Of a stretch of DNA of 64,000 nt, positions 1 to 64,000 are shown one piece after another. Every line of letters starts with the position of its first letter. Position 1 is the stretch's first letter. The position numbers and the translations under genes are program-made. A model generated the notes under the pieces. That model was not told where the DNA came from, searched no databases, and saw only the letters and a program-made list of their open reading frames with translations. The DNA is from Trichomonas vaginalis G3 (lineage: Eukaryota > Parabasalia > Trichomonadida > Trichomonadidae), in NCBI RefSeq assembly GCF_026262505.1, contig NC_067206.1, forward strand, positions 37,709,660 to 37,773,659, in the 5' to 3' direction.

Positions 1-760
1 ATATTTATTTAATTTGCGAAATTTGTGGCATAGAATATTTTGAAGCAAAAAGCAATGAATGCTATATACAAAATTGGATGCATTGTACAGCAAAAGGCAT
101 TTCTGTCTTCTCATTAACTTATTCATTATAAAATTCGAACAATGATTTTAAAATACAATTAGGAGTCAGAGTAGACTAAGAGAACTATAGTGTACAGGTT
201 ATTCCTGATAATACATTGATCACGATGCATTCTTGCCAACAGAATTTCCAAAGTAAAATCGCTGTAAATATAAAAATCTTGCATAATTTGTCTTGTGGAA
301 TTATAAGTTTGGAAAGAGATGTTCCGTCCTCCATGCCAAAATATGTCAGACACAGGTTCAGGGTACAATCAGTGTATCACTATTCCACTAAAATTTGTAA
401 ATCCGACGTTTTCTAAAGCCTTGAGATATTTAACATAGCTAAATTTGGCTTTTTACCTGCAATAAACATTTATGAGCGCAAGTACTCTTTTGATAAATTG
501 AGTGACCAGGACTAAAAAATACCGCAGCCACCGTTCTGATTGGATGTGTGATGTATTTAAATGTGTCATTTCGAGGATTAAAAATAGATTTTCCGATTTG
601 ATGCGAATAACACCTTCGTTTGGTGATGCTTTGGAAGAGACTTCCACTGATATCGATTGAAGAATGGATTTGTCGAATTGATGGTTTTGATTTCCAATAT
701 GATTTCGCCTTGTAGGAATTCTCGTGCTTGATAAATCAGACCAATTCATTGAATCCACCT
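1..760 (-). pseudogene. Surface-protein unit, array copy D (cut by window edge)
   Basis: This is the 5' portion of the minus-strand unit, running off the window start. Peptide pieces recognisable on the minus strand include the N-terminal NWSDLS stretch near 730-755, and further in the segment ending DPVSDIFW near 330-370. Several frameshifts separate them. In this copy the ATG at the start of the unit is in frame with the conserved SDLS reading because of one extra G, unlike the clean copies. That may hint at the true start codon, but the copy is too noisy to decide. Confidence 0.6.
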
Positions 761-1309
761 TAGAAAAATTGAAAACGACAAATCTTTCAATCAATAAAAT
801 TCAAATAGTTATCTCAATAATTTTGTAAGAATCATGTTTCAAAATCCTTTTTCGAGTAGAGAAATAATGCATTGTTTATATGGTTATACTCTAAGTGAAT
901 GCATGTAACATACAGAATAACTTACTGTAAAAAGGAATTTTGAATGTAACCTGGAAAGTTTGAGAGCAAAGATTTGCATGCATATGTAAACATATATTCA
1001 TCCTGCATAGTTCGCCACCCATTGATCTAGAGCAATGGTTGTCAAATTCGAGATATGCATTACTATGCCCATTCTTCAACAAAAAAACACTTTTTTTTTT
1101 GTCTTGAATGAATGTTTCACCTCACTAGAATTGAATTGTGTGACCACCGAAACTTTCAGGGGTTGATCTCAATGCATCATACAAGATATATTTTGTCTAA
1201 AGTTTTGCCTTGCGCATATTTCAAAAAAACTTGCCCAATATTGGAGAATGCCTTTTAGTGAAAAAAGATAGATTTATTCAAAAAGATTGAGAAAATTTTA
1301 TAACTTTTA

Positions 1310-2360
1310 GGTTAAAGAAAAGAATGAATGGAGAATGAGAATAGAATGAGTTTATTGTGAATATTGTGATACACCAAGAATACGTTTTTGATGCATGCCA
1401 GATCGTCGTTGTCACAATATGGCACTGAGTATTTACAGTGAAGTAATGCGTTCGCGCTATAAGGAATAGAAGGATATTGTCGAGCTAAATGAATTTCTTT
1501 CGTAAAACGAGCAACTTAAACCAGGATATTTTTATATTTTGCAAAATTTTGTCGCAGATTTTGAGGCAAAACGCAATTGATCTATAACAAAAATTTGATG
1601 CATGTACAGCCCAAACAGGCCATTCTTGTCTGTCTCATTAACTGTTAATTTATTTAAAATTCGAATGTTTAAAATACAATTAGGTCATAGTTATGTATCC
1701 AAGAGTAACTATATTTAGCCAGTGTCCTTGATAGATACAGTTGTATAAACGATGCAATTTGGCTTGGCCAACAGAATTTCAAAGTAAATGCCTGTGAAAA
1801 AACTTGCATAATTTGTTTTGTGAGAATTTCCTATATTTGAGAAGAGGATGTTGTTTCGTTCCGCGTGATCGTGGAGTTGTCGCTCCTGAATGCCAAAATA
1901 TGTCTAGACCGATGTGTGGTGTGTCAGGTGTATCAAATCTAGTTATCGATATCATAATTAAATTGTAATACCACGTTTAGCTTGAGATACTATACGATAG
2001 CTATTATTTTGGTCTGTTTGTACTTGAAAAACTTTATGAGACTGAAGTACTCTCTTTGATTAAGATTGGATGTTGATCTCTTAGACTAAAAAATACGCTA
2101 TTCATCGTTCTGATGGTGTGATTAGTATTTAAATGTTTCAATGTTGATCTGGTATTATATATTAATGATTTTCGGAAGTTTGATGCGAATATATCTCACC
2201 TCGTTCGTTTTCGTATGGTTGCTTTGGGAAGGCACTTATGCACTTATATGCATTGGACGATTATGTGATTTGTTCGATATGGTTATTTTGATTTTTCCAG
2301 ATTTATTGATTTCGTCTCTGTTAGGTAATTTTTCTGTTTGATAAATCATGACAATTCTGA
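1310..2360 (-). pseudogene. Surface-protein unit, array copy C (heavily scrambled)
   Basis: This minus-strand copy ends at the conserved tail region near 1312, where the opposite strand reads ttaggttaaag. It is the most expanded copy, with many short AT insertions between about 1880 and 2360. Small open stretches in it, including the plus-strand one at 2141-2341, are chance products. The assignment rests on conserved blocks shared with the clean units: the gccaacagaatttc block near 1765 and the cgtttg region near 2210. Confidence 0.55.
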
Positions 2361-2999
2361 TTTGATATCACTTAGTATTTAATTATTCTGAAAACGAATT
2401 TTTCGAATCAGTTGTATAAAGTTCAAACAATTTTTTTTTATTCAAAATTTTGGTAAATCATTTTTCTATATATCCTTTCGTTCTCGTAGTGTGAGAAGAT
2501 TAATCTATTTTTATATGGCATTTATTAGTCTTTCTACGTGATATGTTCCATGTAATCATATAGTGATATATCTATGAAAAAGATTTGATTGTATTACCTT
2601 GGTAATAGTTGAAGGCATATGATCTGTCGCCTGCATAGTATTCTCATAGTATTATCATTTTCCCTGCATGTTTCGCCATCTTGCTCTATTTGTTTGTGCT
2701 AGCTAATGTTCCTAAGTTGAAGTAATCGCATTCATGCCGCATTTCTTTCAATAAAAATAAACTTTTTTTTTGGTCTTCTGATCGAATTTGTTCACTCCAT
2801 CTAGTAATGAGATTGTTGCTCTAAAAGACCTTTTCAGGCGCTTGATTCAATTGCTATTCATACTAAGTATAACTTTTGTTCCAATAGTTTTGCCTGCCAT
2901 ATCAATATATAAATTTTGCCATTTATGGAGAAGTCCTTAGGATATATAATATTAGTAATTTTTCTAAATAGTTGAAGTAATTTATCTATAGCTTTTAGG

Positions 3000-4110
3000 T
3001 TAATAGAAAAAGAATTGCAATGGAGAATCGTATTGAAGAAAGTTTGATTTTTATTGTGATAATTTGTCGTATTAAAAATCGACTATAGTAATATGTCTTG
3101 TTATGCTTATGTCTGTCGTTGTGTTCCCATATGGCGACACTTCAGTTTGTAAGGTATTTTCTACAGTGTATCTATGCGATTGTCCGCTAATACTAGGATA
3201 GTAGATAGGATGTTTTAGTCGTATGCTATATTTCTGAATTTTCGGTAGAAAAACGATGCAACTTAAAACAGATATTTAATCTGTCGATAAATTTTGTGCA
3301 GAATTTTGAGCTATATATAATCGCAATGTATCTTTAACCATAACTATTGATGTCATGTACACGCCAATAGGCAATTTCTGGTCTTCTCATTAACTCTATA
3401 TTATACCAAAAATCGATATGTTTAAATATACACATACGAGTCAGTAGTTAGTACAAGATATACTAGTGGACTGTATGCTAGTTTCTGATTTTAATCATCA
3501 GACTCGAAAAGTCGATTCTATTTTGCTCTTGGGCACACAGAATCTTCTCAATAGTTAACATATGGCGTTAGAAAAAGCTTGCATTAATTGTTTGTGGTAA
3601 TTATATATTTGTAAGAGATCTTTTTCCCGCCTACTCCATTCTAAAATTATTGTCAGACTACAGGGTCCTCAAGTGTTTACAATCAGTGTATCTTGAAATC
3701 ATAATTCGTACACGTTTTCTCTAAAGCTGTGAGATACTTTTATACCATAGTCTAAAATTGGCTTTTGTACTTGTAATATAACATTTTATAGCCCGCAAAG
3801 TATCTGCTTTTGATTTAAAGTTCGAGTGAATCTCACGCGTACTGCAGTAAAAATTCGCAGCCCACTCGTGATTTCTGGCATTGTTGTTAGTTATTATAAT
3901 TGTCATGTTCTGAGGATAACATAATTAGAATGGTTTTCTGGATATTGATGCGATAATCACCTTCGTTCTCGTGATGTCTTTGGAAGATGACTCCCACTGA
4001 TATGATTGCGATGGATTTGTCGGATGATTGGTATTGATTTCTCATATGATTCCGCCTTGTATGGAATGTCTTCTGTTGGTGTTGTATAATTTCAGACAAT
4101 TCATTGAATC
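3000..4110 (-). pseudogene. Surface-protein unit, array copy B
   Basis: This minus-strand copy starts near 4106 at the gattcaatgaattgtctg block and ends near 3005. Short in-frame islands match the clean protein between frameshifts, for example around 3720-4100. It lacks any usable full reading frame. As with its neighbours, the indels are copy-specific. Confidence 0.55.
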
Positions 4111-4654
4111 ACCTTAGTAAAAATTGAAAACGAAATTTTCAATCAATTTGAAATTCAAATAGTTTATCGCAAAATTTTGTAAGATCATTTTCAAAATCCT
4201 TTCTTTCGAGTTGAAGAAAATAATCATTATTATATGGTTTACTCTACGTGAAATGCATTTAACACATAAGAAATACTATGGAAAAAAGTGGAATTTTGAA
4301 TGTCAACCATGGTGAAAGTTTGAGAGCAAAGATTGCATGCATAGTATCCATTAAATCTATCCCTGCAATTTCGCAACCCATTGATCTAAGGCAATGGTTC
4401 ATGAGAATGCCATACTATGCCCATTCTTCAACAAAAAGAAACTTTTTTTTGTGGTCTTTGAATAGAATGTTTCACCTCACTAGACTGAATTGTTGGCCAC
4501 GAAATTTCAAGGGTGATTCAATGCATCATACAACGATAACTTTTTGTCTCAAAGTTTGCCTTGCCATATTTCAAAAAAACTTGCCAATCTATGAGAATGC
4601 CTTTAGGAAAAAAAGTAGATTATTCAAGCAAGATTGAGAATAATTTAATACTTT

Positions 4655-5640
4655 AGGTTAAAGAAAGAAGAATGAAAATGGAGAATGAGAAAATAGAAAT
4701 GAGTTTATTTTTGTGAAAATATTGTGATAACAAGAATAATTTTTGATGCAGTCGTCGGTGTTTTCCAACATCTGGCACTGGAGTATTTACAGTGAACGGC
4801 TTGCGTTCCGCTATACGGAATCGAAGGATATGTCGAGCTAAATGAAATTTTGTAAAACGAGCAACTTAAAGACAATATTGTTAAATTATTTGCGAAACCT
4901 TTTGTGCCGAAATTTTGAGCAAAAACGCAATGCCTCTATAAACAAAATATTTGGATGCCATGTACAGCCAAAAAGGCAATTCTGTCTTCTCATTAACTTT
5001 TTATTAATATAAATATTCGAACATGTTTTAAAATTATCATATTAGAGGTCAGAGTAGACAAGAGAACTATATGTAGCAGTTCCTGATAATACATTGAATA
5101 ACGATGCATTTGCTTGGCCAACAAATTTCCAAGTAAAATGCTGTAGAAAAAACTTGCATAATTGTGTTTGTGGAATTATAATTGATAAGAGATGTTTTCC
5201 GCCCCATCCAGAAATATGTCAGACACAGGGTCAGGTTGTACAATCAGTTCTCGATATCAATATAAATTCGTAACCACGTTTTCTAAGCTTGAGATGATTA
5301 ACAATAAGCCTATAAATTTGGCTTTTGTACTTGAATAAACTTTATGAGCGCAAGTATCTCTTTGACCTAAATTGAGTTGACCAGGACTAAAAAATCACGC
5401 AGCCACCGTTTCTGATTGGTAACTGTGATAGTATTAAATGTGTCAGTTCGAGGATTAAAATAAGAATTTCAGGAATTGATTGCGAATGAAACCTTCGTTC
5501 GTGATGCTTTGGATAGAGACTTCCACTGATATGAAATTGACAGAATGGATTTGTCGAAGATGGTATTGATGTTCCAATTTATGATATCCCTTGTAGGAAA
5601 TTGCTTCCTGTTGATAATCAAGACCCCAATTTTATTGAAT
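4655..5640 (-). pseudogene. Surface-protein unit, array copy A
   Basis: This is the first copy of the inverted array. Its minus-strand 5' end near 5640 shows the YQWKS/SKASRTK-type shadow frame and, in other frames, the N-terminal peptide of the family. It ends near 4660 at the hydrophobic tail. It is frameshifted repeatedly. To its right the sequence (from about 5661) no longer matches the unit, so this marks the edge of the array. Confidence 0.6.
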
Positions 5641-5660
5641 CTCTCATCGAAAAAATATGA

Positions 5661-6480
5661 CAAATTTTTTCAATAGTGTTCAGGTTCCATTTTTTTGAGA
5701 ATTTTGTGAGTGAATCATATCAAACTTCATTGAATTCATCTGGATTTTTGAAGCAGAATCCTGAAGTTTGCCTTGGAGTGGTGATTATAAGTTCCATTTT
5801 ACTGTGGGCCCGATTATTTTTGGAGCGCTCGATATTAATAATATGCCCTCGTCAAATTTTTAATGGCGTTAAGCTATACATGAAATAAATATAGTATAAT
5901 ACCTGAATATAATGTGAGAGCTTTATGGATCGAATTTTAAATATTGGCAAAAAATCTGAATAGAACAAGTATCTTGATGAAGATTCTATTGCCATTTGGA
6001 ACATTTAAATTGTTATACATTCTATTTCTACTTAATTCTATTATTTTCATCAAAATTCATAATTTATATCCGAAATCTTTTGTGATACATATATTAGCAT
6101 AGTAATGTTTTTTTTTCCTTCTAATGAATCAATAGGGTGTTTTATATTGGTAACACCCAATTATATTTTCATTTTTGTAAATTTACTTAATGTGGGCAAT
6201 CAGACATGACAATTCCAAATAAATTCAGTGAATTAAGAAATGATCAACAAATACCCACAACGACAAAATCAAGGAAGAATTAAACCGATTTACAAAATGG
6301 ATCAAAAAACCAATTTGATAATTCCAGAAATATTCCACAGAAAAGAATTATAGATCAAATTTTAGATTATCATCTCCGTATAATAATCGCTAATGCATAA
6401 AGTTATATTTATCTTCTGCCAATACTCTTATCTGATGAAATATCATGATGGAAGAAGTCAACCAATTCCGCATTTATTCA
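5661..6480. other. AT-rich intergenic stretch
   Basis: I see no credible gene. A block around 6055-6090 (cataatttatatc-gaaatctt) resembles 48113-48140 upstream of the LCAT-like gene, which may reflect shared promoter-proximal or repeat sequence. The 70-codon open frame at 5676-5888 has no coding character. Confidence 0.4.
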
Positions 6481-6501
6481 ATCTTCCTGTTTTATAAACT
6501 G

Positions 6502-6700
6502 GACGTAACTGCATTTCATATTGCAAGCACTTTTTCAAAAGCAAAAGAAACCGCAAAAGTTCTTATTTTGCATGGTGGTGAAATATCAATGAAATAAAAA
6601 TAAAGTTTGGCGGCAAACTGCACTTCATAAGCAGAATGTCAAATAATAATGAAACTTGCAAGAAGTACTCATTTCGCATGGTGTGGAATAATGTTCTTAT
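6502..6700 (+). pseudogene. Ankyrin-repeat gene relic
   Basis: Translated fragments show trichomonad-type ankyrin repeats. One frame reads TAFHIASTFSKAKETAKVLI followed by LHGGEIS. After an in-frame stop, QTALHKQN appears and later NLQEVLISHGV. Spacing of the TALH and LILHGG/LISHG cores fits two adjacent 33-residue repeats. Stops and frameshifts break it, and no start or flanking domain is visible. Ankyrin proteins form a very large, fast-evolving family in trichomonads, so a decayed copy is unremarkable; no function can be assigned. Confidence 0.6.
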
Positions 6701-6724
6701 CATAAAGAATTCCTATTCTTTATT

Positions 6725-8095
6725 TTTCTGGTATATTTTTGGATGATGAATTTAGTCGGAAATGAAAAACAATTTAAGCTCTTTTTATCACATCTTTCTA
6801 TTTTTAATAAAGGTCAAAGTACAAAAAGCAACCACTTTTAGGGTGTACTTGATACTTTCTGCGGATCAATCTCAAAGTGTGTACTCTCAAAGTACGAAAT
6901 GAAAAACATCTCTTAGAAATTTTTATTTTCTTTACAGATTGCGACTATGTTATCTTCTATACCTTTAACGTTCAATCTGTAAAGAAAGCAGAACAACTTC
7001 AATTGAATACTCTTTTCAACATGAAGAAGCGAAATAGCTCTAACCTAAATAGTTTCCACAGTCAACACAACATTTTTCACATACATATAACTTCCTACAT
7101 TGTAAACCGGGAAATAAGGAAATTTCACTTTCAATTTTTTCAAAATATATTTTTCTGTATTATCAAATAATGTATCTTTTGTTTCAGACATCAACATAGA
7201 TAAGAATCCGTTTCATTAATTATCTGGAAACTCTGCTCACATTTTACCTTCATGCCAAACATTTCCTGTTTGGTTCTTTCAGACATTAGATAGCTAATTT
7301 AAGATATTTTTTGAAAGAAGAGAAAAACTCTAATTATCCATAGTAACTGAAGCATTTTCCCCAGACAGTAGTTGATCTATTACTTTCATCACGGGTAACC
7401 CATTGGAGAAACACTTCTTCAATATTTGCATCGCTCAAAAATAGGAGGGCGAAAAAAAGAATCTAAGTACTTTCTTTCATGTGCATAACATCAATATAAA
7501 AGATAACAATGGTAAAACTGTCCCTTCATGTTTGCAGCAACTCATAATAGAAAAGATATAATTTGATTTCATCTTTTATATCCATGCAATTTAAATGAAA
7601 AAAAAATGGGTAAGCACTGCACCACATCCTGCAGTCCTAGTTGGTTTACCAGATATATCATCTGGGATCAGCCCTAAAATTCTAATTTAATGGAATTGTA
7701 GCAATGGATCAATGATTCATACTCCTTGCTTACATTTTATCTCATAATATTCATTAACTCTTGAGCAAAAAAATAATAGGACATCATAATTTCAATTTCA
7801 ATAAATTGGAGTTCTTTCAAATCACTAACGTGTTCTGATTCTTTGATTTACATGAAGTATGAATTTAGGGATGAGATATGAATGAATTCCAAATTTGAAT
7901 CTGTGATATGTATCAAAAATTCGTAACAAAGGATGATTAGGAAGACCATATTACGAAAAATCCTTCATATATAATATCCGAATTAAGTGATTTTGAGTGA
8001 ATGCCAAGCTTATTGGTGAATCTTAAAGAAGAGTTCTAATCAAAATATTCATCATATGGACTAGCATTACCATTTTCTGATTTTTTTATCGTTCG
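6725..8095. other. AT-rich intergenic stretch
   Basis: No supported gene. The 97-codon plus-strand frame at 6877-7170 is low-complexity, rich in Phe, Ile and Asn, and has no recognisable motif. Nothing else stands out on either strand. Confidence 0.4.
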
Positions 8096-8099
8096 GATT

Positions 8100-9510
8100 T
8101 CGCTTCAAAAAAAAATATGGGGATACTCGAACAAGAAGACGTCGGGATCTCGAGATGACTCATAATTATACGTGATTATGATGATGATCGTAGAGCATCC
8201 TAGGGACTCGAGAATAATAAAGTTTCCTTTTCCCAGGTACTGTTTTTTTCTTCTTCAACTGTTCCTTTTTCTGTCCAAGCAGACCTCCAGCTTGATAAGT
8301 TTTTTGATAGTTTTTGGTGACAGTCACAGACCTGTGTTTGAAGGGCGTTAGATAAAGCCTTTTATTTTGTCACTTATTATAATCTTAGACTTCTGCAAAT
8401 AAAAGCTGGTTGAAGGAAACCGTATACATGCAGTTTGGAGACAGACCATACTTAGAGAATAATTATGCGTTCAAATGCCCCAAAATGGAAAAAAGGAAAA
8501 GGTGTGTTTTGCAACAATCTTCAGTCAGCGGGTCGCATCTGGTGAGGTCAATGACTCTGAAAGTACAATGATTCGTTTGTACAATTTTGGGTGAAATACG
8601 TTTAATTCGTCGGGTAGCCCCTGAATTCTTTTTGCTGTCGAAATATTTTATGGATCTCAGACATGCCCCAAAAGCTGTTGAATGACTTCTGAAAAATAGA
8701 AGATCGGTTTGATAAGGCATTGTAAATAATTGAAATTCAACTACGGCGAGGATGAATGGTTTAGAACAGGAAGATTTACTTAAACTGAACACGGCGCGAT
8801 AGAAGATTCGAAAGATAGAGGTCAGCGATAGAGCACAAGCATAGAGGACGCGTCACCGTGACCGCGATAGAGATCGTGAATCGATGACAGGAGATTCACC
8901 ATCGAAGACAGCAGATCGTGACCAGCGACAGGGAAAAGAGATAAGGATTATATGATACGGGATAATAGGCAGGCGCGATCGAAAAAGTATAGATATTACG
9001 ACTCTTATTTCTGATGGATGAAAAAGGAAATACTAAGGCCGCAACAGCCACAGCAACCAACAGCCACCTGATGTTGCTTTCCCACCTGCTTACCTATATG
9101 CATTCCCACCGCCTGGATTCCCTCCAAATATGAATGCTTCCTGGAAACTCTATACAACAGCATTCCCTTAACTTCCCTCAGGGTCCTGGTCAGCCCCTAT
9201 TCCCTGTAATGCCACCCGGTGCTCCTGGTTTTGGCAGCCACCGTTTTAAATTTTAATTCAATTGGAGTTCCTCGCTCCAGCAGGACCTATCACCAACAAC
9301 CTCCAGGATCAATTTATACCTCCGCCTTATGGCATTCCACCACCGCCATTTGCCGGCCTTCTTATCCTCCTGTACTTTCATTTCAAATTTCTTCCCGTTC
9401 ATCCATCAAGAACAAACCACCAATGAAGGAGCCACCCGAAAGTTCGATGCAACCAACTAACATGGTCTACTTTGAAGAAACTGTTAGGTGGTTTCGCGTT
9501 CCAGATTAAG
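8100..9510 (+). pseudogene. Frameshifted gene with RD repeats and Pro-rich tail, possibly Fip1-like
   Basis: Plus-strand peptide islands in different frames follow the order of a Fip1-type polyadenylation factor. FNYGEDEWFRT near 8736-8768 resembles the Fip1 core (FNYG followed by an acidic residue and W). HRDRDRDRES near 8855-8885 is an alternating Arg-Asp tract. Pro-rich segments follow (PPGFPPN near 9110, PPPYGIPPPPF near 9320-9355), and a last open stretch ends at 9509. Human Fip1 also has its short core followed by RD/RE and Pro-rich regions. The frames are broken about every 50-150 bp. A second Asp-rich RDYDDDRR island near 8170-8200 may be part of the same gene. The Fip1 assignment is tentative; an RD-rich splicing factor is the main alternative. 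Confidence 0.35.
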
Positions 9511-10085
9511 TTATAATTATTTGTTTAAGGTAGGAAATGCCTCTTTATTATTGACCAATTCTCGCTAATTATTGATTTTTGCTTTTGGCTTATTAATATT
9601 ACTGGATATTAAGTTTTTAATTTGGTTTTTTTGATCTGTTTTGTATTTTTTCTTTTTGTTTTGTGATTAGTTGATTTGTTCTTTGGTGAGATTTTTTGTA
9701 GTTGTTTTTGTTTGGTTTGAATAGTACTCCTATTGTTGTATTGTTTCTGAGCTTAATTGATCAATATTTCACTTGATTTCTATTTTTCAATATACATATT
9801 AGTTTGTTTTTTATACATACGGGATTTTACTTCCTATACAAAGCGTCTTCCTATGGTAAATTTATAGAAATAAAATGAGGATATATTTTATAAGACTACA
9901 TAAATTCAGTATAAACGTTTGGTTTATGATATCTTATTGAACCATTTTAGTTGATTTATCAATTAAAAGAATTAGGGAAAATATGTTTCGGGTAAAATAT
10001 TATGAAAGAATTGATTATGTTTATTGAAATAGCAGTTTTAACGTATTGCTTATTTGAAGCATGTAGGTAGTAATAATTCTTTGAT
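9511..10085. other. T-rich, C-poor low-complexity stretch
   Basis: The region 9580-9800 is dominated by T and G with long T runs on the plus strand. The rest is AT-rich. I see no gene, repeat unit or RNA. Confidence 0.4.
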
Positions 10086-10089
10086 TTAG

Positions 10090-11648
10090 CTTTAACTCGT
10101 CTTTAGTATGGTTGAGTCCAAAAAGTCCAATCTATTGGTGCTTCTCCTTTCTTTCTAGATGGCAGTAGTAGTTCTTTCCATGTGTCCAGATGAATGAAAA
10201 TTCGCAGTAAAGTTTATATAATCAAATTTTGGGCCTGTTTAATCTGAGAGTGTATGGCATCTGCAGAAAGATTCGATATCGCAAAAAAAATGAATGCAAT
10301 TTGAAATTCCAAGTACATTGCCTATGAAACTTGATATGGTACCAGACTGGAAGGCAAAACAACCTCTTTGGTTCCATTTAACATCAGTGAATAATCTGTT
10401 GTTTTCGGAACATTAAAGTGTTATATGAAGGCCAAGATATCGTCTTTCTTCCTTGTCCACATCTGTAGTAAATTTGTATAGTAAAGAATGATTTGGTCCA
10501 GATCTTTCTTGATGCTTGAGGGAATGGCTTTTAATCAGGATTCGAGTGGGTTTTTAGAAGGTTTGACAGGATGCCTGGATAACTCATTTTGTCCGTTATA
10601 TTCTCACAAAATTTGATTAGTGATTTGTTGTATTTCTCTGTTTCCTTTGAGAGTTTGCTTCATTGTCATGGCAATATCATCTGCCAGTGTGTCCGCTCTA
10701 TAACTAAATACTGTACATTTACGTGAGATCGATGCATTCTTTGTTTATCTTTCTTCTTTTGTTCAGCCGCCTGCTTGTTTTGTAAAGCACTGTAACTCTA
10801 ATATGCAAGACAAGCATAAAGTTTAGTTAGGTGAGCATACACATTATACTATGTGACTACTTTCCCGACTGTGAACATTTTTTTTTTGGACACAGATAAT
10901 GGCATAATTGTTGAGGACTCATGGTTAGAAAAAATTATAATTGAATCGACATTAGTGATTGAAAGTGTCCGTAATCGGCTTTCTTTATTTCTTAGTCTCT
11001 GAGTTAAGGCTTCAAGCGAGCAAAGAGTCCAAAAGTCACAAAAACTGTATTACTCGAATAGTATGAATATCGGTGGGCGAATAATATGAAGGACGTATAT
11101 CACATCGGCCTTTTCGGAATGATGTAAATAACGGCTGTAAAAACTTCCTTCACTTATGCCTTTTGCGATCAGGGCATAGGAATACACAAGGCAATCGCCT
11201 CAGCTTTTGCTACAAGGATTCCAATCCATCGCATTAAATCCAGGTTTCCCATGATTTGCAAGGTGTGCACGTTTGACACTACCAATTCTGGCGTGTTGGA
11301 GTGAATCAATTATAGCGTGAAGAAATTTTCGTATGATGAGAATTTTCAAAAGTCGAACACGAAAGTTGGAGTCATCTCTAGATGTTCTAATTGCTGTGGG
11401 TCCAATAATTACAATGGAAGCCAAATTCCTTTCATTACAGTTGCTGCTACATATCTGGCTTAACTGGCCATCATGTCGTATTTCGGGACGATGTTGTTAA
11501 AGGCATTGCGACGTCGGTTAAAAAAATCGAGAAATGGTTGGTTATCATTAGTGGTGGAACCCATTCTATAGAAAGTTTTGTTTATTTGTTCGACGACAGG
11601 ACTTGTTGAATATATATTATTATTTTTTATTTGGTGATGACTAAACAT
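10090..11648 (-). pseudogene. Unrecognised gene in many frames (minus strand)
   Basis: Minus-strand coding character is continuous from an ATG at 11648 to about 10090, but the frame changes repeatedly. Islands include FLDFFNRRRNAFNNIVPKY near 11500, the run 11424-11200 containing RVRLLKILIIRKFL, a Lys/Gln-rich piece (NKQAAEQKKKDKQ, near 10750) and KETEKYNKSLIKFCENI near 10630. If joined it would be about 500 residues with a helical, charged middle. I do not recognise a family. Frame breaks resemble those in the surface-protein array nearby, so the locus may be an intact host gene with unpolished sequence. Confidence 0.45.
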
Positions 11649-12131
11649 TTCATTTAATATTTTTCTTGATCATAAAAATAAACTTTGCTTTATTAACTGT
11701 TTGGTCGCACTGATTTTTTGGCGCTATCTAGTTATTATTCACGAATATTTATAGATTTAATTCAAAGGTTTCACCCCTGATATAGTTTTCATTTAATAAT
11801 TGTGATAGTTGTGGGATTATTAGCCACTACCAAATAGAAATAGTTTGTAGACTATTTTATTTCATTTCTTTCGGCAAACAAATTGTTGCAATTCTAAGCA
11901 GATTCCAATAAATTTTTGAGGAGTAATTACCAAAGTGTTAGATTATTTCAATTTTTCCAAATTGTATTTGAATCGATTAGATTAGAATTTAGAATTGTTT
12001 GGCATTGTTTTCTTAAAATTCATATCCTATTTAGATAATTCAATTGAGCGTATGTCACAAAATGTAACCTCATTTTTTTGACTCAAAAGAAAATTTTCTG
12101 AATCATTTGAATAATTATTCATTACGCGAAA
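11649..12131. other. AT-rich intergenic stretch
   Basis: No gene is seen. It would hold the promoter of the minus-strand gene that starts at 11648; no clear TCA+1Py(T/A) initiator sits immediately before that ATG. Confidence 0.35.
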
Positions 12132-12308
12132 ATGCCTGAGGGTAGAGTGATATATGTGATTCCGCCGGGAGCCACAAAGAAAGAATCTCTTCTTATTTTG
12201 ACGTTACATATCATAAAACAGATCGCAAAAGGATGCAAAAATGCAAAGATAATTTTTTTTCAATCCAAGCACATTATAAATATACTTCGAGTTAAAGGGA
12301 CATGGTAG
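12132..12308 (+). CDS. Small hypothetical ORF (58 residues)
   Basis: A clean ATG-to-TAG frame encodes a basic, hydrophobic-patterned peptide beginning MPEGRVIYVIPPG and ending VKGTW. The IPPGATKK stretch and even amino-acid use look more protein-like than nearby random frames. It could be the first exon-like part of a longer frameshifted gene, because plus-strand coding-like sequence continues to about 12420. No family is recognised. Confidence 0.2.
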   Translation: MPEGRVIYVIPPGATKKESLLILTLHIIKQIAKGCKNAKIIFFQSKHIINILRVKGTW

Positions 12309-13085
12309 ATACACTCGTTTTGCGCAGCCCTGCTAAAGATATAGATGATCCCTGTTGATATGAGAAGCAAGAAGAATCTAAAGATTGTCTAATATGCCTG
12401 GTTTTGCCGAGAATTGGTCAAAGTATTTCAAGATATATTTTCTTCAAGTGTATACTTCATATTTGGCCACTCAATTTGTAATGCTTTATCCTTCCCACCT
12501 CATAATCATTAATAGATTCAAGTAGCTGCACAAACAGAAATTCATAAATAATTAATGGTGATTGTATCATATAGGACCATACAACTTTTAAATTCGATTC
12601 GATTGTATCAAAATGCCAGAATTATCAATAGATTATCTTGTTTTATATATCATTATTAAGGGTTTCGTTTTTGCTAAAATTGTCACTTTTATAAGCCTAT
12701 TTGTTTTTGGATGTTTTGCGAAAACAAAAAAAAAAACTAATGATATACAATGTGTGTGTAAAGAAAATACTTTATTTACGAAAAACATAGTTAAAAAATC
12801 ATTTGGTATTGATCAAAGTTATTTTTTCTGGAAATAAGATATTATATGGATATTGGATAGAAATATACACATTTATAATCTTGTACCTGGTTTAATTAAG
12901 CAATTGTCATCAGAAACTTGTAATTTTTATGAATTTCAGATTTTTCTTTTCATTACGATGCGCGGACAAATTTGCCGGGTGTTCACTTTTTCAATAACCT
13001 TAAATTACGCTTTTCTGATTTTTTTAAAAAATAACCTTAAAATTATATTTGAAGAAATTATGTTATGATATATGGTTTTATGCTA
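12309..13085. other. AT-rich stretch without supported genes
   Basis: Two short plus-strand frames (12613-12837 and 12853-13068) are Phe/Ile/Lys-rich and lack any motif, so I do not call them genes. Confidence 0.35.
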
Positions 13086-13155
13086 GACATCTTGGAGTTT
13101 TCATGCACTACACAAAGAAGCTCAAGGTTCCAAGGTGAATGCTCCAATACAATTA

Positions 13156-13232
13156 TAGAGATGTACCTTTTCAAAAATGACTTTTACTGATTAAATTTAA
13201 TCAATAGAAGACATTTTGAAAAGGTACCTCTA
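13156..13232. repeat. Fold-back inverted repeat
   Basis: The arms 13156-13179 and 13211-13232 are near-perfect inverted copies containing TACCTTTTCAAAA; the left arm has a 2-base and a 1-base insertion. A 14-bp palindrome (GATTAAATTTAATC, 13189-13202) sits in the loop. The structure could be a small fold-back element or a cruciform. No target duplication is evident. Confidence 0.7.
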
Positions 13233-13369
13233 CAATTAGATATACAAGAGATTCAAAGCTTCAATTCAGATAGATTTGAAACTTTGAAACTCTTGGTAGA
13301 TTTTGAGTGATTGCTGACAATCATCTATTGATGGAGGTTTTCATTAAGAAACCTTTCAAAAGAGGTTTC

Positions 13370-13925
13370 TCAGAGCCTGAGGCTCCTTTCGTAATGATTG
13401 GGAAGCCTGGGGCTCTGAGACGAAGAATGGCTTCTGCCGAATCTTTTTGATCAAGGCAGAGGCCAAATGAAACGCGCCTCTGCTGATAGGCTTCTCAGGA
13501 GCCCTGAGGCTCCCTTTCGTAATGAATTGGGAGCCTTGGGGCTCCTGAGCGAAGAATGGCTTTGCCGAACTCTTGGATCAGCAGAGGCCATTAATGAAAA
13601 GGCCTCATGCTGATGGATTCTCAAGCGAGCCCTGAGGCTTCCCTTTCGTAATGATTTGGGCAGCCTTGGGGCTCCTGAGACGAAAATGGCTTCGCGATCT
13701 TGATCAGCAGAGGCCAAATGAAAAGGCCTTCTAGCTCGATGGATTCTCAGGACCCTGAGGGCTCCTTCGTACGATTGGGAGCCTGGGGCTCCTGAGACGA
13801 AAGAATGGCTTCGCCGCATCTTTGATCAGCAGAGGCCAAAATGAAAAGGCCTCTGCTGATGGATTCTCAGAGCCCTTGAGGTCCCTTTCGTAATATTTGG
13901 GAAAAGCCTTGGGCTCCTGCAGCAG
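13370..13925. repeat. Minisatellite of about 124 bp with GC-rich internal palindromes
   Basis: Five imperfect tandem units are anchored by cgtaatgattggg-like blocks at about 13391, 13515, 13646, 13767 and 13890. Each unit contains two self-complementary segments: one built on GGAGCC/GGCTCC and one on GCAGAGGCC/GGCCTCTGC around an AT-rich loop. It is markedly GC-richer than its surroundings. Unit lengths vary by scattered indels, as elsewhere in this arm. Open frames across it are by-products of the repeat. Confidence 0.85.
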
Positions 13926-14023
13926 AGTATCGCTCCCACGCTCCATTAAATTTTTAAAAAAAGTGCCGTGTGGCAAATTTGTCCTGTTCCCCCCAATCTT
14001 TTATTATTTTTTTATTTCCTTTG

Positions 14024-14051
14024 AAAAAAGTGGAACACTGATAGTTTGTCC
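14024..14051 (+). repeat. Possible MULE terminal-repeat end
   Basis: The sequence agtggaacactgatagtttgtcccc is a close match, in the same orientation, to agtgacactggatagtttgtccc at 45229-45251, just downstream of the MULE transposase fragment. A related stretch (agtgccgtg... tttgtcc) lies at 13963-13993. The repeated motif suggests a transposon terminus, possibly with only one end left here. No paired inverted end could be found by eye. Confidence 0.4.
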
Positions 14052-14054
14052 CCT

Positions 14055-15585
14055 TTCTCTTCATTACTGCTTTTCTTAATAGGTCCACAGTTTCTTATTT
14101 TACGTTATAAGTATGATATTTACAAATCTCAAGTTATCATGTCTTTTTATGAGAATTATGAGAAAAAAACAAAAATGAAAAAGATAGGAATAGCAAATAA
14201 TAGTGATGTGGGGTATAAAGAAGACTGTAAGAGATATGAATTGCAAAGCAATCACGTATTTAGACATTTGAACCATAGACTTCGAATAAAAAAAATGCTG
14301 CATATTGAGCGAAAACTATGATTATATATATAGGCTGTCATTTCAAAGCATAATGAAACTATTCCCTTTTCATTTTAATCGAATAAGATAGTAAAGATTT
14401 TTTGAATTAGCTAGAACTGATGAGATGTTTTCACAAACAGATTTTTAATCTCTATCATGCATAAATTCCACTCAATATCTCATATTTTTTGATATTGCGC
14501 AGGAATATTTTTGCTATCGGTTAGCATTTTGACACAATAGCAAAGAGGGTTCCTATAAGCATTGATTATCAACGTAGAATCTGAATATCATATCAGAAAA
14601 ATGTCGCAATCCGACATTTACCCGACAAATATCAGATTAAATAATAACCATAGCGAAACAGTAATTGAATAACTTTCTGCAAAACTTTGTGAAAAATCGA
14701 TGAAATAATATTTAATAGTTAGATTTATTAATATGAGTATCTTTTTTATATAGATATTTCATGAATAGAATGTTTCCAAAAATAGTATGATTTACGCTTA
14801 AAAATTAGAAATAGTTGACGTCTGCTGTGTCAAGGTCGATATTTGCTAGCTAATGTTTCTTTTAGCGAAATTGCCGTTATTGGTATTCGTTTTTCGCAAA
14901 ACGAACCCTTAATCATTATATAATTATACTATAAGTTTAATTTATTATTCGTATCTTGAAAATAGTTTTGTAGAATGCACTTTCAAAGAAGATGATTAAT
15001 TGATTATAGTTGGCTCGAGTAATATTATATTTTGATATGTTAATTAAGAACTTATATTGAATCTATATTCTGAAATATGAAAACGATATTGTTTTTTATT
15101 GGAGTTAACTTGCAAAAACCTTGTATGCTGCTCGACAATTGACGAAGATTTAGGTTTTCCGGTGAACTAAATGACCTCACAACATTTGAATTTTTAAACT
15201 ACCTGTGCATTCCATAATTATCGGTCATGTATATATTATATGCATAATTTTGAGTTAGATTTGACTCCATTTTTCATGTAGATGTTTTTGCTATCTCATT
15301 ATATTTATTAATGTTAAAAAAATTTTGTCATTGTGAAACTTTAAAAATACCTTTTTTCTTATTGATTTCTAAGTTTAAAGAATTTTATTCAATAATTCTG
15401 ATTACGAGAGAAATCACTCCTATTTATACATATATTTTTACATTGTGAGCTATGATAGCTTTAGATTTCATTATAATCTAGATTTTTGAACAGTTTAAAT
15501 TTCAAATTGTTTTCCTAATAAATCAAACAAAAAGTAATTTTTTAACCTGGTATATAACAACATATATATCTTAACTTAATCACTT
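14055..15585. other. AT-rich stretch without supported genes
   Basis: The plus-strand frame at 14046-14321 and its antisense counterpart have no recognisable motif. The remainder is featureless AT-rich sequence. Confidence 0.35.
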
Positions 15586-15589
15586 AGAA

Positions 15590-17645
15590 GGTCTAACCAG
15601 GTTTTTCGATTTCTAGACCTCATTTTGCTTTTGCTTTCTTCTTCGAGTTCTCTTCATATTTCCTAATCGATTGGGAATTAGTTCATCTCTAAGTGACTTA
15701 AGGCCATTGTACCTCACTTTTTCAATATCTTCCCTTTGAGATTTGTCATTTCTCAAGTAATTCTTGGATAATTTTTGTTTTGTAACTATCAGTATATCAA
15801 TTCAAGTTGTTGCGTGGTTTCGCAGGATTAGAGTGGCATAAACGAAATAAGTCTTAGAGCTGTATAATGATGACCAATGTTTTCATTCGAAACAATTATG
15901 AGGGGATTTCTATACATCGTGAATAGTGCTACTAAGTGACAAATTATTTTCCTTTTGAATTGTGTATTCTTTTTCTAGGAACCTATTGACAGCGGAAATT
16001 GGTCTCTGATTAGTAGAGAACGCTCTTTAATGACTCTATCCATGCAAGGATTTCATTTCCGATTGTGGAAGAGTTGAGTTTGAAATCTCAGAGTAAAATG
16101 TATTATGATTTTAGAGACAAGTGATAACTCTTCTTAGATGACAATCGTGATTTCATGTTTCTTACTTCATCATTGCTTATCTCATCTTTGATAAATGTCC
16201 CAAAATTTCTTTTCAATTATGTGCATCATCTGAAAATTTTTTCGCCTTTTGACTTAGTTTTTTTCAGACGTTTCAATCACATTGTCTTGTTTAGATCAAG
16301 TAATCTTTCGGCAAGTTTATCCCTGAATTTATGACTGTACTCTAACACACTTTTGAGAGAATTTATTACTTCATTCCAATAAGTTTTTACAAATTTCACA
16401 TGCATCTGCTTTTATTTGTATCATTAATTTGTTGTATCTGTTGTGAAGATACATTAGATGCAGAAAGAATCAGAATTGTTTCATATGAAATATCACTAAT
16501 TTTTCGCTTCCAAAGCGGTGTTTTTCTAATCAGATTCTTGAAAGAATCCGAAAGAAACTTGAACCTAAGCTTGTTTTCTATTTCTATGAGTGTGTTCTGT
16601 TGGCCTTTGCCTAAGTTTTATCTTTATAGAGCAGCCCCTTTGGTCAAGTGCTGACTGGCTTTGATCAGCGAAATATCCTGAATTCTTGTTCAATTTGTGA
16701 TTTTTCTTCTCGAGCTTTCTTGAGTTCATTTGACAAACGATTTTTATCTTGATAAATGTAAGCTTCTCGCTTTCTTTTTATGTTCTTCTATTCTTGCTTC
16801 TGCATCTTCACTGTCTGCTTGATCAGTTTCTTTAATTTGCGCTTCGAAATTATCTGATTTTCTGGTTCGCACCTGTTCAAATCTGTTTTCGGCTTCAGAA
16901 CTTGACTCTTAGCCTTGCATTAGTGTTTTCTAAGTTTATTGGATTTGGCCTGAAAGATTAACAATAGTTTTGTTGTGACTTGTAGAGCTTTGGTCTGCAA
17001 TCTGTGAGTCTTTGTGACAAAACAATTCATTACTCAGGGTTTTAATAATTTCAGTTGTTGCCTTAATTCTTTAATCATCTTTTTGAATGTTACTACTAAA
17101 TTCTGTTTGCGCTTATCTTCGTTTTTCTCATCCAGAGTATTTTCGTTTATTCCTCATTTTCAAAGTTTAATCAATTTTTATACTACTTGGAAAGTTCTTG
17201 TATACGTATTTATTCAGCAAAGCCACTGGTCTTGCAAGCCCATACTTTATCCTCGAGCTCCCTATTTGGTAATCCTGGTTCTTCTGCTTGTAATGTAAGA
17301 GTAGAAATCTTCTGTACTAATCGTCCATCTGATTGGAATCATTTCCTGCCAATACATTTGGAAAGAATTATGTCGAAAATCTATTAACATTTTACGGTCT
17401 CCATATCGTCATCTTTCTCTAGTCTTAGCTTGTAAGTCCATTATCTATTTTCAATGGTAATTTATTTACATCTTCGCTATTCTTAGACTCTTCGTCTAAA
17501 GATTTTTGCACTCCCACATTTGTATTTATATTTGATTAGATTTCCTCGTAAGACACAGCTTTATCTGATCTCGTTCATACTATGAAAGTGATCCTGATAC
17601 TTCTCATACTCATCCTACTTCTTGATTTTATTCGTGTATTGCAGA
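15590..17645 (-). pseudogene. Frameshifted coiled-coil protein gene (minus strand)
   Basis: Minus-strand islands in shifting frames encode a charged heptad-rich protein. Examples are a 39-codon run at about 16795-16920 (SSEAENRFEQVRTRKS then KETDQADSEDAEAR), IEEHKKKAREAYIYQ and LSNELKKAREEKSQIEQEF at about 16690-16800, and DEESKNSEDVNKLPLKI near 17470. The C-terminal part near 15620-15700 is Lys/Arg/Glu-rich. Joined, it would be about 650-700 residues, mostly coiled coil. No specific family can be named; cytoskeletal or giant-fibre proteins of trichomonads are typical of this composition. Breaks look like base-level noise. Confidence 0.5.
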
Positions 17646-17649
17646 TTTC

Positions 17650-19790
17650 CAAACGTTAAGACCTAATTGTTTAATTTATCAACATCAGAACACAAAAAAT
17701 TATCATAAACAATAATATGTGGTGTGCAAATATTACTAAACTTCAACTTATTTAATTTTAGAAATCAGAATTCTCGATAGCCTCTCTAAAATGTGAAGAA
17801 TTTCTTCGTCAACTAGGACTAACCTCATATGATCTAGACATACACTATTAATACATTAATCCAATATATTAGTATTTTCTCACCTCTTGCTTACACTCCT
17901 TTCTAATCATTTTTCAAACTATTTGATAATTTTTGTTGACATTTCAACCATATGCATCTACTTCTACGCATAGACTCATCTAAAGTTATTAACATCATCC
18001 ACTTACACCATTACTGTACTCTCTGTCGGTCATCCGTTCCGGATAGAAACTATATTGATCACTAAGCTCATCCTCTATTCCATCCCACCCGCCAATACTT
18101 CATTTACGCACTTCAGGCAACCCCGTTTTCAACTTTCCGAAATTATCTCACCTTTCTCTCCCACATCCACTCATCACCACTCAAAGCTTAGGAAGAGCCA
18201 ATATGCATCAACCACCATACAGTCACCACAGCTCCATAGTATAGACTAATACAACTACCATGCGTGGTATCCTATCTCCTCCAATATAATTCCTTGATTG
18301 TTCTCTTTTGAAAGAGTTAACATCAAGTGAAGAGAGCAATATCTGAATGTTATATGGAAGCTTATTTATTGAAATTCATCAGTCACAAAATTACTAACTA
18401 CTTTTAATGAATCATTCAAATAACAAAGACACAACCCTATCCACCTACAGAACATACAAATTAACGGACTGTACAATGCCCTAACTACCACCTCAACTTC
18501 GACATCAGACAACGATCACATTCACTAGACTCCCTCCATACCCGATAACACAGCCTCCCCTTAGACCCATCCAGAATCTATCTCAACCAGTTCATATCCT
18601 CGGTAAACCCTAACTTCAACAACCACTACCATTCAAACTTCCACCCACATATACGAACTCACATCGAGCTGGGCTTGACAACTCATGAGCTTATCGCACC
18701 GCAAAAGTCTTGCAATACATCATGGTATATGCGAAATTATTACTCCCTTTCAATGATCTTCTGGCTACCAAAAAATAGTATACGCAATCAAGACACATAA
18801 AACAATGTTCATACCTCACCTATGGTAGATTGTCTCAGTCGCAACTCGAATTATACTATAATACATCACCCACAAAATAGAGAGTTCTTCATTGACTTAA
18901 TGTGCTCAGCTATAATAATCAGCATCTAGCACATTATGTTTTACATGGCTTGCCAGCATTTGCAACCTTGAACCTCTGTCGACAAGGTGATCTCTGCTCC
19001 TAATCACCTGAACTATTACAACTTTTTCATCTTGAATACGATTGATAGCAGATGCCATAAATGGTCATGATAATTATACTATACCTCAGCCGACAGGTTG
19101 AACCCCTCACTCACCTACTTTTGATACCATTCGCTAAATACTCTATATCACTTAGAATCATTACGCATACACGTGCAATATGACCTTACGCCATTTCATA
19201 ACTCTACATTAGGACATCTATGTATCTGCTAGGCACTATCCCTTTTCGATAACATCACTATTACATTCTATGCGCTATGACTTCATTGGCAAAGACTTTC
19301 GATTATTAATGCCGACCATTTACACTAGTAAATAAATCAAAGGTTTTTAACCCCATCCTCATCACTTACAAATATCATTAATGATCTCTCTCATCTTTTC
19401 TACTCATTACTCCGAGCTGTTCTACTGTATAACATACACTCATCACAATAACATCGGCATTTACTCCTCTTCGCAAAGACACCATCTCTACACCCACTTA
19501 TCAACTAATTTGGACGATTCACACACACCTATACACAGAACTAACTCAAAACATTCCAAAAATAGCAACTCATTAGCATACATCACTCGACCTATAATCA
19601 CATGCAACTTATTATCTCACTCTTATACATCATTATTTTAATGCATAAACACCGAACCGTAAACCTTTTTAAATCTCACCTTATGAGAAAATACAAATAC
19701 TACAATAATTTGTTTGATGGAAAAATCGATATCACATCACTCTTGAAGTCTCACACCTACACAGCAATTTATTTTTCATAAATTTTTTCA
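17650..19790. other. G-poor, strand-asymmetric stretch
   Basis: From about 17700, and most strongly at 18050-19650, the plus strand is rich in C, A and T but strikingly poor in G, unlike anything else in the window. No gene, tandem repeat or codon periodicity is obvious on either strand. Short frames such as 18055-18249 and 19381-19641 simply reflect this composition (Ser, His, Thr, Tyr rich). Strand-biased mutation, a low-quality read segment or a foreign insert are possible. Confidence 0.5.
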
Positions 19791-19799
19791 AAATCAGAC

Positions 19800-22618
19800 A
19801 AATGAAGCTTGAAATCCTTAATCTCAAAGTTCATTTCTAAAAATGTAAATTTTCTTGGCAGGTGTTATCCCTTTTGACCTCAAACCTTGACACTTTTGTC
19901 AGGCCATTCATAAATGTTTTGTTTGCTGCCTTATCTTCCGCTCTGCCAACCAGGTATTGACCAATACCTTCTTGGTAAGAGACTTGCTAATTGGCTTTGA
20001 AGCAGACTATGCTAACGTGGCTTCTTTGAAGTTGCCGGACAAAGAGCCAACAGCTTGAACTACATACCACGCTATTTACTTTAGCTTTCATATGGCCTTT
20101 TCAAGAAACCATGGACTTTTCCAATCGCCCAGCGCTTTGATTTACATCCTCTTCGTCACCGTGATGGCGTGCCGGCATGTCACCAGGCCAAAAGTCATCC
20201 GTTGAGGCACATACTACTATTTCAAGGGCCGCCACAATTATTTTACCAAATGCTCTTGAATATCCCATCCGTTGTTGAATTCTTAAGACCATTATGATTC
20301 TACACTCGGGTCTCTATACCGTGATACATTAGATTTGAACCCAAGACCTGTTTAGAGCCACACACATTCGACCACCTCCTCAACCAAGCTCGCCGAACGA
20401 ACTTACATGGCTTCAACTACAAATTCGCTATCCGCAAACTACATCACAGACCAATACACAGTGATGACCGCTTCTCCTTCGATGGTATTGATGAGATTCA
20501 CGCTCAAATTCTACGGAGTACAGCCCATCTCCAAGCCATTTCCCTTCAGTCCCAACAACTACCGGGCTGACAGTAAACCTCCAAGAAGCTCATCAGCGAT
20601 GGTATCAAGGCTAAGAACATCACCCTCTACCAAATTGGCAACCCCTTAACGCTTCTTCAGCGCAGAGAAGGCTCAGCTCCGACGTTCCCAGTAAGCAGCT
20701 TAACGAGCCAGATATCCAGAAACAATCAACGATCTCTTCTCTTCTTACCACGCCTCCTCGTTTCTCAGGGCATTTCGAGAAGCTACCTCGATACCCCTCG
20801 AATTTTTTCGCACAATCCACAAAGAATAACTCAGGGGTCTTAGAACTTGCGCCGCGGTGGTCTTATCACTTGGTCAGGTTTGTTCGCCCAGCTGCTGTTG
20901 CCCGTTATCCTTTAACGCTTCGTCAACATCGCATATCTTGCCACTTCAACCTTACAATCAACAATTGGTGCAGAGAAGTCAGATTGACCAAAGCTTGACT
21001 ATCGATGAACGTAACGGGTTTTGGATGGGTGAACCGATACCCAACACGGGCTTTTACAAAGCTATGGTCCAACTTACTTCGATTAATACCAGACCTGGCT
21101 TTCCAACTCCGATGAAGGGGGCCATCCAGGTTGATGATTACAAAGAAACAATCCCAGTACATCCAGTCTCCCATTCCCAGTCGATTTTCTCGTAGCGACT
21201 GTCCAGCCAGCGCTGAAGAAATCATCCAGTTGGTGGCATCATCGAACCAGGTCTGCTGTCAATCTGTCTCCACGGCAGATTTCGAAGAACGGCGCAACTC
21301 GGAAGTTGAAGAAGCTACAATGGCCCATTTCTCTGTCTACGATTCATCCGAAAGCCTGCCTTCTTCTACGACTCTGCTGACTTCAAAAGCTCGCCACACA
21401 TTCAGTGGGATAATTCCGATCCAAAGAACCCAATTCCAGACGGCTTAACGTCCAAGTTCTACTTCGAAATTGGTGACCGCCAGCACGACATCCCCACACG
21501 CAAAGAGTTCCGCTACCTCTTACCACGCCAACATGACAGTTTTATCTCCACAAGATCAACTCCACACCAAAGCTTGGCGAAACTTCTCAAAAAGGTCTCC
21601 ATGGTTCCAGGCCGTCATCGTTGATGGTGCTGTCGAAACAGTTCAAACGATGAGAAGTCATTCGGCGAAGATCTCAAGGATGACTTCCAAGAAGGCATTC
21701 TTCATAGTGGCCCAGCCGAAGGTCACAGAAGTACCAAGATGGTTCTCAAGTGCGGCAACGCTAATTGGGCTAAGACAGTTGATGCGAAATCAAGGTTGTC
21801 GAAACACACATCACAGTCGGTTCGAAAACAACAGTTGACGAGAACATCGTCTCGCTACAGGCTTCAACAATCGAGTTCGTCTATCAAAGAACTCAGAGGG
21901 ATTCACAGTTTCACCTTCTCACTGTACCGGCAGCCAATGCGCTGTCACATTGACCCTCAGAGATCAATCGCTGACAGCGTCAAGGGTCTCGAGAAGCCAC
22001 AGAAGTTGACATACGGCCAGACAATCAAGGGCTGGTTAGTTGTCAAGGAGAAAGAAACCGTCGGAAAGACCAATTATTTCCCAGGCTTAGCATTCCCAGT
22101 TATCCTCCTCAAGACGGGCGACCGCGTTGTTGCCGAGCAGACAGCTACATGGACCAGAACGGGCCTCGAGAGTGTCGAGTTTCACAATCGATGCTTCCGT
22201 TCCAAGTGCAATCACAGCTGAAATCGTTGGTCCGCCAAGGGTAAGAGTATCCTTCCAACTCGAGTTCAACGAAAAGAAGCCTCACACAGGAGTCGAAATC
22301 GAAGCCAAATCGTTTTCGACACAAGATGTCCAGACTATCTGTATGCTAATCAACAATCGACTACACAACAATCGTTCAACCAACAAGGCTATCACTGGTG
22401 GTTTCTTCGTCGCTAAGTCATGACACCATGACGGCCAATGTTGCTGCCAACCTCTGCCCAGCTTGCCCAAGTCCACCTCTCCAAGTCTCCGCATCTCAAA
22501 TCCCAAACAGTTCTCCGCGGTGAGTACACATTGACCTCTACGGTATTGGGCGAAAAACAACACCAAGTTGTCTTCTACAAGGTTTGTGTTTACAAAGTCC
22601 AAGGTCGTCACATGTTCT
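19800..22618 (+). pseudogene. Frameshifted host-like gene(s), plus strand, unrecognised
   Basis: Codon choice (frequent CTC, GTC, AAG, CCA) and higher GC resemble the well-expressed host genes at 60-62 kb. Plus-strand peptide islands in changing frames run from about 19800 to the junction at 22618. They include RFDLHPLRHRDGVPACHQAK (near 20140), RFSFDGIDEIHAQILR (near 20480), GFWMGEPIPNTGFYKAMV (near 21020), KFYFEIGDRQHDIPTRKEFR (near 21460), LTYGQTIKGWLVVKEKETVG (near 22010) and VRVSFQLEFNEKKPHTGVEI (near 22250). One or two genes totalling about 900 codons may be present. I do not recognise the family. The final peptide is cut by the switch into the surface-protein repeat. Confidence 0.45.
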
Positions 22619-22820
22619 CTAAGTTGCTCGTTTTACGAAAATTCATTTAGCTCGACATATCCTTCTATTCCTTATAGCGGAACGCATAGCTTCACTGTAA
22701 ATACTCAGTGCCATATGTGGAAACACGACGACTGCATCAAAAAGTATTCTTGTGTATCACAATATTTCACAATAAACTCATTTCTATTCTCATTCTCCAT
22801 TTTCATTCTTTTTCTTTAAC
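22619..22820 (+). pseudogene. 3' end of a surface-protein unit
   Basis: Only the last 67 codons of the unit are present, identical to the ends of the two full copies, including the hydrophobic C-terminal tail (LFSFSIFILFL) and stop. The upstream part is replaced abruptly by unrelated sequence at about 22618, so this is a 5'-truncated copy at a chimeric or rearranged junction. Confidence 0.85.
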
Positions 22821-23352
22821 CTAAAAGTATAAATTTTCTCAATCTTTTGAATAAATCTACTTTTTTCCTAAAAGGCATTCTCCATAATTGGCAAGTTTTT
22901 TTGAATATGGCAAGGCAAACTTTGAGACAAAAGTTATCTTGTATGATGCATTGAATCAACCCTGAAAGTTTCGTGGCCAACAATTCATTCTAGTGAGGTG
23001 AAACATTCATTCAAAGACCAAAAAAAAGTTTTTTTTGTTGAAGAATGGGCATAGTATGCATTCTCAATTTGAACCATTGCCTAGATCAATGGGTGCGAAA
23101 CTTGCAGGGATGATTTATGGTACTATGCATGCAATCTTTGCTCTCAAACTTTCCCAGGTTACATTCAAAATTCCCTTTTTCATAGTTTTCTTATGTTAAA
23201 TGCATTCACGTAGAGTATACCATATAAAATGATTATTTCTCAACTCGAAAGAAAGGATTTTGAAAATGATCTTACAAAATTTTGGATAACTATTTTGAAT
23301 TTTCAATTGATTGAAAATTCGTTTTCAATTTTTTCTAAGGTGATTCAATGAA

Positions 23353-24265
23353 TTGTCTGATTTATCAACAGAAGAATTCCTACAAGGCGAATCATATTGG
23401 AAATCAATACCATCATCGACAAATCCATTCGTCAATCATATCAGTGGAAGTCTCTTCCAAAGCATCACGAACGAAGGTGTTATTCGCATCAATTCCGAAA
23501 ATTCTATTTTAATCCTCGAACATGACACATTTAATACTATCACATCCAATCAGAACGGTGGCTGCGTATTTTTTAGTCCTGGTCACTCAATTTATCAAAG
23601 AGATACTTGCGCTCATAAAGTTTATTCAAGTACAAAAGCCAAATTTAGCTATGTTAAAATATCTCAAGCTTTAGAAAACGTGGATTACAATTTTATGATA
23701 TCGATAACTGATTGTACACCTGACCCTGTGTCTGACATATTTTGGATTGGAGGCGGGAAAACATCTCTTTCAAATTATAATTCCACAAACAATTATGCAA
23801 GTTTTTCTACAGCATTTTACTTTGGAAATTCTGTTGGCCAAGCAAATGCATCGTTTATCAATGTATTATCAGGAACTGCTACATATAGTTCTCTTGTCTA
23901 CTCTGACTCTAATTGTATTTTAAAACATTCGAATTTTTATAATAATAAAGTTAATGAGAAGACAGAATGCCTTTTGGCTGTACATGCATCAATTTTTGTT
24001 ATAGATCATTGCGTTTTTTGCTCAAAATTCTGCACAAATTTTCGCAAATAATAAAATATCTGTTTTAAGTTGCTCGTTTTACGAAAATTCATTTAGCTCG
24101 ACATATCCTTCTATTCCTTATAGCGGAACGCATAGCTTCACTGTAAATACTCAGTGCCATATGTGGAAACACGACGACTGCATCAAAAAGTATTCTTGTG
24201 TATCACAATATTTCACAATAAACTCATTTCTATTCTCATTCTCCATTTTCATTCTTTTTCTTTAA
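23353..24265 (+). pseudogene. Beta-helix-type surface protein, tandem copy 1 (one frameshift)
   Basis: The reading frame from about 23353 matches copy 2 until a T6 run at 24014-24019, where copy 2 has T5. The extra T shifts the frame and stops it at 24051; without it the protein would continue to the TAA at 24263-24265, about 304 residues. It is rich in Ser, Asn, Tyr and Cys, has short repeats like NGGC and ILKHSNF typical of polymorphic-membrane-protein-like beta-helix proteins of trichomonads, and ends in a hydrophobic tail with no cytoplasmic segment (possible lipid-anchor signal). No signal peptide is seen. The frame opens after a stop with TTG; the nearest ATG (23348) is one base out of frame, so the true start is unclear. 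Confidence 0.65.
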
Positions 24266-24797
24266 CCTAAAAGTATAAATTTTCTCAATCTTTTGAATAA
24301 ATCTACTTTTTTCCTAAAAGGCATTCTCCATAATTGGCAAGTTTTTTTGAATATGGCAAGGCAAACTTTGAGACAAAAGTTATCTTGTATGATGCATTGA
24401 ATCAACCCTGAAAGTTTCGTGGCCAACAATTCATTCTAGTGAGGTGAAACATTCATTCAAAGACCAAAAAAAAGTTTTTTTTGTTGAAGAATGGGCATAG
24501 TATGCATTCTCAATTTTGAACCATTGCCTAGATCAATGGGTGCGAAACTTGCAGGGATGATTTATGGTACTATGCATGCAATCTTTGCTCTCAAACTTTC
24601 CCAGGTTACATTCAAAATTCCCTTTTTCATAGTTTTCTTATGTTAAATGCATTCACGTAGAGTATACCATATAAAATGATTATTTCTCAACTCGAAAGAA
24701 AGGATTTGAAAATGATCTACAAAATTTTGGATAACTATTTTGAATTTTCAATTGATTGAAAATTCGTTTTCAATTTTTTCTAAGGTGATTCAATGAA

Positions 24798-25709
24798 TTG
24801 TCTGATTTATCAACAGAAGAATTCCTACAAGGCGAATCATATTGGAAATCAATACCATCATCGACAAATCCATTCGTCAATCATATCAGTGGAAGTCTCT
24901 TCCAAAGCATCACGAACGAAGGTGTTATTCGCATCAATTCCGAAAATTCTATTTTAATCCTCGAACATGACACATTTAATACTATCACATCCAATCAGAA
25001 CGGTGGCTGCGTAATTTTTTAGTCCTGTCACTCAATTTATCAAAGAGATACTTGCGCTCATAAAGTTTATTCAAGTACAAAAGCCAAATTTAGCTATGTT
25101 AAAATATCTCAAGCCTTAGAAAACGTGGATTACAATTTTATGATATCGATAACTGATTGTACACCTGACCCTGTGTCTGACATATTTTGGATTGGAGGCG
25201 GGAAAACATCTCTTTCAAATTATAATTCCACAAACAATTATGCAAGTTTTTCTACAGCATTTTACTTTGGAAATTCTGTTGGCCAAGCAAATGCATCGTT
25301 TATCAATGTATTATCAGGAACTGCTACATATAGTTCTCTTGTCTACTCTGACTCTAATTGTATTTTAAAACATTCGAATTTTTATAATAATAAAGTTAAT
25401 GAGAAGACAGAATGCCTTTTGGCTGTACATGCATCAATTTTTGTTATAGATCATTGCGTTTTTGCTCAAAATTCTGCACAAATTTTCGCAAATAATAAAA
25501 TATCTGTTTTAAGTTGCTCGTTTTACGAAAATTCATTTAGCTCGACATATCCTTCTATTCCTTATAGCGGAACGCATAGCTTCACTGTAAATACTCAGTG
25601 CCATATGTGGAAACACGACGACTGCATCAAAAAGTATTCTTGTGTATCACAATATTTCACAATAAACTCATTTCTATTCTCATTCTCCATTTTCATTCTT
25701 TTTCTTTAA
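24798..25709 (+). pseudogene. Beta-helix-type surface protein, tandem copy 2 (disrupted near residue 74)
   Basis: It is nearly identical to copy 1. An extra A near 25013 and a missing G near 25026 compensate in frame but create an in-frame TAG at 25020-25022, splitting the frame into a 74-residue N-terminal part and a C-terminal part that is open to 25709. The downstream part correctly reads through the T5 run and ends in the same hydrophobic tail. Because copies 1 and 2 are broken at different homopolymers, each carries the intact version of the other's break. Either both are recent pseudogenes or these are residual base-calling errors. Confidence 0.65.
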
Positions 25710-25925
25710 CCTAAAAGTATAAATTTTCTCAATCTTTTGAATAAATCTACTTTTTTCCTAAAAGGCATTCTCCATAATTGGCAAGTTTTTTTGAATATGG
25801 CAAGGCAAACTTTGAGACAAAAGTTATCTTGTATGATGCATTGAATCAACCCTGAAAGTTTCGTGGCCAACAATTCATTCTAGTGAGGTGAAACATTCAT
25901 TCAAAGACCAAAAAAAAAGTTTTTT

Positions 25926-26025
25926 NNNNNNNNNNNNNNNNNNNNNNNNNNNNNNNNNNNNNNNNNNNNNNNNNNNNNNNNNNNNNNNNNNNNNNNNNNN
26001 NNNNNNNNNNNNNNNNNNNNNNNNN
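25926..26025. other. Assembly gap (100 N)
   Basis: Exactly 100 N separate the surface-protein array from the Maverick element. The left side stops inside the A9-G-T run of the array spacer. The right side begins four bases before the stop codon of a Maverick gene. True distance and adjacency across the gap are unknown. Confidence 0.99.
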
Positions 26026-26029
26026 CCAT

Positions 26030-26638
26030 TTACCTAAATGAGTTACTATGACAGGAAACGTTTGGAATGAACATTGAATTGACTGCATAACAGAAGGATT
26101 TATATTCTACTGAACCTTTACTATTAACTCCTGAAATACCTGTGACATTAGCTATTTTTGACTCAACGTATAAACAATTACCATAACATACGTATGGAAC
26201 AGATTTCATCTCAATCGTTTTGTCAACACTTTTCAAAGGACATGTCATATGGTATGCTCCCAGAAGCAATTGAACTCTATGACTCATTCGTGTTATCTTA
26301 AACTCCTTCGCATAACTGAACTTCAAAACTCCTGCAATAAGTTTAACATTCATTAAGTTTTCTTCGTTCTCCTTGTTTATTGTAGTATTTATGAGCGCAT
26401 TTAACACTCCAGCTAATGTTTCCATCTTATATTCTACATTATTGTGAAATCTTATTTCGTGCTTCTTTCCATCTATTTCAAGCTCCATGAAATCTGTTTC
26501 ATCTGTTATAACGAATGAAGCGATAGTATTGAAGTCAACAACTCTGAAAGCAAGCGCTTCATTCTGAAGACCTAAGTTTGTTTGTAGCTTTACTGTCCCG
26601 TATTCGTTTGGGTCTGTACTTTGCAAATAGAACAACAT
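26030..26638 (-). CDS. Putative minor capsid (penton-like) protein 1
   Basis: This is an open frame of about 202 residues starting at ATG 26638 (MLFYLQS), preferred over the upstream ATG at 26671 because the latter overlaps the divergent fibre gene's start. Beta-rich segments alternate with a motif SHRVQLLLGAY near residue 131, which resembles the conserved 'LA-x-LLGF' block of Polinton/adenovirus-like penton proteins. It ends in FIPNVSCHSN just four bases from the assembly gap; the family usually continues further, so the 3' end may be truncated or the stop may be an end-of-contig error. It diverges from the fibre gene with almost no spacer. Assignment rests on pattern resemblance. Confidence 0.4.
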   Translation of the reverse strand: MLFYLQSTDPNEYGTVKLQTNLGLQNEALAFRVVDFNTIASFVITDETDFMELEIDGKKHEIRFHNNVEYKMETLAGVLNALINTTINKENEENLMNVKLIAGVLKFSYAKEFKITRMSHRVQLLLGAYHMTCPLKSVDKTIEMKSVPYVCYGNCLYVESKIANVTGISGVNSKGSVEYKSFCYAVNSMFIPNVSCHSNSFR

Positions 26639-26655
26639 TTTATTCTCATTAAAAT

Positions 26656-29600
26656 ATGAGTATTGCTGCATATGCGTATGAAGCTGACAGAGCTAAACGT
26701 TTATATTTTGGTCAATACTCTCTCACACTTACTGACAAATATATTGTTATTTCTGATGGAAATACCGAGAAATACATAACATGGAAGGACTATGAAAAGT
26801 TTGACCCTATTTTAACTCCATGCACTATGCCATTCATTGTAAATGGTGAAGTTGTCATGAAGAACGACACAACTGTTTATAGGTCTGTATATGAAGCGTT
26901 AGAATATATGTTGAATTATAATCCCGAAAGATTTGACCCAAGCACTACGTCATGTACAATGCCTTTTATTAAGGATGGTGAAATCGTAAGAGTTCCGAAT
27001 TCAACGGTTTACACAGCTGTTCAAAACAGTTTACAAAACATTTTAGCGAATATCTTTAATTCAGAAACTACAGAAATAAAATTACCATATATAACAGATG
27101 CTAAAGAAATTAAATCAAAAACGACAACATTATTTACGTCACTTAATGATTTAATGACTTATATCATTAATATTCCTGCACCAACTACAGCATTTGATCC
27201 AAACTCGACGGTTTGCAGTGTACCTTTCATAAAGTCGCAAACGGACTCTTTGAGTCCTGAAGGTCTTTCAGACCGAAGCGACCAGGGCGAAGCCCATGAC
27301 AGTTCATTAATTGTTTTAAGGGATTCAACAGTTAATGAATCATTAAAGGCGTCATTAATGAAAATCATTGATTTTAATTCATTCACGAATACATATAATT
27401 CATTCATTAATGTTTCATATGCTTCTAAAGAAGGTGAGCCAAAAACTATCGATAAAGCGGTGTATGAAATAAAAGCATCAACGACGAAATTGAATTCGTT
27501 AACTTTTGACGGTGATAGTTTCGTTAATGACATAACATCGGGGAAAACAATTTTAACGAAAGAATATTTAAAATCTCATGTTAGTGAGTTCGTTGAAATT
27601 GAAAAAGAAGGTGGAATTAAGTTCGATCCACTGAATTTCATTTTCAGCTTAGCGAATGCGGGTGTTAGTTTCGCTGAATGGACAACTATACAGAGTGAAA
27701 TAAATGCAATATGGACGTTTTTGGGGTCAAAAGCGGGAATGGGTGAGCTTGTAAATGCTGCAAGAACATTAGGTGAAACAGGAAATTTTGTAGATGGTTT
27801 TAAAAGACTTGTTTCAAATGTTTTAACAAACACAAAGAAATTATTTAGATATACCATACATAACGGACGGATTTTCGAACAGGTAGCAACAAACCCTCCG
27901 GTTATGGCTGCGTTGATGATGGTTAGAGATATAAAACCACGTAACGACGGGAACGAAGAACATGAACAACAGAGCCCAACGGGCTCAGAGCCACATAGTG
28001 GCGAGGATACTGGTCGGGTTATTCAAGACATTAAAAACGTGTATCCTGAAGTTATTGATTTATTTAGAGGAGTTAATGATTCAATTTCAAAACATTCTAT
28101 AACCCTCGATGAAGAGAATAAATTAACAGATTATATATTCGTCATTATTGCAGAATTAATGAAGAGAATAAATGAAAAAGGAATTGGTGATATCATTAAT
28201 GTCAGCGATGTAATGATGAAAAGAAATTTTGACTCATTATTTACAAAACCGAAAACAGAATATAGTCTTTATGACGTAATTACCGAATTAATGAAAAAGA
28301 TTAATGATAATAAGAGTTCTGGCGGAAGAGTTGAATTAGAAGTGAATGATGTTAATGAGAAATTAGCCGAAAAAGCAGATAAAAACCACGTTCATTATAT
28401 AACTTCAGACGAACAGATTATAACGGACTACCATGGATATTTAACACGAAGTGATGAAGCGAAGACAAAAAATGTTAATGAAAGAAGATATAAATACATT
28501 CGTGCTAAAGGTTATGACATAAGCTGTACTGTACAGTATGACACAGGTAAAGCACCAGAAGCATTTAGTTATAACGATGAAATTTATGCCTCTACTTTCT
28601 CTGTTAATGGTGTATTAGTTGAACCAAGATTTATGTTAAGAGTTAAGGCAAAAATAACGTTTGAAGATGCTATTAAAAGTAAAGCTGACAAAGTTGAACT
28701 TGACGCAACGAACAAAGTTTTGAAATCTCATAAACACAACATCTCCGATATAAATGAACTTCAAACTTCTTTAGACAGTAAAGCTGACAAGAACCATACA
28801 CATAAATCCTTCACTACTGTTAGAGCAGACGACATAATATTGAACTTTGACCTTGGTTCAAGTGCACCATTAGAAAATCCAAGTACAAGCGTAAAAGATA
28901 CTCTTAACAGTTTAGATAACAGTTGCAGGAACATTGAAAGTCATGCCAGAAACTTTGAAGCACATGAACTACCAGCAATGTTAGATAAGAAAGCAGACAA
29001 GAACCATACACATAAATCCTTCACAACTGTTGCTATAGAAAGTATTGAAGGAACGGTTGAAGAAACTGGTGGGGAGGGCGGAGCCCCGCCGCACGCGGCT
29101 GCATTATATTGTAAACCTCCTAACTTTCCACAAGGTTTAACATCGGATGACGACATAACGACGATGAGAAACATTAGATGTAAAGATGTTTATGTCATGA
29201 AGGATGAACATAATATTAAATTCACTGCTCAAGATTTATATGACAAGAAAGCAGACAAGAACCATACACATAAATCCTTCACTACTGTTAGAGCAGACGA
29301 CATAATATTGAACTTTGACCTTGGTTCAAGTGCACCTTTAGAGAATCCGAGTACAAGCGTAAAAGATACTCTTAACAATTTAGATAAGAGTTGCAGGAAT
29401 ACCGAAGATCATGCCAGAAACTTTGAAGCATATGAACTACCAGCAATGTTAGACAAGAAAGCAGATAAAACTTATGTGGATGCAGAACTAACAAAGAAAT
29501 TTTCGAAACCAGATACAATGACATTTACAACAGAAATTATAAATGGTGAACCAGCAACTCCATTTGAATTTGTTAGAGGTCTTCAACCAGATACTTTTGA

Positions 29601-30189
29601 ATTTTTCTTGGATAATTCTATTGAACTAACATTACATTATAAAAGTGGAACAAATGCAACATTTCATCCGGGAGATACATTCCAAATGGTATTTAATGAC
29701 ATAAGTTCTTTAGAATATGTTTATAGAGTTATGAGCATATATGATTTAATATATCCTATAGGAGCTGTTTATACGTCTATGAATCCAATAAATCCAAACA
29801 CTTTATTTGGTGGTAGATGGTATGAAATAGTTGACAGTTTTCCATTCTACACTAATACGCAGTCAATGAAGATGGGAGGTTCAAAGAAAATAGGTATTGA
29901 AAACCTTCCTTCACATATGCATAGGTTCAGTGGAAGAACATCTGTGGAAGGAAACCATTCACATTCAATAACAAAAAGAGGTTATACAAATCTTGCAGCG
30001 GGTTCGGATAGACAGGGAATGCATAGATATGATATCACAACTGACCCCAAAGATGTTAGCACAGGTATTTTCTGTGGAACTGCAGGAAATCATACACATG
30101 TTGTAGCTGGTATTACAGACCCAGCAGGTAATGGAAAAGATTATATGCCTCCTTATATAACAATGCACGCTTGGATACGAGTTGGTTAA
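26656..30189 (+). CDS. Phage-like tail-fibre/receptor-binding protein
   Basis: This 1177-residue protein has a modular fibre layout. Residues 49-200 hold four repeats of about 44 residues starting FDP-x-T/S-x-C-T/S-M/V-PFI (49, 93, a weak one near 137, about 181). A helical middle follows, then KADKNHTHKSFTTV repeats between residues 705 and 875, where one block is duplicated 468 bp apart (28781 and 29249). The C-terminal about 147 residues (from 1031, YPIGAVYTSMNPINP) form a phage tail-collar/short-tail-fibre tip with LFGGRWYEI, HMHRFSG, GNHSHSIT, GNHTHVV and a final PPYITMHAWIRVG. In T4-type fibres such His pairs bind metal along the trimer axis. Likely role: trimeric vertex fibre for host attachment. 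GC-rich hairpin cassettes interrupt it in frame at 27243-27295, 27972-28002 and 29076-29099. Confidence 0.85.
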   Translation: MSIAAYAYEADRAKRLYFGQYSLTLTDKYIVISDGNTEKYITWKDYEKFDPILTPCTMPFIVNGEVVMKNDTTVYRSVYEALEYMLNYNPERFDPSTTSCTMPFIKDGEIVRVPNSTVYTAVQNSLQNILANIFNSETTEIKLPYITDAKEIKSKTTTLFTSLNDLMTYIINIPAPTTAFDPNSTVCSVPFIKSQTDSLSPEGLSDRSDQGEAHDSSLIVLRDSTVNESLKASLMKIIDFNSFTNTYNSFINVSYASKEGEPKTIDKAVYEIKASTTKLNSLTFDGDSFVNDITSGKTILTKEYLKSHVSEFVEIEKEGGIKFDPLNFIFSLANAGVSFAEWTTIQSEINAIWTFLGSKAGMGELVNAARTLGETGNFVDGFKRLVSNVLTNTKKLFRYTIHNGRIFEQVATNPPVMAALMMVRDIKPRNDGNEEHEQQSPTGSEPHSGEDTGRVIQDIKNVYPEVIDLFRGVNDSISKHSITLDEENKLTDYIFVIIAELMKRINEKGIGDIINVSDVMMKRNFDSLFTKPKTEYSLYDVITELMKKINDNKSSGGRVELEVNDVNEKLAEKADKNHVHYITSDEQIITDYHGYLTRSDEAKTKNVNERRYKYIRAKGYDISCTVQYDTGKAPEAFSYNDEIYASTFSVNGVLVEPRFMLRVKAKITFEDAIKSKADKVELDATNKVLKSHKHNISDINELQTSLDSKADKNHTHKSFTTVRADDIILNFDLGSSAPLENPSTSVKDTLNSLDNSCRNIESHARNFEAHELPAMLDKKADKNHTHKSFTTVAIESIEGTVEETGGEGGAPPHAAALYCKPPNFPQGLTSDDDITTMRNIRCKDVYVMKDEHNIKFTAQDLYDKKADKNHTHKSFTTVRADDIILNFDLGSSAPLENPSTSVKDTLNNLDKSCRNTEDHARNFEAYELPAMLDKKADKTYVDAELTKKFSKPDTMTFTTEIINGEPATPFEFVRGLQPDTFEFFLDNSIELTLHYKSGTNATFHPGDTFQMVFNDISSLEYVYRVMSIYDLIYPIGAVYTSMNPINPNTLFGGRWYEIVDSFPFYTNTQSMKMGGSKKIGIENLPSHMHRFSGRTSVEGNHSHSITKRGYTNLAAGSDRQGMHRYDITTDPKDVSTGIFCGTAGNHTHVVAGITDPAGNGKDYMPPYITMHAWIRVG

Positions 30190-30208
30190 AATCTTTAACT
30201 TTACATAA

Positions 30209-31294
30209 ATGAGCTTGAAAGAAGTATTCGAACAACATCCATGGAGGTCATTTAAGAAGTTCAATGAAGCTGCAAAGAGTTCGGGATTTACTAACAGAGC
30301 TGAAGTGAAAAGGTTCTTTGACAAAAATGTTGTACATCAAACAAAAATAAATCCTTACGACTACTTTTTACCAATTTACTCCAACACTCCTGACGCATAC
30401 CAATTTGACACTCTCATTCAAAGCAGAAAAGGAGGACATAAACCATTCCTCATCTTCATAAATGTTAACACTCGTAAAGCATATGCGTATATAATGAGAA
30501 ATAAAGGAACTCATGAAGTGTTAAGAGTTTTACAAAAGTTTGTAGCAGAACATAGCCCAAGTATTTTAACATCAGACCAAGACGGTGCATACCTCAGCAA
30601 CGAAATCACAGAATTTCTCATTAAGCATAACATAACTCACTACACTACTGAAGACCATAACCATAACATACTCGGTATCATTAACCGCTTCATAAGGACT
30701 CTCAGAGATTTAAATCAAGAGCGAGACTTTACCGAAGAAACAATGAAACATTTTCTCGAAGTATATAATTCCTCAACACATTCTACAACAGGACATACAC
30801 CAAATTCAATGACACAACAACAAGAAGAAAAGTATATACAAAAGAAACGAAGCCAAACACAAAATATCAGAAATTCAACACAATTTACTCTCATTCCTGG
30901 TACAAAAGTTCGTGTAGTTCTTGACGACAAACCATTGACAAAGAAACGTTTAAGGTTAAGTCGAAATTATTATATCGTAGACTCTACGCAAGGTAATGGA
31001 TATCTTATAAAAGCTGCTGACGACTCCATAGCATTTTACCCTCGACATAAATTAGTCGAAAGTAGTAATGGCAAACTTGCTGAAACCATTGACGAAGCAA
31101 AGCGAGGAGTGGTTATTGAAATACTTGACTATAACACAAACGATGACACTTATAAAGTAAGATATGAAGGAGGCGTTGAAGATGTTATACCATCTAAGAA
31201 CTTGAGAGAATCTAAACCAACTCATCTGGGACCATTAGAGCGGGAGTACTGGAAAGATAAAAACATGCCAGAAAGAATAAGAAAATTCTTCTAA
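30209..31294 (+). CDS. Maverick integrase (retroviral-type, DD35N)
   Basis: This 361-residue integrase has an N-terminal helical region, an RNase-H-fold core and a C-terminal SH3/chromo-like part (DDTYKVRYEGGVEDVIPSKNL, near residues 303-325). Core positions visible are D67 (YQFDTL) and D123 (LTSDQDGAY). Exactly 35 residues later, where the catalytic Glu is expected (the block GIINRFIRTLRD), the residue is Asn159 (AAC, 30683-30685). The polypeptide is otherwise intact. It is 19 bp downstream of the fibre gene. A CTTTAAC motif about 20 bases before ATG is shared with the ORF at 40739. It would insert the element DNA and duplicate the target site. Activity with Asn159 is doubtful unless the lineage uses another acidic residue. 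Confidence 0.9.
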   Translation: MSLKEVFEQHPWRSFKKFNEAAKSSGFTNRAEVKRFFDKNVVHQTKINPYDYFLPIYSNTPDAYQFDTLIQSRKGGHKPFLIFINVNTRKAYAYIMRNKGTHEVLRVLQKFVAEHSPSILTSDQDGAYLSNEITEFLIKHNITHYTTEDHNHNILGIINRFIRTLRDLNQERDFTEETMKHFLEVYNSSTHSTTGHTPNSMTQQQEEKYIQKKRSQTQNIRNSTQFTLIPGTKVRVVLDDKPLTKKRLRLSRNYYIVDSTQGNGYLIKAADDSIAFYPRHKLVESSNGKLAETIDEAKRGVVIEILDYNTNDDTYKVRYEGGVEDVIPSKNLRESKPTHLGPLEREYWKDKNMPERIRKFF

Positions 31295-31333
31295 ACTTTT
31301 TCGTTGGATGTAAATCAGACAAAAATATAATTT

Positions 31334-31384
31334 AGGTGAAGAGGTGAGATTTCACCTGTTTTCTCACCTCTTTTTTCACCTCTT
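31334..31384. terminator. Palindrome cluster between convergent genes (site a)
   Basis: GGTGAGATTTCACC is flanked by repeats of GAGGTGA/TCACCTC and lies exactly between the 3' ends of the integrase (31294) and the opposing ORF (31376). Five similar clusters exist in the element, mostly beside 3' ends. It could form a hairpin and act as a bidirectional transcription end or boundary. The function is inference. Confidence 0.45.
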
Positions 31385-31870
31385 GAACTTTTTATAACAT
31401 TCGGTCATAACTTCATCAATTTCATTTAAATCACGATTTAAAAACTCATTGACTTCATCTTCAACCGTGTCATCTTGTAATAAGAATATTTTCTTTAGTT
31501 TCATGTCAACATCCCGAACAGCACAAAGGATAAAATCATATTCATTTCTTCCGTTAAACATACTTTTTCTTTCTCGTTCATCGTTAAATAAATTATTGAA
31601 AATATAAACAGCGGTGTAAAAGTTATGTACTGTGTTAAATGTTGAAGCTTCACCTATTTTAGATTTTAGGATTCTTTTAGTAAGTAAATTGTTATCGTTC
31701 TTTCTCTTTTCCTTATCGTTCATGTCGAATCTGTCGAACCACATATCCTGTATTTCATCGAATTTACGAACTATAGAATCCGTCATTTCCCTGGTTAATG
31801 AGGGGTAATCATTATTAATTTTTTCATATAATTTGTCCATATGATTTTCATCGACGTTTCCGGAAAGCAT
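31376..31870 (-). CDS. Maverick hypothetical protein (164 residues)
   Basis: This acidic, helical protein (MLSGNVDENHMDKLYEKI at the start, FLNRDLNEIDEVMTECYKKF near the end) has no recognised domain. It starts at ATG 31870 after a T-rich tract (tatatttttgctttaatta), in line with other genes of the element. It is convergent with the integrase and in tandem with the next minus-strand ORF. Confidence 0.65.
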   Translation of the reverse strand: MLSGNVDENHMDKLYEKINNDYPSLTREMTDSIVRKFDEIQDMWFDRFDMNDKEKRKNDNNLLTKRILKSKIGEASTFNTVHNFYTAVYIFNNLFNDERERKSMFNGRNEYDFILCAVRDVDMKLKKIFLLQDDTVEDEVNEFLNRDLNEIDEVMTECYKKFKR

Positions 31871-31894
31871 TTAATTAAAGCAAAAATATATTAT

Positions 31895-31943
31895 AGGTGA
31901 AGAGGTGAGATGTCACCCGTTTTCTCACCTGTTTTCTCACCCC
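31895..31943. terminator. Palindrome cluster (site b)
   Basis: GGTGAGATGTCACC with adjacent TCTCACCTG repeats lies 7 bp past the stop of the minus-strand ORF at 31950-32915 and upstream of the ORF starting at 31870. Same family as site a. Confidence 0.4.
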
Positions 31944-31949
31944 AGTTTT

Positions 31950-32915
31950 TCACAAGCGTTTTACATGAATTGTACGATGTATATTTGAAATCCTAAACAA
32001 TTTCGTAGCTTCTATTTCTTCTGTCAGTATGTCAAAAGTTTTAACAATGCCGAAAGTTTCTTTATATTTCTTCTTGACGTCAGATAGAAGGAAATCGTCA
32101 GCAGTTGGATAGTTTTTGTTCAGAAATGCTAACATGTCCATTTTATTTTCTGCTGGCTTTTCTGCTTCTTTCTTTAAGTCTGCATAGTCGTTTCGCATTC
32201 TTTCTATCTCTTTGACGGAGTAGTTATATTTCCTAATTGCTGCTTTACATTTAGAACATTGCGGATTCATTTTTGCGTTATATTCTGAAACCTTACCTGC
32301 TAAAACAACTAAGGCGTCAATGGTTTTCTTTAACTCAAAAGCAGTTGGTCTTATCTGTTCGTTCCATATTTTACCTCTTCTATCTTTATCTCTTATCTGC
32401 CATACACATTCAGCAACTAACGAAACAAAGTTATCGTAGGTCTTAAACTCCCCGGATTTATATATGTCAGAAACATTCTTATATACCATGTCGCAATCTT
32501 TGTCCATAACCTTATGGTTGCAATGAAATCCTAGAAACTCATAGTTTACCTTTCGAATGAACTTCTTTATTTCTACTGAGTCAGTTGGTTTCACTTCTAT
32601 TTCATCGAATTCAGGAATAGTTAGTTTTTGATGCTGAATTTCAGGTAGTTTAGGTAAATGGTCAATAATGTCCTGCATTTCATAAAGATACTGTTCATTT
32701 GTTTCATCTTTCGCACTACAGTCTAAATTACTTGTTAAAAGTTCTTGCTTTATCTTCTGGATTTTTGTTTCGAAAGTATATGAAGAAGGAATGAAGCTTT
32801 TCATCTCTACTAACATAGATGTTGGATTCATGACTAACGAGTTTGGTGAAGTTGTTGTGGACAGAGTCCCGCCGTTCGCGGCTTGAATTGTTGTTGTGCC
32901 GATTGTTGAAATCAT
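31950..32915 (-). CDS. Maverick hypothetical protein (321 residues)
   Basis: The N-terminal about 60 residues are Ser/Thr/Asn-rich. The middle is helical with Cys/His pairs (CSKCKAA near residue 220, FHCNHK near 150) that might bind zinc but form no known finger. The C-terminus is Lys-rich. A GC-rich double mini-hairpin (32859-32882: GGAC-AGA-GTCC and GCCG-TTCG-CGGC) lies in frame in the Ala-Asn-Gly-Gly stretch near residue 15. ATG 32915 is preceded by a T-rich tract. Function unknown. Confidence 0.65.
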   Translation of the reverse strand: MISTIGTTTIQAANGGTLSTTTSPNSLVMNPTSMLVEMKSFIPSSYTFETKIQKIKQELLTSNLDCSAKDETNEQYLYEMQDIIDHLPKLPEIQHQKLTIPEFDEIEVKPTDSVEIKKFIRKVNYEFLGFHCNHKVMDKDCDMVYKNVSDIYKSGEFKTYDNFVSLVAECVWQIRDKDRRGKIWNEQIRPTAFELKKTIDALVVLAGKVSEYNAKMNPQCSKCKAAIRKYNYSVKEIERMRNDYADLKKEAEKPAENKMDMLAFLNKNYPTADDFLLSDVKKKYKETFGIVKTFDILTEEIEATKLFRISNIHRTIHVKRL

Positions 32916-32997
32916 ATCTTTACATACAAAATAAAAAAATAAATAAAAATAAAACTAACGTTATTTTTCTATCTTAAGGAAATTCATGAAAATTCAT

Positions 32998-33052
32998 GAG
33001 GTGAGGGTGAGAAATTAGGTGAAAAAAGAGGTGACATCTCACCTCTTCACCT
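32998..33052. terminator. Palindrome cluster (site c)
   Basis: It contains GGTGACATCTCACC with flanking GGTGAGGGTGAGAAATTAGGTGA and CTCTTCACCT. It is the same family as sites a and b, but here in the non-coding region upstream of the ORF at 32915. Confidence 0.4.
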
Positions 33053-33078
33053 ATAATATATTTTTGGTCATTTACACT

Positions 33079-33153
33079 CATTTACGAAGAAGTTATGACA
33101 AAGCATTTACGAAGAAGTTATGACAAAGCATTTACGAAGAAGTTATGACAAAG
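33079..33153 (+). repeat. Three 25-bp direct repeats
   Basis: Three perfect consecutive copies of catttacgaagaagttatgacaaag lie between palindrome clusters c and d. Iterated short repeats of this type can be protein-binding sites; a related doublet (23 bp, gaagtcacgacaacattaacgaa) occurs at 34870-34915 beside site e. Confidence 0.9.
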
Positions 33154-33159
33154 TCACGA

Positions 33160-33207
33160 GGGTGAAAAAAGAGGTGAGAAAACAGGTGACATCTCACCTC
33201 TTCACCT
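33160..33207. terminator. Palindrome cluster (site d)
   Basis: It contains GGTGACATCTCACC preceded by GGTGAAAAAAGAGGTGAGAAAACA. It is almost the same as site c and separated from it by the 25-bp repeats. Confidence 0.4.
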
Positions 33208-33317
33208 AAATTATATTTTAGGTCAAAGCTTCCACGAGAGAAAAGATTCCTCATTCGCTAAGGATTCCAAAAATGAAAAAATCATTGATTTCGGCTGAGA
33301 AAAAACAGCAAAACCCT

Positions 33318-33382
33318 TCTTCCACGGGAACAAAGAAATAAAGAAGAAATAAAGTAAATTTTTTATTTATTCCCGTGGAAGA
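33318..33382. repeat. Inverted repeat, 13-bp perfect arms
   Basis: Arms TCTTCCACGGGAA (33318-33330) and TTCCCGTGGAAGA (33370-33382) are perfectly complementary with a 39-nt A-rich loop. A related CTTCCACGAGAG lies at 33229-33240. It may be a structured RNA element or cruciform; it is downstream of the tRNA-like sequence when read on the minus strand. Confidence 0.85.
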
Positions 33383-33447
33383 TAGAGCACTTTTATGACA
33401 CTTTTTATTCACGACAAACAAGACAAATAAAGAAAATAAGAAAATAC

Positions 33448-33520
33448 GGCGCTGTCGCGGTTCGAACCACAGACCTTGACCCCTCCATAACACCACCTTA
33501 GACCACTGTGCTACGTAGCC
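33448..33520 (-). ncRNA. tRNA-like sequence with A and B boxes
   Basis: On the minus strand, TAGCACAGTGGT (33502-33513) fits a Pol III A box and GGTTCGAACC (33459-33468) fits a B box. They are 33 bp apart, and runs of TTTT follow at 33431-33447. The overall span of about 73 nt is tRNA-sized. A 5-bp T stem can be drawn (TGTGG/CCGCG with a 6-nt loop) and a 3-bp D stem, but I cannot form a proper anticodon stem or acceptor stem. It is therefore a decayed tRNA, a tRNA-derived element, or a Pol III transcript of the Maverick rather than a functional tRNA. Confidence 0.35.
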
Positions 33521-33561
33521 TGTCGACATAAGATTTTATAAATTGCATATTTGACGTAAAT

Positions 33562-33936
33562 TTATTTCCATCTGGCTTCCCACTGCATAAGATATTCATA
33601 CGTGTTTGTAAGACATTCATTAAACTTCTTTTCTATTGCATCTAATCTTGCGTTATTTTTTTCAATAACTTGTCTGTATTCTTCATCATCTCCAGCAGTG
33701 TTTGGGTCTTCACGTTTAAAATATTCATTGTTAACCAATTTTTTATCTACAAATTTTATTAGTGTTTGATTCACTTCGTTATGATAACGGTCATATTCTT
33801 TCAATACGTAAGTGAAGACAAAATGCGTCGTACCTTCAATCTTAAAGCTTAAAGAACTTTCAACACAGTTTTGAGGGTCTGTCAGTGCGTCAATGAGATA
33901 GTATTCGAAGTCAGTCAATAATCTTTTTAAAGTCAT
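33562..33936 (-). CDS. Maverick hypothetical protein (124 residues)
   Basis: This small helical, charged protein (FEYYLIDAL near the start; a C-terminal coiled stretch NNARLDAIEKKFNECLTNTY) has no recognised family. ATG 33936 is 2 nt from an inverted TTTTATCCTGTATG motif, whose mirror copy precedes the divergent KilA-N gene. Confidence 0.6.
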   Translation of the reverse strand: MTLKRLLTDFEYYLIDALTDPQNCVESSLSFKIEGTTHFVFTYVLKEYDRYHNEVNQTLIKFVDKKLVNNEYFKREDPNTAGDDEEYRQVIEKNNARLDAIEKKFNECLTNTYEYLMQWEARWK

Positions 33937-33938
33937 TT

Positions 33939-34032
33939 CATACAGGATAAAATTTAATGTTGTGAAGAAATAGTGTTTATCTCAGAAAAAATAAAGTTAG
34001 TTTTTATTTTATTTATTTTTTTATCCTGTATG
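33939..34032. promoter_or_regulatory. Divergent promoter pair with inverted TTTTATCCTGTATG
   Basis: The 14-bp motif TTTTATCCTGTATG occurs as a perfect inverted pair: 33939-33952 (minus orientation, 2 nt before ATG 33936) and 34019-34032 (plus, 11 nt before ATG 34044). Each copy points at its own gene. Shorter relatives precede other genes of the element: TTTTTATCCG before 40396, TTTTTATCTG before 41201, TTTTTTATCTA before 40693. The host TCA initiator is not apparent here. A core-promoter role is inference. Confidence 0.55.
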
Positions 34033-34043
34033 TAAGAACAGTA

Positions 34044-34871
34044 ATGTCAACATTAGAGAACACAACAACTGCTATCGTTCATGAAGCCATAAATGAAGAA
34101 TACGAATACATACAATATAACAAACAATTGAGACTCATTCGTTCAGTCAAAGATGATATGTATCAAATGCAAAGTATAATGAACGCTCTTCGTTCTACAA
34201 AGCAAGCATATCATTGGTTTGAAAACCAACAGGCAAAAGAACTTTTAGAAGAATTTCCTCATATGATTGCTTCCCTCGGAAAACCGAGGGAAGAGATTCC
34301 GTACGAAAATCGCAAGAATTTGGCACCTGGTTTGAAAGGTTATTATGTTCATAGACTTTTAGTAAATGCTGTAGCAATGTGGGCTTCACCTCGTTATGCT
34401 TGTTATATTTTCATGATGTTAGATGAACTATATAAAGCAGAACGTGGAGAGATGGAAAAGAAACTTCAAGCAAAAGATGAAGTCATTGAATCCAAAGACA
34501 AAAGCATACAGAAAAGAATACCACGTTCAGTACCAAAAGGAAAGGAAAAGAGTTATAAGTATATGATTTATACTGAAGAGTTGGAGAAAGAAGAAGATAG
34601 AGATATGGTTATGTTGCATTTAGTCAGAAGAAACAACAAAAGCTTTTACGACCTTGCTAAAATATATAAATCTGACAGAAACTGGTTCTATCGTGAAAAC
34701 TTACCGATTTCAATGACACCGAATGAGCAAATAAAAGAAATTGTCAAAAATACTCTTCCTCAAACACACTATGACATCAAAGGTTGCACAATACTTACCT
34801 TCAAAGAAGACTTAACATTACTGAAGGAAAAAATAACAGAATATTTCGATAACTTCAAAGAGGAAGAATGA
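34044..34871 (+). CDS. KilA-N domain protein
   Basis: This 275-residue protein has a KilA-N DNA-binding domain at about residues 45-128. It shows the W/F-rich TKQAYHWFENQQAKELLEE block and the diagnostic LKGYYVHRLLVNAVAMWASP (the 'G-YVHP-L---A-W-SP' signature) followed by YACYIFMMLDEL. A coiled Lys/Glu linker (130-160) leads to a C-terminal domain like the partner domain of viral Bro/MSV199-type proteins (KYMIYTEEL ... SDRNWFYRENLP). KilA-N proteins are common in large DNA viruses, phages and trichomonad mobile DNA, probably as regulators or nucleic-acid-binding factors. A perfect 9-bp hairpin (34271-34292) sits inside the domain coding region at ASLGKPREE. Confidence 0.85.
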   Translation: MSTLENTTTAIVHEAINEEYEYIQYNKQLRLIRSVKDDMYQMQSIMNALRSTKQAYHWFENQQAKELLEEFPHMIASLGKPREEIPYENRKNLAPGLKGYYVHRLLVNAVAMWASPRYACYIFMMLDELYKAERGEMEKKLQAKDEVIESKDKSIQKRIPRSVPKGKEKSYKYMIYTEELEKEEDRDMVMLHLVRRNNKSFYDLAKIYKSDRNWFYRENLPISMTPNEQIKEIVKNTLPQTHYDIKGCTILTFKEDLTLLKEKITEYFDNFKEEE

Positions 34872-34923
34872 AGTCACGACAACATTAACGAAGAAGTCAC
34901 GACAACATTAACGAAGAGAGAAT

Positions 34924-34959
34924 GAGGTGAAAAAACAGGTGATATCTCACCTCTTCACC
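34924..34959. terminator. Palindrome cluster between convergent genes (site e)
   Basis: GGTGATATCTCACC with flanking GAGGTGA and CTTCACC lies between the 3' ends of the KilA-N gene (34871) and the opposing ORF (34976). The 23-bp doublet at 34870-34915 precedes it. Confidence 0.45.
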
Positions 34960-34975
34960 AAAAATATATTTTTGG

Positions 34976-35449
34976 TTAAATAGCTTCAGGGTCAATTTCT
35001 TCAACCATTTCACTTCCTTCGTCAATGTCAATTGAAGCTTCTTCAACCTTTGGTAAGAACTTTTGTATAACATCTTTGTTCGTTATTGTCTTCAGAGATG
35101 AAGGATAATATTTCACAGATGTTTCACCCTTCTTATATTCTTTCTGTTCGGAAAGATTCATAGCAATACTGAAGAAGTCAATGTTGGAGTTCTTTATGAC
35201 AGTATAGTGTGTATCTTTGACATTCACGAAGAAACCCTTTTGTTTCAAAACTACTGCTAACTCTTGTGAAGTATAACGTTTGCGGTCAATGACGATAGCT
35301 AATGGTCTGACATACTGACCAAACTTAGATTCTTTCACAAACTTCTTGTTAAAGATAACATTAACGTTTGAAGCATTATTGAACTCATTCTTGATGGCAG
35401 TAGCGAGAGCATTGTATGAAAAGAACTTGCAATCTTGCATGTGTTTCAT
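34976..35449 (-). CDS. Maverick hypothetical protein (157 residues)
   Basis: The N-terminal part is mixed alpha/beta (YNALATAIKNEFNN, RPLAIVIDRKRYTSQELAVVL); the last 25 residues are acidic (VEEASIDIDEGSEMVEE). No family is recognised. ATG 35449 follows aatatttttattttA. It is divergent from the polymerase gene with a 92-bp AT-rich spacer and convergent with the KilA-N gene. Confidence 0.65.
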   Translation of the reverse strand: MKHMQDCKFFSYNALATAIKNEFNNASNVNVIFNKKFVKESKFGQYVRPLAIVIDRKRYTSQELAVVLKQKGFFVNVKDTHYTVIKNSNIDFFSIAMNLSEQKEYKKGETSVKYYPSSLKTITNKDVIQKFLPKVEEASIDIDEGSEMVEEIDPEAI

Positions 35450-35541
35450 TAAAATAAAAATATTAAATTATTTTGAAAAATAACTTAAAAAAAATCTAAT
35501 CTAATTTTTTCAAAAAATATTTTTTTTATTTCCTACTAAAG

Positions 35542-38500
35542 ATGTATCGGAAGTTGTCTAAGTTAGAACACTCGGAAATAAAACAACTTCTTACAGAAGC
35601 TAATATAGATGTTGCAAAGCATTACGCAACAAACAAAAAAGCACTCGCTGACTTCATTAAAGACTATAATGGTGCAATAAGTTATGATAGAATTCATGAG
35701 TTCATAAAGCCGCAACGCGGCGAGGACGAAGTCCATGCAAGAGCATTTCCTTTAAATGACATTGCTATTGACTTATATCATAGACGTTCAGTACCTCATG
35801 AAGTAAGAAGAGAGATGTTTGACATAACAAATGCAAACGTTGGTGAAACAAGAAGAGCTGTACCTCATGAAGTAAGAAGAGAGATGTTTGACATAACAAA
35901 TGCAAACGTTGGTGAAACACGAAAGAGAGATGACACACTGAAACAACAGAGAAGAGAGATGTTTAAAAGTGCTATAGAACAAGTTCGCAAAGCTAACGAT
36001 GTCATTCGTTCCATTGACGACAAACCAAAAGAAGGTGAGAGATGGTTAAAGAAAGATGAAGAGAATAGGAAGAGAAATGTGAAGTCAGGCAATAGACTCA
36101 TTGACTTTAACATCGAAGCTTTAGATGAACCAAACAGAGACTACTTACACAAACATTTCGGTAAGGTTTTCATGAGACTCTTAGAGAAAATTAAAATAAA
36201 CTCGCAACAGAGATGGATGGTATGTTATAAACTTGGTGGAAAGTATGAATGTTCTACGTTAAACCTCAATAATATTGGAACATTACTACATCAGCTCTTG
36301 AAGGAGAACTTTATATCAGAGATAGAAGCAAATGCTGCAGGTATTGTTGAAATGCACTATGACTTCTTCTTGACAAACATAAAGAATCTTACCGAAATAA
36401 AGATGTATGATTTAACAGAATATGAAGGCTTAACGATGTCAGATGTAAAGAAAGGCAAACCAAAAAAGAGACCATATAGAGATGAAAGCACACTGACAAA
36501 TGACCAGAAAGCCATTTTGGAAGCTCTTAAGCAAACAGGAAACCCAGCACTTATAGAAAGCTTTTGGAAAGATAATGGTGAAAAGAAGTTTTATAAGAAG
36601 AGAAGCGGTCAGTTCTGGAAGTATCTTTGCACATTACCTATAAATCTTGAACGCTACCAAATCTTCAATGAACTGAACAAAAGAACTGCAACACTTATGA
36701 CAGAGGACAATTGTTTCGTTTATGCTTGCATTCAGGCTGGAGTAAATGAAGAAACTATTGACCACATGAGAGAAGTCATTCGTGTTAGAGACTTTCCTCA
36801 AAGTAAAGTACAAGAAATTTCCGATTCAACAGGTATAGCATTTAATGTTACCATTGGTTATTTCAATGACTCAAGACATAATGAAATAAAGAGATATATA
36901 CCAAAAGAATGCGAAACTGTTAGAACTATTGACTTACTTCTTGTTGAAGACCACTACATGCTAAATGAAAGATTACCAATGACAACATACTTCATTCGAA
37001 ACTATATAGAAATCTTGAAGGAGTGTGGTGGAATGAACATTGAGAAACAGATGAAGATTTATACAAAGAGAGAAGATAAATATGTAGTTCGTTATGATAG
37101 AACAACACCGCTATGGGATGTTATGAAAACATTGTGGGAGTGCAAATATTTCGAACCTATTTCTTATGGAGAACTTTTCACATATACTACTGACTTATAT
37201 AAACAGAACCTTGCACCATTTAAAGATTTGACATATGCTCCAAAGTATTGTGTACAACTGAAGAAGAAAGCAGAGTCAAAAGAAGTAAATAAAGCTAAAT
37301 GTAAATTCATTCCTGAGCACGTTTTCTTTGCTGACTTTGAGTGTAGCACAGACGGCTTTCATAAAGCTTTTAACATCTGTTATGACAGTGAAGATGGTTC
37401 AGTGAGTGAAAGCATTTGGGGTCAAAACTGTGCAACAGAATTTTTGGAAAGACTTCCTGACAAGAGTTTAATATATTTCCACAACCTCAGTTATGACATA
37501 AACTTCATCTTAAGACACATGACAGAAGTGAAAGGAACTCCCATCATTAAAGGTTCACGAACAATGCAAATAACTGGTTTATATAAAGGACGGGCAATTA
37601 TTATAAAAGACTCTTACAGTGTTATAAATAAGAAGCTTAAACTATTTCCTGCTATGTTTAACTTACAAACAGGACCGAAAGAAGTATTTCCATATAACTA
37701 CTACAGCAGTGTTTTGTTAGCAAATGACAACAGAACTGGTGTCATTTCTGAAGCATGTAAGTTTATCCATGATGCAGATACATTCATGAAAACATAGATT
37801 CCATCAAAGGTTGCAGAATAGATGAAAACCACTTCGACTTAGAAAAATATAGCACGTTTTACTGCAAACAAGATGTAAGAATTTTAAGAGAAGGTTTTGT
37901 AAAGTTCCGCAATGACTTATTGAAAGAGTTTGATTTAAACGTTTATGACTACGTTAGTATTTGTTCTATTGCTAACAAATTGTTTGAGAACAGAGTATAC
38001 TTCCCGAATGGAAATCTTTATGACCTCTCAAATAAACCAAGAGAATTTATTTCGAGATGCATTCAAGGTGGAAGATGTATGTTGTCAGATAACATGAAAC
38101 AAAAGAGCAAAAAGAAACTCATTGCTGACTTCGACACTGTTTCATTATATCCTTCAGCTATAGCAAGACTTTATACTTTAGAAGGTATTCCAAAAGTATT
38201 GAAGGAAGAAATGTTAAGCACAGAGTATCTCATGAGACATTTATTCGATGATGACCAAAAGGAACCCATTGGTGAAAAGTTTATGTCTGGCTTCTTTGTT
38301 CTCATTAAGATAACAGAGATTGGTATACCCAGACACTTTCATTTAATAGTTTGCGACCCTGAACTAAATCCAGAACTTAACGTTCCAAGAAGTTCAAACA
38401 CTTGCTGTCTCATGTATGTTGACCATATAACATTACAAGACCTCATAAAATATCAAGGTGTCAAATGTGAAGTGTTGCAAGGATACTATTACGATGGAAA

Positions 38501-39391
38501 CAGAGATATGAGAATAAGAGATGAAGTAAAGAAGTTGTTTGAGTTAAGGTTAAAGTATAAGAAAGAAGGAAACCCCTTACAAGAAATTATAAAACTCATT
38601 CTGAACAGCATTTATGGCAAAACTATTCTATCTCCTATTGAGTCAAAAATAACCATAGTAAATGACAAAGATGCTATAAGATATGCTATAAGAAATTACA
38701 ACCATATAGTGAAGTTCGAAGGTTTTGGATGGTTCAGATAAAACTATTTTCAAGCTAACGAAAAGCATTTGCAGACACTTTAACTTCTGTCCACTTGGTG
38801 TTAATATTCTGTCTATGTCAAAAACGTATTATGAATGAAGTATTCTGTACTGCTGAAGATATGGGTCTTCAAATCTTTTACCAGGATACCGACAGTATGC
38901 ACTTATATAATGAAGACATACCAAAGCTTGCAGCAGAGTTTAAGAAGAGATATGGTCGCGAACTTATAGGAAAGAACCTTGGTCAATTTCATAGCGACTT
39001 TGCAGAAATAACACCTGGAAAACAAAGTTTAGCTTATAAAAGTATTTTCTGTGGAAAGAAGACCTACATAGACTTACTCACTAACGATTTAAATGAAGTT
39101 GCATTTCACTGCAGAATGAAAGGCGTGAAGCAAGATGTTATTGCTTTAACCGCTAATGAAATGTTTCCTGAAGCTATACAATGCTATTACAATGAAGATA
39201 AGAACATTCACATACCTGTTGGAACATATGACAAAGACTCTGAGTTCAGTTTAATGAAACTTTACAAAGCACTTTATGATGGTCAAGAGATTGCATTCGA
39301 CTTATGTAAGTCATGTCAACCTTGCTTTGCTGAAAAGTTCAACTTTTCAATAACGACTAAAACAAGCTTTATTCGTAAGTTGAAGTTCTGA
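35542..39391 (+). pseudogene. Protein-primed DNA polymerase B (three frameshifts)
   Basis: The locus spans about 1283 codons, the expected size for a Maverick PolB. Exo I (FADFECS, D and E codons at 37333 and 37339) and Exo II (FHNLSYDINF, 37477-37506) are in the first frame. Motif A (DFDTVSLYPS, 38127-38156) and motif B (KLILNSIYGK, 38591-38620) are in the second. Motif C (YQDTDSMHL, near 38880-38905) and the KTY block are in the last. Frame changes occur at the A-run near 37787-37792, near 38720-38737, and at A5 near 38819-38825. An upstream region (residues about 385-475) resembles an OTU-type Cys/His module. A 69-bp in-frame tandem duplication lies at 35791-35928, and a hairpin cassette at 35709-35734. 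All catalytic motifs remain, so base errors or very recent inactivation are likely. Confidence 0.92.
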
Positions 39392-39505
39392 GGTCATGGG
39401 CTTCGCCCTTGCCGCTAGCGGCTTATTTTTGTCAGCAATGAGGTCATGAATGAGGTCATGGGCTTCGCCCTTGCCGCTAGCGGCTTATTTTTGTCAGCAA
39501 TGAGG
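39389..39505. repeat. Duplicated GC-rich hairpin cassette (62-bp period)
   Basis: Two copies (39389-39450 and from 39451) each contain GGGC-TTC-GCCC and GCCGC-TA-GCGGC hairpins followed by ttatttttgtcagcaatgaggtcat. They lie between the polymerase stop and the convergent capsid-like gene. Read on the minus strand, they match the cassettes found inside coding sequences at 27285, 35709 and 40906. Confidence 0.85.
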
Positions 39506-39538
39506 TCATTCGTGATAAAAATAAAGCTAGCGTAGATT

Positions 39539-40396
39539 TTACAATACTGCGATGGTAGAGTTTAAGAGTTGTGCTTCAATGTAGAGACAGTCCTTATGGT
39601 CTGGAGGTAAGAACACTGGACATTTATGGTCATGAGTGGAGAACATGTCTATCCAAAACTCACGATTGAAGCCAGTTAATTTATAGTATTTAGGGTTAGG
39701 AAGTGGTGAAGTTCTTGTATGACCAATGAACTCATTTTCAACGCCTTTGGCTATATTAGAGTAAAGTATTGCTTGCTTTCTATCCCAAATGCCAGGTGTT
39801 ACAATCTTTGAAAATTCATTTTTCCTCGGAAGCATTGCATCATAATTGAAAACATTCTTAAAATCATCACTTGGTTCGGAGATTTGAAATCTTATACGTA
39901 ATGGATTTTCTTTCTTTTTAGCGACTTCATTGAATGGTGAGAATACAATGAATTGACAGTCATGTGTTCCATCTTCATTTTCATTAAATTCATAATGAAA
40001 GTCTATAAGTTGTGGCTGACTACCTTCTTCCTTCAGTTGTGCAAGAAACTCACGTAAAGGCTGTAAAGTTTGTACTTCAATATTGAACTTTTTCTCGAAC
40101 ATCTCATTAAATGAAATCATACATTGCAACAATGTTGTATCGTCTTTAAAGTATTTGTATATGTGAATGTTTTGGGCGCTTAAAGACTGTTCGTCATTTT
40201 CTATCTCGACTTGAAGTATAAAGTCAACCTTTCTGAAAGCACGTGTTATATACATAGATGTTATGCCAATGTACTTCTCTTCATTTATGTTCACAATCCA
40301 GTCTGTTGGAAACTTAAACGTTACTCTGTTCCCCTTTATTTTGACGTCAGGGTTTTCACTACTGAACGCAACAGATAAAGGTATTTGTCTATACAT
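39539..40396 (-). CDS. Putative minor capsid protein 2
   Basis: This 285-residue, beta-rich protein has segments VTFKFPTDWIVNINEEKYIG (residues about 25-44), KYFKDDTTLLQCMISFNEMF and a C-terminal ILYSNIAKGVENEFIGHTR and GFNREFWIDMF. Layout, size and position next to the major capsid candidate fit the single-jelly-roll minor capsid (penton) class of Polintons, though no diagnostic residue can be named. ATG 40396 follows ggtttatttttatccgaatta, a good copy of the element's promoter-like motif. It is convergent with the polymerase. Confidence 0.45.
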   Translation of the reverse strand: MYRQIPLSVAFSSENPDVKIKGNRVTFKFPTDWIVNINEEKYIGITSMYITRAFRKVDFILQVEIENDEQSLSAQNIHIYKYFKDDTTLLQCMISFNEMFEKKFNIEVQTLQPLREFLAQLKEEGSQPQLIDFHYEFNENEDGTHDCQFIVFSPFNEVAKKKENPLRIRFQISEPSDDFKNVFNYDAMLPRKNEFSKIVTPGIWDRKQAILYSNIAKGVENEFIGHTRTSPLPNPKYYKLTGFNREFWIDMFSTHDHKCPVFLPPDHKDCLYIEAQLLNSTIAVL

Positions 40397-40420
40397 TTAA
40401 TTCGGATAAAAATAAACCAT

Positions 40421-40693
40421 TTACTCTTTCTTTGCTTCAGCTTCCTTTGCTTTTTGTTCTTCCTTTGCTTTTGCTTCTTCTCTAGCTTTCTTTGCCAGCA
40501 AACGTGGGTTCTTCTGTCTTCCAGCAGCTAATGCAGCTAGTTGTTTTTCACTAAGTTTTCTCTTTGGTCTCTCTGGCTTTTGTTCTGGTTTTTGTTCCTT
40601 CAGTTCGGATAAAATTTGTTCACGAATTTCTTTCTTCAATGCTTCAACATCTATGACCCCTTGGGTCTTGTCCGTAGGATTTGACTGAGTCAT
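40421..40693 (-). CDS. Small charged Maverick protein (90 residues)
   Basis: It has an acidic N-terminal half, then PKRKLSEKQLAALAAGRQKN and an Ala/Lys/Glu-rich C-terminal helix. The LSEKQLAALAAGR block recurs in small basic proteins of many DNA viruses and mobile elements. A DNA-binding or condensing role is a guess. ATG 40693 follows gttttttatctacagtcaa. It is 24 bp upstream of, and co-oriented with, the minor capsid 2 gene, and divergent from the next ORF. Confidence 0.65.
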   Translation of the reverse strand: MTQSNPTDKTQGVIDVEALKKEIREQILSELKEQKPEQKPERPKRKLSEKQLAALAAGRQKNPRLLAKKAREEAKAKEEQKAKEAEAKKE

Positions 40694-40738
40694 TTGACTG
40701 TAGATAAAAAACTAAATTAAAACTTTAACCGATGTAAA

Positions 40739-41173
40739 ATGAGCTTGTCAAAATCAGAACGAGAGTCTATTATATTAAATGACGCCAGAGGAATACAACA
40801 TCCTTTCTATTATGTAAGTCAGAGTAAAGATGGTAAAATATATGTAAGAAAAAGAAAGGTTCCATTAGCGAATACAGAGAGCGACAACATTAAGGTGCAT
40901 GGCAAGGGCGAAGCCCACGAAGCCCATATAAAACCTTCTGTACAAACTGAGCCACCAATAGAACAAGAAGAAAAGAAGCCAGATGTACTTTCAATAACGA
41001 ACCAAGAGCTTATTGCAAAGTTCGTGAATTTCATTGAAAAGCAAACCGAGTCAAAGAACCCTGACCCACCAGTGAAAGAAGTTGAGACAAAAGAGAATGT
41101 ACAGTTCATTGAAAATGTCAAGAAACAACTTCCACCACGAATACCAAGAAGAAGAGTGAGAATAATGAAGTAA
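40739..41173 (+). CDS. Maverick hypothetical protein (144 residues)
   Basis: The N-terminal 40 residues resemble the short 'FYYVSQSKDGKIYVRKRKVP' module also seen, in weaker form, at the start of the 78-residue ORF at 43313 (FYIHTMKDGRVQFRKIKQP). This suggests two related virion or DNA-associated proteins. The middle is Glu/Pro-rich and the C-terminus basic (PPRIPRRRVRIMK). A GGGCGAAGCCC mini-hairpin (40906-40916) codes for the GKGEAHEAH stretch. A CTTTAAC motif precedes ATG as for the integrase. Confidence 0.65.
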   Translation: MSLSKSERESIILNDARGIQHPFYYVSQSKDGKIYVRKRKVPLANTESDNIKVHGKGEAHEAHIKPSVQTEPPIEQEEKKPDVLSITNQELIAKFVNFIEKQTESKNPDPPVKEVETKENVQFIENVKKQLPPRIPRRRVRIMK

Positions 41174-41200
41174 ATAGATATTTTTATCTGAAGTAAATAC

Positions 41201-42775
41201 ATGCAGAACGAACAGTTAAACGAATTTACTCCAGCAGAGCATATTCATCAGATTCGCTCATATTTCGATATCATAGACAATGCAGTTCAAATTGGTGACA
41301 CTAATAGAAAATATTCTGACGCAAAGATTCCATCACAACCTGGAACTGCTAAAGATAACACATGGGTAACATTCAATCTCTCACCTCCTGGTGAAAATAT
41401 GTTGGACCTTTACAATACATTCATTACGTATAAAATGGAAGGTCAATTTATTGTAGATAAAGAAATTGGTTCAGGTTCCAATAAAACAAACCCACCAGGA
41501 TTTTGGATTGGTTTCGATGACGCTTTCTATGCAGTTGCTGGATATCAAATCCTTGCAAATGGTCGTATCGTATATTCTCAAGACAACGCAAGAGAAGAAG
41601 CATATATAACTTCAAACTCACAAACTACCGAACAAATAAAGAAAGTAGATGTTTTCTCAAAGACTCGACATGAAGATGTATGGAGTCATTCGGGAACATG
41701 CAGAACAGGACAAATTGTTAGTGGTCCAATTACAGCAGGAAAATCATTTGATTTTAAGCTTCGTTTAAGAATTCCTGTTAGAAGATTCCTTCCATTAGAA
41801 GCTATTCGATTTATTCCAGCTTTTGCAGGAAACATTCAGCTTAAAGTAAAGTTCAGTAGCGACGCCTTACAATGCACATCTATATCTGTAAATGATATCA
41901 TTGCTTTCAATCCAACTCTTAAAGTTGCATTTGCTTCAGATTCAAATCCACCGACAAATAAATTTGTTCCATGGAATGAACCATTCACTATGATAACGAA
42001 GGCAGTAGAAGCTAGTGGAACAGTTACTATTACAACTGTAACCCAGCAACTATTTCGAACAAAGATGGATTTTAATGAATGTTTCATTCATCCAAAGTCA
42101 TTCTCTTTAGACCCTAACATTTATACAGAACTTGTAGAACATTATACAAACGAGGCTTTATGTTTTCCTGTTAAAGTTATGGATTGGATTCCTATGGACG
42201 GTTCATTCTCAAAGAATACAGATAGTTCAAGTGCAACATTTACAGCAGCTTATACGCCTATTAATGTTAAAAGTATTTGGGCACTATTTAGAAAGAAAGA
42301 CAACTATTATGTTAATTTTGAGAACCCTAAGTTTAAATATCTTCAGCTTTCCATGGGAGCTTATGGAAATATGCCTGCAGAACCTGAAAAATCATATGGA
42401 CCTGTATTTTATGAAATGGTTGCGAACGCTTGCAATACAAACAATGATATGATAGGATTTAATGAAGATGTTATGAGGTCATTGGTGGATGATGGTAGTG
42501 TGGAACATAAATGGGATAGCTATGACAACACACATTTCTTATGTGGTTTTCCAACAGAAGTGGACTTTTGCTTCCAACAAGGTCAAACATCTACTGCTCC
42601 AATAACATACAAATTGTCTGTTAAAGGACCTATTGAACTAGCAACTGAAAACGTACCAAAGCCACTTATTGGATTTATGAGGGATTGTTGCTTTGCAATA
42701 CAAGTAAGACAGTCAGGCATACCAATAATAAGACTTGACGACTATAACTTAGCCACGGACGACAGTGAGGAATAA
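41201..42775 (+). CDS. Putative major capsid protein (double jelly-roll type)
   Basis: This 524-residue, beta-rich protein lies in the capsid gene cluster. Segments typical of Polinton/virophage major capsids include WVTFNLSPPGENMLDLYNTF (first strands), FDFKLRLRIPVRRFLPLEAI followed by FAGNIQLKVKFS (end of first jelly roll), FVPWNEPF, a second-half strand series around IYTELVEHYTNEALCFPVKV, and YLQLSMGAYGNMPAEP. Size and composition match the family; there is no catalytic residue to check. The start follows TTTTTATCTG. It should form the trimeric capsomers of an icosahedral particle. Downstream are three small ORFs in the same direction. Confidence 0.75.
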   Translation: MQNEQLNEFTPAEHIHQIRSYFDIIDNAVQIGDTNRKYSDAKIPSQPGTAKDNTWVTFNLSPPGENMLDLYNTFITYKMEGQFIVDKEIGSGSNKTNPPGFWIGFDDAFYAVAGYQILANGRIVYSQDNAREEAYITSNSQTTEQIKKVDVFSKTRHEDVWSHSGTCRTGQIVSGPITAGKSFDFKLRLRIPVRRFLPLEAIRFIPAFAGNIQLKVKFSSDALQCTSISVNDIIAFNPTLKVAFASDSNPPTNKFVPWNEPFTMITKAVEASGTVTITTVTQQLFRTKMDFNECFIHPKSFSLDPNIYTELVEHYTNEALCFPVKVMDWIPMDGSFSKNTDSSSATFTAAYTPINVKSIWALFRKKDNYYVNFENPKFKYLQLSMGAYGNMPAEPEKSYGPVFYEMVANACNTNNDMIGFNEDVMRSLVDDGSVEHKWDSYDNTHFLCGFPTEVDFCFQQGQTSTAPITYKLSVKGPIELATENVPKPLIGFMRDCCFAIQVRQSGIPIIRLDDYNLATDDSEE

Positions 42776-42805
42776 AGGATGAACGTTTATTTTTAAAGCT
42801 TATAA

Positions 42806-43264
42806 ATGAGTTCTTCATCAAGCTCTCGCGAACCTTCACCATCTGTGAAACAAACTTTACCAAACGATTATGGAGCACCTATTGAATATTTCTTACGAGC
42901 TGCACAATGGCAAAGAGCAGTCTCACCAAGGTTAGGTGTTCCACCAGCTCCTGTCAAAAATAGCATTTGGTCAAGTCCTTATATAAAATATGGTCTCCCA
43001 CTAGGTTTGCTAGCTACAGCAGGAGCAGTTATGATGTTGAAAAGAAATAAAACAAATGTTGTAAATAATACTGAAGTAGCTGAAGTTAAACAAACTCCAA
43101 CACCATCGCCAAAACCAACGCCTTCACAAGCAAAACCTTCAATGACTCCTGAACCTATGGAAGTACAAACTCCTGTTCAAAAGTCAACTCCTAAACCGAC
43201 TCCAACATTTAAACCAGAACCTACTCCTCAAATAAATCGTAAAACTCCTGCGTTTCCTTACTGA
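42806..43264 (+). CDS. Small membrane protein with Pro/Thr-rich tail
   Basis: In this 152-residue protein, an N-terminal 50-residue Ser/Pro-rich region is followed by one hydrophobic segment (YGLPLGLLATAGAVMMLKRN, residues about 57-76). A long Pro/Thr/Lys tail follows with PTPSPKPTPSQAKPS-type repeats. It lies directly after the capsid gene. Small membrane or Pro-rich virion proteins are common near capsid genes of Polintons, so a virion component is plausible. ATG is preceded by aacgtttatttttaaagctta. Confidence 0.6.
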   Translation: MSSSSSSREPSPSVKQTLPNDYGAPIEYFLRAAQWQRAVSPRLGVPPAPVKNSIWSSPYIKYGLPLGLLATAGAVMMLKRNKTNVVNNTEVAEVKQTPTPSPKPTPSQAKPSMTPEPMEVQTPVQKSTPKPTPTFKPEPTPQINRKTPAFPY

Positions 43265-43312
43265 AAAAATAATGTTAGTTTTATTTTATTTGAACATTTT
43301 ATTTAGAGTAAA

Positions 43313-43549
43313 ATGACGACTAAAGTCACTGAAGCAATGAAACAAAAATTTTTGGTAGAATACATTAAATCAGGAGCGGTTCCAGAAGGTTTTTACATTC
43401 ATACTATGAAGGATGGTAGAGTTCAGTTTAGAAAGATAAAGCAACCATTAGATAGAGAAGGTATATTAAGGAAGATTAAACTTCATGAGGACAACATTGC
43501 TGAACTTAGGAAGAAGTTAGAAGAGTTGGAGAAAGGAAGAGAGTTATAA
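43313..43549 (+). CDS. Small Maverick protein with coiled-coil tail (78 residues)
   Basis: The N-terminal half (FYIHTMKDGRVQFRKIKQP) is similar to that of the 144-residue ORF at 40739. The C-terminal half is a short coiled coil (HEDNIAELRKKLEELEKG). It is preceded by a T-rich tract and followed by a palindrome cluster. Function unknown. Confidence 0.6.
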   Translation: MTTKVTEAMKQKFLVEYIKSGAVPEGFYIHTMKDGRVQFRKIKQPLDREGILRKIKLHEDNIAELRKKLEELEKGREL

Positions 43550-43563
43550 AGCAATGAATTCAT

Positions 43564-43612
43564 GAGGTGAAAAAAGAGGTGAAAAAAGAGGTGAGATTTC
43601 ACCACTTCACCT
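43564..43612. terminator. Palindrome cluster (site f)
   Basis: GGTGAGATTTCACC preceded by two GAGGTGAAAAAA repeats lies 15 bp after the stop of the 78-residue ORF. It is the rightmost member of the family. Confidence 0.45.
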
Positions 43613-43700
43613 AAATTTATTTTTGTGCTATGTTTTCATACGTGTGAGGGTGGTGATATCATTAATTTTTAAGTTCATTTTTTATTTTATTTTTATATAA

Positions 43701-44021
43701 ATGACGAAAACTATTGAGATAACAAACTACAACGGTCATGAGTTCAAGAATTTGTTCTTCGTTCCTCGTGAAAATACATTCTATCAGATACGAGGGAGAA
43801 AGGGTAAAGTTAGTTTGAGCGTTTATGACTACAAGCATAATGGAAAGTTTATACAAGCATACGATACAAACGGTAAGCGTGTTTCATTAGCTTTGTCAAA
43901 ACTTACTAACATTCATTTTGACAGTGATTTTGACCTATATGAAGAAGAAAGTGAGTCAGAAGAATATGAACTGTTATGTGAAGCACAGCAATGGGAGGAG
44001 TTGCAATACTTTTGTAAGTGA
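43701..44021 (+). CDS. Maverick hypothetical protein (106 residues)
   Basis: The N-terminal beta-rich half (IEITNYNGHEFKNLFFVPREN, KGKVSLSVYDYKHNGKFI) is followed by an acidic C-terminus (YEEESESEEYELLCEAQQWEEL). No family is recognised. ATG follows tttttattttatttttatata. It is the last ORF before the right end of the element. Confidence 0.6.
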   Translation: MTKTIEITNYNGHEFKNLFFVPRENTFYQIRGRKGKVSLSVYDYKHNGKFIQAYDTNGKRVSLALSKLTNIHFDSDFDLYEEESESEEYELLCEAQQWEELQYFCK

Positions 44022-44034
44022 GAACGTTTATTTT

Positions 44035-44165
44035 TTACATTAGTGAAGTCGTTTGTGAAAACATTAGTGAATTCGTTAGTGAAGTCGTTAGTGGCTTTGT
44101 AAATATTTAAGGTTAAGTTAGTGTTGTCGTTTGTGTTGTAAAATATACGTTAACGGTTTTGTAAA
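44035..44165. repeat. Short direct repeats at the probable right end of the Maverick
   Basis: Repeats of the form GTTAGTGAAGTCGTT and CATTAGTGAA follow each other (44040-44110), then GTTAGTGTTGTCGTTTGTGTTG and GTTAACGGTTTTG. After about 44165 the sequence changes to the MULE fragment. The stretch could be part of the terminal inverted repeat, but its left partner lies beyond the gap. Confidence 0.35.
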
Positions 44166-44183
44166 GTGTCAAATTCACATATA

Positions 44184-45170
44184 ATGGGTAAGGAGGTGCG
44201 CAGTGCCGCCGTACCCATGATAGGGATACTAACTTATATTAATAGAGAACCCGAGATGATAAGTATGGACTGCGCCCCACAAATAGCCGAGGCAATTGAG
44301 CGAGGTATTCCAAACTGTCATATTCTTTGGTGTGGCGTGCATGTCCTTCGCGCCATATTAAGAAAAGCGGATAAGTTTAAATCACGAGACAATTTTGAAG
44401 AATTTTATAATCTAATGAAATTATTAGTATTCGATACTAAAGAAGAATCTCCCGAGGAAGAACAGAACCAAGAAGAAGAAAATCCTAGAGAGGAACCAGC
44501 TCAATCTCACTTACTTCAAGCAGAAGAAATTGAAGAAGAGGAACAATATGAAGAAGAATTCATCGAAAATGAATTTCAACCTTCTCAAATCTTTTTACCA
44601 CGAGAATCTTCTGATGATCCAAACGATTCTGAATTTATTCCAGAAGAAGAAACGTTTGAAACAAGTGAAGAAGTTCCAGAGCACCTCACTCAAGAAGAAG
44701 CTGCAGACCTAGATGCAGTTTATGATCGAATTCTTGAAATTCTTTCCACTGAACCGAAAGCCCAAAAGTACTTCGATAGGCAATGGAGGCATCATTTAGA
44801 TCGTTGGAATAAGCGCTATCGCAACGGAGGTGACGCGACTAATAACGTCAGTGAGTCACATTTCAAAGTTCTCAAGCATTCTTATTTCCCAGAGAGAAGG
44901 AATATTCGATTAGACGATTTTGTTGTTGAATTATACACAACGGTTGTTCCAGCATTATTGATTAAATTTAAAGTTCAATTAATCAATAGTGATAAAGTTG
45001 TTCGTATATTACGAAAAGCTAATGACCATGAACAAATATTGGAAAACAAAAAAGTCGAATGTTTGAAAATGCTTGAAGCAATATATTCAAGTTTGCAACA
45101 AGGATCAATAGATTCAAATCTTGTTTATTGTACTTTAAAGGTACTTTTAAAAAAGAAACAATTAATGTAA
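44184..45170 (+). pseudogene. MULE transposase fragment (5'-truncated)
   Basis: From ATG 44184 the protein shows the C-terminal half of a Mutator-like transposase. MISMDCAPQIAEAIERGIPN with ILWCGVHVLRAIL is the 'D-x(n)-AI---P---h--C--H' block; later FDRQWRHHLDRWNKRY and TNNVSESHFKVLKHSYF form the 'NN-SES-F--LK' block. Upstream catalytic and zinc-ribbon parts are absent. A long, very acidic insert (Glu-rich, about residues 95-180) separates the two blocks, which is unusual. The first codons contain a GC-rich hairpin (ATGGGTA at 44184-44190 pairing with TACCCAT at 44212-44218). It abuts the Maverick and is followed by a possible terminal repeat. Most likely an inactive remnant. Confidence 0.65.
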
Positions 45171-45228
45171 AAGATTCAAATAATTTTTTATTATTATTTT
45201 ATTAATTTTTTAAAATAAGGTTAATAAA

Positions 45229-45251
45229 AAGTGACACTGGATAGTTTGTCC
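45229..45251 (+). repeat. Possible MULE terminal-repeat end
   Basis: agtgacactggatagtttgtccc is repeated in near-identical form at 14026-14050. It follows the transposase fragment by 58 bp, the place expected for an element end. No inverted partner was found in the Maverick or elsewhere in the window. Confidence 0.4.
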
Positions 45252-45901
45252 CACACTCAAATGAAGAATCGAAGCTCACTTTTAAATGTAAATCTCGATA
45301 GTGCTCACTGTCTTACATTACAAAAATTTACGTTATTTTCCTCTTACATTCCCTTCTGGATAAGTATGTGAAATTCTGAAGCACCCAAAAAATGTATATG
45401 GATACATATATATAACCACAATGTTTATTCAGAAAAATATCATTTCAATCATAGAAAAAATGTACTTTTAACTGCTAAAAATTGAATAGTTATAAACTAA
45501 AATAGAGATTTTTTTAAGACACTTCATAAAATTCACATATTTAATCTTTGTAAAAGTTTAGGAACCTCGTGGACAATTGGATATCGTCAAATTAGATTCC
45601 CAAAAAAATTGAAGTCTACAAAATTAAAGAAAATATCATGAACTAAAGATTCTTGGTATTAGGTATGAATCATTACTTATTGTAGTAACCTATGTGAATA
45701 AAGAAACAACAAAAATGTTAATATTAAAGAACTCAAAGAGAGGGGAAAAAATTGAGTGACATTTTTGTTACTTGGCAGAAAAATGAATACTTTTAGATTG
45801 ATTTTATTTAGTCCAATAATTTTAGTCTTATATGAGTCGTCTCCGTTTTTTTAAATAAGAGCAATAGCTTGGCAGGTGAAAAAGGTGACATTTTTGATAT
45901 C
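45252..45901. other. Intergenic stretch upstream of the Rab gene
   Basis: AT-rich, no gene seen. It should contain the Rab promoter. No TCA+1Py(T/A) initiator lies right before the ATG at 45902. Confidence 0.4.
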
Positions 45902-46483
45902 ATGAAACATCGCGAAGAAGAGAGCTATAAGATCATTTTATTAGGAAATTCAGGTACTGGCAAGACTTCAATTATAGATCGCAAGCGTTTAGGCACAACA
46001 GCTCCAGATTTACACCCTACAATTGGCTGTAATTCGACTGATATGGTGATAAATCTAAAAGATAAATCAGTAAAACTGAAAGTATGGGATACTGCTGGCC
46101 AAGAAGAATACAAATCTATTGTCCCAATTTACACTCGTGGCGCGCATGCCGCATTATTAGTTTTCGATGTAACAGATATGTCGTCAATTCAGAGCTTGGA
46201 TGGCTGGAGATCTATGCTTCTTGAGAGTGAACCGACCGAAGTTCCATTTTTCGTTGTTGGAAACAAAATTGATATGAAATCTGAAAATACAATAAGTAGA
46301 GAAATCGCACAGACATACGCAACAAGATACTCTGCCGATTTGTACTTCGTTTCCGCTCTATCTGGGCAAGGAATCAACGAACTCTTCGAAAAGGTCGCTG
46401 AAAAAGTTTCTGAAAGAAAATCATTCGAAAAAGATCCTGCTCCAAAAGAAGTTAACCACTCAAACTCAGGAGGTTGTTGCTAA
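45902..46483 (+). CDS. Rab-family small GTPase
   Basis: ATG 45902 gives 193 residues; an upstream TTG at 45869 is in frame but unlikely in a eukaryote. Motifs: P-loop GNSGTGKT (15-22), switch I Thr40 in HPTIGCN, WDTAGQEEY (62-70), NKID (121-124), SAL (151-153), and C-terminal GCC for double geranylgeranylation. It cycles between GTP and GDP forms on endomembranes and recruits effectors for vesicle traffic; the exact Rab class cannot be told. The P-loop Gly-Thr-Gly and switch I differ mildly from canonical Rabs, as is common among the many trichomonad paralogues. It is convergent with a SNARE gene. Confidence 0.93.
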   Translation: MKHREEESYKIILLGNSGTGKTSIIDRKRLGTTAPDLHPTIGCNSTDMVINLKDKSVKLKVWDTAGQEEYKSIVPIYTRGAHAALLVFDVTDMSSIQSLDGWRSMLLESEPTEVPFFVVGNKIDMKSENTISREIAQTYATRYSADLYFVSALSGQGINELFEKVAEKVSERKSFEKDPAPKEVNHSNSGGCC

Positions 46484-47001
46484 TTCAAAAATCGGAATTG
46501 TAATTTATTGTTTTTGTTCATTTATAATAAAAATTTTATACTATTTCTTTCCTATAAACTACTGTAAACTTGTTTATTTGATTTATTACTTTGAGGCTCG
46601 AAATACCAAATTAATTAGTGATCAAATAGCCAAAATCATGTTCTCATAATTATGAACTTGGTAAGTTCTTTTAGTTCTACTTATAATTCTATCATGATAC
46701 TGTTGTCATCAATTTGCTGGATCAATTGTTTAACGTCGTGTCATTTAGATGAGAAATATCATCACTAAAATCAATTTATCATATGATTTGGCGTTTGTTT
46801 CTATTGAATTATAACCAAAATTGAAAAGTTGGATTCAATTTATTGTTTAGACGTCCACAATCATAACGATATATCAGTGTGGATCATCCAAATAATTTTT
46901 AAAGCAATCACTTATATTCAAATTTAATTTTGAAAAATAAAAAATAAAAATAAAAAGAAAAAATTGTAAAATTTATAAGAAAAGAGTAACCAATAAATAA
47001 T
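46484..47001. other. Intergenic stretch between convergent genes
   Basis: AT-rich, with A-rich runs (46930-46975). No gene or repeat is seen. It contains the 3' ends of both flanking genes. Confidence 0.4.
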
Positions 47002-47658
47002 TTACTTAGCTGGCTTGAAGATGAAATAGAGGAAAACACCGGAAGCAATAAGAAGAATAATAATCAAAATAATCATGAAAATTGTACGGCGAGTATTTCT
47101 GCAAATCATTCTATCGATGATGCTATTGCCTGTATCGACGTCTGTATCAAGAGAATTAAGTTCATCATCGATATGAGTAATCTTATTTCTTTGATTTGCG
47201 AGTTCACCGAGGATATTGACACCAGCATCATGACCTTGTGCGACAGATCTGCCAAGTTCGGTTGTTAAATTATCGCCTTCGTTGATAATATTTTGCTGAT
47301 CGTATAATGATTGCATTTGACCTGTAGAAGAGCCATCAGAGCGAACAGCACCACCAAATAAGGCATCACGCTCACTTCCTTTCCTTTTTGCATCTGTATA
47401 TTCATTTTGTAATTTCTTATATTCGTTTCTAACTTCAACTAAATACTTTTTCGCAGCATTTTTATCGTTTACATCAAACATAAGTGCTTGTAAATCGAGT
47501 TCGTTGATTGCAGCATCGAATTCACCGAATCTTGCTTCAATCTTTTGCATTTTGCTTGGGCGTTCTTGTGCAGAGTATTGTGGGAGATTAGAAACAGCAT
47601 TGGAGATATCTTTTTTGATTCTGTCAATCTCCTCCTTCATAGAATGAAAATCACTCAT
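47002..47658 (-). CDS. Qb-SNARE, Vti1-like
   Basis: This 218-residue protein has a helical N-terminal bundle (residues 1-100, MKEEIDRIKKDISNAVSNL onward), a SNARE motif about 125-188 with LGRSVAQGHDAGVNILGELANQRNKI and HIDDELNSLDTDVDTGNSI, and a C-terminal membrane anchor (MIILIIILLIASGVFLYFIF, about 195-214) with a very short lumenal tail. The heptad pattern and the GELANQR central region fit Qb-SNAREs such as Vti1, which act in Golgi-endosome fusion; a plant NPSN-like type is the alternative. It sits beside a Rab gene, probably by chance. Confidence 0.8.
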   Translation of the reverse strand: MSDFHSMKEEIDRIKKDISNAVSNLPQYSAQERPSKMQKIEARFGEFDAAINELDLQALMFDVNDKNAAKKYLVEVRNEYKKLQNEYTDAKRKGSERDALFGGAVRSDGSSTGQMQSLYDQQNIINEGDNLTTELGRSVAQGHDAGVNILGELANQRNKITHIDDELNSLDTDVDTGNSIIDRMICRNTRRTIFMIILIIILLIASGVFLYFIFKPAK

Positions 47659-48224
47659 TTGAAACTGTTCCGGAGGTTTGTTATCGTCAAATTTTGAACC
47701 TTTTTGACAGATAAATCAGATCATTTCATGGGAATTAAATCGATAATTTGACGTCAATTATATATTTCTACTTAATTTCTAAATTTTAACAAGAAAATCA
47801 TGATTATGAAGCAATAATTGTTGGAGCAGATCTATTAAGAGTAATTCAAATATCAAAGATTAATATTTTCGAATTCTGTTGATTATGGAAAACTATCCAA
47901 GCTCGATAAAATCTTATGTAATAGGTTTTCCAACTTTTCCGAATGTTCAATGGAATCGAAAGGACTTTGGCGGAAAATATATATAAGTAGAACTTATGAC
48001 TTAACAAAAGGTTCTACAAAATATAATGACGCAGATATCATAAGCTTATTGCTGTAGTTTACGACATTTCTGCTGTTATTGTGTTATACCATCTCTATAC
48101 TTAATCAAATATGCATAAATTATATCTGAAATCTTGTGTATAACATAGCATTTATTTTTCCTGATTATTAGATGGGGGTAATAACTAATAACCCCAATAA
48201 TTTTGTTTAAGGTTAATTACTACA
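47659..48224. other. Divergent intergenic region
   Basis: It holds the promoters of the SNARE gene (minus) and the lipase gene (plus). A stretch at 48113-48140 (cataaattatatctgaaatcttgtg) resembles 6056-6085. No gene is seen. Confidence 0.4.
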
Positions 48225-49415
48225 ATGATTTTATCGTTGTATTTGTTACTTTCTCAATCAAAAGCCCCCATAGTTTTAATACCTGGTACAATGGGTAGTA
48301 TCCTTAAAGGAAGTGTTACTGGAAGATCCACTCATTGGTACTGTCCGAAAAATGTTAAAACTCAAACAATGTGGATAAGTAAGGATTATAGCATTCCTCC
48401 ATTAATAAATTGTCTTGGAGACTGGTTGTCAATGAAATACAATAGTTCTTTGAAAGATGCTACAAATCAGGATGGTGTTCAGATGGATATTTTCGATTTT
48501 GGTGGTGTTGGGGGTATAACATTTCTCGATGACTTTGCTAACTTGACTAATTTTATTCCTTACTATAAAAAATATATTGATTACCTTGAAAATCATGGAT
48601 ACATTGTTGGAAAAGACCTGTTTGGTGCACCATTTGATTGGAGACGAGGTATAATGCTTGGGAATACTTATTTCACTCAATTAAAGCAATTAATTGAGTC
48701 GGCGTTTCGAAAGAATTCGAATCAAAAAGTTTCTCTCGTTGGTCATTCTCTTGGCGGATTTTTGATTCAGCATTTCCTTACTAACATTACTACAGCAGAA
48801 TGGAGATCGAAATACATTGAATCTGCAAATTTGGTTGCCCCTTCTTTTGGCGGTTCTGGAACTATTATAGAGAACATTTGGAACGGAGCACTCTCTATTA
48901 TGACGTATTTCGGAGCATCATCCACAGAAATGGAAAAAATGAGTTCATCTTTCGGATCTATGTATGATCAGCTTCCTAATTTCAATCTATTTGGAGATAA
49001 GATCGTTTTTATTGATGAGAATGCTAAATCTTATGCAGCTCGTGACTTGCCACAGTTATTCAAGAAATATGGAAAATTTAGAAGCACTCCTGAAATCTGG
49101 GAACTGCACAAAAACACTCCTTCATCAATCCCAAAGCCAATTGATGTCCCTACTGGTATTACATACAACGATAAAATTTCAACACCAATTGGTTACAATG
49201 ATATGTTAAAGCAATACATTTACGCTGATGGAGATGCTCTCATAAACTCAGAAGGTCCTAATTATGCATGCAAAAACTGGAAATCAAATTCGAAACTGAT
49301 TTGTCAAAACCTCAACACTCCTAACCATTCTGCATCTCACATAATGATGATTCTTGATGATGAATATATCGACAGAGTTCTAAAGTATTCGATGAACAAT
49401 GAATGGACAAAATAA
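48225..49415 (+). CDS. LCAT/phospholipase A2 group XV-like acyltransferase-lipase
   Basis: This 396-residue protein begins with a short hydrophobic signal-like stretch (MILSLYLLLSQS). It carries the family's entry motif PIVLIPGTMGS (15-25), DWLSM lid region (66-70), GAPFDWRRG (134-142), the nucleophile elbow LVGHSLGG (Ser175), acid in YADGDAL (Asp335/337) and His in NHSASH (His368 or His372). Family members transfer or release acyl chains of phospholipids in lysosomes or outside the cell. In a trichomonad it could process host or membrane lipids. All triad positions are present. It is tail-to-tail with the epimerase gene, 147 bp apart. Confidence 0.9.
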   Translation: MILSLYLLLSQSKAPIVLIPGTMGSILKGSVTGRSTHWYCPKNVKTQTMWISKDYSIPPLINCLGDWLSMKYNSSLKDATNQDGVQMDIFDFGGVGGITFLDDFANLTNFIPYYKKYIDYLENHGYIVGKDLFGAPFDWRRGIMLGNTYFTQLKQLIESAFRKNSNQKVSLVGHSLGGFLIQHFLTNITTAEWRSKYIESANLVAPSFGGSGTIIENIWNGALSIMTYFGASSTEMEKMSSSFGSMYDQLPNFNLFGDKIVFIDENAKSYAARDLPQLFKKYGKFRSTPEIWELHKNTPSSIPKPIDVPTGITYNDKISTPIGYNDMLKQYIYADGDALINSEGPNYACKNWKSNSKLICQNLNTPNHSASHIMMILDDEYIDRVLKYSMNNEWTK

Positions 49416-49562
49416 TTTCAATATCCAAAATTATAGTTATTATTTGATAATAAACTGTTTGATTTATGTATTGGTTTTTATAAATATTATTGTTTCTAAT
49501 TGAATAATTTGAGATAATAAAAAAAAATTAGATGAATATGAAAAAACAATTTCCATAGTAAT

Positions 49563-50618
49563 TTATTCGTTACGAAGGGATCCAATCTCTGGGATATCCT
49601 TGAGATGAACGACGTGGGATGTTGTGTATTGAGAAATATCTTCACCCTTCTTCTTGCACTCTTCGACTTGGCCCTTGATCCAGTCGTATGTCTTTCTGAG
49701 GCCATCCTTCAACTGTGTTGGTGGAGCCCAGCCAAGAACCTTCTTGATGAGGGTGTTATCGGAGTTGCGGCCGCGAACACCTTCTGGGCCTTCGAGGTAG
49801 ACCTTCTTGACCTGCTTGTTCTCGAATGAGAGGGCGAGATCGACTAACTGGTTCATTGAAACCATTTCATCAGAGCCGATATTGACTGGCTTGTCGTAGT
49901 CAGACATAAAGAGCCTGAAAACGCCTTCGAGGCAGTCATCGATGTATGTGAATGATCTTGTCTGCTTGCCATCGCCCCAGATTTCGATCTTATCTGTAGC
50001 GCAAATTGCCTTTCTGCAGAAAGCAGCTGGAGCTTTCTCACGGCCACCACGCCATGTGCCCTGTGGACCATAGATGTTATGGAAACGAGCAACGCGTGTC
50101 TTCATCTGTGGGAAGTCCTTGCCATAGTGCATGCAAAGCTCTTCGGTTGTGATTTTCTCTAAGCCGTAAGCGTCTTGTGGCATAGCTGGCCAAGCGCAGT
50201 CTTCTGGAAGTCCTGGGTTGTCAATCTCTGTCTGCTTGAACTCTGGATAAACGCATGCAGAAGAGGAGTAGAAGAAGCGCTGAACGCCGTTACGGCGGGC
50301 TGCCTCTAACATATTGGAGGAGATCATTAAGTTATTGTAGAGAATAACTGAGTGGTTTGATTGAATAAAGCCCATACCACCCATATCTGCAGCAAAGTTG
50401 AAGACCCACTGGCATCCTTCTGAAGCCTTGTGGCAGTTTTCGTAGGTACGAAGGTCAAGACGGAGGAATTCATCGCAAAATTCTTCTGGCTTCATAAATT
50501 CGTTTTCGGCCCAGTCAACGCATCTAACCCAATAGCCTTTCTTACGAAGGAAGATGCCCATGTGTGAACCGATGAATCCTGCGCCACCGCCAATGCAAAC
50601 TCTGATTTGCTCAGACAT
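49563..50618 (-). CDS. GME: GDP-mannose 3,5-epimerase
   Basis: This is an extended short-chain dehydrogenase/reductase of 351 residues from ATG 50618; the longer frame from a TTG at 50639 is unlikely. It has the NAD motif GGAGFIGSH (10-18), Cys122 in SSACVYPE, the Tyr151/Lys155 pair in AYGLEK, and Lys195 in GGREKAPAAFCRKA. These match the catalytic Cys, Tyr, Lys and Lys of the plant enzyme. Blocks such as RFHNIYGP, QTRSFTYIDDC, VNIGSDEMVSMN and GPEGVRGRNSDN are strikingly plant-like. It converts GDP-mannose to GDP-L-galactose/GDP-L-gulose, for ascorbate in plants; here the likely use is a sugar donor for surface glycoconjugates. Codon use suggests good expression. Confidence 0.95.
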   Translation of the reverse strand: MSEQIRVCIGGGAGFIGSHMGIFLRKKGYWVRCVDWAENEFMKPEEFCDEFLRLDLRTYENCHKASEGCQWVFNFAADMGGMGFIQSNHSVILYNNLMISSNMLEAARRNGVQRFFYSSSACVYPEFKQTEIDNPGLPEDCAWPAMPQDAYGLEKITTEELCMHYGKDFPQMKTRVARFHNIYGPQGTWRGGREKAPAAFCRKAICATDKIEIWGDGKQTRSFTYIDDCLEGVFRLFMSDYDKPVNIGSDEMVSMNQLVDLALSFENKQVKKVYLEGPEGVRGRNSDNTLIKKVLGWAPPTQLKDGLRKTYDWIKGQVEECKKKGEDISQYTTSHVVHLKDIPEIGSLRNE

Positions 50619-50626
50619 AAAAGTGA
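50619..50626 (-). promoter_or_regulatory. Initiator before the epimerase gene
   Basis: On the minus strand TCACTTTT directly precedes the ATG at 50618. TCACT fits the trichomonad initiator TCA+1Py(T/A) and would give a 6-nt leader, typical of the group. Confidence 0.6.
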
Positions 50627-53250
50627 AGCGATTTGACAAATTCAGAATACTTTTTCATTGTTTAACAGAAGAAAAAAAATTCAAATATAATTATATTATG
50701 TATTGTTAGTATAATTAAAGTTTAATGATTTTCAATGCTGTAAAAAATGGATATGAAAATTGAATTGTTTATCAAAATCATTAATCATTATCGTAATATT
50801 GAATTATTTTTGATCTCCATCATATTCATGTATATAGGAATAATATTATTTTTTATTCAAATTTCGGAAAAGGCTTATTTCTACCGTTTTCAAAGAGGGT
50901 TTGTCAAATTGGATATATAGCTTGAGTCTACTAATAATGTGTAATTATTTCCCAGCCATTCCGCAATTTGCCGTAATTTTTCAGAAACAGATTTGCGATT
51001 TCCAAGCGGTCTAGTAAAACGATATTAATCACTTAGATCTTGTAACTTTTAAAAGGAAACCGAAATAACATGTAAAGAAAAGGGTTAACAGTAACTCGGT
51101 CAATGAGCGAGTTCGAAAACGTAGTTTGCCCTCTTGTGTGGAGCTCTTTTATTTCGTCAGATATAGCCAAATCATTCGTATGGAATGATTTAGGTAAACA
51201 TCGTAGATAAGTGCGTTATTTGAAAACATTTAAAAATGAAAATGAAATATAACTATGCTATTCCAGAATTTGCAGTCAAATAAGTATCAGAATCCAATAA
51301 CTATATGCGCTCTCTTGTGAAAAATAATTAAGAAGTATTTGGAATTGATTGAGTTTAACTGAGTGTAGTTAAAGAAATCGTAAGTGTGTTAGCAGTGACC
51401 TTAAAATTTTTGTAATAATTTAGATTATGCCTGAAGATGAAAATGATGACGGGAGATAATTTGAGAATTATTTGGGCAATAGCAAAGCGGTACCTGTCTT
51501 TGTATCATGCAGAATCTGTGTTAAGTTGTTTTTGGTAAAATTTAATAAATGAAAGGGAATGGAAATTAGATCAAGAGTAATTTGAATAAAAATGTGAATT
51601 TTGGTACTGAATCACCAAATCTTTCACTTTAAAACATATCATTTTCTTCCAAAATTTTTATGAAATTAAAAATATGATGATAAGATCATACAAATATGAG
51701 CTTGTTTTATAATTTTTGAATTTTTTTTGGAATTTTAAGAACTTAAATCAGTTTTTAGATAGTAATGAATTAATTTATCATGAAAACAAATCGACAATTT
51801 GATTTTATTATAATCATAATATGTATTATTCGTATAGATTCTTATTCGATTCCATGTTTTTTCAAATGAAAAATCATTGATTTGAAATTCAGTTTTAATA
51901 TATCCAAATTATTAAGAAATGATCACATCACATGCTTCTTTTGCCTAGGATGCACATTTATTTTCCAAGGTTTATAAGCGAGGTTAAATGTAACAATTGT
52001 AATGCTTGTCTACACTAACTATATGCTTGTAAATACTTTTTAAAAGCAGGAAAGATTAATAAATTCATTTGAGTAGGAGATATTCCAATTTTCGAATTAC
52101 CCTATATTTCCAACTCTTGGAAAATTTTCATGACCCCCTACCCAGGGTCCTAAAATGGGTATTTTCCTCACACAGACACCGTGGTTTTTTGAGCCGGGAA
52201 ATAAATAGCGCAGACAGTTTCTACATATAGAGACATGCTTATACTTAGAGTTTGACGGGAATCTAAAGTGATTTTTTTCTGCATCGCGAAATCTAATGCA
52301 ATCTCAAAATCATGAAGAAACTGCGAATCGGAGCGCAATTTTTTAATATGTTAATATATAAAGGTACCCCTACTACTGCAAATGCTTCAAATGAAAATCT
52401 AAGAAATCAGATTAATTTGATCACATTAGTATAGTATTGGTCAAACCAAAAACTCATATGTTGATATATAGCCTATGGATATTCATATTATCTACTTTTC
52501 ATTGAATTACATAAGATTTAATAATCTCATAAATATTCTTTTTAATTTTCCGAATTCCGTGTGCATTTAGATTGCCCATACCTGTATATAATAATTCTAG
52601 AATGGTTTGGTTAGATATTAAGTTTTTTAGATTAATATTTTAACATTTTGATAAAACAAGCATTTGTTCCATTTTAGAATCGCCATTGAACTCTGGTTTG
52701 ACTAACATGATGTTGTATGATCAAATAAATTCTAACTTCATGAGATAAATTTTGAAATTAGAAAATGCGATATCTGACTCAAATATTTATATGAACACAT
52801 TTAACATTCAATGATAAACTAAAGTACTATACAGCAGATTCGATTTGGCTTATATTTTATATAATCAACTAATAATCCTATAAAATTGTGCTATTCACGT
52901 TGCTCAAAGATGTATTGAACATTCACTACTTGTGTATTGATAAAATTAGATATATATTCTAATGTAAATCGATATTTTGAAAATTCATATATATTTTGTC
53001 TTGGTTTGGCATTTGATCGTGTTGAAACCGGAATTGCAATATATATCATCTAAATATATAACTATCAAAATATGAGCTATAGATTTTTAAATTATTCTCC
53101 TGAATATGAGTGACTAACATAATTATATTGAATTGAGTAGTAAGAATCTTAAATATTAGAATCTGACGATAATTTATTATAACTGTATAAAGGAACAAGA
53201 CTATAAATGATGATGAAAATAAAGATTAAATTTAAATCTGAAAATTTGAA
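50627..53250. other. AT-rich intergenic stretch
   Basis: No gene is supported on either strand. A short GC-richer stretch at 52130-52215 (ccccctacccagggtcc ... gagccgggaaataaatagcgcag) stands out but shows no repeat partner in the window. Confidence 0.4.
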
Positions 53251-53258
53251 AACATTAA

Positions 53259-53700
53259 GTGTATTGTGCACTCTTGTCGGTCACAGTGTCTCATTCCGGG
53301 AGACATTGTCACTGCATGTCTCCCAGAATGATATCAAGTTCCCCATTCATAACTTGAATGCGGAACTTTGACCGACAAGAGTGTATTGTGCACTCTTGTC
53401 GGTTGAAAGTTCTGCAATCAGAAGAAGATTGTTGAACAATCCGCCATTCCAGGAGGCATGAGCTTGTTATCTCTCCTGAAATGGCACATATTTGATAATT
53501 CATGGAGCAGAACTTTGCACGCAATCAGACAAAAGATTGCGACAGAGTAACTGGGAAGACAGCAACTTGAAGCGATAAGCTGCTTGGGTGCTGTCTCCCA
53601 GATGCATCTGTCGGGCAAAGTCTCAAAGGAGCAGAACTTTGCACGCAATCAGACAAAAGATTGCGACAGAGTAACTGGGAAGACAGCAACTTGAAGCGAA
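53259..53700. repeat. GC-richer repeat block with nested hairpins
   Basis: Perfect 15-bp inverted arms CACTCTTGTCGGTCA (53269-53283) and TGACCGACAAGAGTG (53369-53383) enclose a second inverted pair (53291-53306 and 53316-53331, one mismatch, TCATTCCGGGAGACAT). The gtgtattgtgcactcttgtcggt end is repeated at 53381. A 72-bp stretch (53504-53575) is repeated identically at 53628-53699. Minus-strand frames starting MRAKFCS are by-products of the duplication. It may be a decayed fold-back element. Confidence 0.8.
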
Positions 53701-53763
53701 GTTTTGTTTTCGAGTCTTTGGTTAAGAAATCTTAACAAAAAAACAAAGAAAAAAATCAGATAA

Positions 53764-53925
53764 AGTTGTCAATAACTTCATCAGTTAATGCTCACCTATG
53801 GGAGGTGTTTTGCGGGAGCTGGGGGTATCTTGGTGAGTACTCAGGAGGCCAAGAAGGGCACCCCAACCGACATTATCCTGATGAATTCAGTTGTCAACCA
53901 TTCTGAAAACCGCCGAAACCGTCGT
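53764..53925 (+). ncRNA. Candidate structured RNA, unassigned
   Basis: The segment folds by eye into a closing stem TTCATCAG (53777-53784) with CTGATGAA (53878-53885). Inside it are a CACCT-ATGGG-AGGTG hairpin (53793-53807) and a longer hairpin with GGGGT/ACCCC (53822-53826, 53860-53864) and CTTGG/CCAAG (53829-53833, 53849-53853) around an internal loop. It is clearly GC-richer than the AT-rich surroundings and has no reading frame. I could not match it to tRNA, spliceosomal RNAs, RNase P or SRP RNA. The orientation is a guess. Confidence 0.35.
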
Positions 53926-53929
53926 GTGT

Positions 53930-54058
53930 AGAGAAATTGTTTAAATTTATTTTTTTCAGATTTAAATAAAAATAAGAAATGTTTACTATTATGGATTTTG
54001 AAATTTTTTTTAAATTAAGAGTAGGAGATGAGACAAATTTAAATTTTTAAGAAATATT
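53930..54058. other. AT-rich spacer
   Basis: Short AT-rich spacer between the structured block and the satellite; nothing recognised. Confidence 0.4.
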
Positions 54059-54059
54059 T

Positions 54060-54525
54060 GGAAGGGCGTAAGATATGCCAACTTAAATATATTATCAAAT
54101 GAGAGAAAATCACTCAACAAAAAAACAATTCTTTCAAAAAGTTTAAAATTTATCTTTCTAATACATATTTTTGGAAGGGCGTAAGATACGCCAACTTAAA
54201 AATATTATCAAATGAGAGAAAATCACTCAACAAAAAAACAATTCTTTCAAAAAGTTTAAAATTTATCTTTCTAATACATATTTTTGGAAGGGCGTAAGAT
54301 ACGCCAACTTAAAAATATTATCAAATGAGAGAAAATCACTCAACAAAAAAACAATTCTTTCAAAAAGTTTAAAATTTATCTTTCTAATACATACTTTTGG
54401 AAGGGCGTAAGATACGCCAACTTAAATATATTATTAAATATGAGAAAATCGCTCAACAAAAAAACAATTCTTTCAAAAAGTTTGACATTGATCTTTCTAA
54501 TACATATCCTATGGAAGGAGTTTAC
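54060..54525. repeat. 113-bp tandem repeat, four copies
   Basis: Units begin at ggaagggcgtaagat: 54060, 54173, 54286 and 54399, exactly 113 bp apart, with a degenerate fifth start at 54513. Units 2 and 3 are nearly identical; units 1 and 4 differ at a few positions. Each unit has the small palindrome GGCGTAAGATACGCC near its start and an AT-rich remainder. No coding frame spans it. Confidence 0.95.
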
Positions 54526-56236
54526 ATTCTCAAAATAAAAACCAGTTCAAAATCTTATTACTCCTTGAATTAAAATCATTTAATTTCAAATCCATTCCAA
54601 ATCCTTAAATCTGTATTAAAATCATTTTTCCAACAACCAACACAATACAAATTACATTTCCATATATCTTCTTGTCCATTGTAATTTTTTATCTCATTTT
54701 ATTTAATTTTATTTAAAGCATATAGACATCGAGATCCTTTACACATAGTTATATAAAAGTCAAATACATAATAAATTCTTAATTCTAGAGATATCTCAAA
54801 ATCTCATTTTTTTAATTTAAAATACCTTTCATTTTTCACAGTACTATCACAACAAACAAGCCATTTACTAATTAACACATATAAGAAAAATATCAAATTA
54901 CAAAACAACTTTCAATATCATTCGCATCGAATTCTATTTTTTCATAATTATCAACTACATGTTATTATATAATATATGTCGGCGCATATTCCACTCTATA
55001 CAAGTGTCAGACACACTCACACAAAGCTGTGAGATTCATACCTCTATCAGTAGGACTTCTCAAATCAAGAACACATATGTTTCACTATCGCACATCTGTG
55101 TAGGATCTAATTAACCCTTTGGACTGGTACTTCAAAATTTGATAATTTGATAATTTCATGTGATATCATCATTTGCCTTTAAAACAACTGTGCGTTAAAC
55201 TAGACACGTTTCTCTATCATAATGCAAAATATCAAAGTTTGGGAGATTCCCAAAGTGTCTGAAACTGATCATAAGGGTGAAAAACCGTTTTCCAGAAGTT
55301 GGGAACGTAGGGTAGTTTCTGATGTTTATTGTAAACATTAATACCACATGTTCAAATTTAATGATATAAAAAACTTTTTGCTTTACTATAATATACAGAT
55401 TTATCACGATCAATACAATTGTGTTGACGAATCCAGGACTGTCTAAAAATCTACAGTTCATTTATGAGACACTATGTAAAATAAAGTCTTCTCTTTAGTT
55501 TAAATTTGATAAAAACTATATTTCAACGATTTTGAAAAATAATCTCCAAAATTTCACTTACACAATACTTGTTTAATATAACATTTCATTAATATAATTC
55601 GTTCTCACACAATTTCTCTATACGGAGAGAACTTAATATTGAAAAATGCTTGAATTGATTGCAAAAATTCGAATGGTATGAAGAACAATACTCATCACTT
55701 AAATTCTAGGATTTTGTTATTTATATACTTTTATCAAATCAATCAAAATCAAGTCTATAATCATTTTATTTCTTTCAAAAAATTGAAATAAAATAATATT
55801 TATTTTTAATTTGAATTCATGTATAATCAATGAAAACAAGTAAATATAGCACTTAAGTCCAATTGAATTTATTCAGAAACTAATCGGCTGCAATTCAATT
55901 TGATAATGATTCAAAACCAAATTTATGTTATTTAGAATTATATAAAGCTTTAATACCTTTTTCATTTATTTGGCAAATTTTGATAAAAAATAATGTGTAT
56001 TGAATATAATCAAATTTATTTTATTTCAATTATTTCATGTTAATTTATTTGTGCTAATGCATGGGGAGATATTTTATCTCAAACGAATTGATTACACATC
56101 CTCTGTTTTCAAAATCTATATGAGTTTCTCTCAATTCAATTGTAAATTATGTATTGCTAAAATAATTAGTTGATACTTTTGCATGATTTTGAACTTGAGA
56201 AATTTATTGTAAAAATCAAAAACCTCACAATTCTGT
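54526..56236. other. AT-rich intergenic stretch
   Basis: No gene or repeat is supported. The minus-strand 88-codon frame at 55195-55461 is Phe/Ile/Val-rich without motifs. Confidence 0.4.
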
Positions 56237-56241
56237 TCATT
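56237..56241 (+). promoter_or_regulatory. Initiator before the surface-protein gene
   Basis: TCATT (A+1 at 56239) fits TCA+1Py(T/A) and lies 10 nt before the ATG at 56249, the usual trichomonad spacing. Confidence 0.5.
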
Positions 56242-56248
56242 GATCCAA

Positions 56249-57913
56249 ATGTCAACCCTCCTTGATTTCTTTCCTAAACAATTAATACAAACATACAATC
56301 AAGGCGTAAGAGAAACGTTTCAAGTCGAACAGAACATAAAAGTCAAAGAAACAAGTTTCGAAAATCTTCATTGTGATGATAATTCAGGTGGAGCCATTTA
56401 TAGTGCTGTGAGGATCTCAATAACACTCAGCAGATTTGTTACCTGCTCTAGTAAATACTCTGGAGGAGCAATTTTTGTAGATGAAAAAGATTCAGAGTTT
56501 TCATGTTCAAAATGCTCAGCAATTCAATGCCATACATTTGATGCTGTACGTGGAGGAATGAATCAGAAAGGCCAATTCTTTGTCTCAAAAGTTACAAACA
56601 ACGAACGTATAAACGCAGCTAAAGAATTAAGTATCTCACAATGTTATAAATCTTATTCTGATTCATGCCAAAGACCCATGGTTTTTTACAATGGAAATAT
56701 TTTCATTCAAAATGTCAACCTCTCGGACTGTAAAAATGGATGGTGTTCAGCATTTGAACTAACAGGGGGAGAACAAATAGAAATCGAAGAATCAAACTTA
56801 AAGTATATACAGGTCTTAAATTGCCAATCTAAAGAAATTATATGCGAATTTAACAATATTTTGGGATCAATAAACTATTTAACCATAGTTAATTGTGAAA
56901 CTACACTTCGTCAACATGAAACCCAGTTTAGATATATTTCCCTTTCAAATTCAAACCTTCAATTCAATCATATAGTTATTGATCTTTGTCAGACATCATA
57001 TTTGCCTTATCAATTATTTTATTGTAATAATCAAGATGAAGACGGATATCGAATCAAAGACTATCTTATTCAGGATCAATTTCAATTCAATGATAATAAA
57101 AATGAGCGCCTACTTATGAGAGAAGGACAAGTCTCCACATCAAGTGACACATCTTCAGAAACGTCAAGTGATACTTCATCGGAAACATCAAGCTCATCAT
57201 CAACAACTTCGAGCAATACTTCATCAGAAACAACAAGTTCATCATCAATAACGTCAAGTGAAACCTCATCAGAAACAACAAGCTCATCATCAACAACATC
57301 GAGCGATATTTCATCAGAAACAACAAGTTCATCGTCAACAACATCAAGTGAGACCTCATCAGAAACAACAAGTTCATCGTCAACAACATCAAGTGAGACA
57401 TCATCAGAAACATCTGGTGTTACTTCATCGGAAACAACATCAAGTGAGACCTCATCGGAAACAACAAGTTCATCGTCAACAACATCAAGTGATTCTTCGT
57501 CAGAAACAACAAGTTCATCATCATCTACTGAAACCGAAGTTCAACCACCTAAACCTGGCCCAGGTCCGTATCCAGATCAAAATATCTCATCCGAAACAGG
57601 TATCCAACCCCCAGATGTTGAACCAACAGAGAAACCATCAGCAACTCCATTTGATCCAGAAGCCCAAAAGGGCTTAAAAGGTCCTGCATTATATGGTACA
57701 ATTGGAGGAGTCCTCGGAGCTATAATTATCATCATAATTGTCATTGCTGTAATATTATTAATCAAAAATAGTGGTGGTCCAAAGAATGATGTTACATCAA
57801 GTGGAAGTTTAGCTATCTACGAAGATGTCAATTTTAATGATAACCAACAATTTGATGAAATCAATGTAAATGCAAACGAACATTTTGAAGGAAATGAAAT
57901 CACATTTAAATAA
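56249..57913 (+). CDS. Ser/Thr-rich type I surface protein with beta-helix-like ectodomain
   Basis: ATG 56249 gives 554 residues. Residues 1-280 form a Cys- and Asn-rich ectodomain with SGGAIYSA and SGGAIFVD repeats typical of polymorphic-membrane-protein-like trichomonad surface proteins. About residues 290-430 are a Ser/Thr/Glu stalk built of 15-residue repeats like SSSSTTSSETSSETT (nt 57130-57530), a likely site of dense glycosylation. A Pro-rich linker, one membrane helix (GVLGAIIIIIIVIAVILLI, about 488-506) and a 45-residue acidic cytoplasmic tail follow. No cleavable signal peptide is visible, as in many relatives. Probably displayed on the cell surface for adhesion. Distantly similar in style to the tandem-array genes, which lack the stalk and tail. 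Confidence 0.8.
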   Translation: MSTLLDFFPKQLIQTYNQGVRETFQVEQNIKVKETSFENLHCDDNSGGAIYSAVRISITLSRFVTCSSKYSGGAIFVDEKDSEFSCSKCSAIQCHTFDAVRGGMNQKGQFFVSKVTNNERINAAKELSISQCYKSYSDSCQRPMVFYNGNIFIQNVNLSDCKNGWCSAFELTGGEQIEIEESNLKYIQVLNCQSKEIICEFNNILGSINYLTIVNCETTLRQHETQFRYISLSNSNLQFNHIVIDLCQTSYLPYQLFYCNNQDEDGYRIKDYLIQDQFQFNDNKNERLLMREGQVSTSSDTSSETSSDTSSETSSSSSTTSSNTSSETTSSSSITSSETSSETTSSSSTTSSDISSETTSSSSTTSSETSSETTSSSSTTSSETSSETSGVTSSETTSSETSSETTSSSSTTSSDSSSETTSSSSSTETEVQPPKPGPGPYPDQNISSETGIQPPDVEPTEKPSATPFDPEAQKGLKGPALYGTIGGVLGAIIIIIIVIAVILLIKNSGGPKNDVTSSGSLAIYEDVNFNDNQQFDEINVNANEHFEGNEITFK

Positions 57914-58166
57914 ATTTGTTTAATAAGGTTTTATTTGATTGAATCTGCGTAAAAACATAATCATTTCAATTGATATTTTTTTCTTATATAAGCCATTTTA
58001 ATAACCAATTAATATTCATTGCTTGCATGAACTAAATATTTATTCATATTCTTCAAAATAAACAGAATGCATCCAAAGATATTTTAAAATAATAAAAATT
58101 TATTAACATAAAAAGAGAATGATATATCTAACAGTTATAAATAAGACATAAATCGATCATTAAGAA

Positions 58167-60137
58167 TTACAAAATAAGATACTTATGCTTATATTTCCCT
58201 TGGCGTATTTTAACCAACAATTTCTTATAATGAGTGAAAACACCATTAATAGTACGATTAGGAAATGTTTCCAAAAGCTCATCTTGTAGTTTTGGTCCTT
58301 CTTTAATTTCATTATGAATATCCATTAATATCTGGTCAAATTCTTCAATCCATGGGCATCTTTCCTTCTTTCCAATCATTTCAAGGATCGAATGCGGCTT
58401 TTCATAAACATTCGACTTAGGTTCTCTTATAATAAATCTAATTGCGTCGATAATTTGTTTTCTTACCGTCGGAAGATCTCTATCAGGAAACACTTTTGCT
58501 AAATCTTCCCATTTAGTTTCATTTTTCTCGTATTCATTGTATTTCTGAATTAATAATTTCATTTCTTGATTTGTAAAGCCATTAAGAGGTGTATCGGTTA
58601 GTCTACAATACATTCTATGGCATGATTCGGCTGAATATCCAAGTTCTTTGGATAATTTCTTCCAGATATCTGAAGATTTCCCAAGTTCGTCATGTCTCTT
58701 GATAAGAGTGGCTTCATCATCTTTATTCCATACATACTTCTTTTTGACGACCTTATCGCTTCCTTTCTGCTTTGAATTAGATTTCTTATTTGAACTCGAA
58801 GCAGTTTCTTCAACTTCTTGTGAATCCTCTTGTTCAGAAGCTGGAGAATATTCAAATACATCATCAGAAACTTTATTGGAACTACTGGATTCGTTTGATC
58901 TTGCATTTTGGCTCATAGATTCGTCATCACCTTCAGAATTTGAGGCTTTAAACGAATTAGATATACGACTTTTCGCTCTTGAGCTTGATGGTCGTTCTGT
59001 TTCTTCAGAAAATTCATCAGGATCCAAATCTCTAAAATTCACAGCTTTAACGTCAACAATAGCATTCCATCTCTTAGAAACATCGACGGGGATGGGATGA
59101 ATGATTTTTTGTGGTAATATTTTATAAGGAATATATGTATTGAAAGAGTGAGATTTTTGCTTCAACAATTCAATTTTCTCTATGAAATTCTTCTTGTATT
59201 CTTCTTGATTTTTAAGGTATTTTGACTTATCAAATTTTTCTATCAAATCATCAATGAAAGTTGGGATTTGACATTCATTTACATCATCTATGTCCCATTG
59301 ACAGTCTTCTTCGTTGAACTGTTCTGCAAATTGAAGTAATAAAATTGTATTTTTTAAAGAATAGTCCAAATTCTTCAAATGAAGCTGGATATCCTTAGAT
59401 GACTTTGGACTGAGCTGTTCTGTCAATTGCTGAAGAGAGCGTCCCAAATAATATTGTTCCAATAAAATTTTATCTTCTAAATCAGTCCATTTGCTGTCTT
59501 GTACTTCATTTATTTTATTGGAAAGCTTTTTATGTATGTAAACCAAAACAAAATTTAAATATCCTTTTGAATAGTTCGGAAAGAACTGATTTATTTGGTC
59601 CCATTTGTAGTTTAACTCGTATACTTTTGATATTAACAGCTTAACATCTAAACTTCCTTCAATTTTTTCTTTTGAAACTTGTTCATTTTCTTTTGAAGTT
59701 CCCGCTGTAGAATGATTCGAATCAGTTTTTCCAATGGAGTATAATTTTGGTTTTGATGTTTCAGTTAATAAATGTAACGTTTGCGAAATATCGTTTTCAG
59801 ACTTTTCCAAAGCGGATAGGATTGCATCACGATGATATCCTAATGATGTTAAATATTGAATACTTGATGATTCATTATTCTGAATTAATTCGATATTAAT
59901 ATTTGTATTTTGTTTATTATCGCGTATTTTGCATATCATTTCATTAATATCTTCAGAAACTTCATTATCAAAATTATATTCATCGTCTAACTCTGTTCCT
60001 TCCTTTGTAATTTTGATATTTTCTGCTTTCTTACTTAAATAACGTGCAATTTGTTTCTTTAGCTCTAAAATACTATCAACTGTAAAAGAATGTGATTGAA
60101 CATGTGAATCTTTGAGATAGAAAATGAGAAATTGCAT
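58167..60137 (-). CDS. Nuclear protein with Ub-like, UBA-like and SANT/Myb domains
   Basis: In this 656-residue protein, residues 1-72 look like a ubiquitin-like fold (MQFLIFYLKD start, LKKQIARYLSKKAENIKI). Residues 92-126 look like a UBA domain (YLTSLGYHRDAILSALEKS). SANT/Myb-like repeats follow: about 215-262 (KWTDLEDKILLEQYYLGRS), 467-512 (YVWNKDDEATLIKRHDELG), 519-562 (GFTNQEMKLLIQKYNEYEK) and 593-645 (CPWIEEFDQILMDIHNEI). A Ser/Glu-rich acidic linker occupies about 375-460. This order is unusual; a chromatin or transcription regulator linked to ubiquitin signalling is the simplest reading. It is divergent from SRP72 with a 106-bp spacer. No exact family is known to me. Confidence 0.7.
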   Translation of the reverse strand: MQFLIFYLKDSHVQSHSFTVDSILELKKQIARYLSKKAENIKITKEGTELDDEYNFDNEVSEDINEMICKIRDNKQNTNINIELIQNNESSSIQYLTSLGYHRDAILSALEKSENDISQTLHLLTETSKPKLYSIGKTDSNHSTAGTSKENEQVSKEKIEGSLDVKLLISKVYELNYKWDQINQFFPNYSKGYLNFVLVYIHKKLSNKINEVQDSKWTDLEDKILLEQYYLGRSLQQLTEQLSPKSSKDIQLHLKNLDYSLKNTILLLQFAEQFNEEDCQWDIDDVNECQIPTFIDDLIEKFDKSKYLKNQEEYKKNFIEKIELLKQKSHSFNTYIPYKILPQKIIHPIPVDVSKRWNAIVDVKAVNFRDLDPDEFSEETERPSSSRAKSRISNSFKASNSEGDDESMSQNARSNESSSSNKVSDDVFEYSPASEQEDSQEVEETASSSNKKSNSKQKGSDKVVKKKYVWNKDDEATLIKRHDELGKSSDIWKKLSKELGYSAESCHRMYCRLTDTPLNGFTNQEMKLLIQKYNEYEKNETKWEDLAKVFPDRDLPTVRKQIIDAIRFIIREPKSNVYEKPHSILEMIGKKERCPWIEEFDQILMDIHNEIKEGPKLQDELLETFPNRTINGVFTHYKKLLVKIRQGKYKHKYLIL

Positions 60138-60243
60138 GAAAAAAATATGTATAATGTAAAGTTATCAAAAAATCTGACACTTTATATTATGACACGTAAA
60201 TTGTTCTGTCAATTTGACATGGTTATGAAATTTGTCAAATCTA

Positions 60244-62016
60244 ATGACTGATCAAAGAGCTAAAGAATATTTCGACCAGCTCCAGACCGCCATAGATGAA
60301 GAGAGGACGAGTGATATCATTGATATCTCCACACAAATCCTCAACTTCATGCCAGGCGATTTTGAGCTTTTACTTTGCAGAGGTATCGCAAATCTCCAGG
60401 AAGGAGAGTACGAAGATGCCTGGAATGATATCAAAGGCTTAAAGGGCTGTGAGTTCGAGAAGGCTTACTGCCTTTACAAGCTCGAACGCTTCCAGGAAGC
60501 CATCGAAATCTACAACAAAGTTAGCAACGACATGAAGAACGAAGAACGCTTTATCCACCTTGCCGCACAAATTCTCTTCCGTCTCGACAAGGGCGCTGAA
60601 GTTCTTAAACTTTACGAAAACCTTCCAAAGGATGATGACAACTACGAGGATGTTTTAGTCAATATTTCTGCTGCTTGCGCTATTTCTCACAACTCCAGTG
60701 TTGCCCTCTCAAAGGTAACAGAAGATTCCCAAGCAGAGCAGATTTACAACACAACAATTGCTTTAATCGAAGATGGACAGAAGGATAAGGCCATTGAGTT
60801 CGTCGAACGCGGCTACGCTATGATTGAGAAGAAAGACTCTCTCATTGGCCAGCTTTTCGACATTCTCCGCTCAATTATCCCATCAATCCCAGCCGGATCA
60901 GACTTCGACCCAGCCAAGGTTCTTCTTGCTCTTGCAGAAAACGAGAATGCCAACAAGTACGCTCGTACAGTCGCTGCTTGCGATTATGTTGCTATTAATC
61001 CAGATGATCGCGCAAACCACAAGAAGTTCCGCCATCTCTACAGCGATGTTGTTACAAACGGTATCCGCAAGACAGAAGTCGAAGGATTCCTCGTCAACCA
61101 GTTCGTATTAGCTCATATGTTCGGTGAAACAAAGAAGACTCAGGGTATCGCTGGTGAAGCTGCCAAGCTTACTGTCATCGATCCTCTCATCGCCGAAGCA
61201 TTTGCACGTACAGTTGACCCAACAAAGGCTACAAAGACACAATATTCAGATTTATTCTCCGCACAAGCCAAGATCCAAGAAAGCAAGTACGTAGAAGCTG
61301 CCCAGATCCTCGCCGCTTCATCTTTCGCAAAGGAACCACGTACAATCGCAGTTATTGCCGAACTTTACATTGCAGGCAAAGATGAGGACGCCGCTATTGC
61401 TTTCCTCAAGAAGAACGAAAGCGACAATGCCGACTACCTCGAATTCGCTTGCAGATTCGCTCTTAAGCACAATCACCCACAAGATGCTGCCAAATGGGCC
61501 AATACACTTACAAAAGCAACAGGAAATGCTCCATGGTCTGTTGCACTTCTCGCTACATCATACGCTACAATCGATCTTGAAATGGCCGAACGTTACGCAA
61601 ATAGATTGAAAGCTTCAGGAATTTCCGATGCAGAAGCCGACAATCTCGAGAAGGCCACACTCGTCGACAAGCTTACAACACGTGCCAACGACAACGCCGA
61701 GCCAACAACTGCATTCGACAAAGTCATGGCCAAACCAAAGGGAAAGAGAGATCTCGAGTCCATGTCAGAGGAGAAGAGGAAGGCAATCAAGGACAAGCAC
61801 AGAAGGAGGAGGCGTCTTCAGCTCCCAAGAAACTACGATCCAAACAGAAAGCCAGACCCAGAGCGCTGGATCAGGAAGTCACAGCGCGCTGCAAACAGAA
61901 ACAGAAGGAAGGCAAAGGCTCCAGTCGCAAAAACAGCTGGTCTCGGTGGCAAAGTCATCGAAGCTCCTAAGAATCCAAACCAGAACAAGAAGAAGGGAAA
62001 GAAGCATCGCTGGTAA
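60244..62016 (+). CDS. SRP72: Signal recognition particle subunit SRP72
   Basis: ATG 60244 gives 590 residues; the upstream in-frame TTG at 60232 is unlikely. The N-terminal two thirds are TPR-like helical repeats (LLLCRGIANLQEGEYEDAW, AYCLYKLERFQEAIEIYN) that in the family bind SRP68. The C-terminal tail carries the diagnostic SRP72 RNA-binding motif, RRRRRLQLPRNYDPNRKPD followed by PERWIRKSQR, then a Lys/Arg/Asn-rich end. The protein is part of the S domain of SRP and docks on 7SL RNA to target secretory ribosomes to the ER. GC-rich, optimal-looking codons suggest strong expression. Confidence 0.93.
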   Translation: MTDQRAKEYFDQLQTAIDEERTSDIIDISTQILNFMPGDFELLLCRGIANLQEGEYEDAWNDIKGLKGCEFEKAYCLYKLERFQEAIEIYNKVSNDMKNEERFIHLAAQILFRLDKGAEVLKLYENLPKDDDNYEDVLVNISAACAISHNSSVALSKVTEDSQAEQIYNTTIALIEDGQKDKAIEFVERGYAMIEKKDSLIGQLFDILRSIIPSIPAGSDFDPAKVLLALAENENANKYARTVAACDYVAINPDDRANHKKFRHLYSDVVTNGIRKTEVEGFLVNQFVLAHMFGETKKTQGIAGEAAKLTVIDPLIAEAFARTVDPTKATKTQYSDLFSAQAKIQESKYVEAAQILAASSFAKEPRTIAVIAELYIAGKDEDAAIAFLKKNESDNADYLEFACRFALKHNHPQDAAKWANTLTKATGNAPWSVALLATSYATIDLEMAERYANRLKASGISDAEADNLEKATLVDKLTTRANDNAEPTTAFDKVMAKPKGKRDLESMSEEKRKAIKDKHRRRRRLQLPRNYDPNRKPDPERWIRKSQRAANRNRRKAKAPVAKTAGLGGKVIEAPKNPNQNKKKGKKHRW

Positions 62017-62694
62017 GCGATATGCCCATTTCTCGCTCTTTTTTATTTCTTCTTGAAGCGAACAAATCGGGGCATAAACAATATTTATATAATTACTTTT
62101 TTTTTCTTTGAATATGTTATAATATGCAGTATGATGCTTTATTATGCTCTGTTTTCTACTTGATTTCTCATATCTATGATTTTTTTTCTTCAATTTGCTG
62201 ATTAGTGCAATTGCACATAAGATGAAATTTCCCTTATGAGAATACTTACTCCCGTATGACATTGCCTTCAATACTGTTGTTTAAGATCAGAAATTTTAAT
62301 TAAAGCCAGATGGGCATATGAACACCATTAATTTTTGATTCTTCATTAATTCTTCTATGATAATAACACATTACAAATTTTTAACCATTTATGTTCTAAG
62401 TAAAGAAAATAGTACATTACATGGCAGGAAGTAATGTACCATGCAGGATATCCTTTATAGTTAACCATTCAATTAAAATCTAGAATTGCAAAACCATTTG
62501 TTAAACTTGCAAGCCTTCTTTTGCTATATTAAACTTCATTATCATGCCTGATTTCAGAAAGAACTCATCCAATCTATCAAAAATAAATCCAAAACAATCA
62601 TTCAACCTCTCCTTTGATATCTTTAATTTTTATCTATGTTCTCATAATTAGGTAAAATATTTGTTATCTCTCTATATAATATAACATTATATTT
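62017..62694. other. Intergenic stretch between convergent genes
   Basis: No gene is seen. A perfect inverted repeat GTACATTAC/GTAATGTAC (62412-62420 and 62431-62439) could form a 9-bp hairpin with a 10-nt loop. It lies between the 3' ends of SRP72 and the transglycosylase gene. Confidence 0.5.
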
Positions 62695-63888
62695 TTAACA
62701 TTTCTTTGCATCTATATTAACAGAAGCCAAAGCATCGACAACCCATTGTGGAATATTTCCGTCTGGGTATCTATTGTTGAAGAAATCTCTTTCGTACTTT
62801 CCGAGTTCTTTCTTTTTGATTCCTTCTCTGAAGTAAGAAGTCAATCTGTTCTGGAATTCAACGTTATGAATAGACAACAATTGTCCACACATTGGAGTGT
62901 GTTGCATGTGGAACAAAGCTGTTCTTGTTACGTGCTTGCATGTCCAACATCCGCACTCTTTTTCAACTGGTTCTTCCTGTCCTTTCCATCGAGAAACATG
63001 TTCATTTCCATTCCACATCAAAGCTGTTCCGAATCTGGCTGTTCTTGTTGGATAAACACAGTCAAACATGTCAACACCCAAAGCAATGCAAACAGCAATG
63101 TCTTCAGCGTATCCAACACCCATGCAATAGCGAGGCATGTCCCTAGGAAGCTCTGTAACTGATGTCTTGACGGATTGCCAAAATATCTCTTTTGCTTCGC
63201 CGCCAGAAAGTCCGCCAACAGCGAAACCGCCGAGTTTATCTTTTCTTTTGACCATTTCTTGGGCACAGAACTTTCTCTTCTCTTGATCAAGTCCGCCTTG
63301 TACTATTGCGAAGATTGCTTGGTCGTTTGGACGCTCGTGGGCTTCGATGGCGCGGTCTAACCATCTGATTGTACGATACATCGCTTCTTCAACACGAGGA
63401 CCTGTCATTAGAGAAGGAACAACATCGTCAAGCATCATGGCGATGTTGGATCCGATAGCATTTTGTATGTGGATTGAGTCTTCGGGCTTTAATAAGATTT
63501 CAGCTCCACTTGCATGGGGAGCGGTGAATCTTACGCCTTCTTCTGTAACTGTAGAGAGTTTTGCGAGTGAAACCATCTGGAATCCACCACTATCTGTGAG
63601 CATTCCGTGTGGCCAATTCATCCATTTGTGAAGTCCACCAACTTCTTTGAGTAATTCAGGACCTGGTCTGAGACCAAGATGATAAGTATTGCCTAATATG
63701 ATAGGTGGACTATGAGGAAGATCTAAAATCTGTTCAGGTGTCAATCCTTTGAGAGATCCTTGTGTAGCAACGGGCATAAAGATTGGTGTTTCAAAATAAA
63801 AGTCACTTGGACGATGAAATCCCATTTTAGCACATCTGGCAGGACCGTCTTCTGCTAAAACTTCGAATTCTACAACCTTCTGCGACAT
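62695..63888 (-). CDS. QTRT1: Queuine tRNA-ribosyltransferase catalytic subunit
   Basis: This 397-residue protein has the full length of eukaryotic TGT. It has the general acid/base Asp99 in TDSGGFQM, the nucleophile Asp276 in DMFDCVYPTRTARFG, substrate-loop residues in VQGG (197-200) and GGLSGGE, and a zinc site C312, C314, C317 and H341. It exchanges guanine 34 for queuine in tRNAs with GUN anticodons, normally as a heterodimer with QTRT2. Queuine must come from bacteria or the host, which suits a microbiota-associated protist. Codon use and frame are clean. ATG 63888 is the first Met and gives the normal N-terminus. Confidence 0.95.
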   Translation of the reverse strand: MSQKVVEFEVLAEDGPARCAKMGFHRPSDFYFETPIFMPVATQGSLKGLTPEQILDLPHSPPIILGNTYHLGLRPGPELLKEVGGLHKWMNWPHGMLTDSGGFQMVSLAKLSTVTEEGVRFTAPHASGAEILLKPEDSIHIQNAIGSNIAMMLDDVVPSLMTGPRVEEAMYRTIRWLDRAIEAHERPNDQAIFAIVQGGLDQEKRKFCAQEMVKRKDKLGGFAVGGLSGGEAKEIFWQSVKTSVTELPRDMPRYCMGVGYAEDIAVCIALGVDMFDCVYPTRTARFGTALMWNGNEHVSRWKGQEEPVEKECGCWTCKHVTRTALFHMQHTPMCGQLLSIHNVEFQNRLTSYFREGIKKKELGKYERDFFNNRYPDGNIPQWVVDALASVNIDAKKC

Positions 63889-64000
63889 AATTTTTCTAAA
63901 ATTTTTTAGAGGTCACTTTTATAATTTGTAGATTTGACGATTATATTTTGAATTAAAATCGATTATTTTTTTAAAGTCGTAACTACAAGATTTCGAAAGC
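63889..64000. other. Upstream flank of the transglycosylase gene
   Basis: AT-rich sequence running to the window edge. No initiator is immediately before the ATG; TCAAATCTAC at 63929-63938 (minus) is a weak candidate. Confidence 0.3.

Follow-up and report, generated by a model that had tools for sequence, protein, structure and literature searches.

The closest described counterparts of the inserts reported here, judged by analogy, appear to be the Rickettsia palindromic elements (RPEs) and the double-hairpin elements (DHEs) of mitochondria. In the accessible parts of the relevant reports, RPEs are small palindromic inserts that lie in frame within unrelated protein genes (PMC10969869, PMC2996958), and they are bacterial and approximately 150 bp in length (PMC10969869). 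In-frame coding palindromes are likewise described for Rickettsia, Wolbachia and one archaeon, Methanocaldococcus (PMC2996958, excerpt). DHEs, known from Allomyces, chytrids and Schizosaccharomyces octosporus, consist of two adjacent GC-rich hairpins, are optional between relatives and are thought to be mobile, with no flanking duplication for Allomyces according to the available portions of these papers (PMC2800124, PMC10085805). In three Schizosaccharomyces species they are intergenic or in rRNA genes (PMC10085805, excerpt). The GC clusters of yeast mitochondria are GC-rich hairpin clusters that undergo rapid turnover, merging and shuffling, and the abundant ones have AG or ACT repeats at their flanks and are mostly intergenic (PMC4478555, in the portion available).

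The cassettes that we describe from Trichomonas vaginalis resemble RPEs in being small palindromic inserts that sit in frame in unrelated protein genes; however, they measure 24 to 63 nt, are built as double hairpins, can be nested, and reside in a eukaryote's virus-like transposon, a comparison made by description rather than by sequence. They resemble DHEs, again by description and not by sequence, in their two adjacent GC-rich hairpins and in being optional and free of flanking duplication (0 to 2 nt possible at clean junctions), whereas they occupy Mavericks carried by large nuclear contigs and sit in frame within protein genes. AG or ACT direct repeats of the kind that border the GC clusters are absent from their ends, and many lie in genes. 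The single-strand mobile hairpins of the REP and IS200/IS605 type are units defined by a hairpin that use a short target and leave no target duplication, and the cassettes are similar in these respects. However, the defining Y1 transposase (Y1_Tnp, PF01797) gave 0 matches in the T. vaginalis genome in a search that was positive in 5 of 14 control genomes. PARCEL elements were set aside because they are 25-residue tandem repeats rather than single inserts (PMC2996958, excerpt). Thousands of Maverick copies have been reported in T. vaginalis, and a literature search that included the accessible text of PMC7845603 yielded no description of these cassettes.

Double hairpins in a T. vaginalis Maverick

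The DNA analysed is a 64-kb stretch of the T. vaginalis genome (hereafter the window), for which an earlier note had listed small GC-rich hairpins by position; all of these sequences are present exactly as given. Hairpin pairs were defined by perfect stems of at least 4 bp and at least 75% GC, loops of 0 to 5 nt and a linker of 0 to 5 nt, and were compared with 20 block-wise dinucleotide shuffles of the window. Six pairs were observed, whereas the shuffles average 0.3 and never exceed 2, which argues against the possibility that sequence of equal composition carries the same density by chance. Stems of at least 5 bp are also in excess (17 versus 4.05 ± 2.5). Because the total number of hairpins is only modestly above that of the shuffles (65 versus 49.7 ± 8.4), the excess resides in the pairs and the long stems. 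The pairs had been described as scattered through a Maverick, and indeed all six fall within the Maverick interval (positions 26030-45170), with none in the remaining 45 kb.

Each unit comprises a first hairpin, mostly GCCGC/GCGGC, a linker of 1 to 5 nt, and a second hairpin of 4 to 6 bp that often carries a C-GNA-G loop. The unit spans 24 to 33 nt, or about 61 to 63 nt when a second double hairpin is present in the loop of the first hairpin. The proposed covariation of the stems is borne out by complementary variants of both the first (GCCGC/GCGGC, GTCGC/GCGAC and GCCAC/GTGGC) and the second hairpin (GGAC/GTCC, GGGC/GCCC, GGTC/GACC, GACCC/GGGTC and GAGCCC/GGGCTC). Likewise, the arms of genomic matches to GGNCGNAGNCC, a pattern in which another hairpin family is mixed in, are complementary in all but 2 of 100 among the matches listed. 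Eight of 13 folded cassettes (12 distinct sequences) carry on one strand a GNA triloop closed by C-G, and five do not. Loops of the C-GNA-G type make unusually stable DNA mini-hairpins. When folded as DNA, 13 of 14 reach z ≤ -2.0 relative to mononucleotide shuffles.

Three cassettes reside in a gene for a fibre-like protein of 1177 aa (phage tail repeat, Gp10_C; 26656..30189, plus strand). At the first site (27234..27295, plus strand), the earlier note had recognized a triplet of hairpins at 27243-27295; these hairpins are real, but they are part of a larger 62-nt compound cassette in which an outer hairpin (GTCGC/GCGAC) holds a double hairpin in its loop and is followed by the linker CA and the hairpin GGGC-GAA-GCCC. 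The nested 36-nt unit, C-GGACTC-TTT-GAGTCC-TGAA-GGTCT-TTC-AGACC-GAA (27242..27277, plus strand), also occurs in the loops of other cassettes, at least six different outer ones in all, and one form is missing a base or has AAA at its end. One cassette of a PolB gene family is found with this unit at 10 loci and without it at 5. The second fibre site (27972..28002, plus strand) reads GAGCCC-AAC-GGGCTC AGA GCCAC-ATA-GTGGC. The third (29076..29099, minus strand) is a double hairpin of exactly 24 nt, reversed relative to the gene, whose fold as DNA is no better than that of shuffles (z of -0.4).

Further cassettes in the window are a 24-nt double hairpin (32859..32882, minus strand) near the start of a DUF3839 protein ORF (31950..32915, minus strand), in the sense orientation of that gene, and a 26-nt double hairpin (35709..35734, plus strand) in the Maverick type-B polymerase, whose first part (35542..37797, plus strand) carries the cassette and whose second part (37920-38741) contains DNA_pol_B_2. 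Outside of genes, a 25-nt double hairpin, GCCGCTAGCGGC AA GGGCGAAGCCC, is present in both copies of a 62-nt tandem repeat (39398..39422 and 39460..39484, minus strand). Both orientations relative to genes thus occur.

Filled and empty copies of the same sites

Other Maverick copies permit filled sites to be compared with empty ones at nine in-gene places, which differ by 63, 33, 24, 24, 27, 27, 36, 36 and 36 nt, and at three intergenic places, which differ by 25, 25 and 31 nt; one of the 27-nt differences, at the polymerase site of the window, is seen in proteins only. Filled frequencies in these comparisons are biased because the loci were mostly fetched for carrying the patterns, and independent insertions are far fewer than copies because recombination can spread polymorphic states among Mavericks.

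At fibre site 1, the insertion amounts to 63 nt (21 codons): 11 of 12 copies, the window included, are filled (one of them, L010, two bases shorter), and L011 is cleanly empty (ATAAATGACAG). The insert is absent from the homologous proteins P0002, P0004-P0007 and P0011 and present in P0001; P0003 and P0008-P0010 do not reach the site. The 33-nt insertion at site 2 is present in 10 of 12 copies and missing in L009 and L011, and site 3, where the window form has zero duplicated target bases, is filled in 4 of 5 copies and empty in L024. Three of eight copies of the DUF3839 site are filled; among the five without the insert, L011 and L020 preserve the exact junction, a 3-nt difference is seen in L009 and L025, and the alignment of L016 is unclear. 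The polymerase site is filled in all 13 DNA copies, and its 27-nt (9-codon) insertion was judged from proteins, with the 9 residues missing in P0012, P0013, P0014 and P0018 and an insert there in P0015 and P0016. The intergenic cassette is exactly 25 nt, as evident by the clean empties L033 (versus L018) and L029, L031 and L053 (versus L035, L043 and L047). A second PolB provides the other 27-nt filled/empty difference. An HNH-like stretch in this second PolB, read by eye, is one example of a candidate endonuclease.

Filled and empty copies differ by the unit plus 0 to 3 nt. At most 0 to 2 nt could be duplicated target at clean junctions, and one altered copy (L009) allows 3 nt, which led us to reject an assignment to MITEs, defined by target-site duplication. 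The clean empties are scar-free, and near-identical Maverick copies that lack the hairpins exist, so the argument that orthologous ORFs always carry them as ancestral sequence fails. From an indel scan that was blind to hairpins, we assigned 13 of the 56 groups of indels to the cassettes (GC content of 0.45 to 0.92). Insertion sites are short and A-rich, with no recognition sequence evident beyond the A-rich flank. No common repeat was seen flanking the cassettes.

Probable mobility and possible routes of spread

We favor the view that these sequences form a family of GC-rich double-hairpin inserts of very small size that is mobile in T. vaginalis Mavericks, to which we assign a probability of roughly 0.93 on the basis of sequence comparison. 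The earlier suggestion of tiny mobile elements akin to RPEs agrees with the empty orthologous sites and with the presence of the same unit at unrelated sites. The same note had also offered packaging, replication or RNA signals. Such signals, maintained by selection, would account for the stable folds and for the recurrence of a position in many copies, but near-identical copies can be empty (66 of the 72 distinct places for one PolB site and flank variant, with 6 filled, in 100 rows among the matches listed), and the insertion sites are mutually unrelated, located in unrelated genes as well as between genes, making this proposal very improbable. We give still less credence to the idea that the hairpins are ancestral coding sequence lost from empty copies by hairpin-driven deletion. 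Partial forms of 21 to 63 nt at one PolB-family site are consistent with it, some losses certainly occur among these sequences, and one cassette variant among the pattern matches has mostly lost its nested unit. However, inserts are missing in homologues (29 of the 30 PolB proteins that span the site, fibre homologue P0011, and polymerases P0012-P0014 and P0018), the clean empties bear no scars, and identical cassettes at unrelated sites are unexplainable by common descent of each site. The usual direction of change appears to be insertion rather than loss, a view that rests mainly on the two polymerases because the 11 fibre homologues, where named, are all from T. vaginalis. The remaining PolB homologue, P0036, is a foreign PolB of 80% identity with a different insert at the same site, possibly a second insertion into a hot spot. 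It is equally hard to credit that each palindrome is a local product of polymerase fold-back (stem-loop extension) and that a mobile family does not exist: perfect short stems would result, and for Pol theta, stem-loop extension accompanied by templated insertion has been described (PMC11292364, excerpt), but the recurrence of the same few sequences at unrelated sites is not predicted.

The odds are about even that the family spreads by hairpin copying into single-stranded Maverick DNA, with the single-stranded stage provided by the predicted strand-displacement replication of the Maverick. The GNA triloops (8 of 13) and the DNA folding (13 of 14 at z ≤ -2.0) favor such a DNA route. A more specific version is tentative and less probable: mobile elements of ultra-small size, as short as 24 nt, whose extra-stable single-stranded DNA mini-hairpins would be copied in protein-primed replication, nest in loops and add peptides of 8 to 21 codons to viral proteins. 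If true, the single-stranded mini-hairpin reading would amount to protein-coding mobile palindromes in a eukaryote. The same mobile inserts could instead be derived from structured hairpin RNA that enters Maverick DNA by ligation or reverse transcription. The lack of long target duplications and the covariation expected of RNA stems speak for this unlikely route, but the frequent C-GNA-G loops are a DNA mini-hairpin motif and the cassettes lie in either orientation with respect to genes. Movement via RNA has been suggested for the fungal mitochondrial analogues (PMC2800124, PMC4478555, in the parts available). We are similarly doubtful of break repair, in which hairpin ends or fragments would be captured where an endonuclease has cut Maverick DNA; the 0 to 3 extra junction bases resemble end joining and the short A-rich sites fit, but clean sites hold whole double hairpins of few sequence families instead of random DNA, and a longer recognition sequence is not apparent. 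The many filled and empty sites provide ample material on the long-open question of how units that are too short to encode anything, and that lack clear target duplication, spread.

Genomic setting and coding effect

Exact matches in the T. vaginalis genome number 1423 for one double-hairpin pattern versus 0 for its reversed control, and 258 versus 0 for GGACTCTTTGAGTCC. All 38 loci that were first cut around matches (30 from the former pattern, 8 from the latter) lie in Maverick-type sequence, an assignment made for 32 by protein match, for L006, L041 and L044 via shared DNA, and for L049, L054 and L055 by flanks as in L041; the non-Maverick sequence sampled is the 45 kb of the window and one 211-base stretch. 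The cassette-bearing Mavericks are on contigs of tens of megabases. We rejected GGNCGNAGNCC (3853 matches versus 233 for the reversed control) as a cassette count because a family with a GCA loop is mixed in, accounting for 25 of 100 among the matches listed; a hand recount that covered 99 of these 100 gave 25 GCA loops and 2 non-complementary pairs. The one GCA-loop match that was read (L080) consists of a single hairpin, and the sequence in which it lies has stops in each of the six frames. In viral contigs, 21 IMG/VR stretches match GCCGCNNNGCGGCNNGGNCGNAGNCC and were taken as chance, all being 56-74% GC and 13 of them lacking a perfect second stem, and a protein-based scan of such contigs found no polymerase relatives.

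Two single hairpins that had been grouped with the cassettes were dropped; both are real sequence, but their copies give no clean contrast of filled and empty sites. Six copies, counting the window, align as far as the hairpin of the KilA-N gene (34271-34292), and all have it (one with a mismatch, one a base shorter); a more distant seventh (L045) has other sequence there, and no clean empty copy was found among these seven. Of five other copies of the hairpin of the 144-residue ORF (40906-40916), four have an imperfect form (GGGTGAAGTCC) and one is altered.

In-gene inserts, damaged copies aside, are multiples of three in length, and the clear intergenic inserts are not. Six in-gene sites share one reading frame of the cassette, the nested unit uses one frame in three unrelated proteins, and the polymerase shares an identical 26-nt cassette with a small unrelated ORF (L044), where it reads KPQRGEDEVH in both. 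The earlier contention that the fold and not the peptide is conserved thus stands for the fold, given the covariation, and not for the peptide, given the in-frame lengths and the six same-frame sites. Selection presumably leaves in genes only stop-free inserts of 3n bases. The cassettes join, in virus-like transposons of a eukaryote, the two traits of in-frame coding palindromes and mobile double hairpins, illustrate one route by which short peptides are added in frame to virus-like structural and replication proteins, and account for part of the minor length variation that Maverick proteins of T. vaginalis show. In the polymerase, the cassette is located in a low-confidence part of the predicted fold (residues 58-87).

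Paired hairpins in a Maverick

The cassette-bearing element of the window, which lies on contig C4 of a genome totalling 180.85 Mb, is by its sequence a Maverick that carries genes for a fibre-like protein (phage tail repeat, Gp10_C), an rve integrase, DUF3839, KilA-N and a type-B polymerase split over two ORFs (35542-37797 and 37920-38741). Proteins encoded in this region have matches in Trichomonas vaginalis G3. Host genes (Ras, v-SNARE, LCAT, epimerase) lie right of the element, starting near 45869. T. vaginalis is reported to carry about 5,000 Maverick copies, or 73 Mb (PMC7845603). Every hairpin listed in the earlier note is present in the sequence. Paired hairpins clearly exceed chance: the 64-kb window has six, all within the element, whereas 20 shuffles averaged 0.3 and never gave more than 2.

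The simplest cassette consists of hairpin A, a short linker and hairpin B. In A-to-B orientation, the polymerase cassette (35709-35734) reads GCCGC-AAC-GCGGC GA GGAC-GAA-GTCC, fibre site 2 (27972-28002) reads GCCAC-TAT-GTGGC TCT GAGCCC-GTT-GGGCTC, fibre site 3 (29076-29099) reads GCCGC-GT-GCGGC G GGGC-TCC-GCCC, and the intergenic cassette (double hairpins at 39398-39422 and 39460-39484) reads GCCGC-TA-GCGGC AA GGGC-GAA-GCCC. Fibre site 1 (27234-27295) is compound, with a 36-nt double hairpin (the nested unit) within the loop of hairpin A. Eleven of 13 cassettes were parsed by script; the intergenic one and that of locus L033 were parsed by eye. The single hairpin of the KilA-N gene (34271-34292) persists in copies that align closely, and that of a 144-residue ORF (40906-40916) is imperfect in its relatives.

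Filled and empty sites

When copies of the same Maverick stretch were aligned, filled sites could be compared with empty ones. Fibre site 1 is filled in 11 of 12 copies and empty in one (length difference 63 nt), site 2 is filled in ten of 12 and empty in two (33 nt), site 3 is filled in four of five and empty in one (exactly 24 nt), and the DUF3839 site (32859-32882) carries its 24-nt insert in three of eight, although these counts are not frequencies because the loci were picked for carrying the patterns. The five DUF3839 copies lacking the cassette show an exact junction (two), a junction off by 3 nt (two) or an unclear alignment (one). All 13 DNA copies of the polymerase site are filled; among T. 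vaginalis protein relatives, the nine residues are missing from four, and two carry an insert at the site. These alignments identify the cassettes of the window as inserts in Maverick DNA.

The same pattern recurs elsewhere. A second PolB family carries a 27-nt cassette at a site that is empty in three relatives, and the loop of this cassette has the nested unit in ten loci and lacks it in five. A further gene of locus L016 has a 36-nt cassette versus five empty relatives, the nested unit in a second small ORF is polymorphic between L016 and L019 versus L022 and L024, and intergenic inserts measure 25 nt at two places and 31 nt at one. For the PolB site, a two-state pattern (205 + 123 rows) gave, among 100 matches listed, 72 distinct places, 66 empty and six filled, with filled sites of the other flank variant uncounted because the pattern covers one variant and inserts of at most 30 nt. 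An indel scan blind to hairpins, in which 674 alignments gave 581 well-flanked gaps of 12-150 nt falling into 56 groups, yielded 13 groups classed by reading as cassettes; the remainder are mostly AT-rich or tandem-repeat changes.

Reading frame and direction of change

Insert length equals the hairpin unit plus 0-3 nt, and an A usually precedes the first hairpin, often as ATAAA. At clean junctions the gap slides 0-2 nt, which sets an upper bound on target duplication; in L009, where fibre site 3 is altered, it slides 3 nt. Nine inserts in genes all have lengths divisible by three (63, 33, 24, 24, 27, 27, 36, 36 and 36 nt), with a naive probability of (1/3)^9, or about 5 in 100,000; none of three clear intergenic inserts has such a length (25, 25 and 31 nt), a fourth (L033) being kept out of the tally for its unclear length. 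If insertion is blind, the in-frame lengths imply selection for frame. Damaged copies occur in L010 (fibre site 1), L016 (35 instead of 36 nt) and L032 (polymerase). Six A-to-B cassettes in ORFs share one frame (polymerase, PolB, L041, L044, fibre site 1 and the L006 helicase), and the DUF3839 cassette is read in another. The predicted fold has low confidence at residues 58-87, where the polymerase cassette falls (block means near 28); since overall pTM is 0.36, this is only a hint that it may occupy a linker.

Among PolB homologues spanning the site, 29 of 30 lack the insert, two of them from T. vaginalis, and relatives of the window polymerase at 65-74% identity lack theirs. The sole exception, P0036 (an 80% identical PolB), has a different insert at the exact cassette site; perhaps a hot spot was hit a second time, in another trichomonad. 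The polymerase cassette recurs, identical, in an unrelated small ORF (L044); the nested unit is common to fibre, second PolB and DUF5906/VapE-like helicase genes in one reading frame, and is also found in other outer cassettes. Homologues lacking inserts and identical cassettes at unrelated sites therefore point to insertion as the usual direction of change. About 180 nt past the first cassette of the second PolB family lies a further cassette site with many partial forms of 21 to 63 nt (L002, L013, L023, L026, L038 and L050), apparently a stepwise collapse; in every pair scored the length is divisible by three. Such forms show that cassettes are also lost.

Genomic spread and possible movement

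Exact matches to GGACTCTTTGAGTCC number 258 in the genome versus 0 for the reversed control, and the double-hairpin pattern has 1423 versus 0. The first 38 loci extracted around matches are all Maverick-type sequence, judged by protein match (32), by DNA common with such loci (3) or by flanks identical to those of one of the latter (3). This argues strongly that cassette matches lie in Mavericks, yet is not a census, because the loci represent about a dozen distinct sites in the first part of one contig. GGNCGNAGNCC (3853 matches versus 233 for the control) was rejected as a cassette count because another hairpin family is mixed in; 25 of 100 matches listed have GCA-loop hairpins. At one locus (L080, G000 C1:59653-59863) the sequence around a GGGGC-GCA-GCCCC hairpin is interrupted by stops in each of the six frames.

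The polymerase of Mavericks is of the protein-primed type, which would expose single strands, and cassettes may spread by hairpin copying in this single-stranded DNA. The C-GNA-G loop motif (GCGAAGC) is extra stable in DNA and occurs on one strand in eight of 13 cassettes (12 distinct sequences). Mini-hairpin DNA is in use in aptamers. Movement by an RNA route and placement by break repair are possible alternatives, and a search of the T. vaginalis genome found no IS200-type Y1 transposase. We favor DNA hairpin copying because there is no long duplication, filler is small, units are defined by hairpins only, hairpins nest in loops, and C-GNA-G loops are present.

The likeness to Rickettsia palindromic elements suggested earlier stands for in-frame coding palindromes, as described in PMC10969869, but fails for location and size. 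Mitochondrial double-hairpin elements resemble the cassettes in look (PMC2800124 and PMC10085805) and differ in location; both likenesses are by description. In the literature searched, mostly outside subscription papers, no account of inserts like these was found for Trichomonas or for Mavericks.

An intergenic palindrome, GGTGAAGAGGTGAGAT..TCACCTC, adjoining a AAATATATTTTTGG-like stretch, is repeated between Maverick genes at six places (31308-31380, 31869-31941, 33003-33070, 33158-33225, 34911-34978 and 43563-43630), and an identical 31-nt cassette sits in opposite arms of this palindrome in L034 and L046. Tandem repeats lie at 22569-25758 (period ~1445 nt), 53941-54618 (~113 nt) and 57105-57598 (~45 nt). 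Left of the Maverick, three GGAGCC-loop-GGCTCC hairpins (13498-13792) lie inside a minus-strand ORF (13451-13819).
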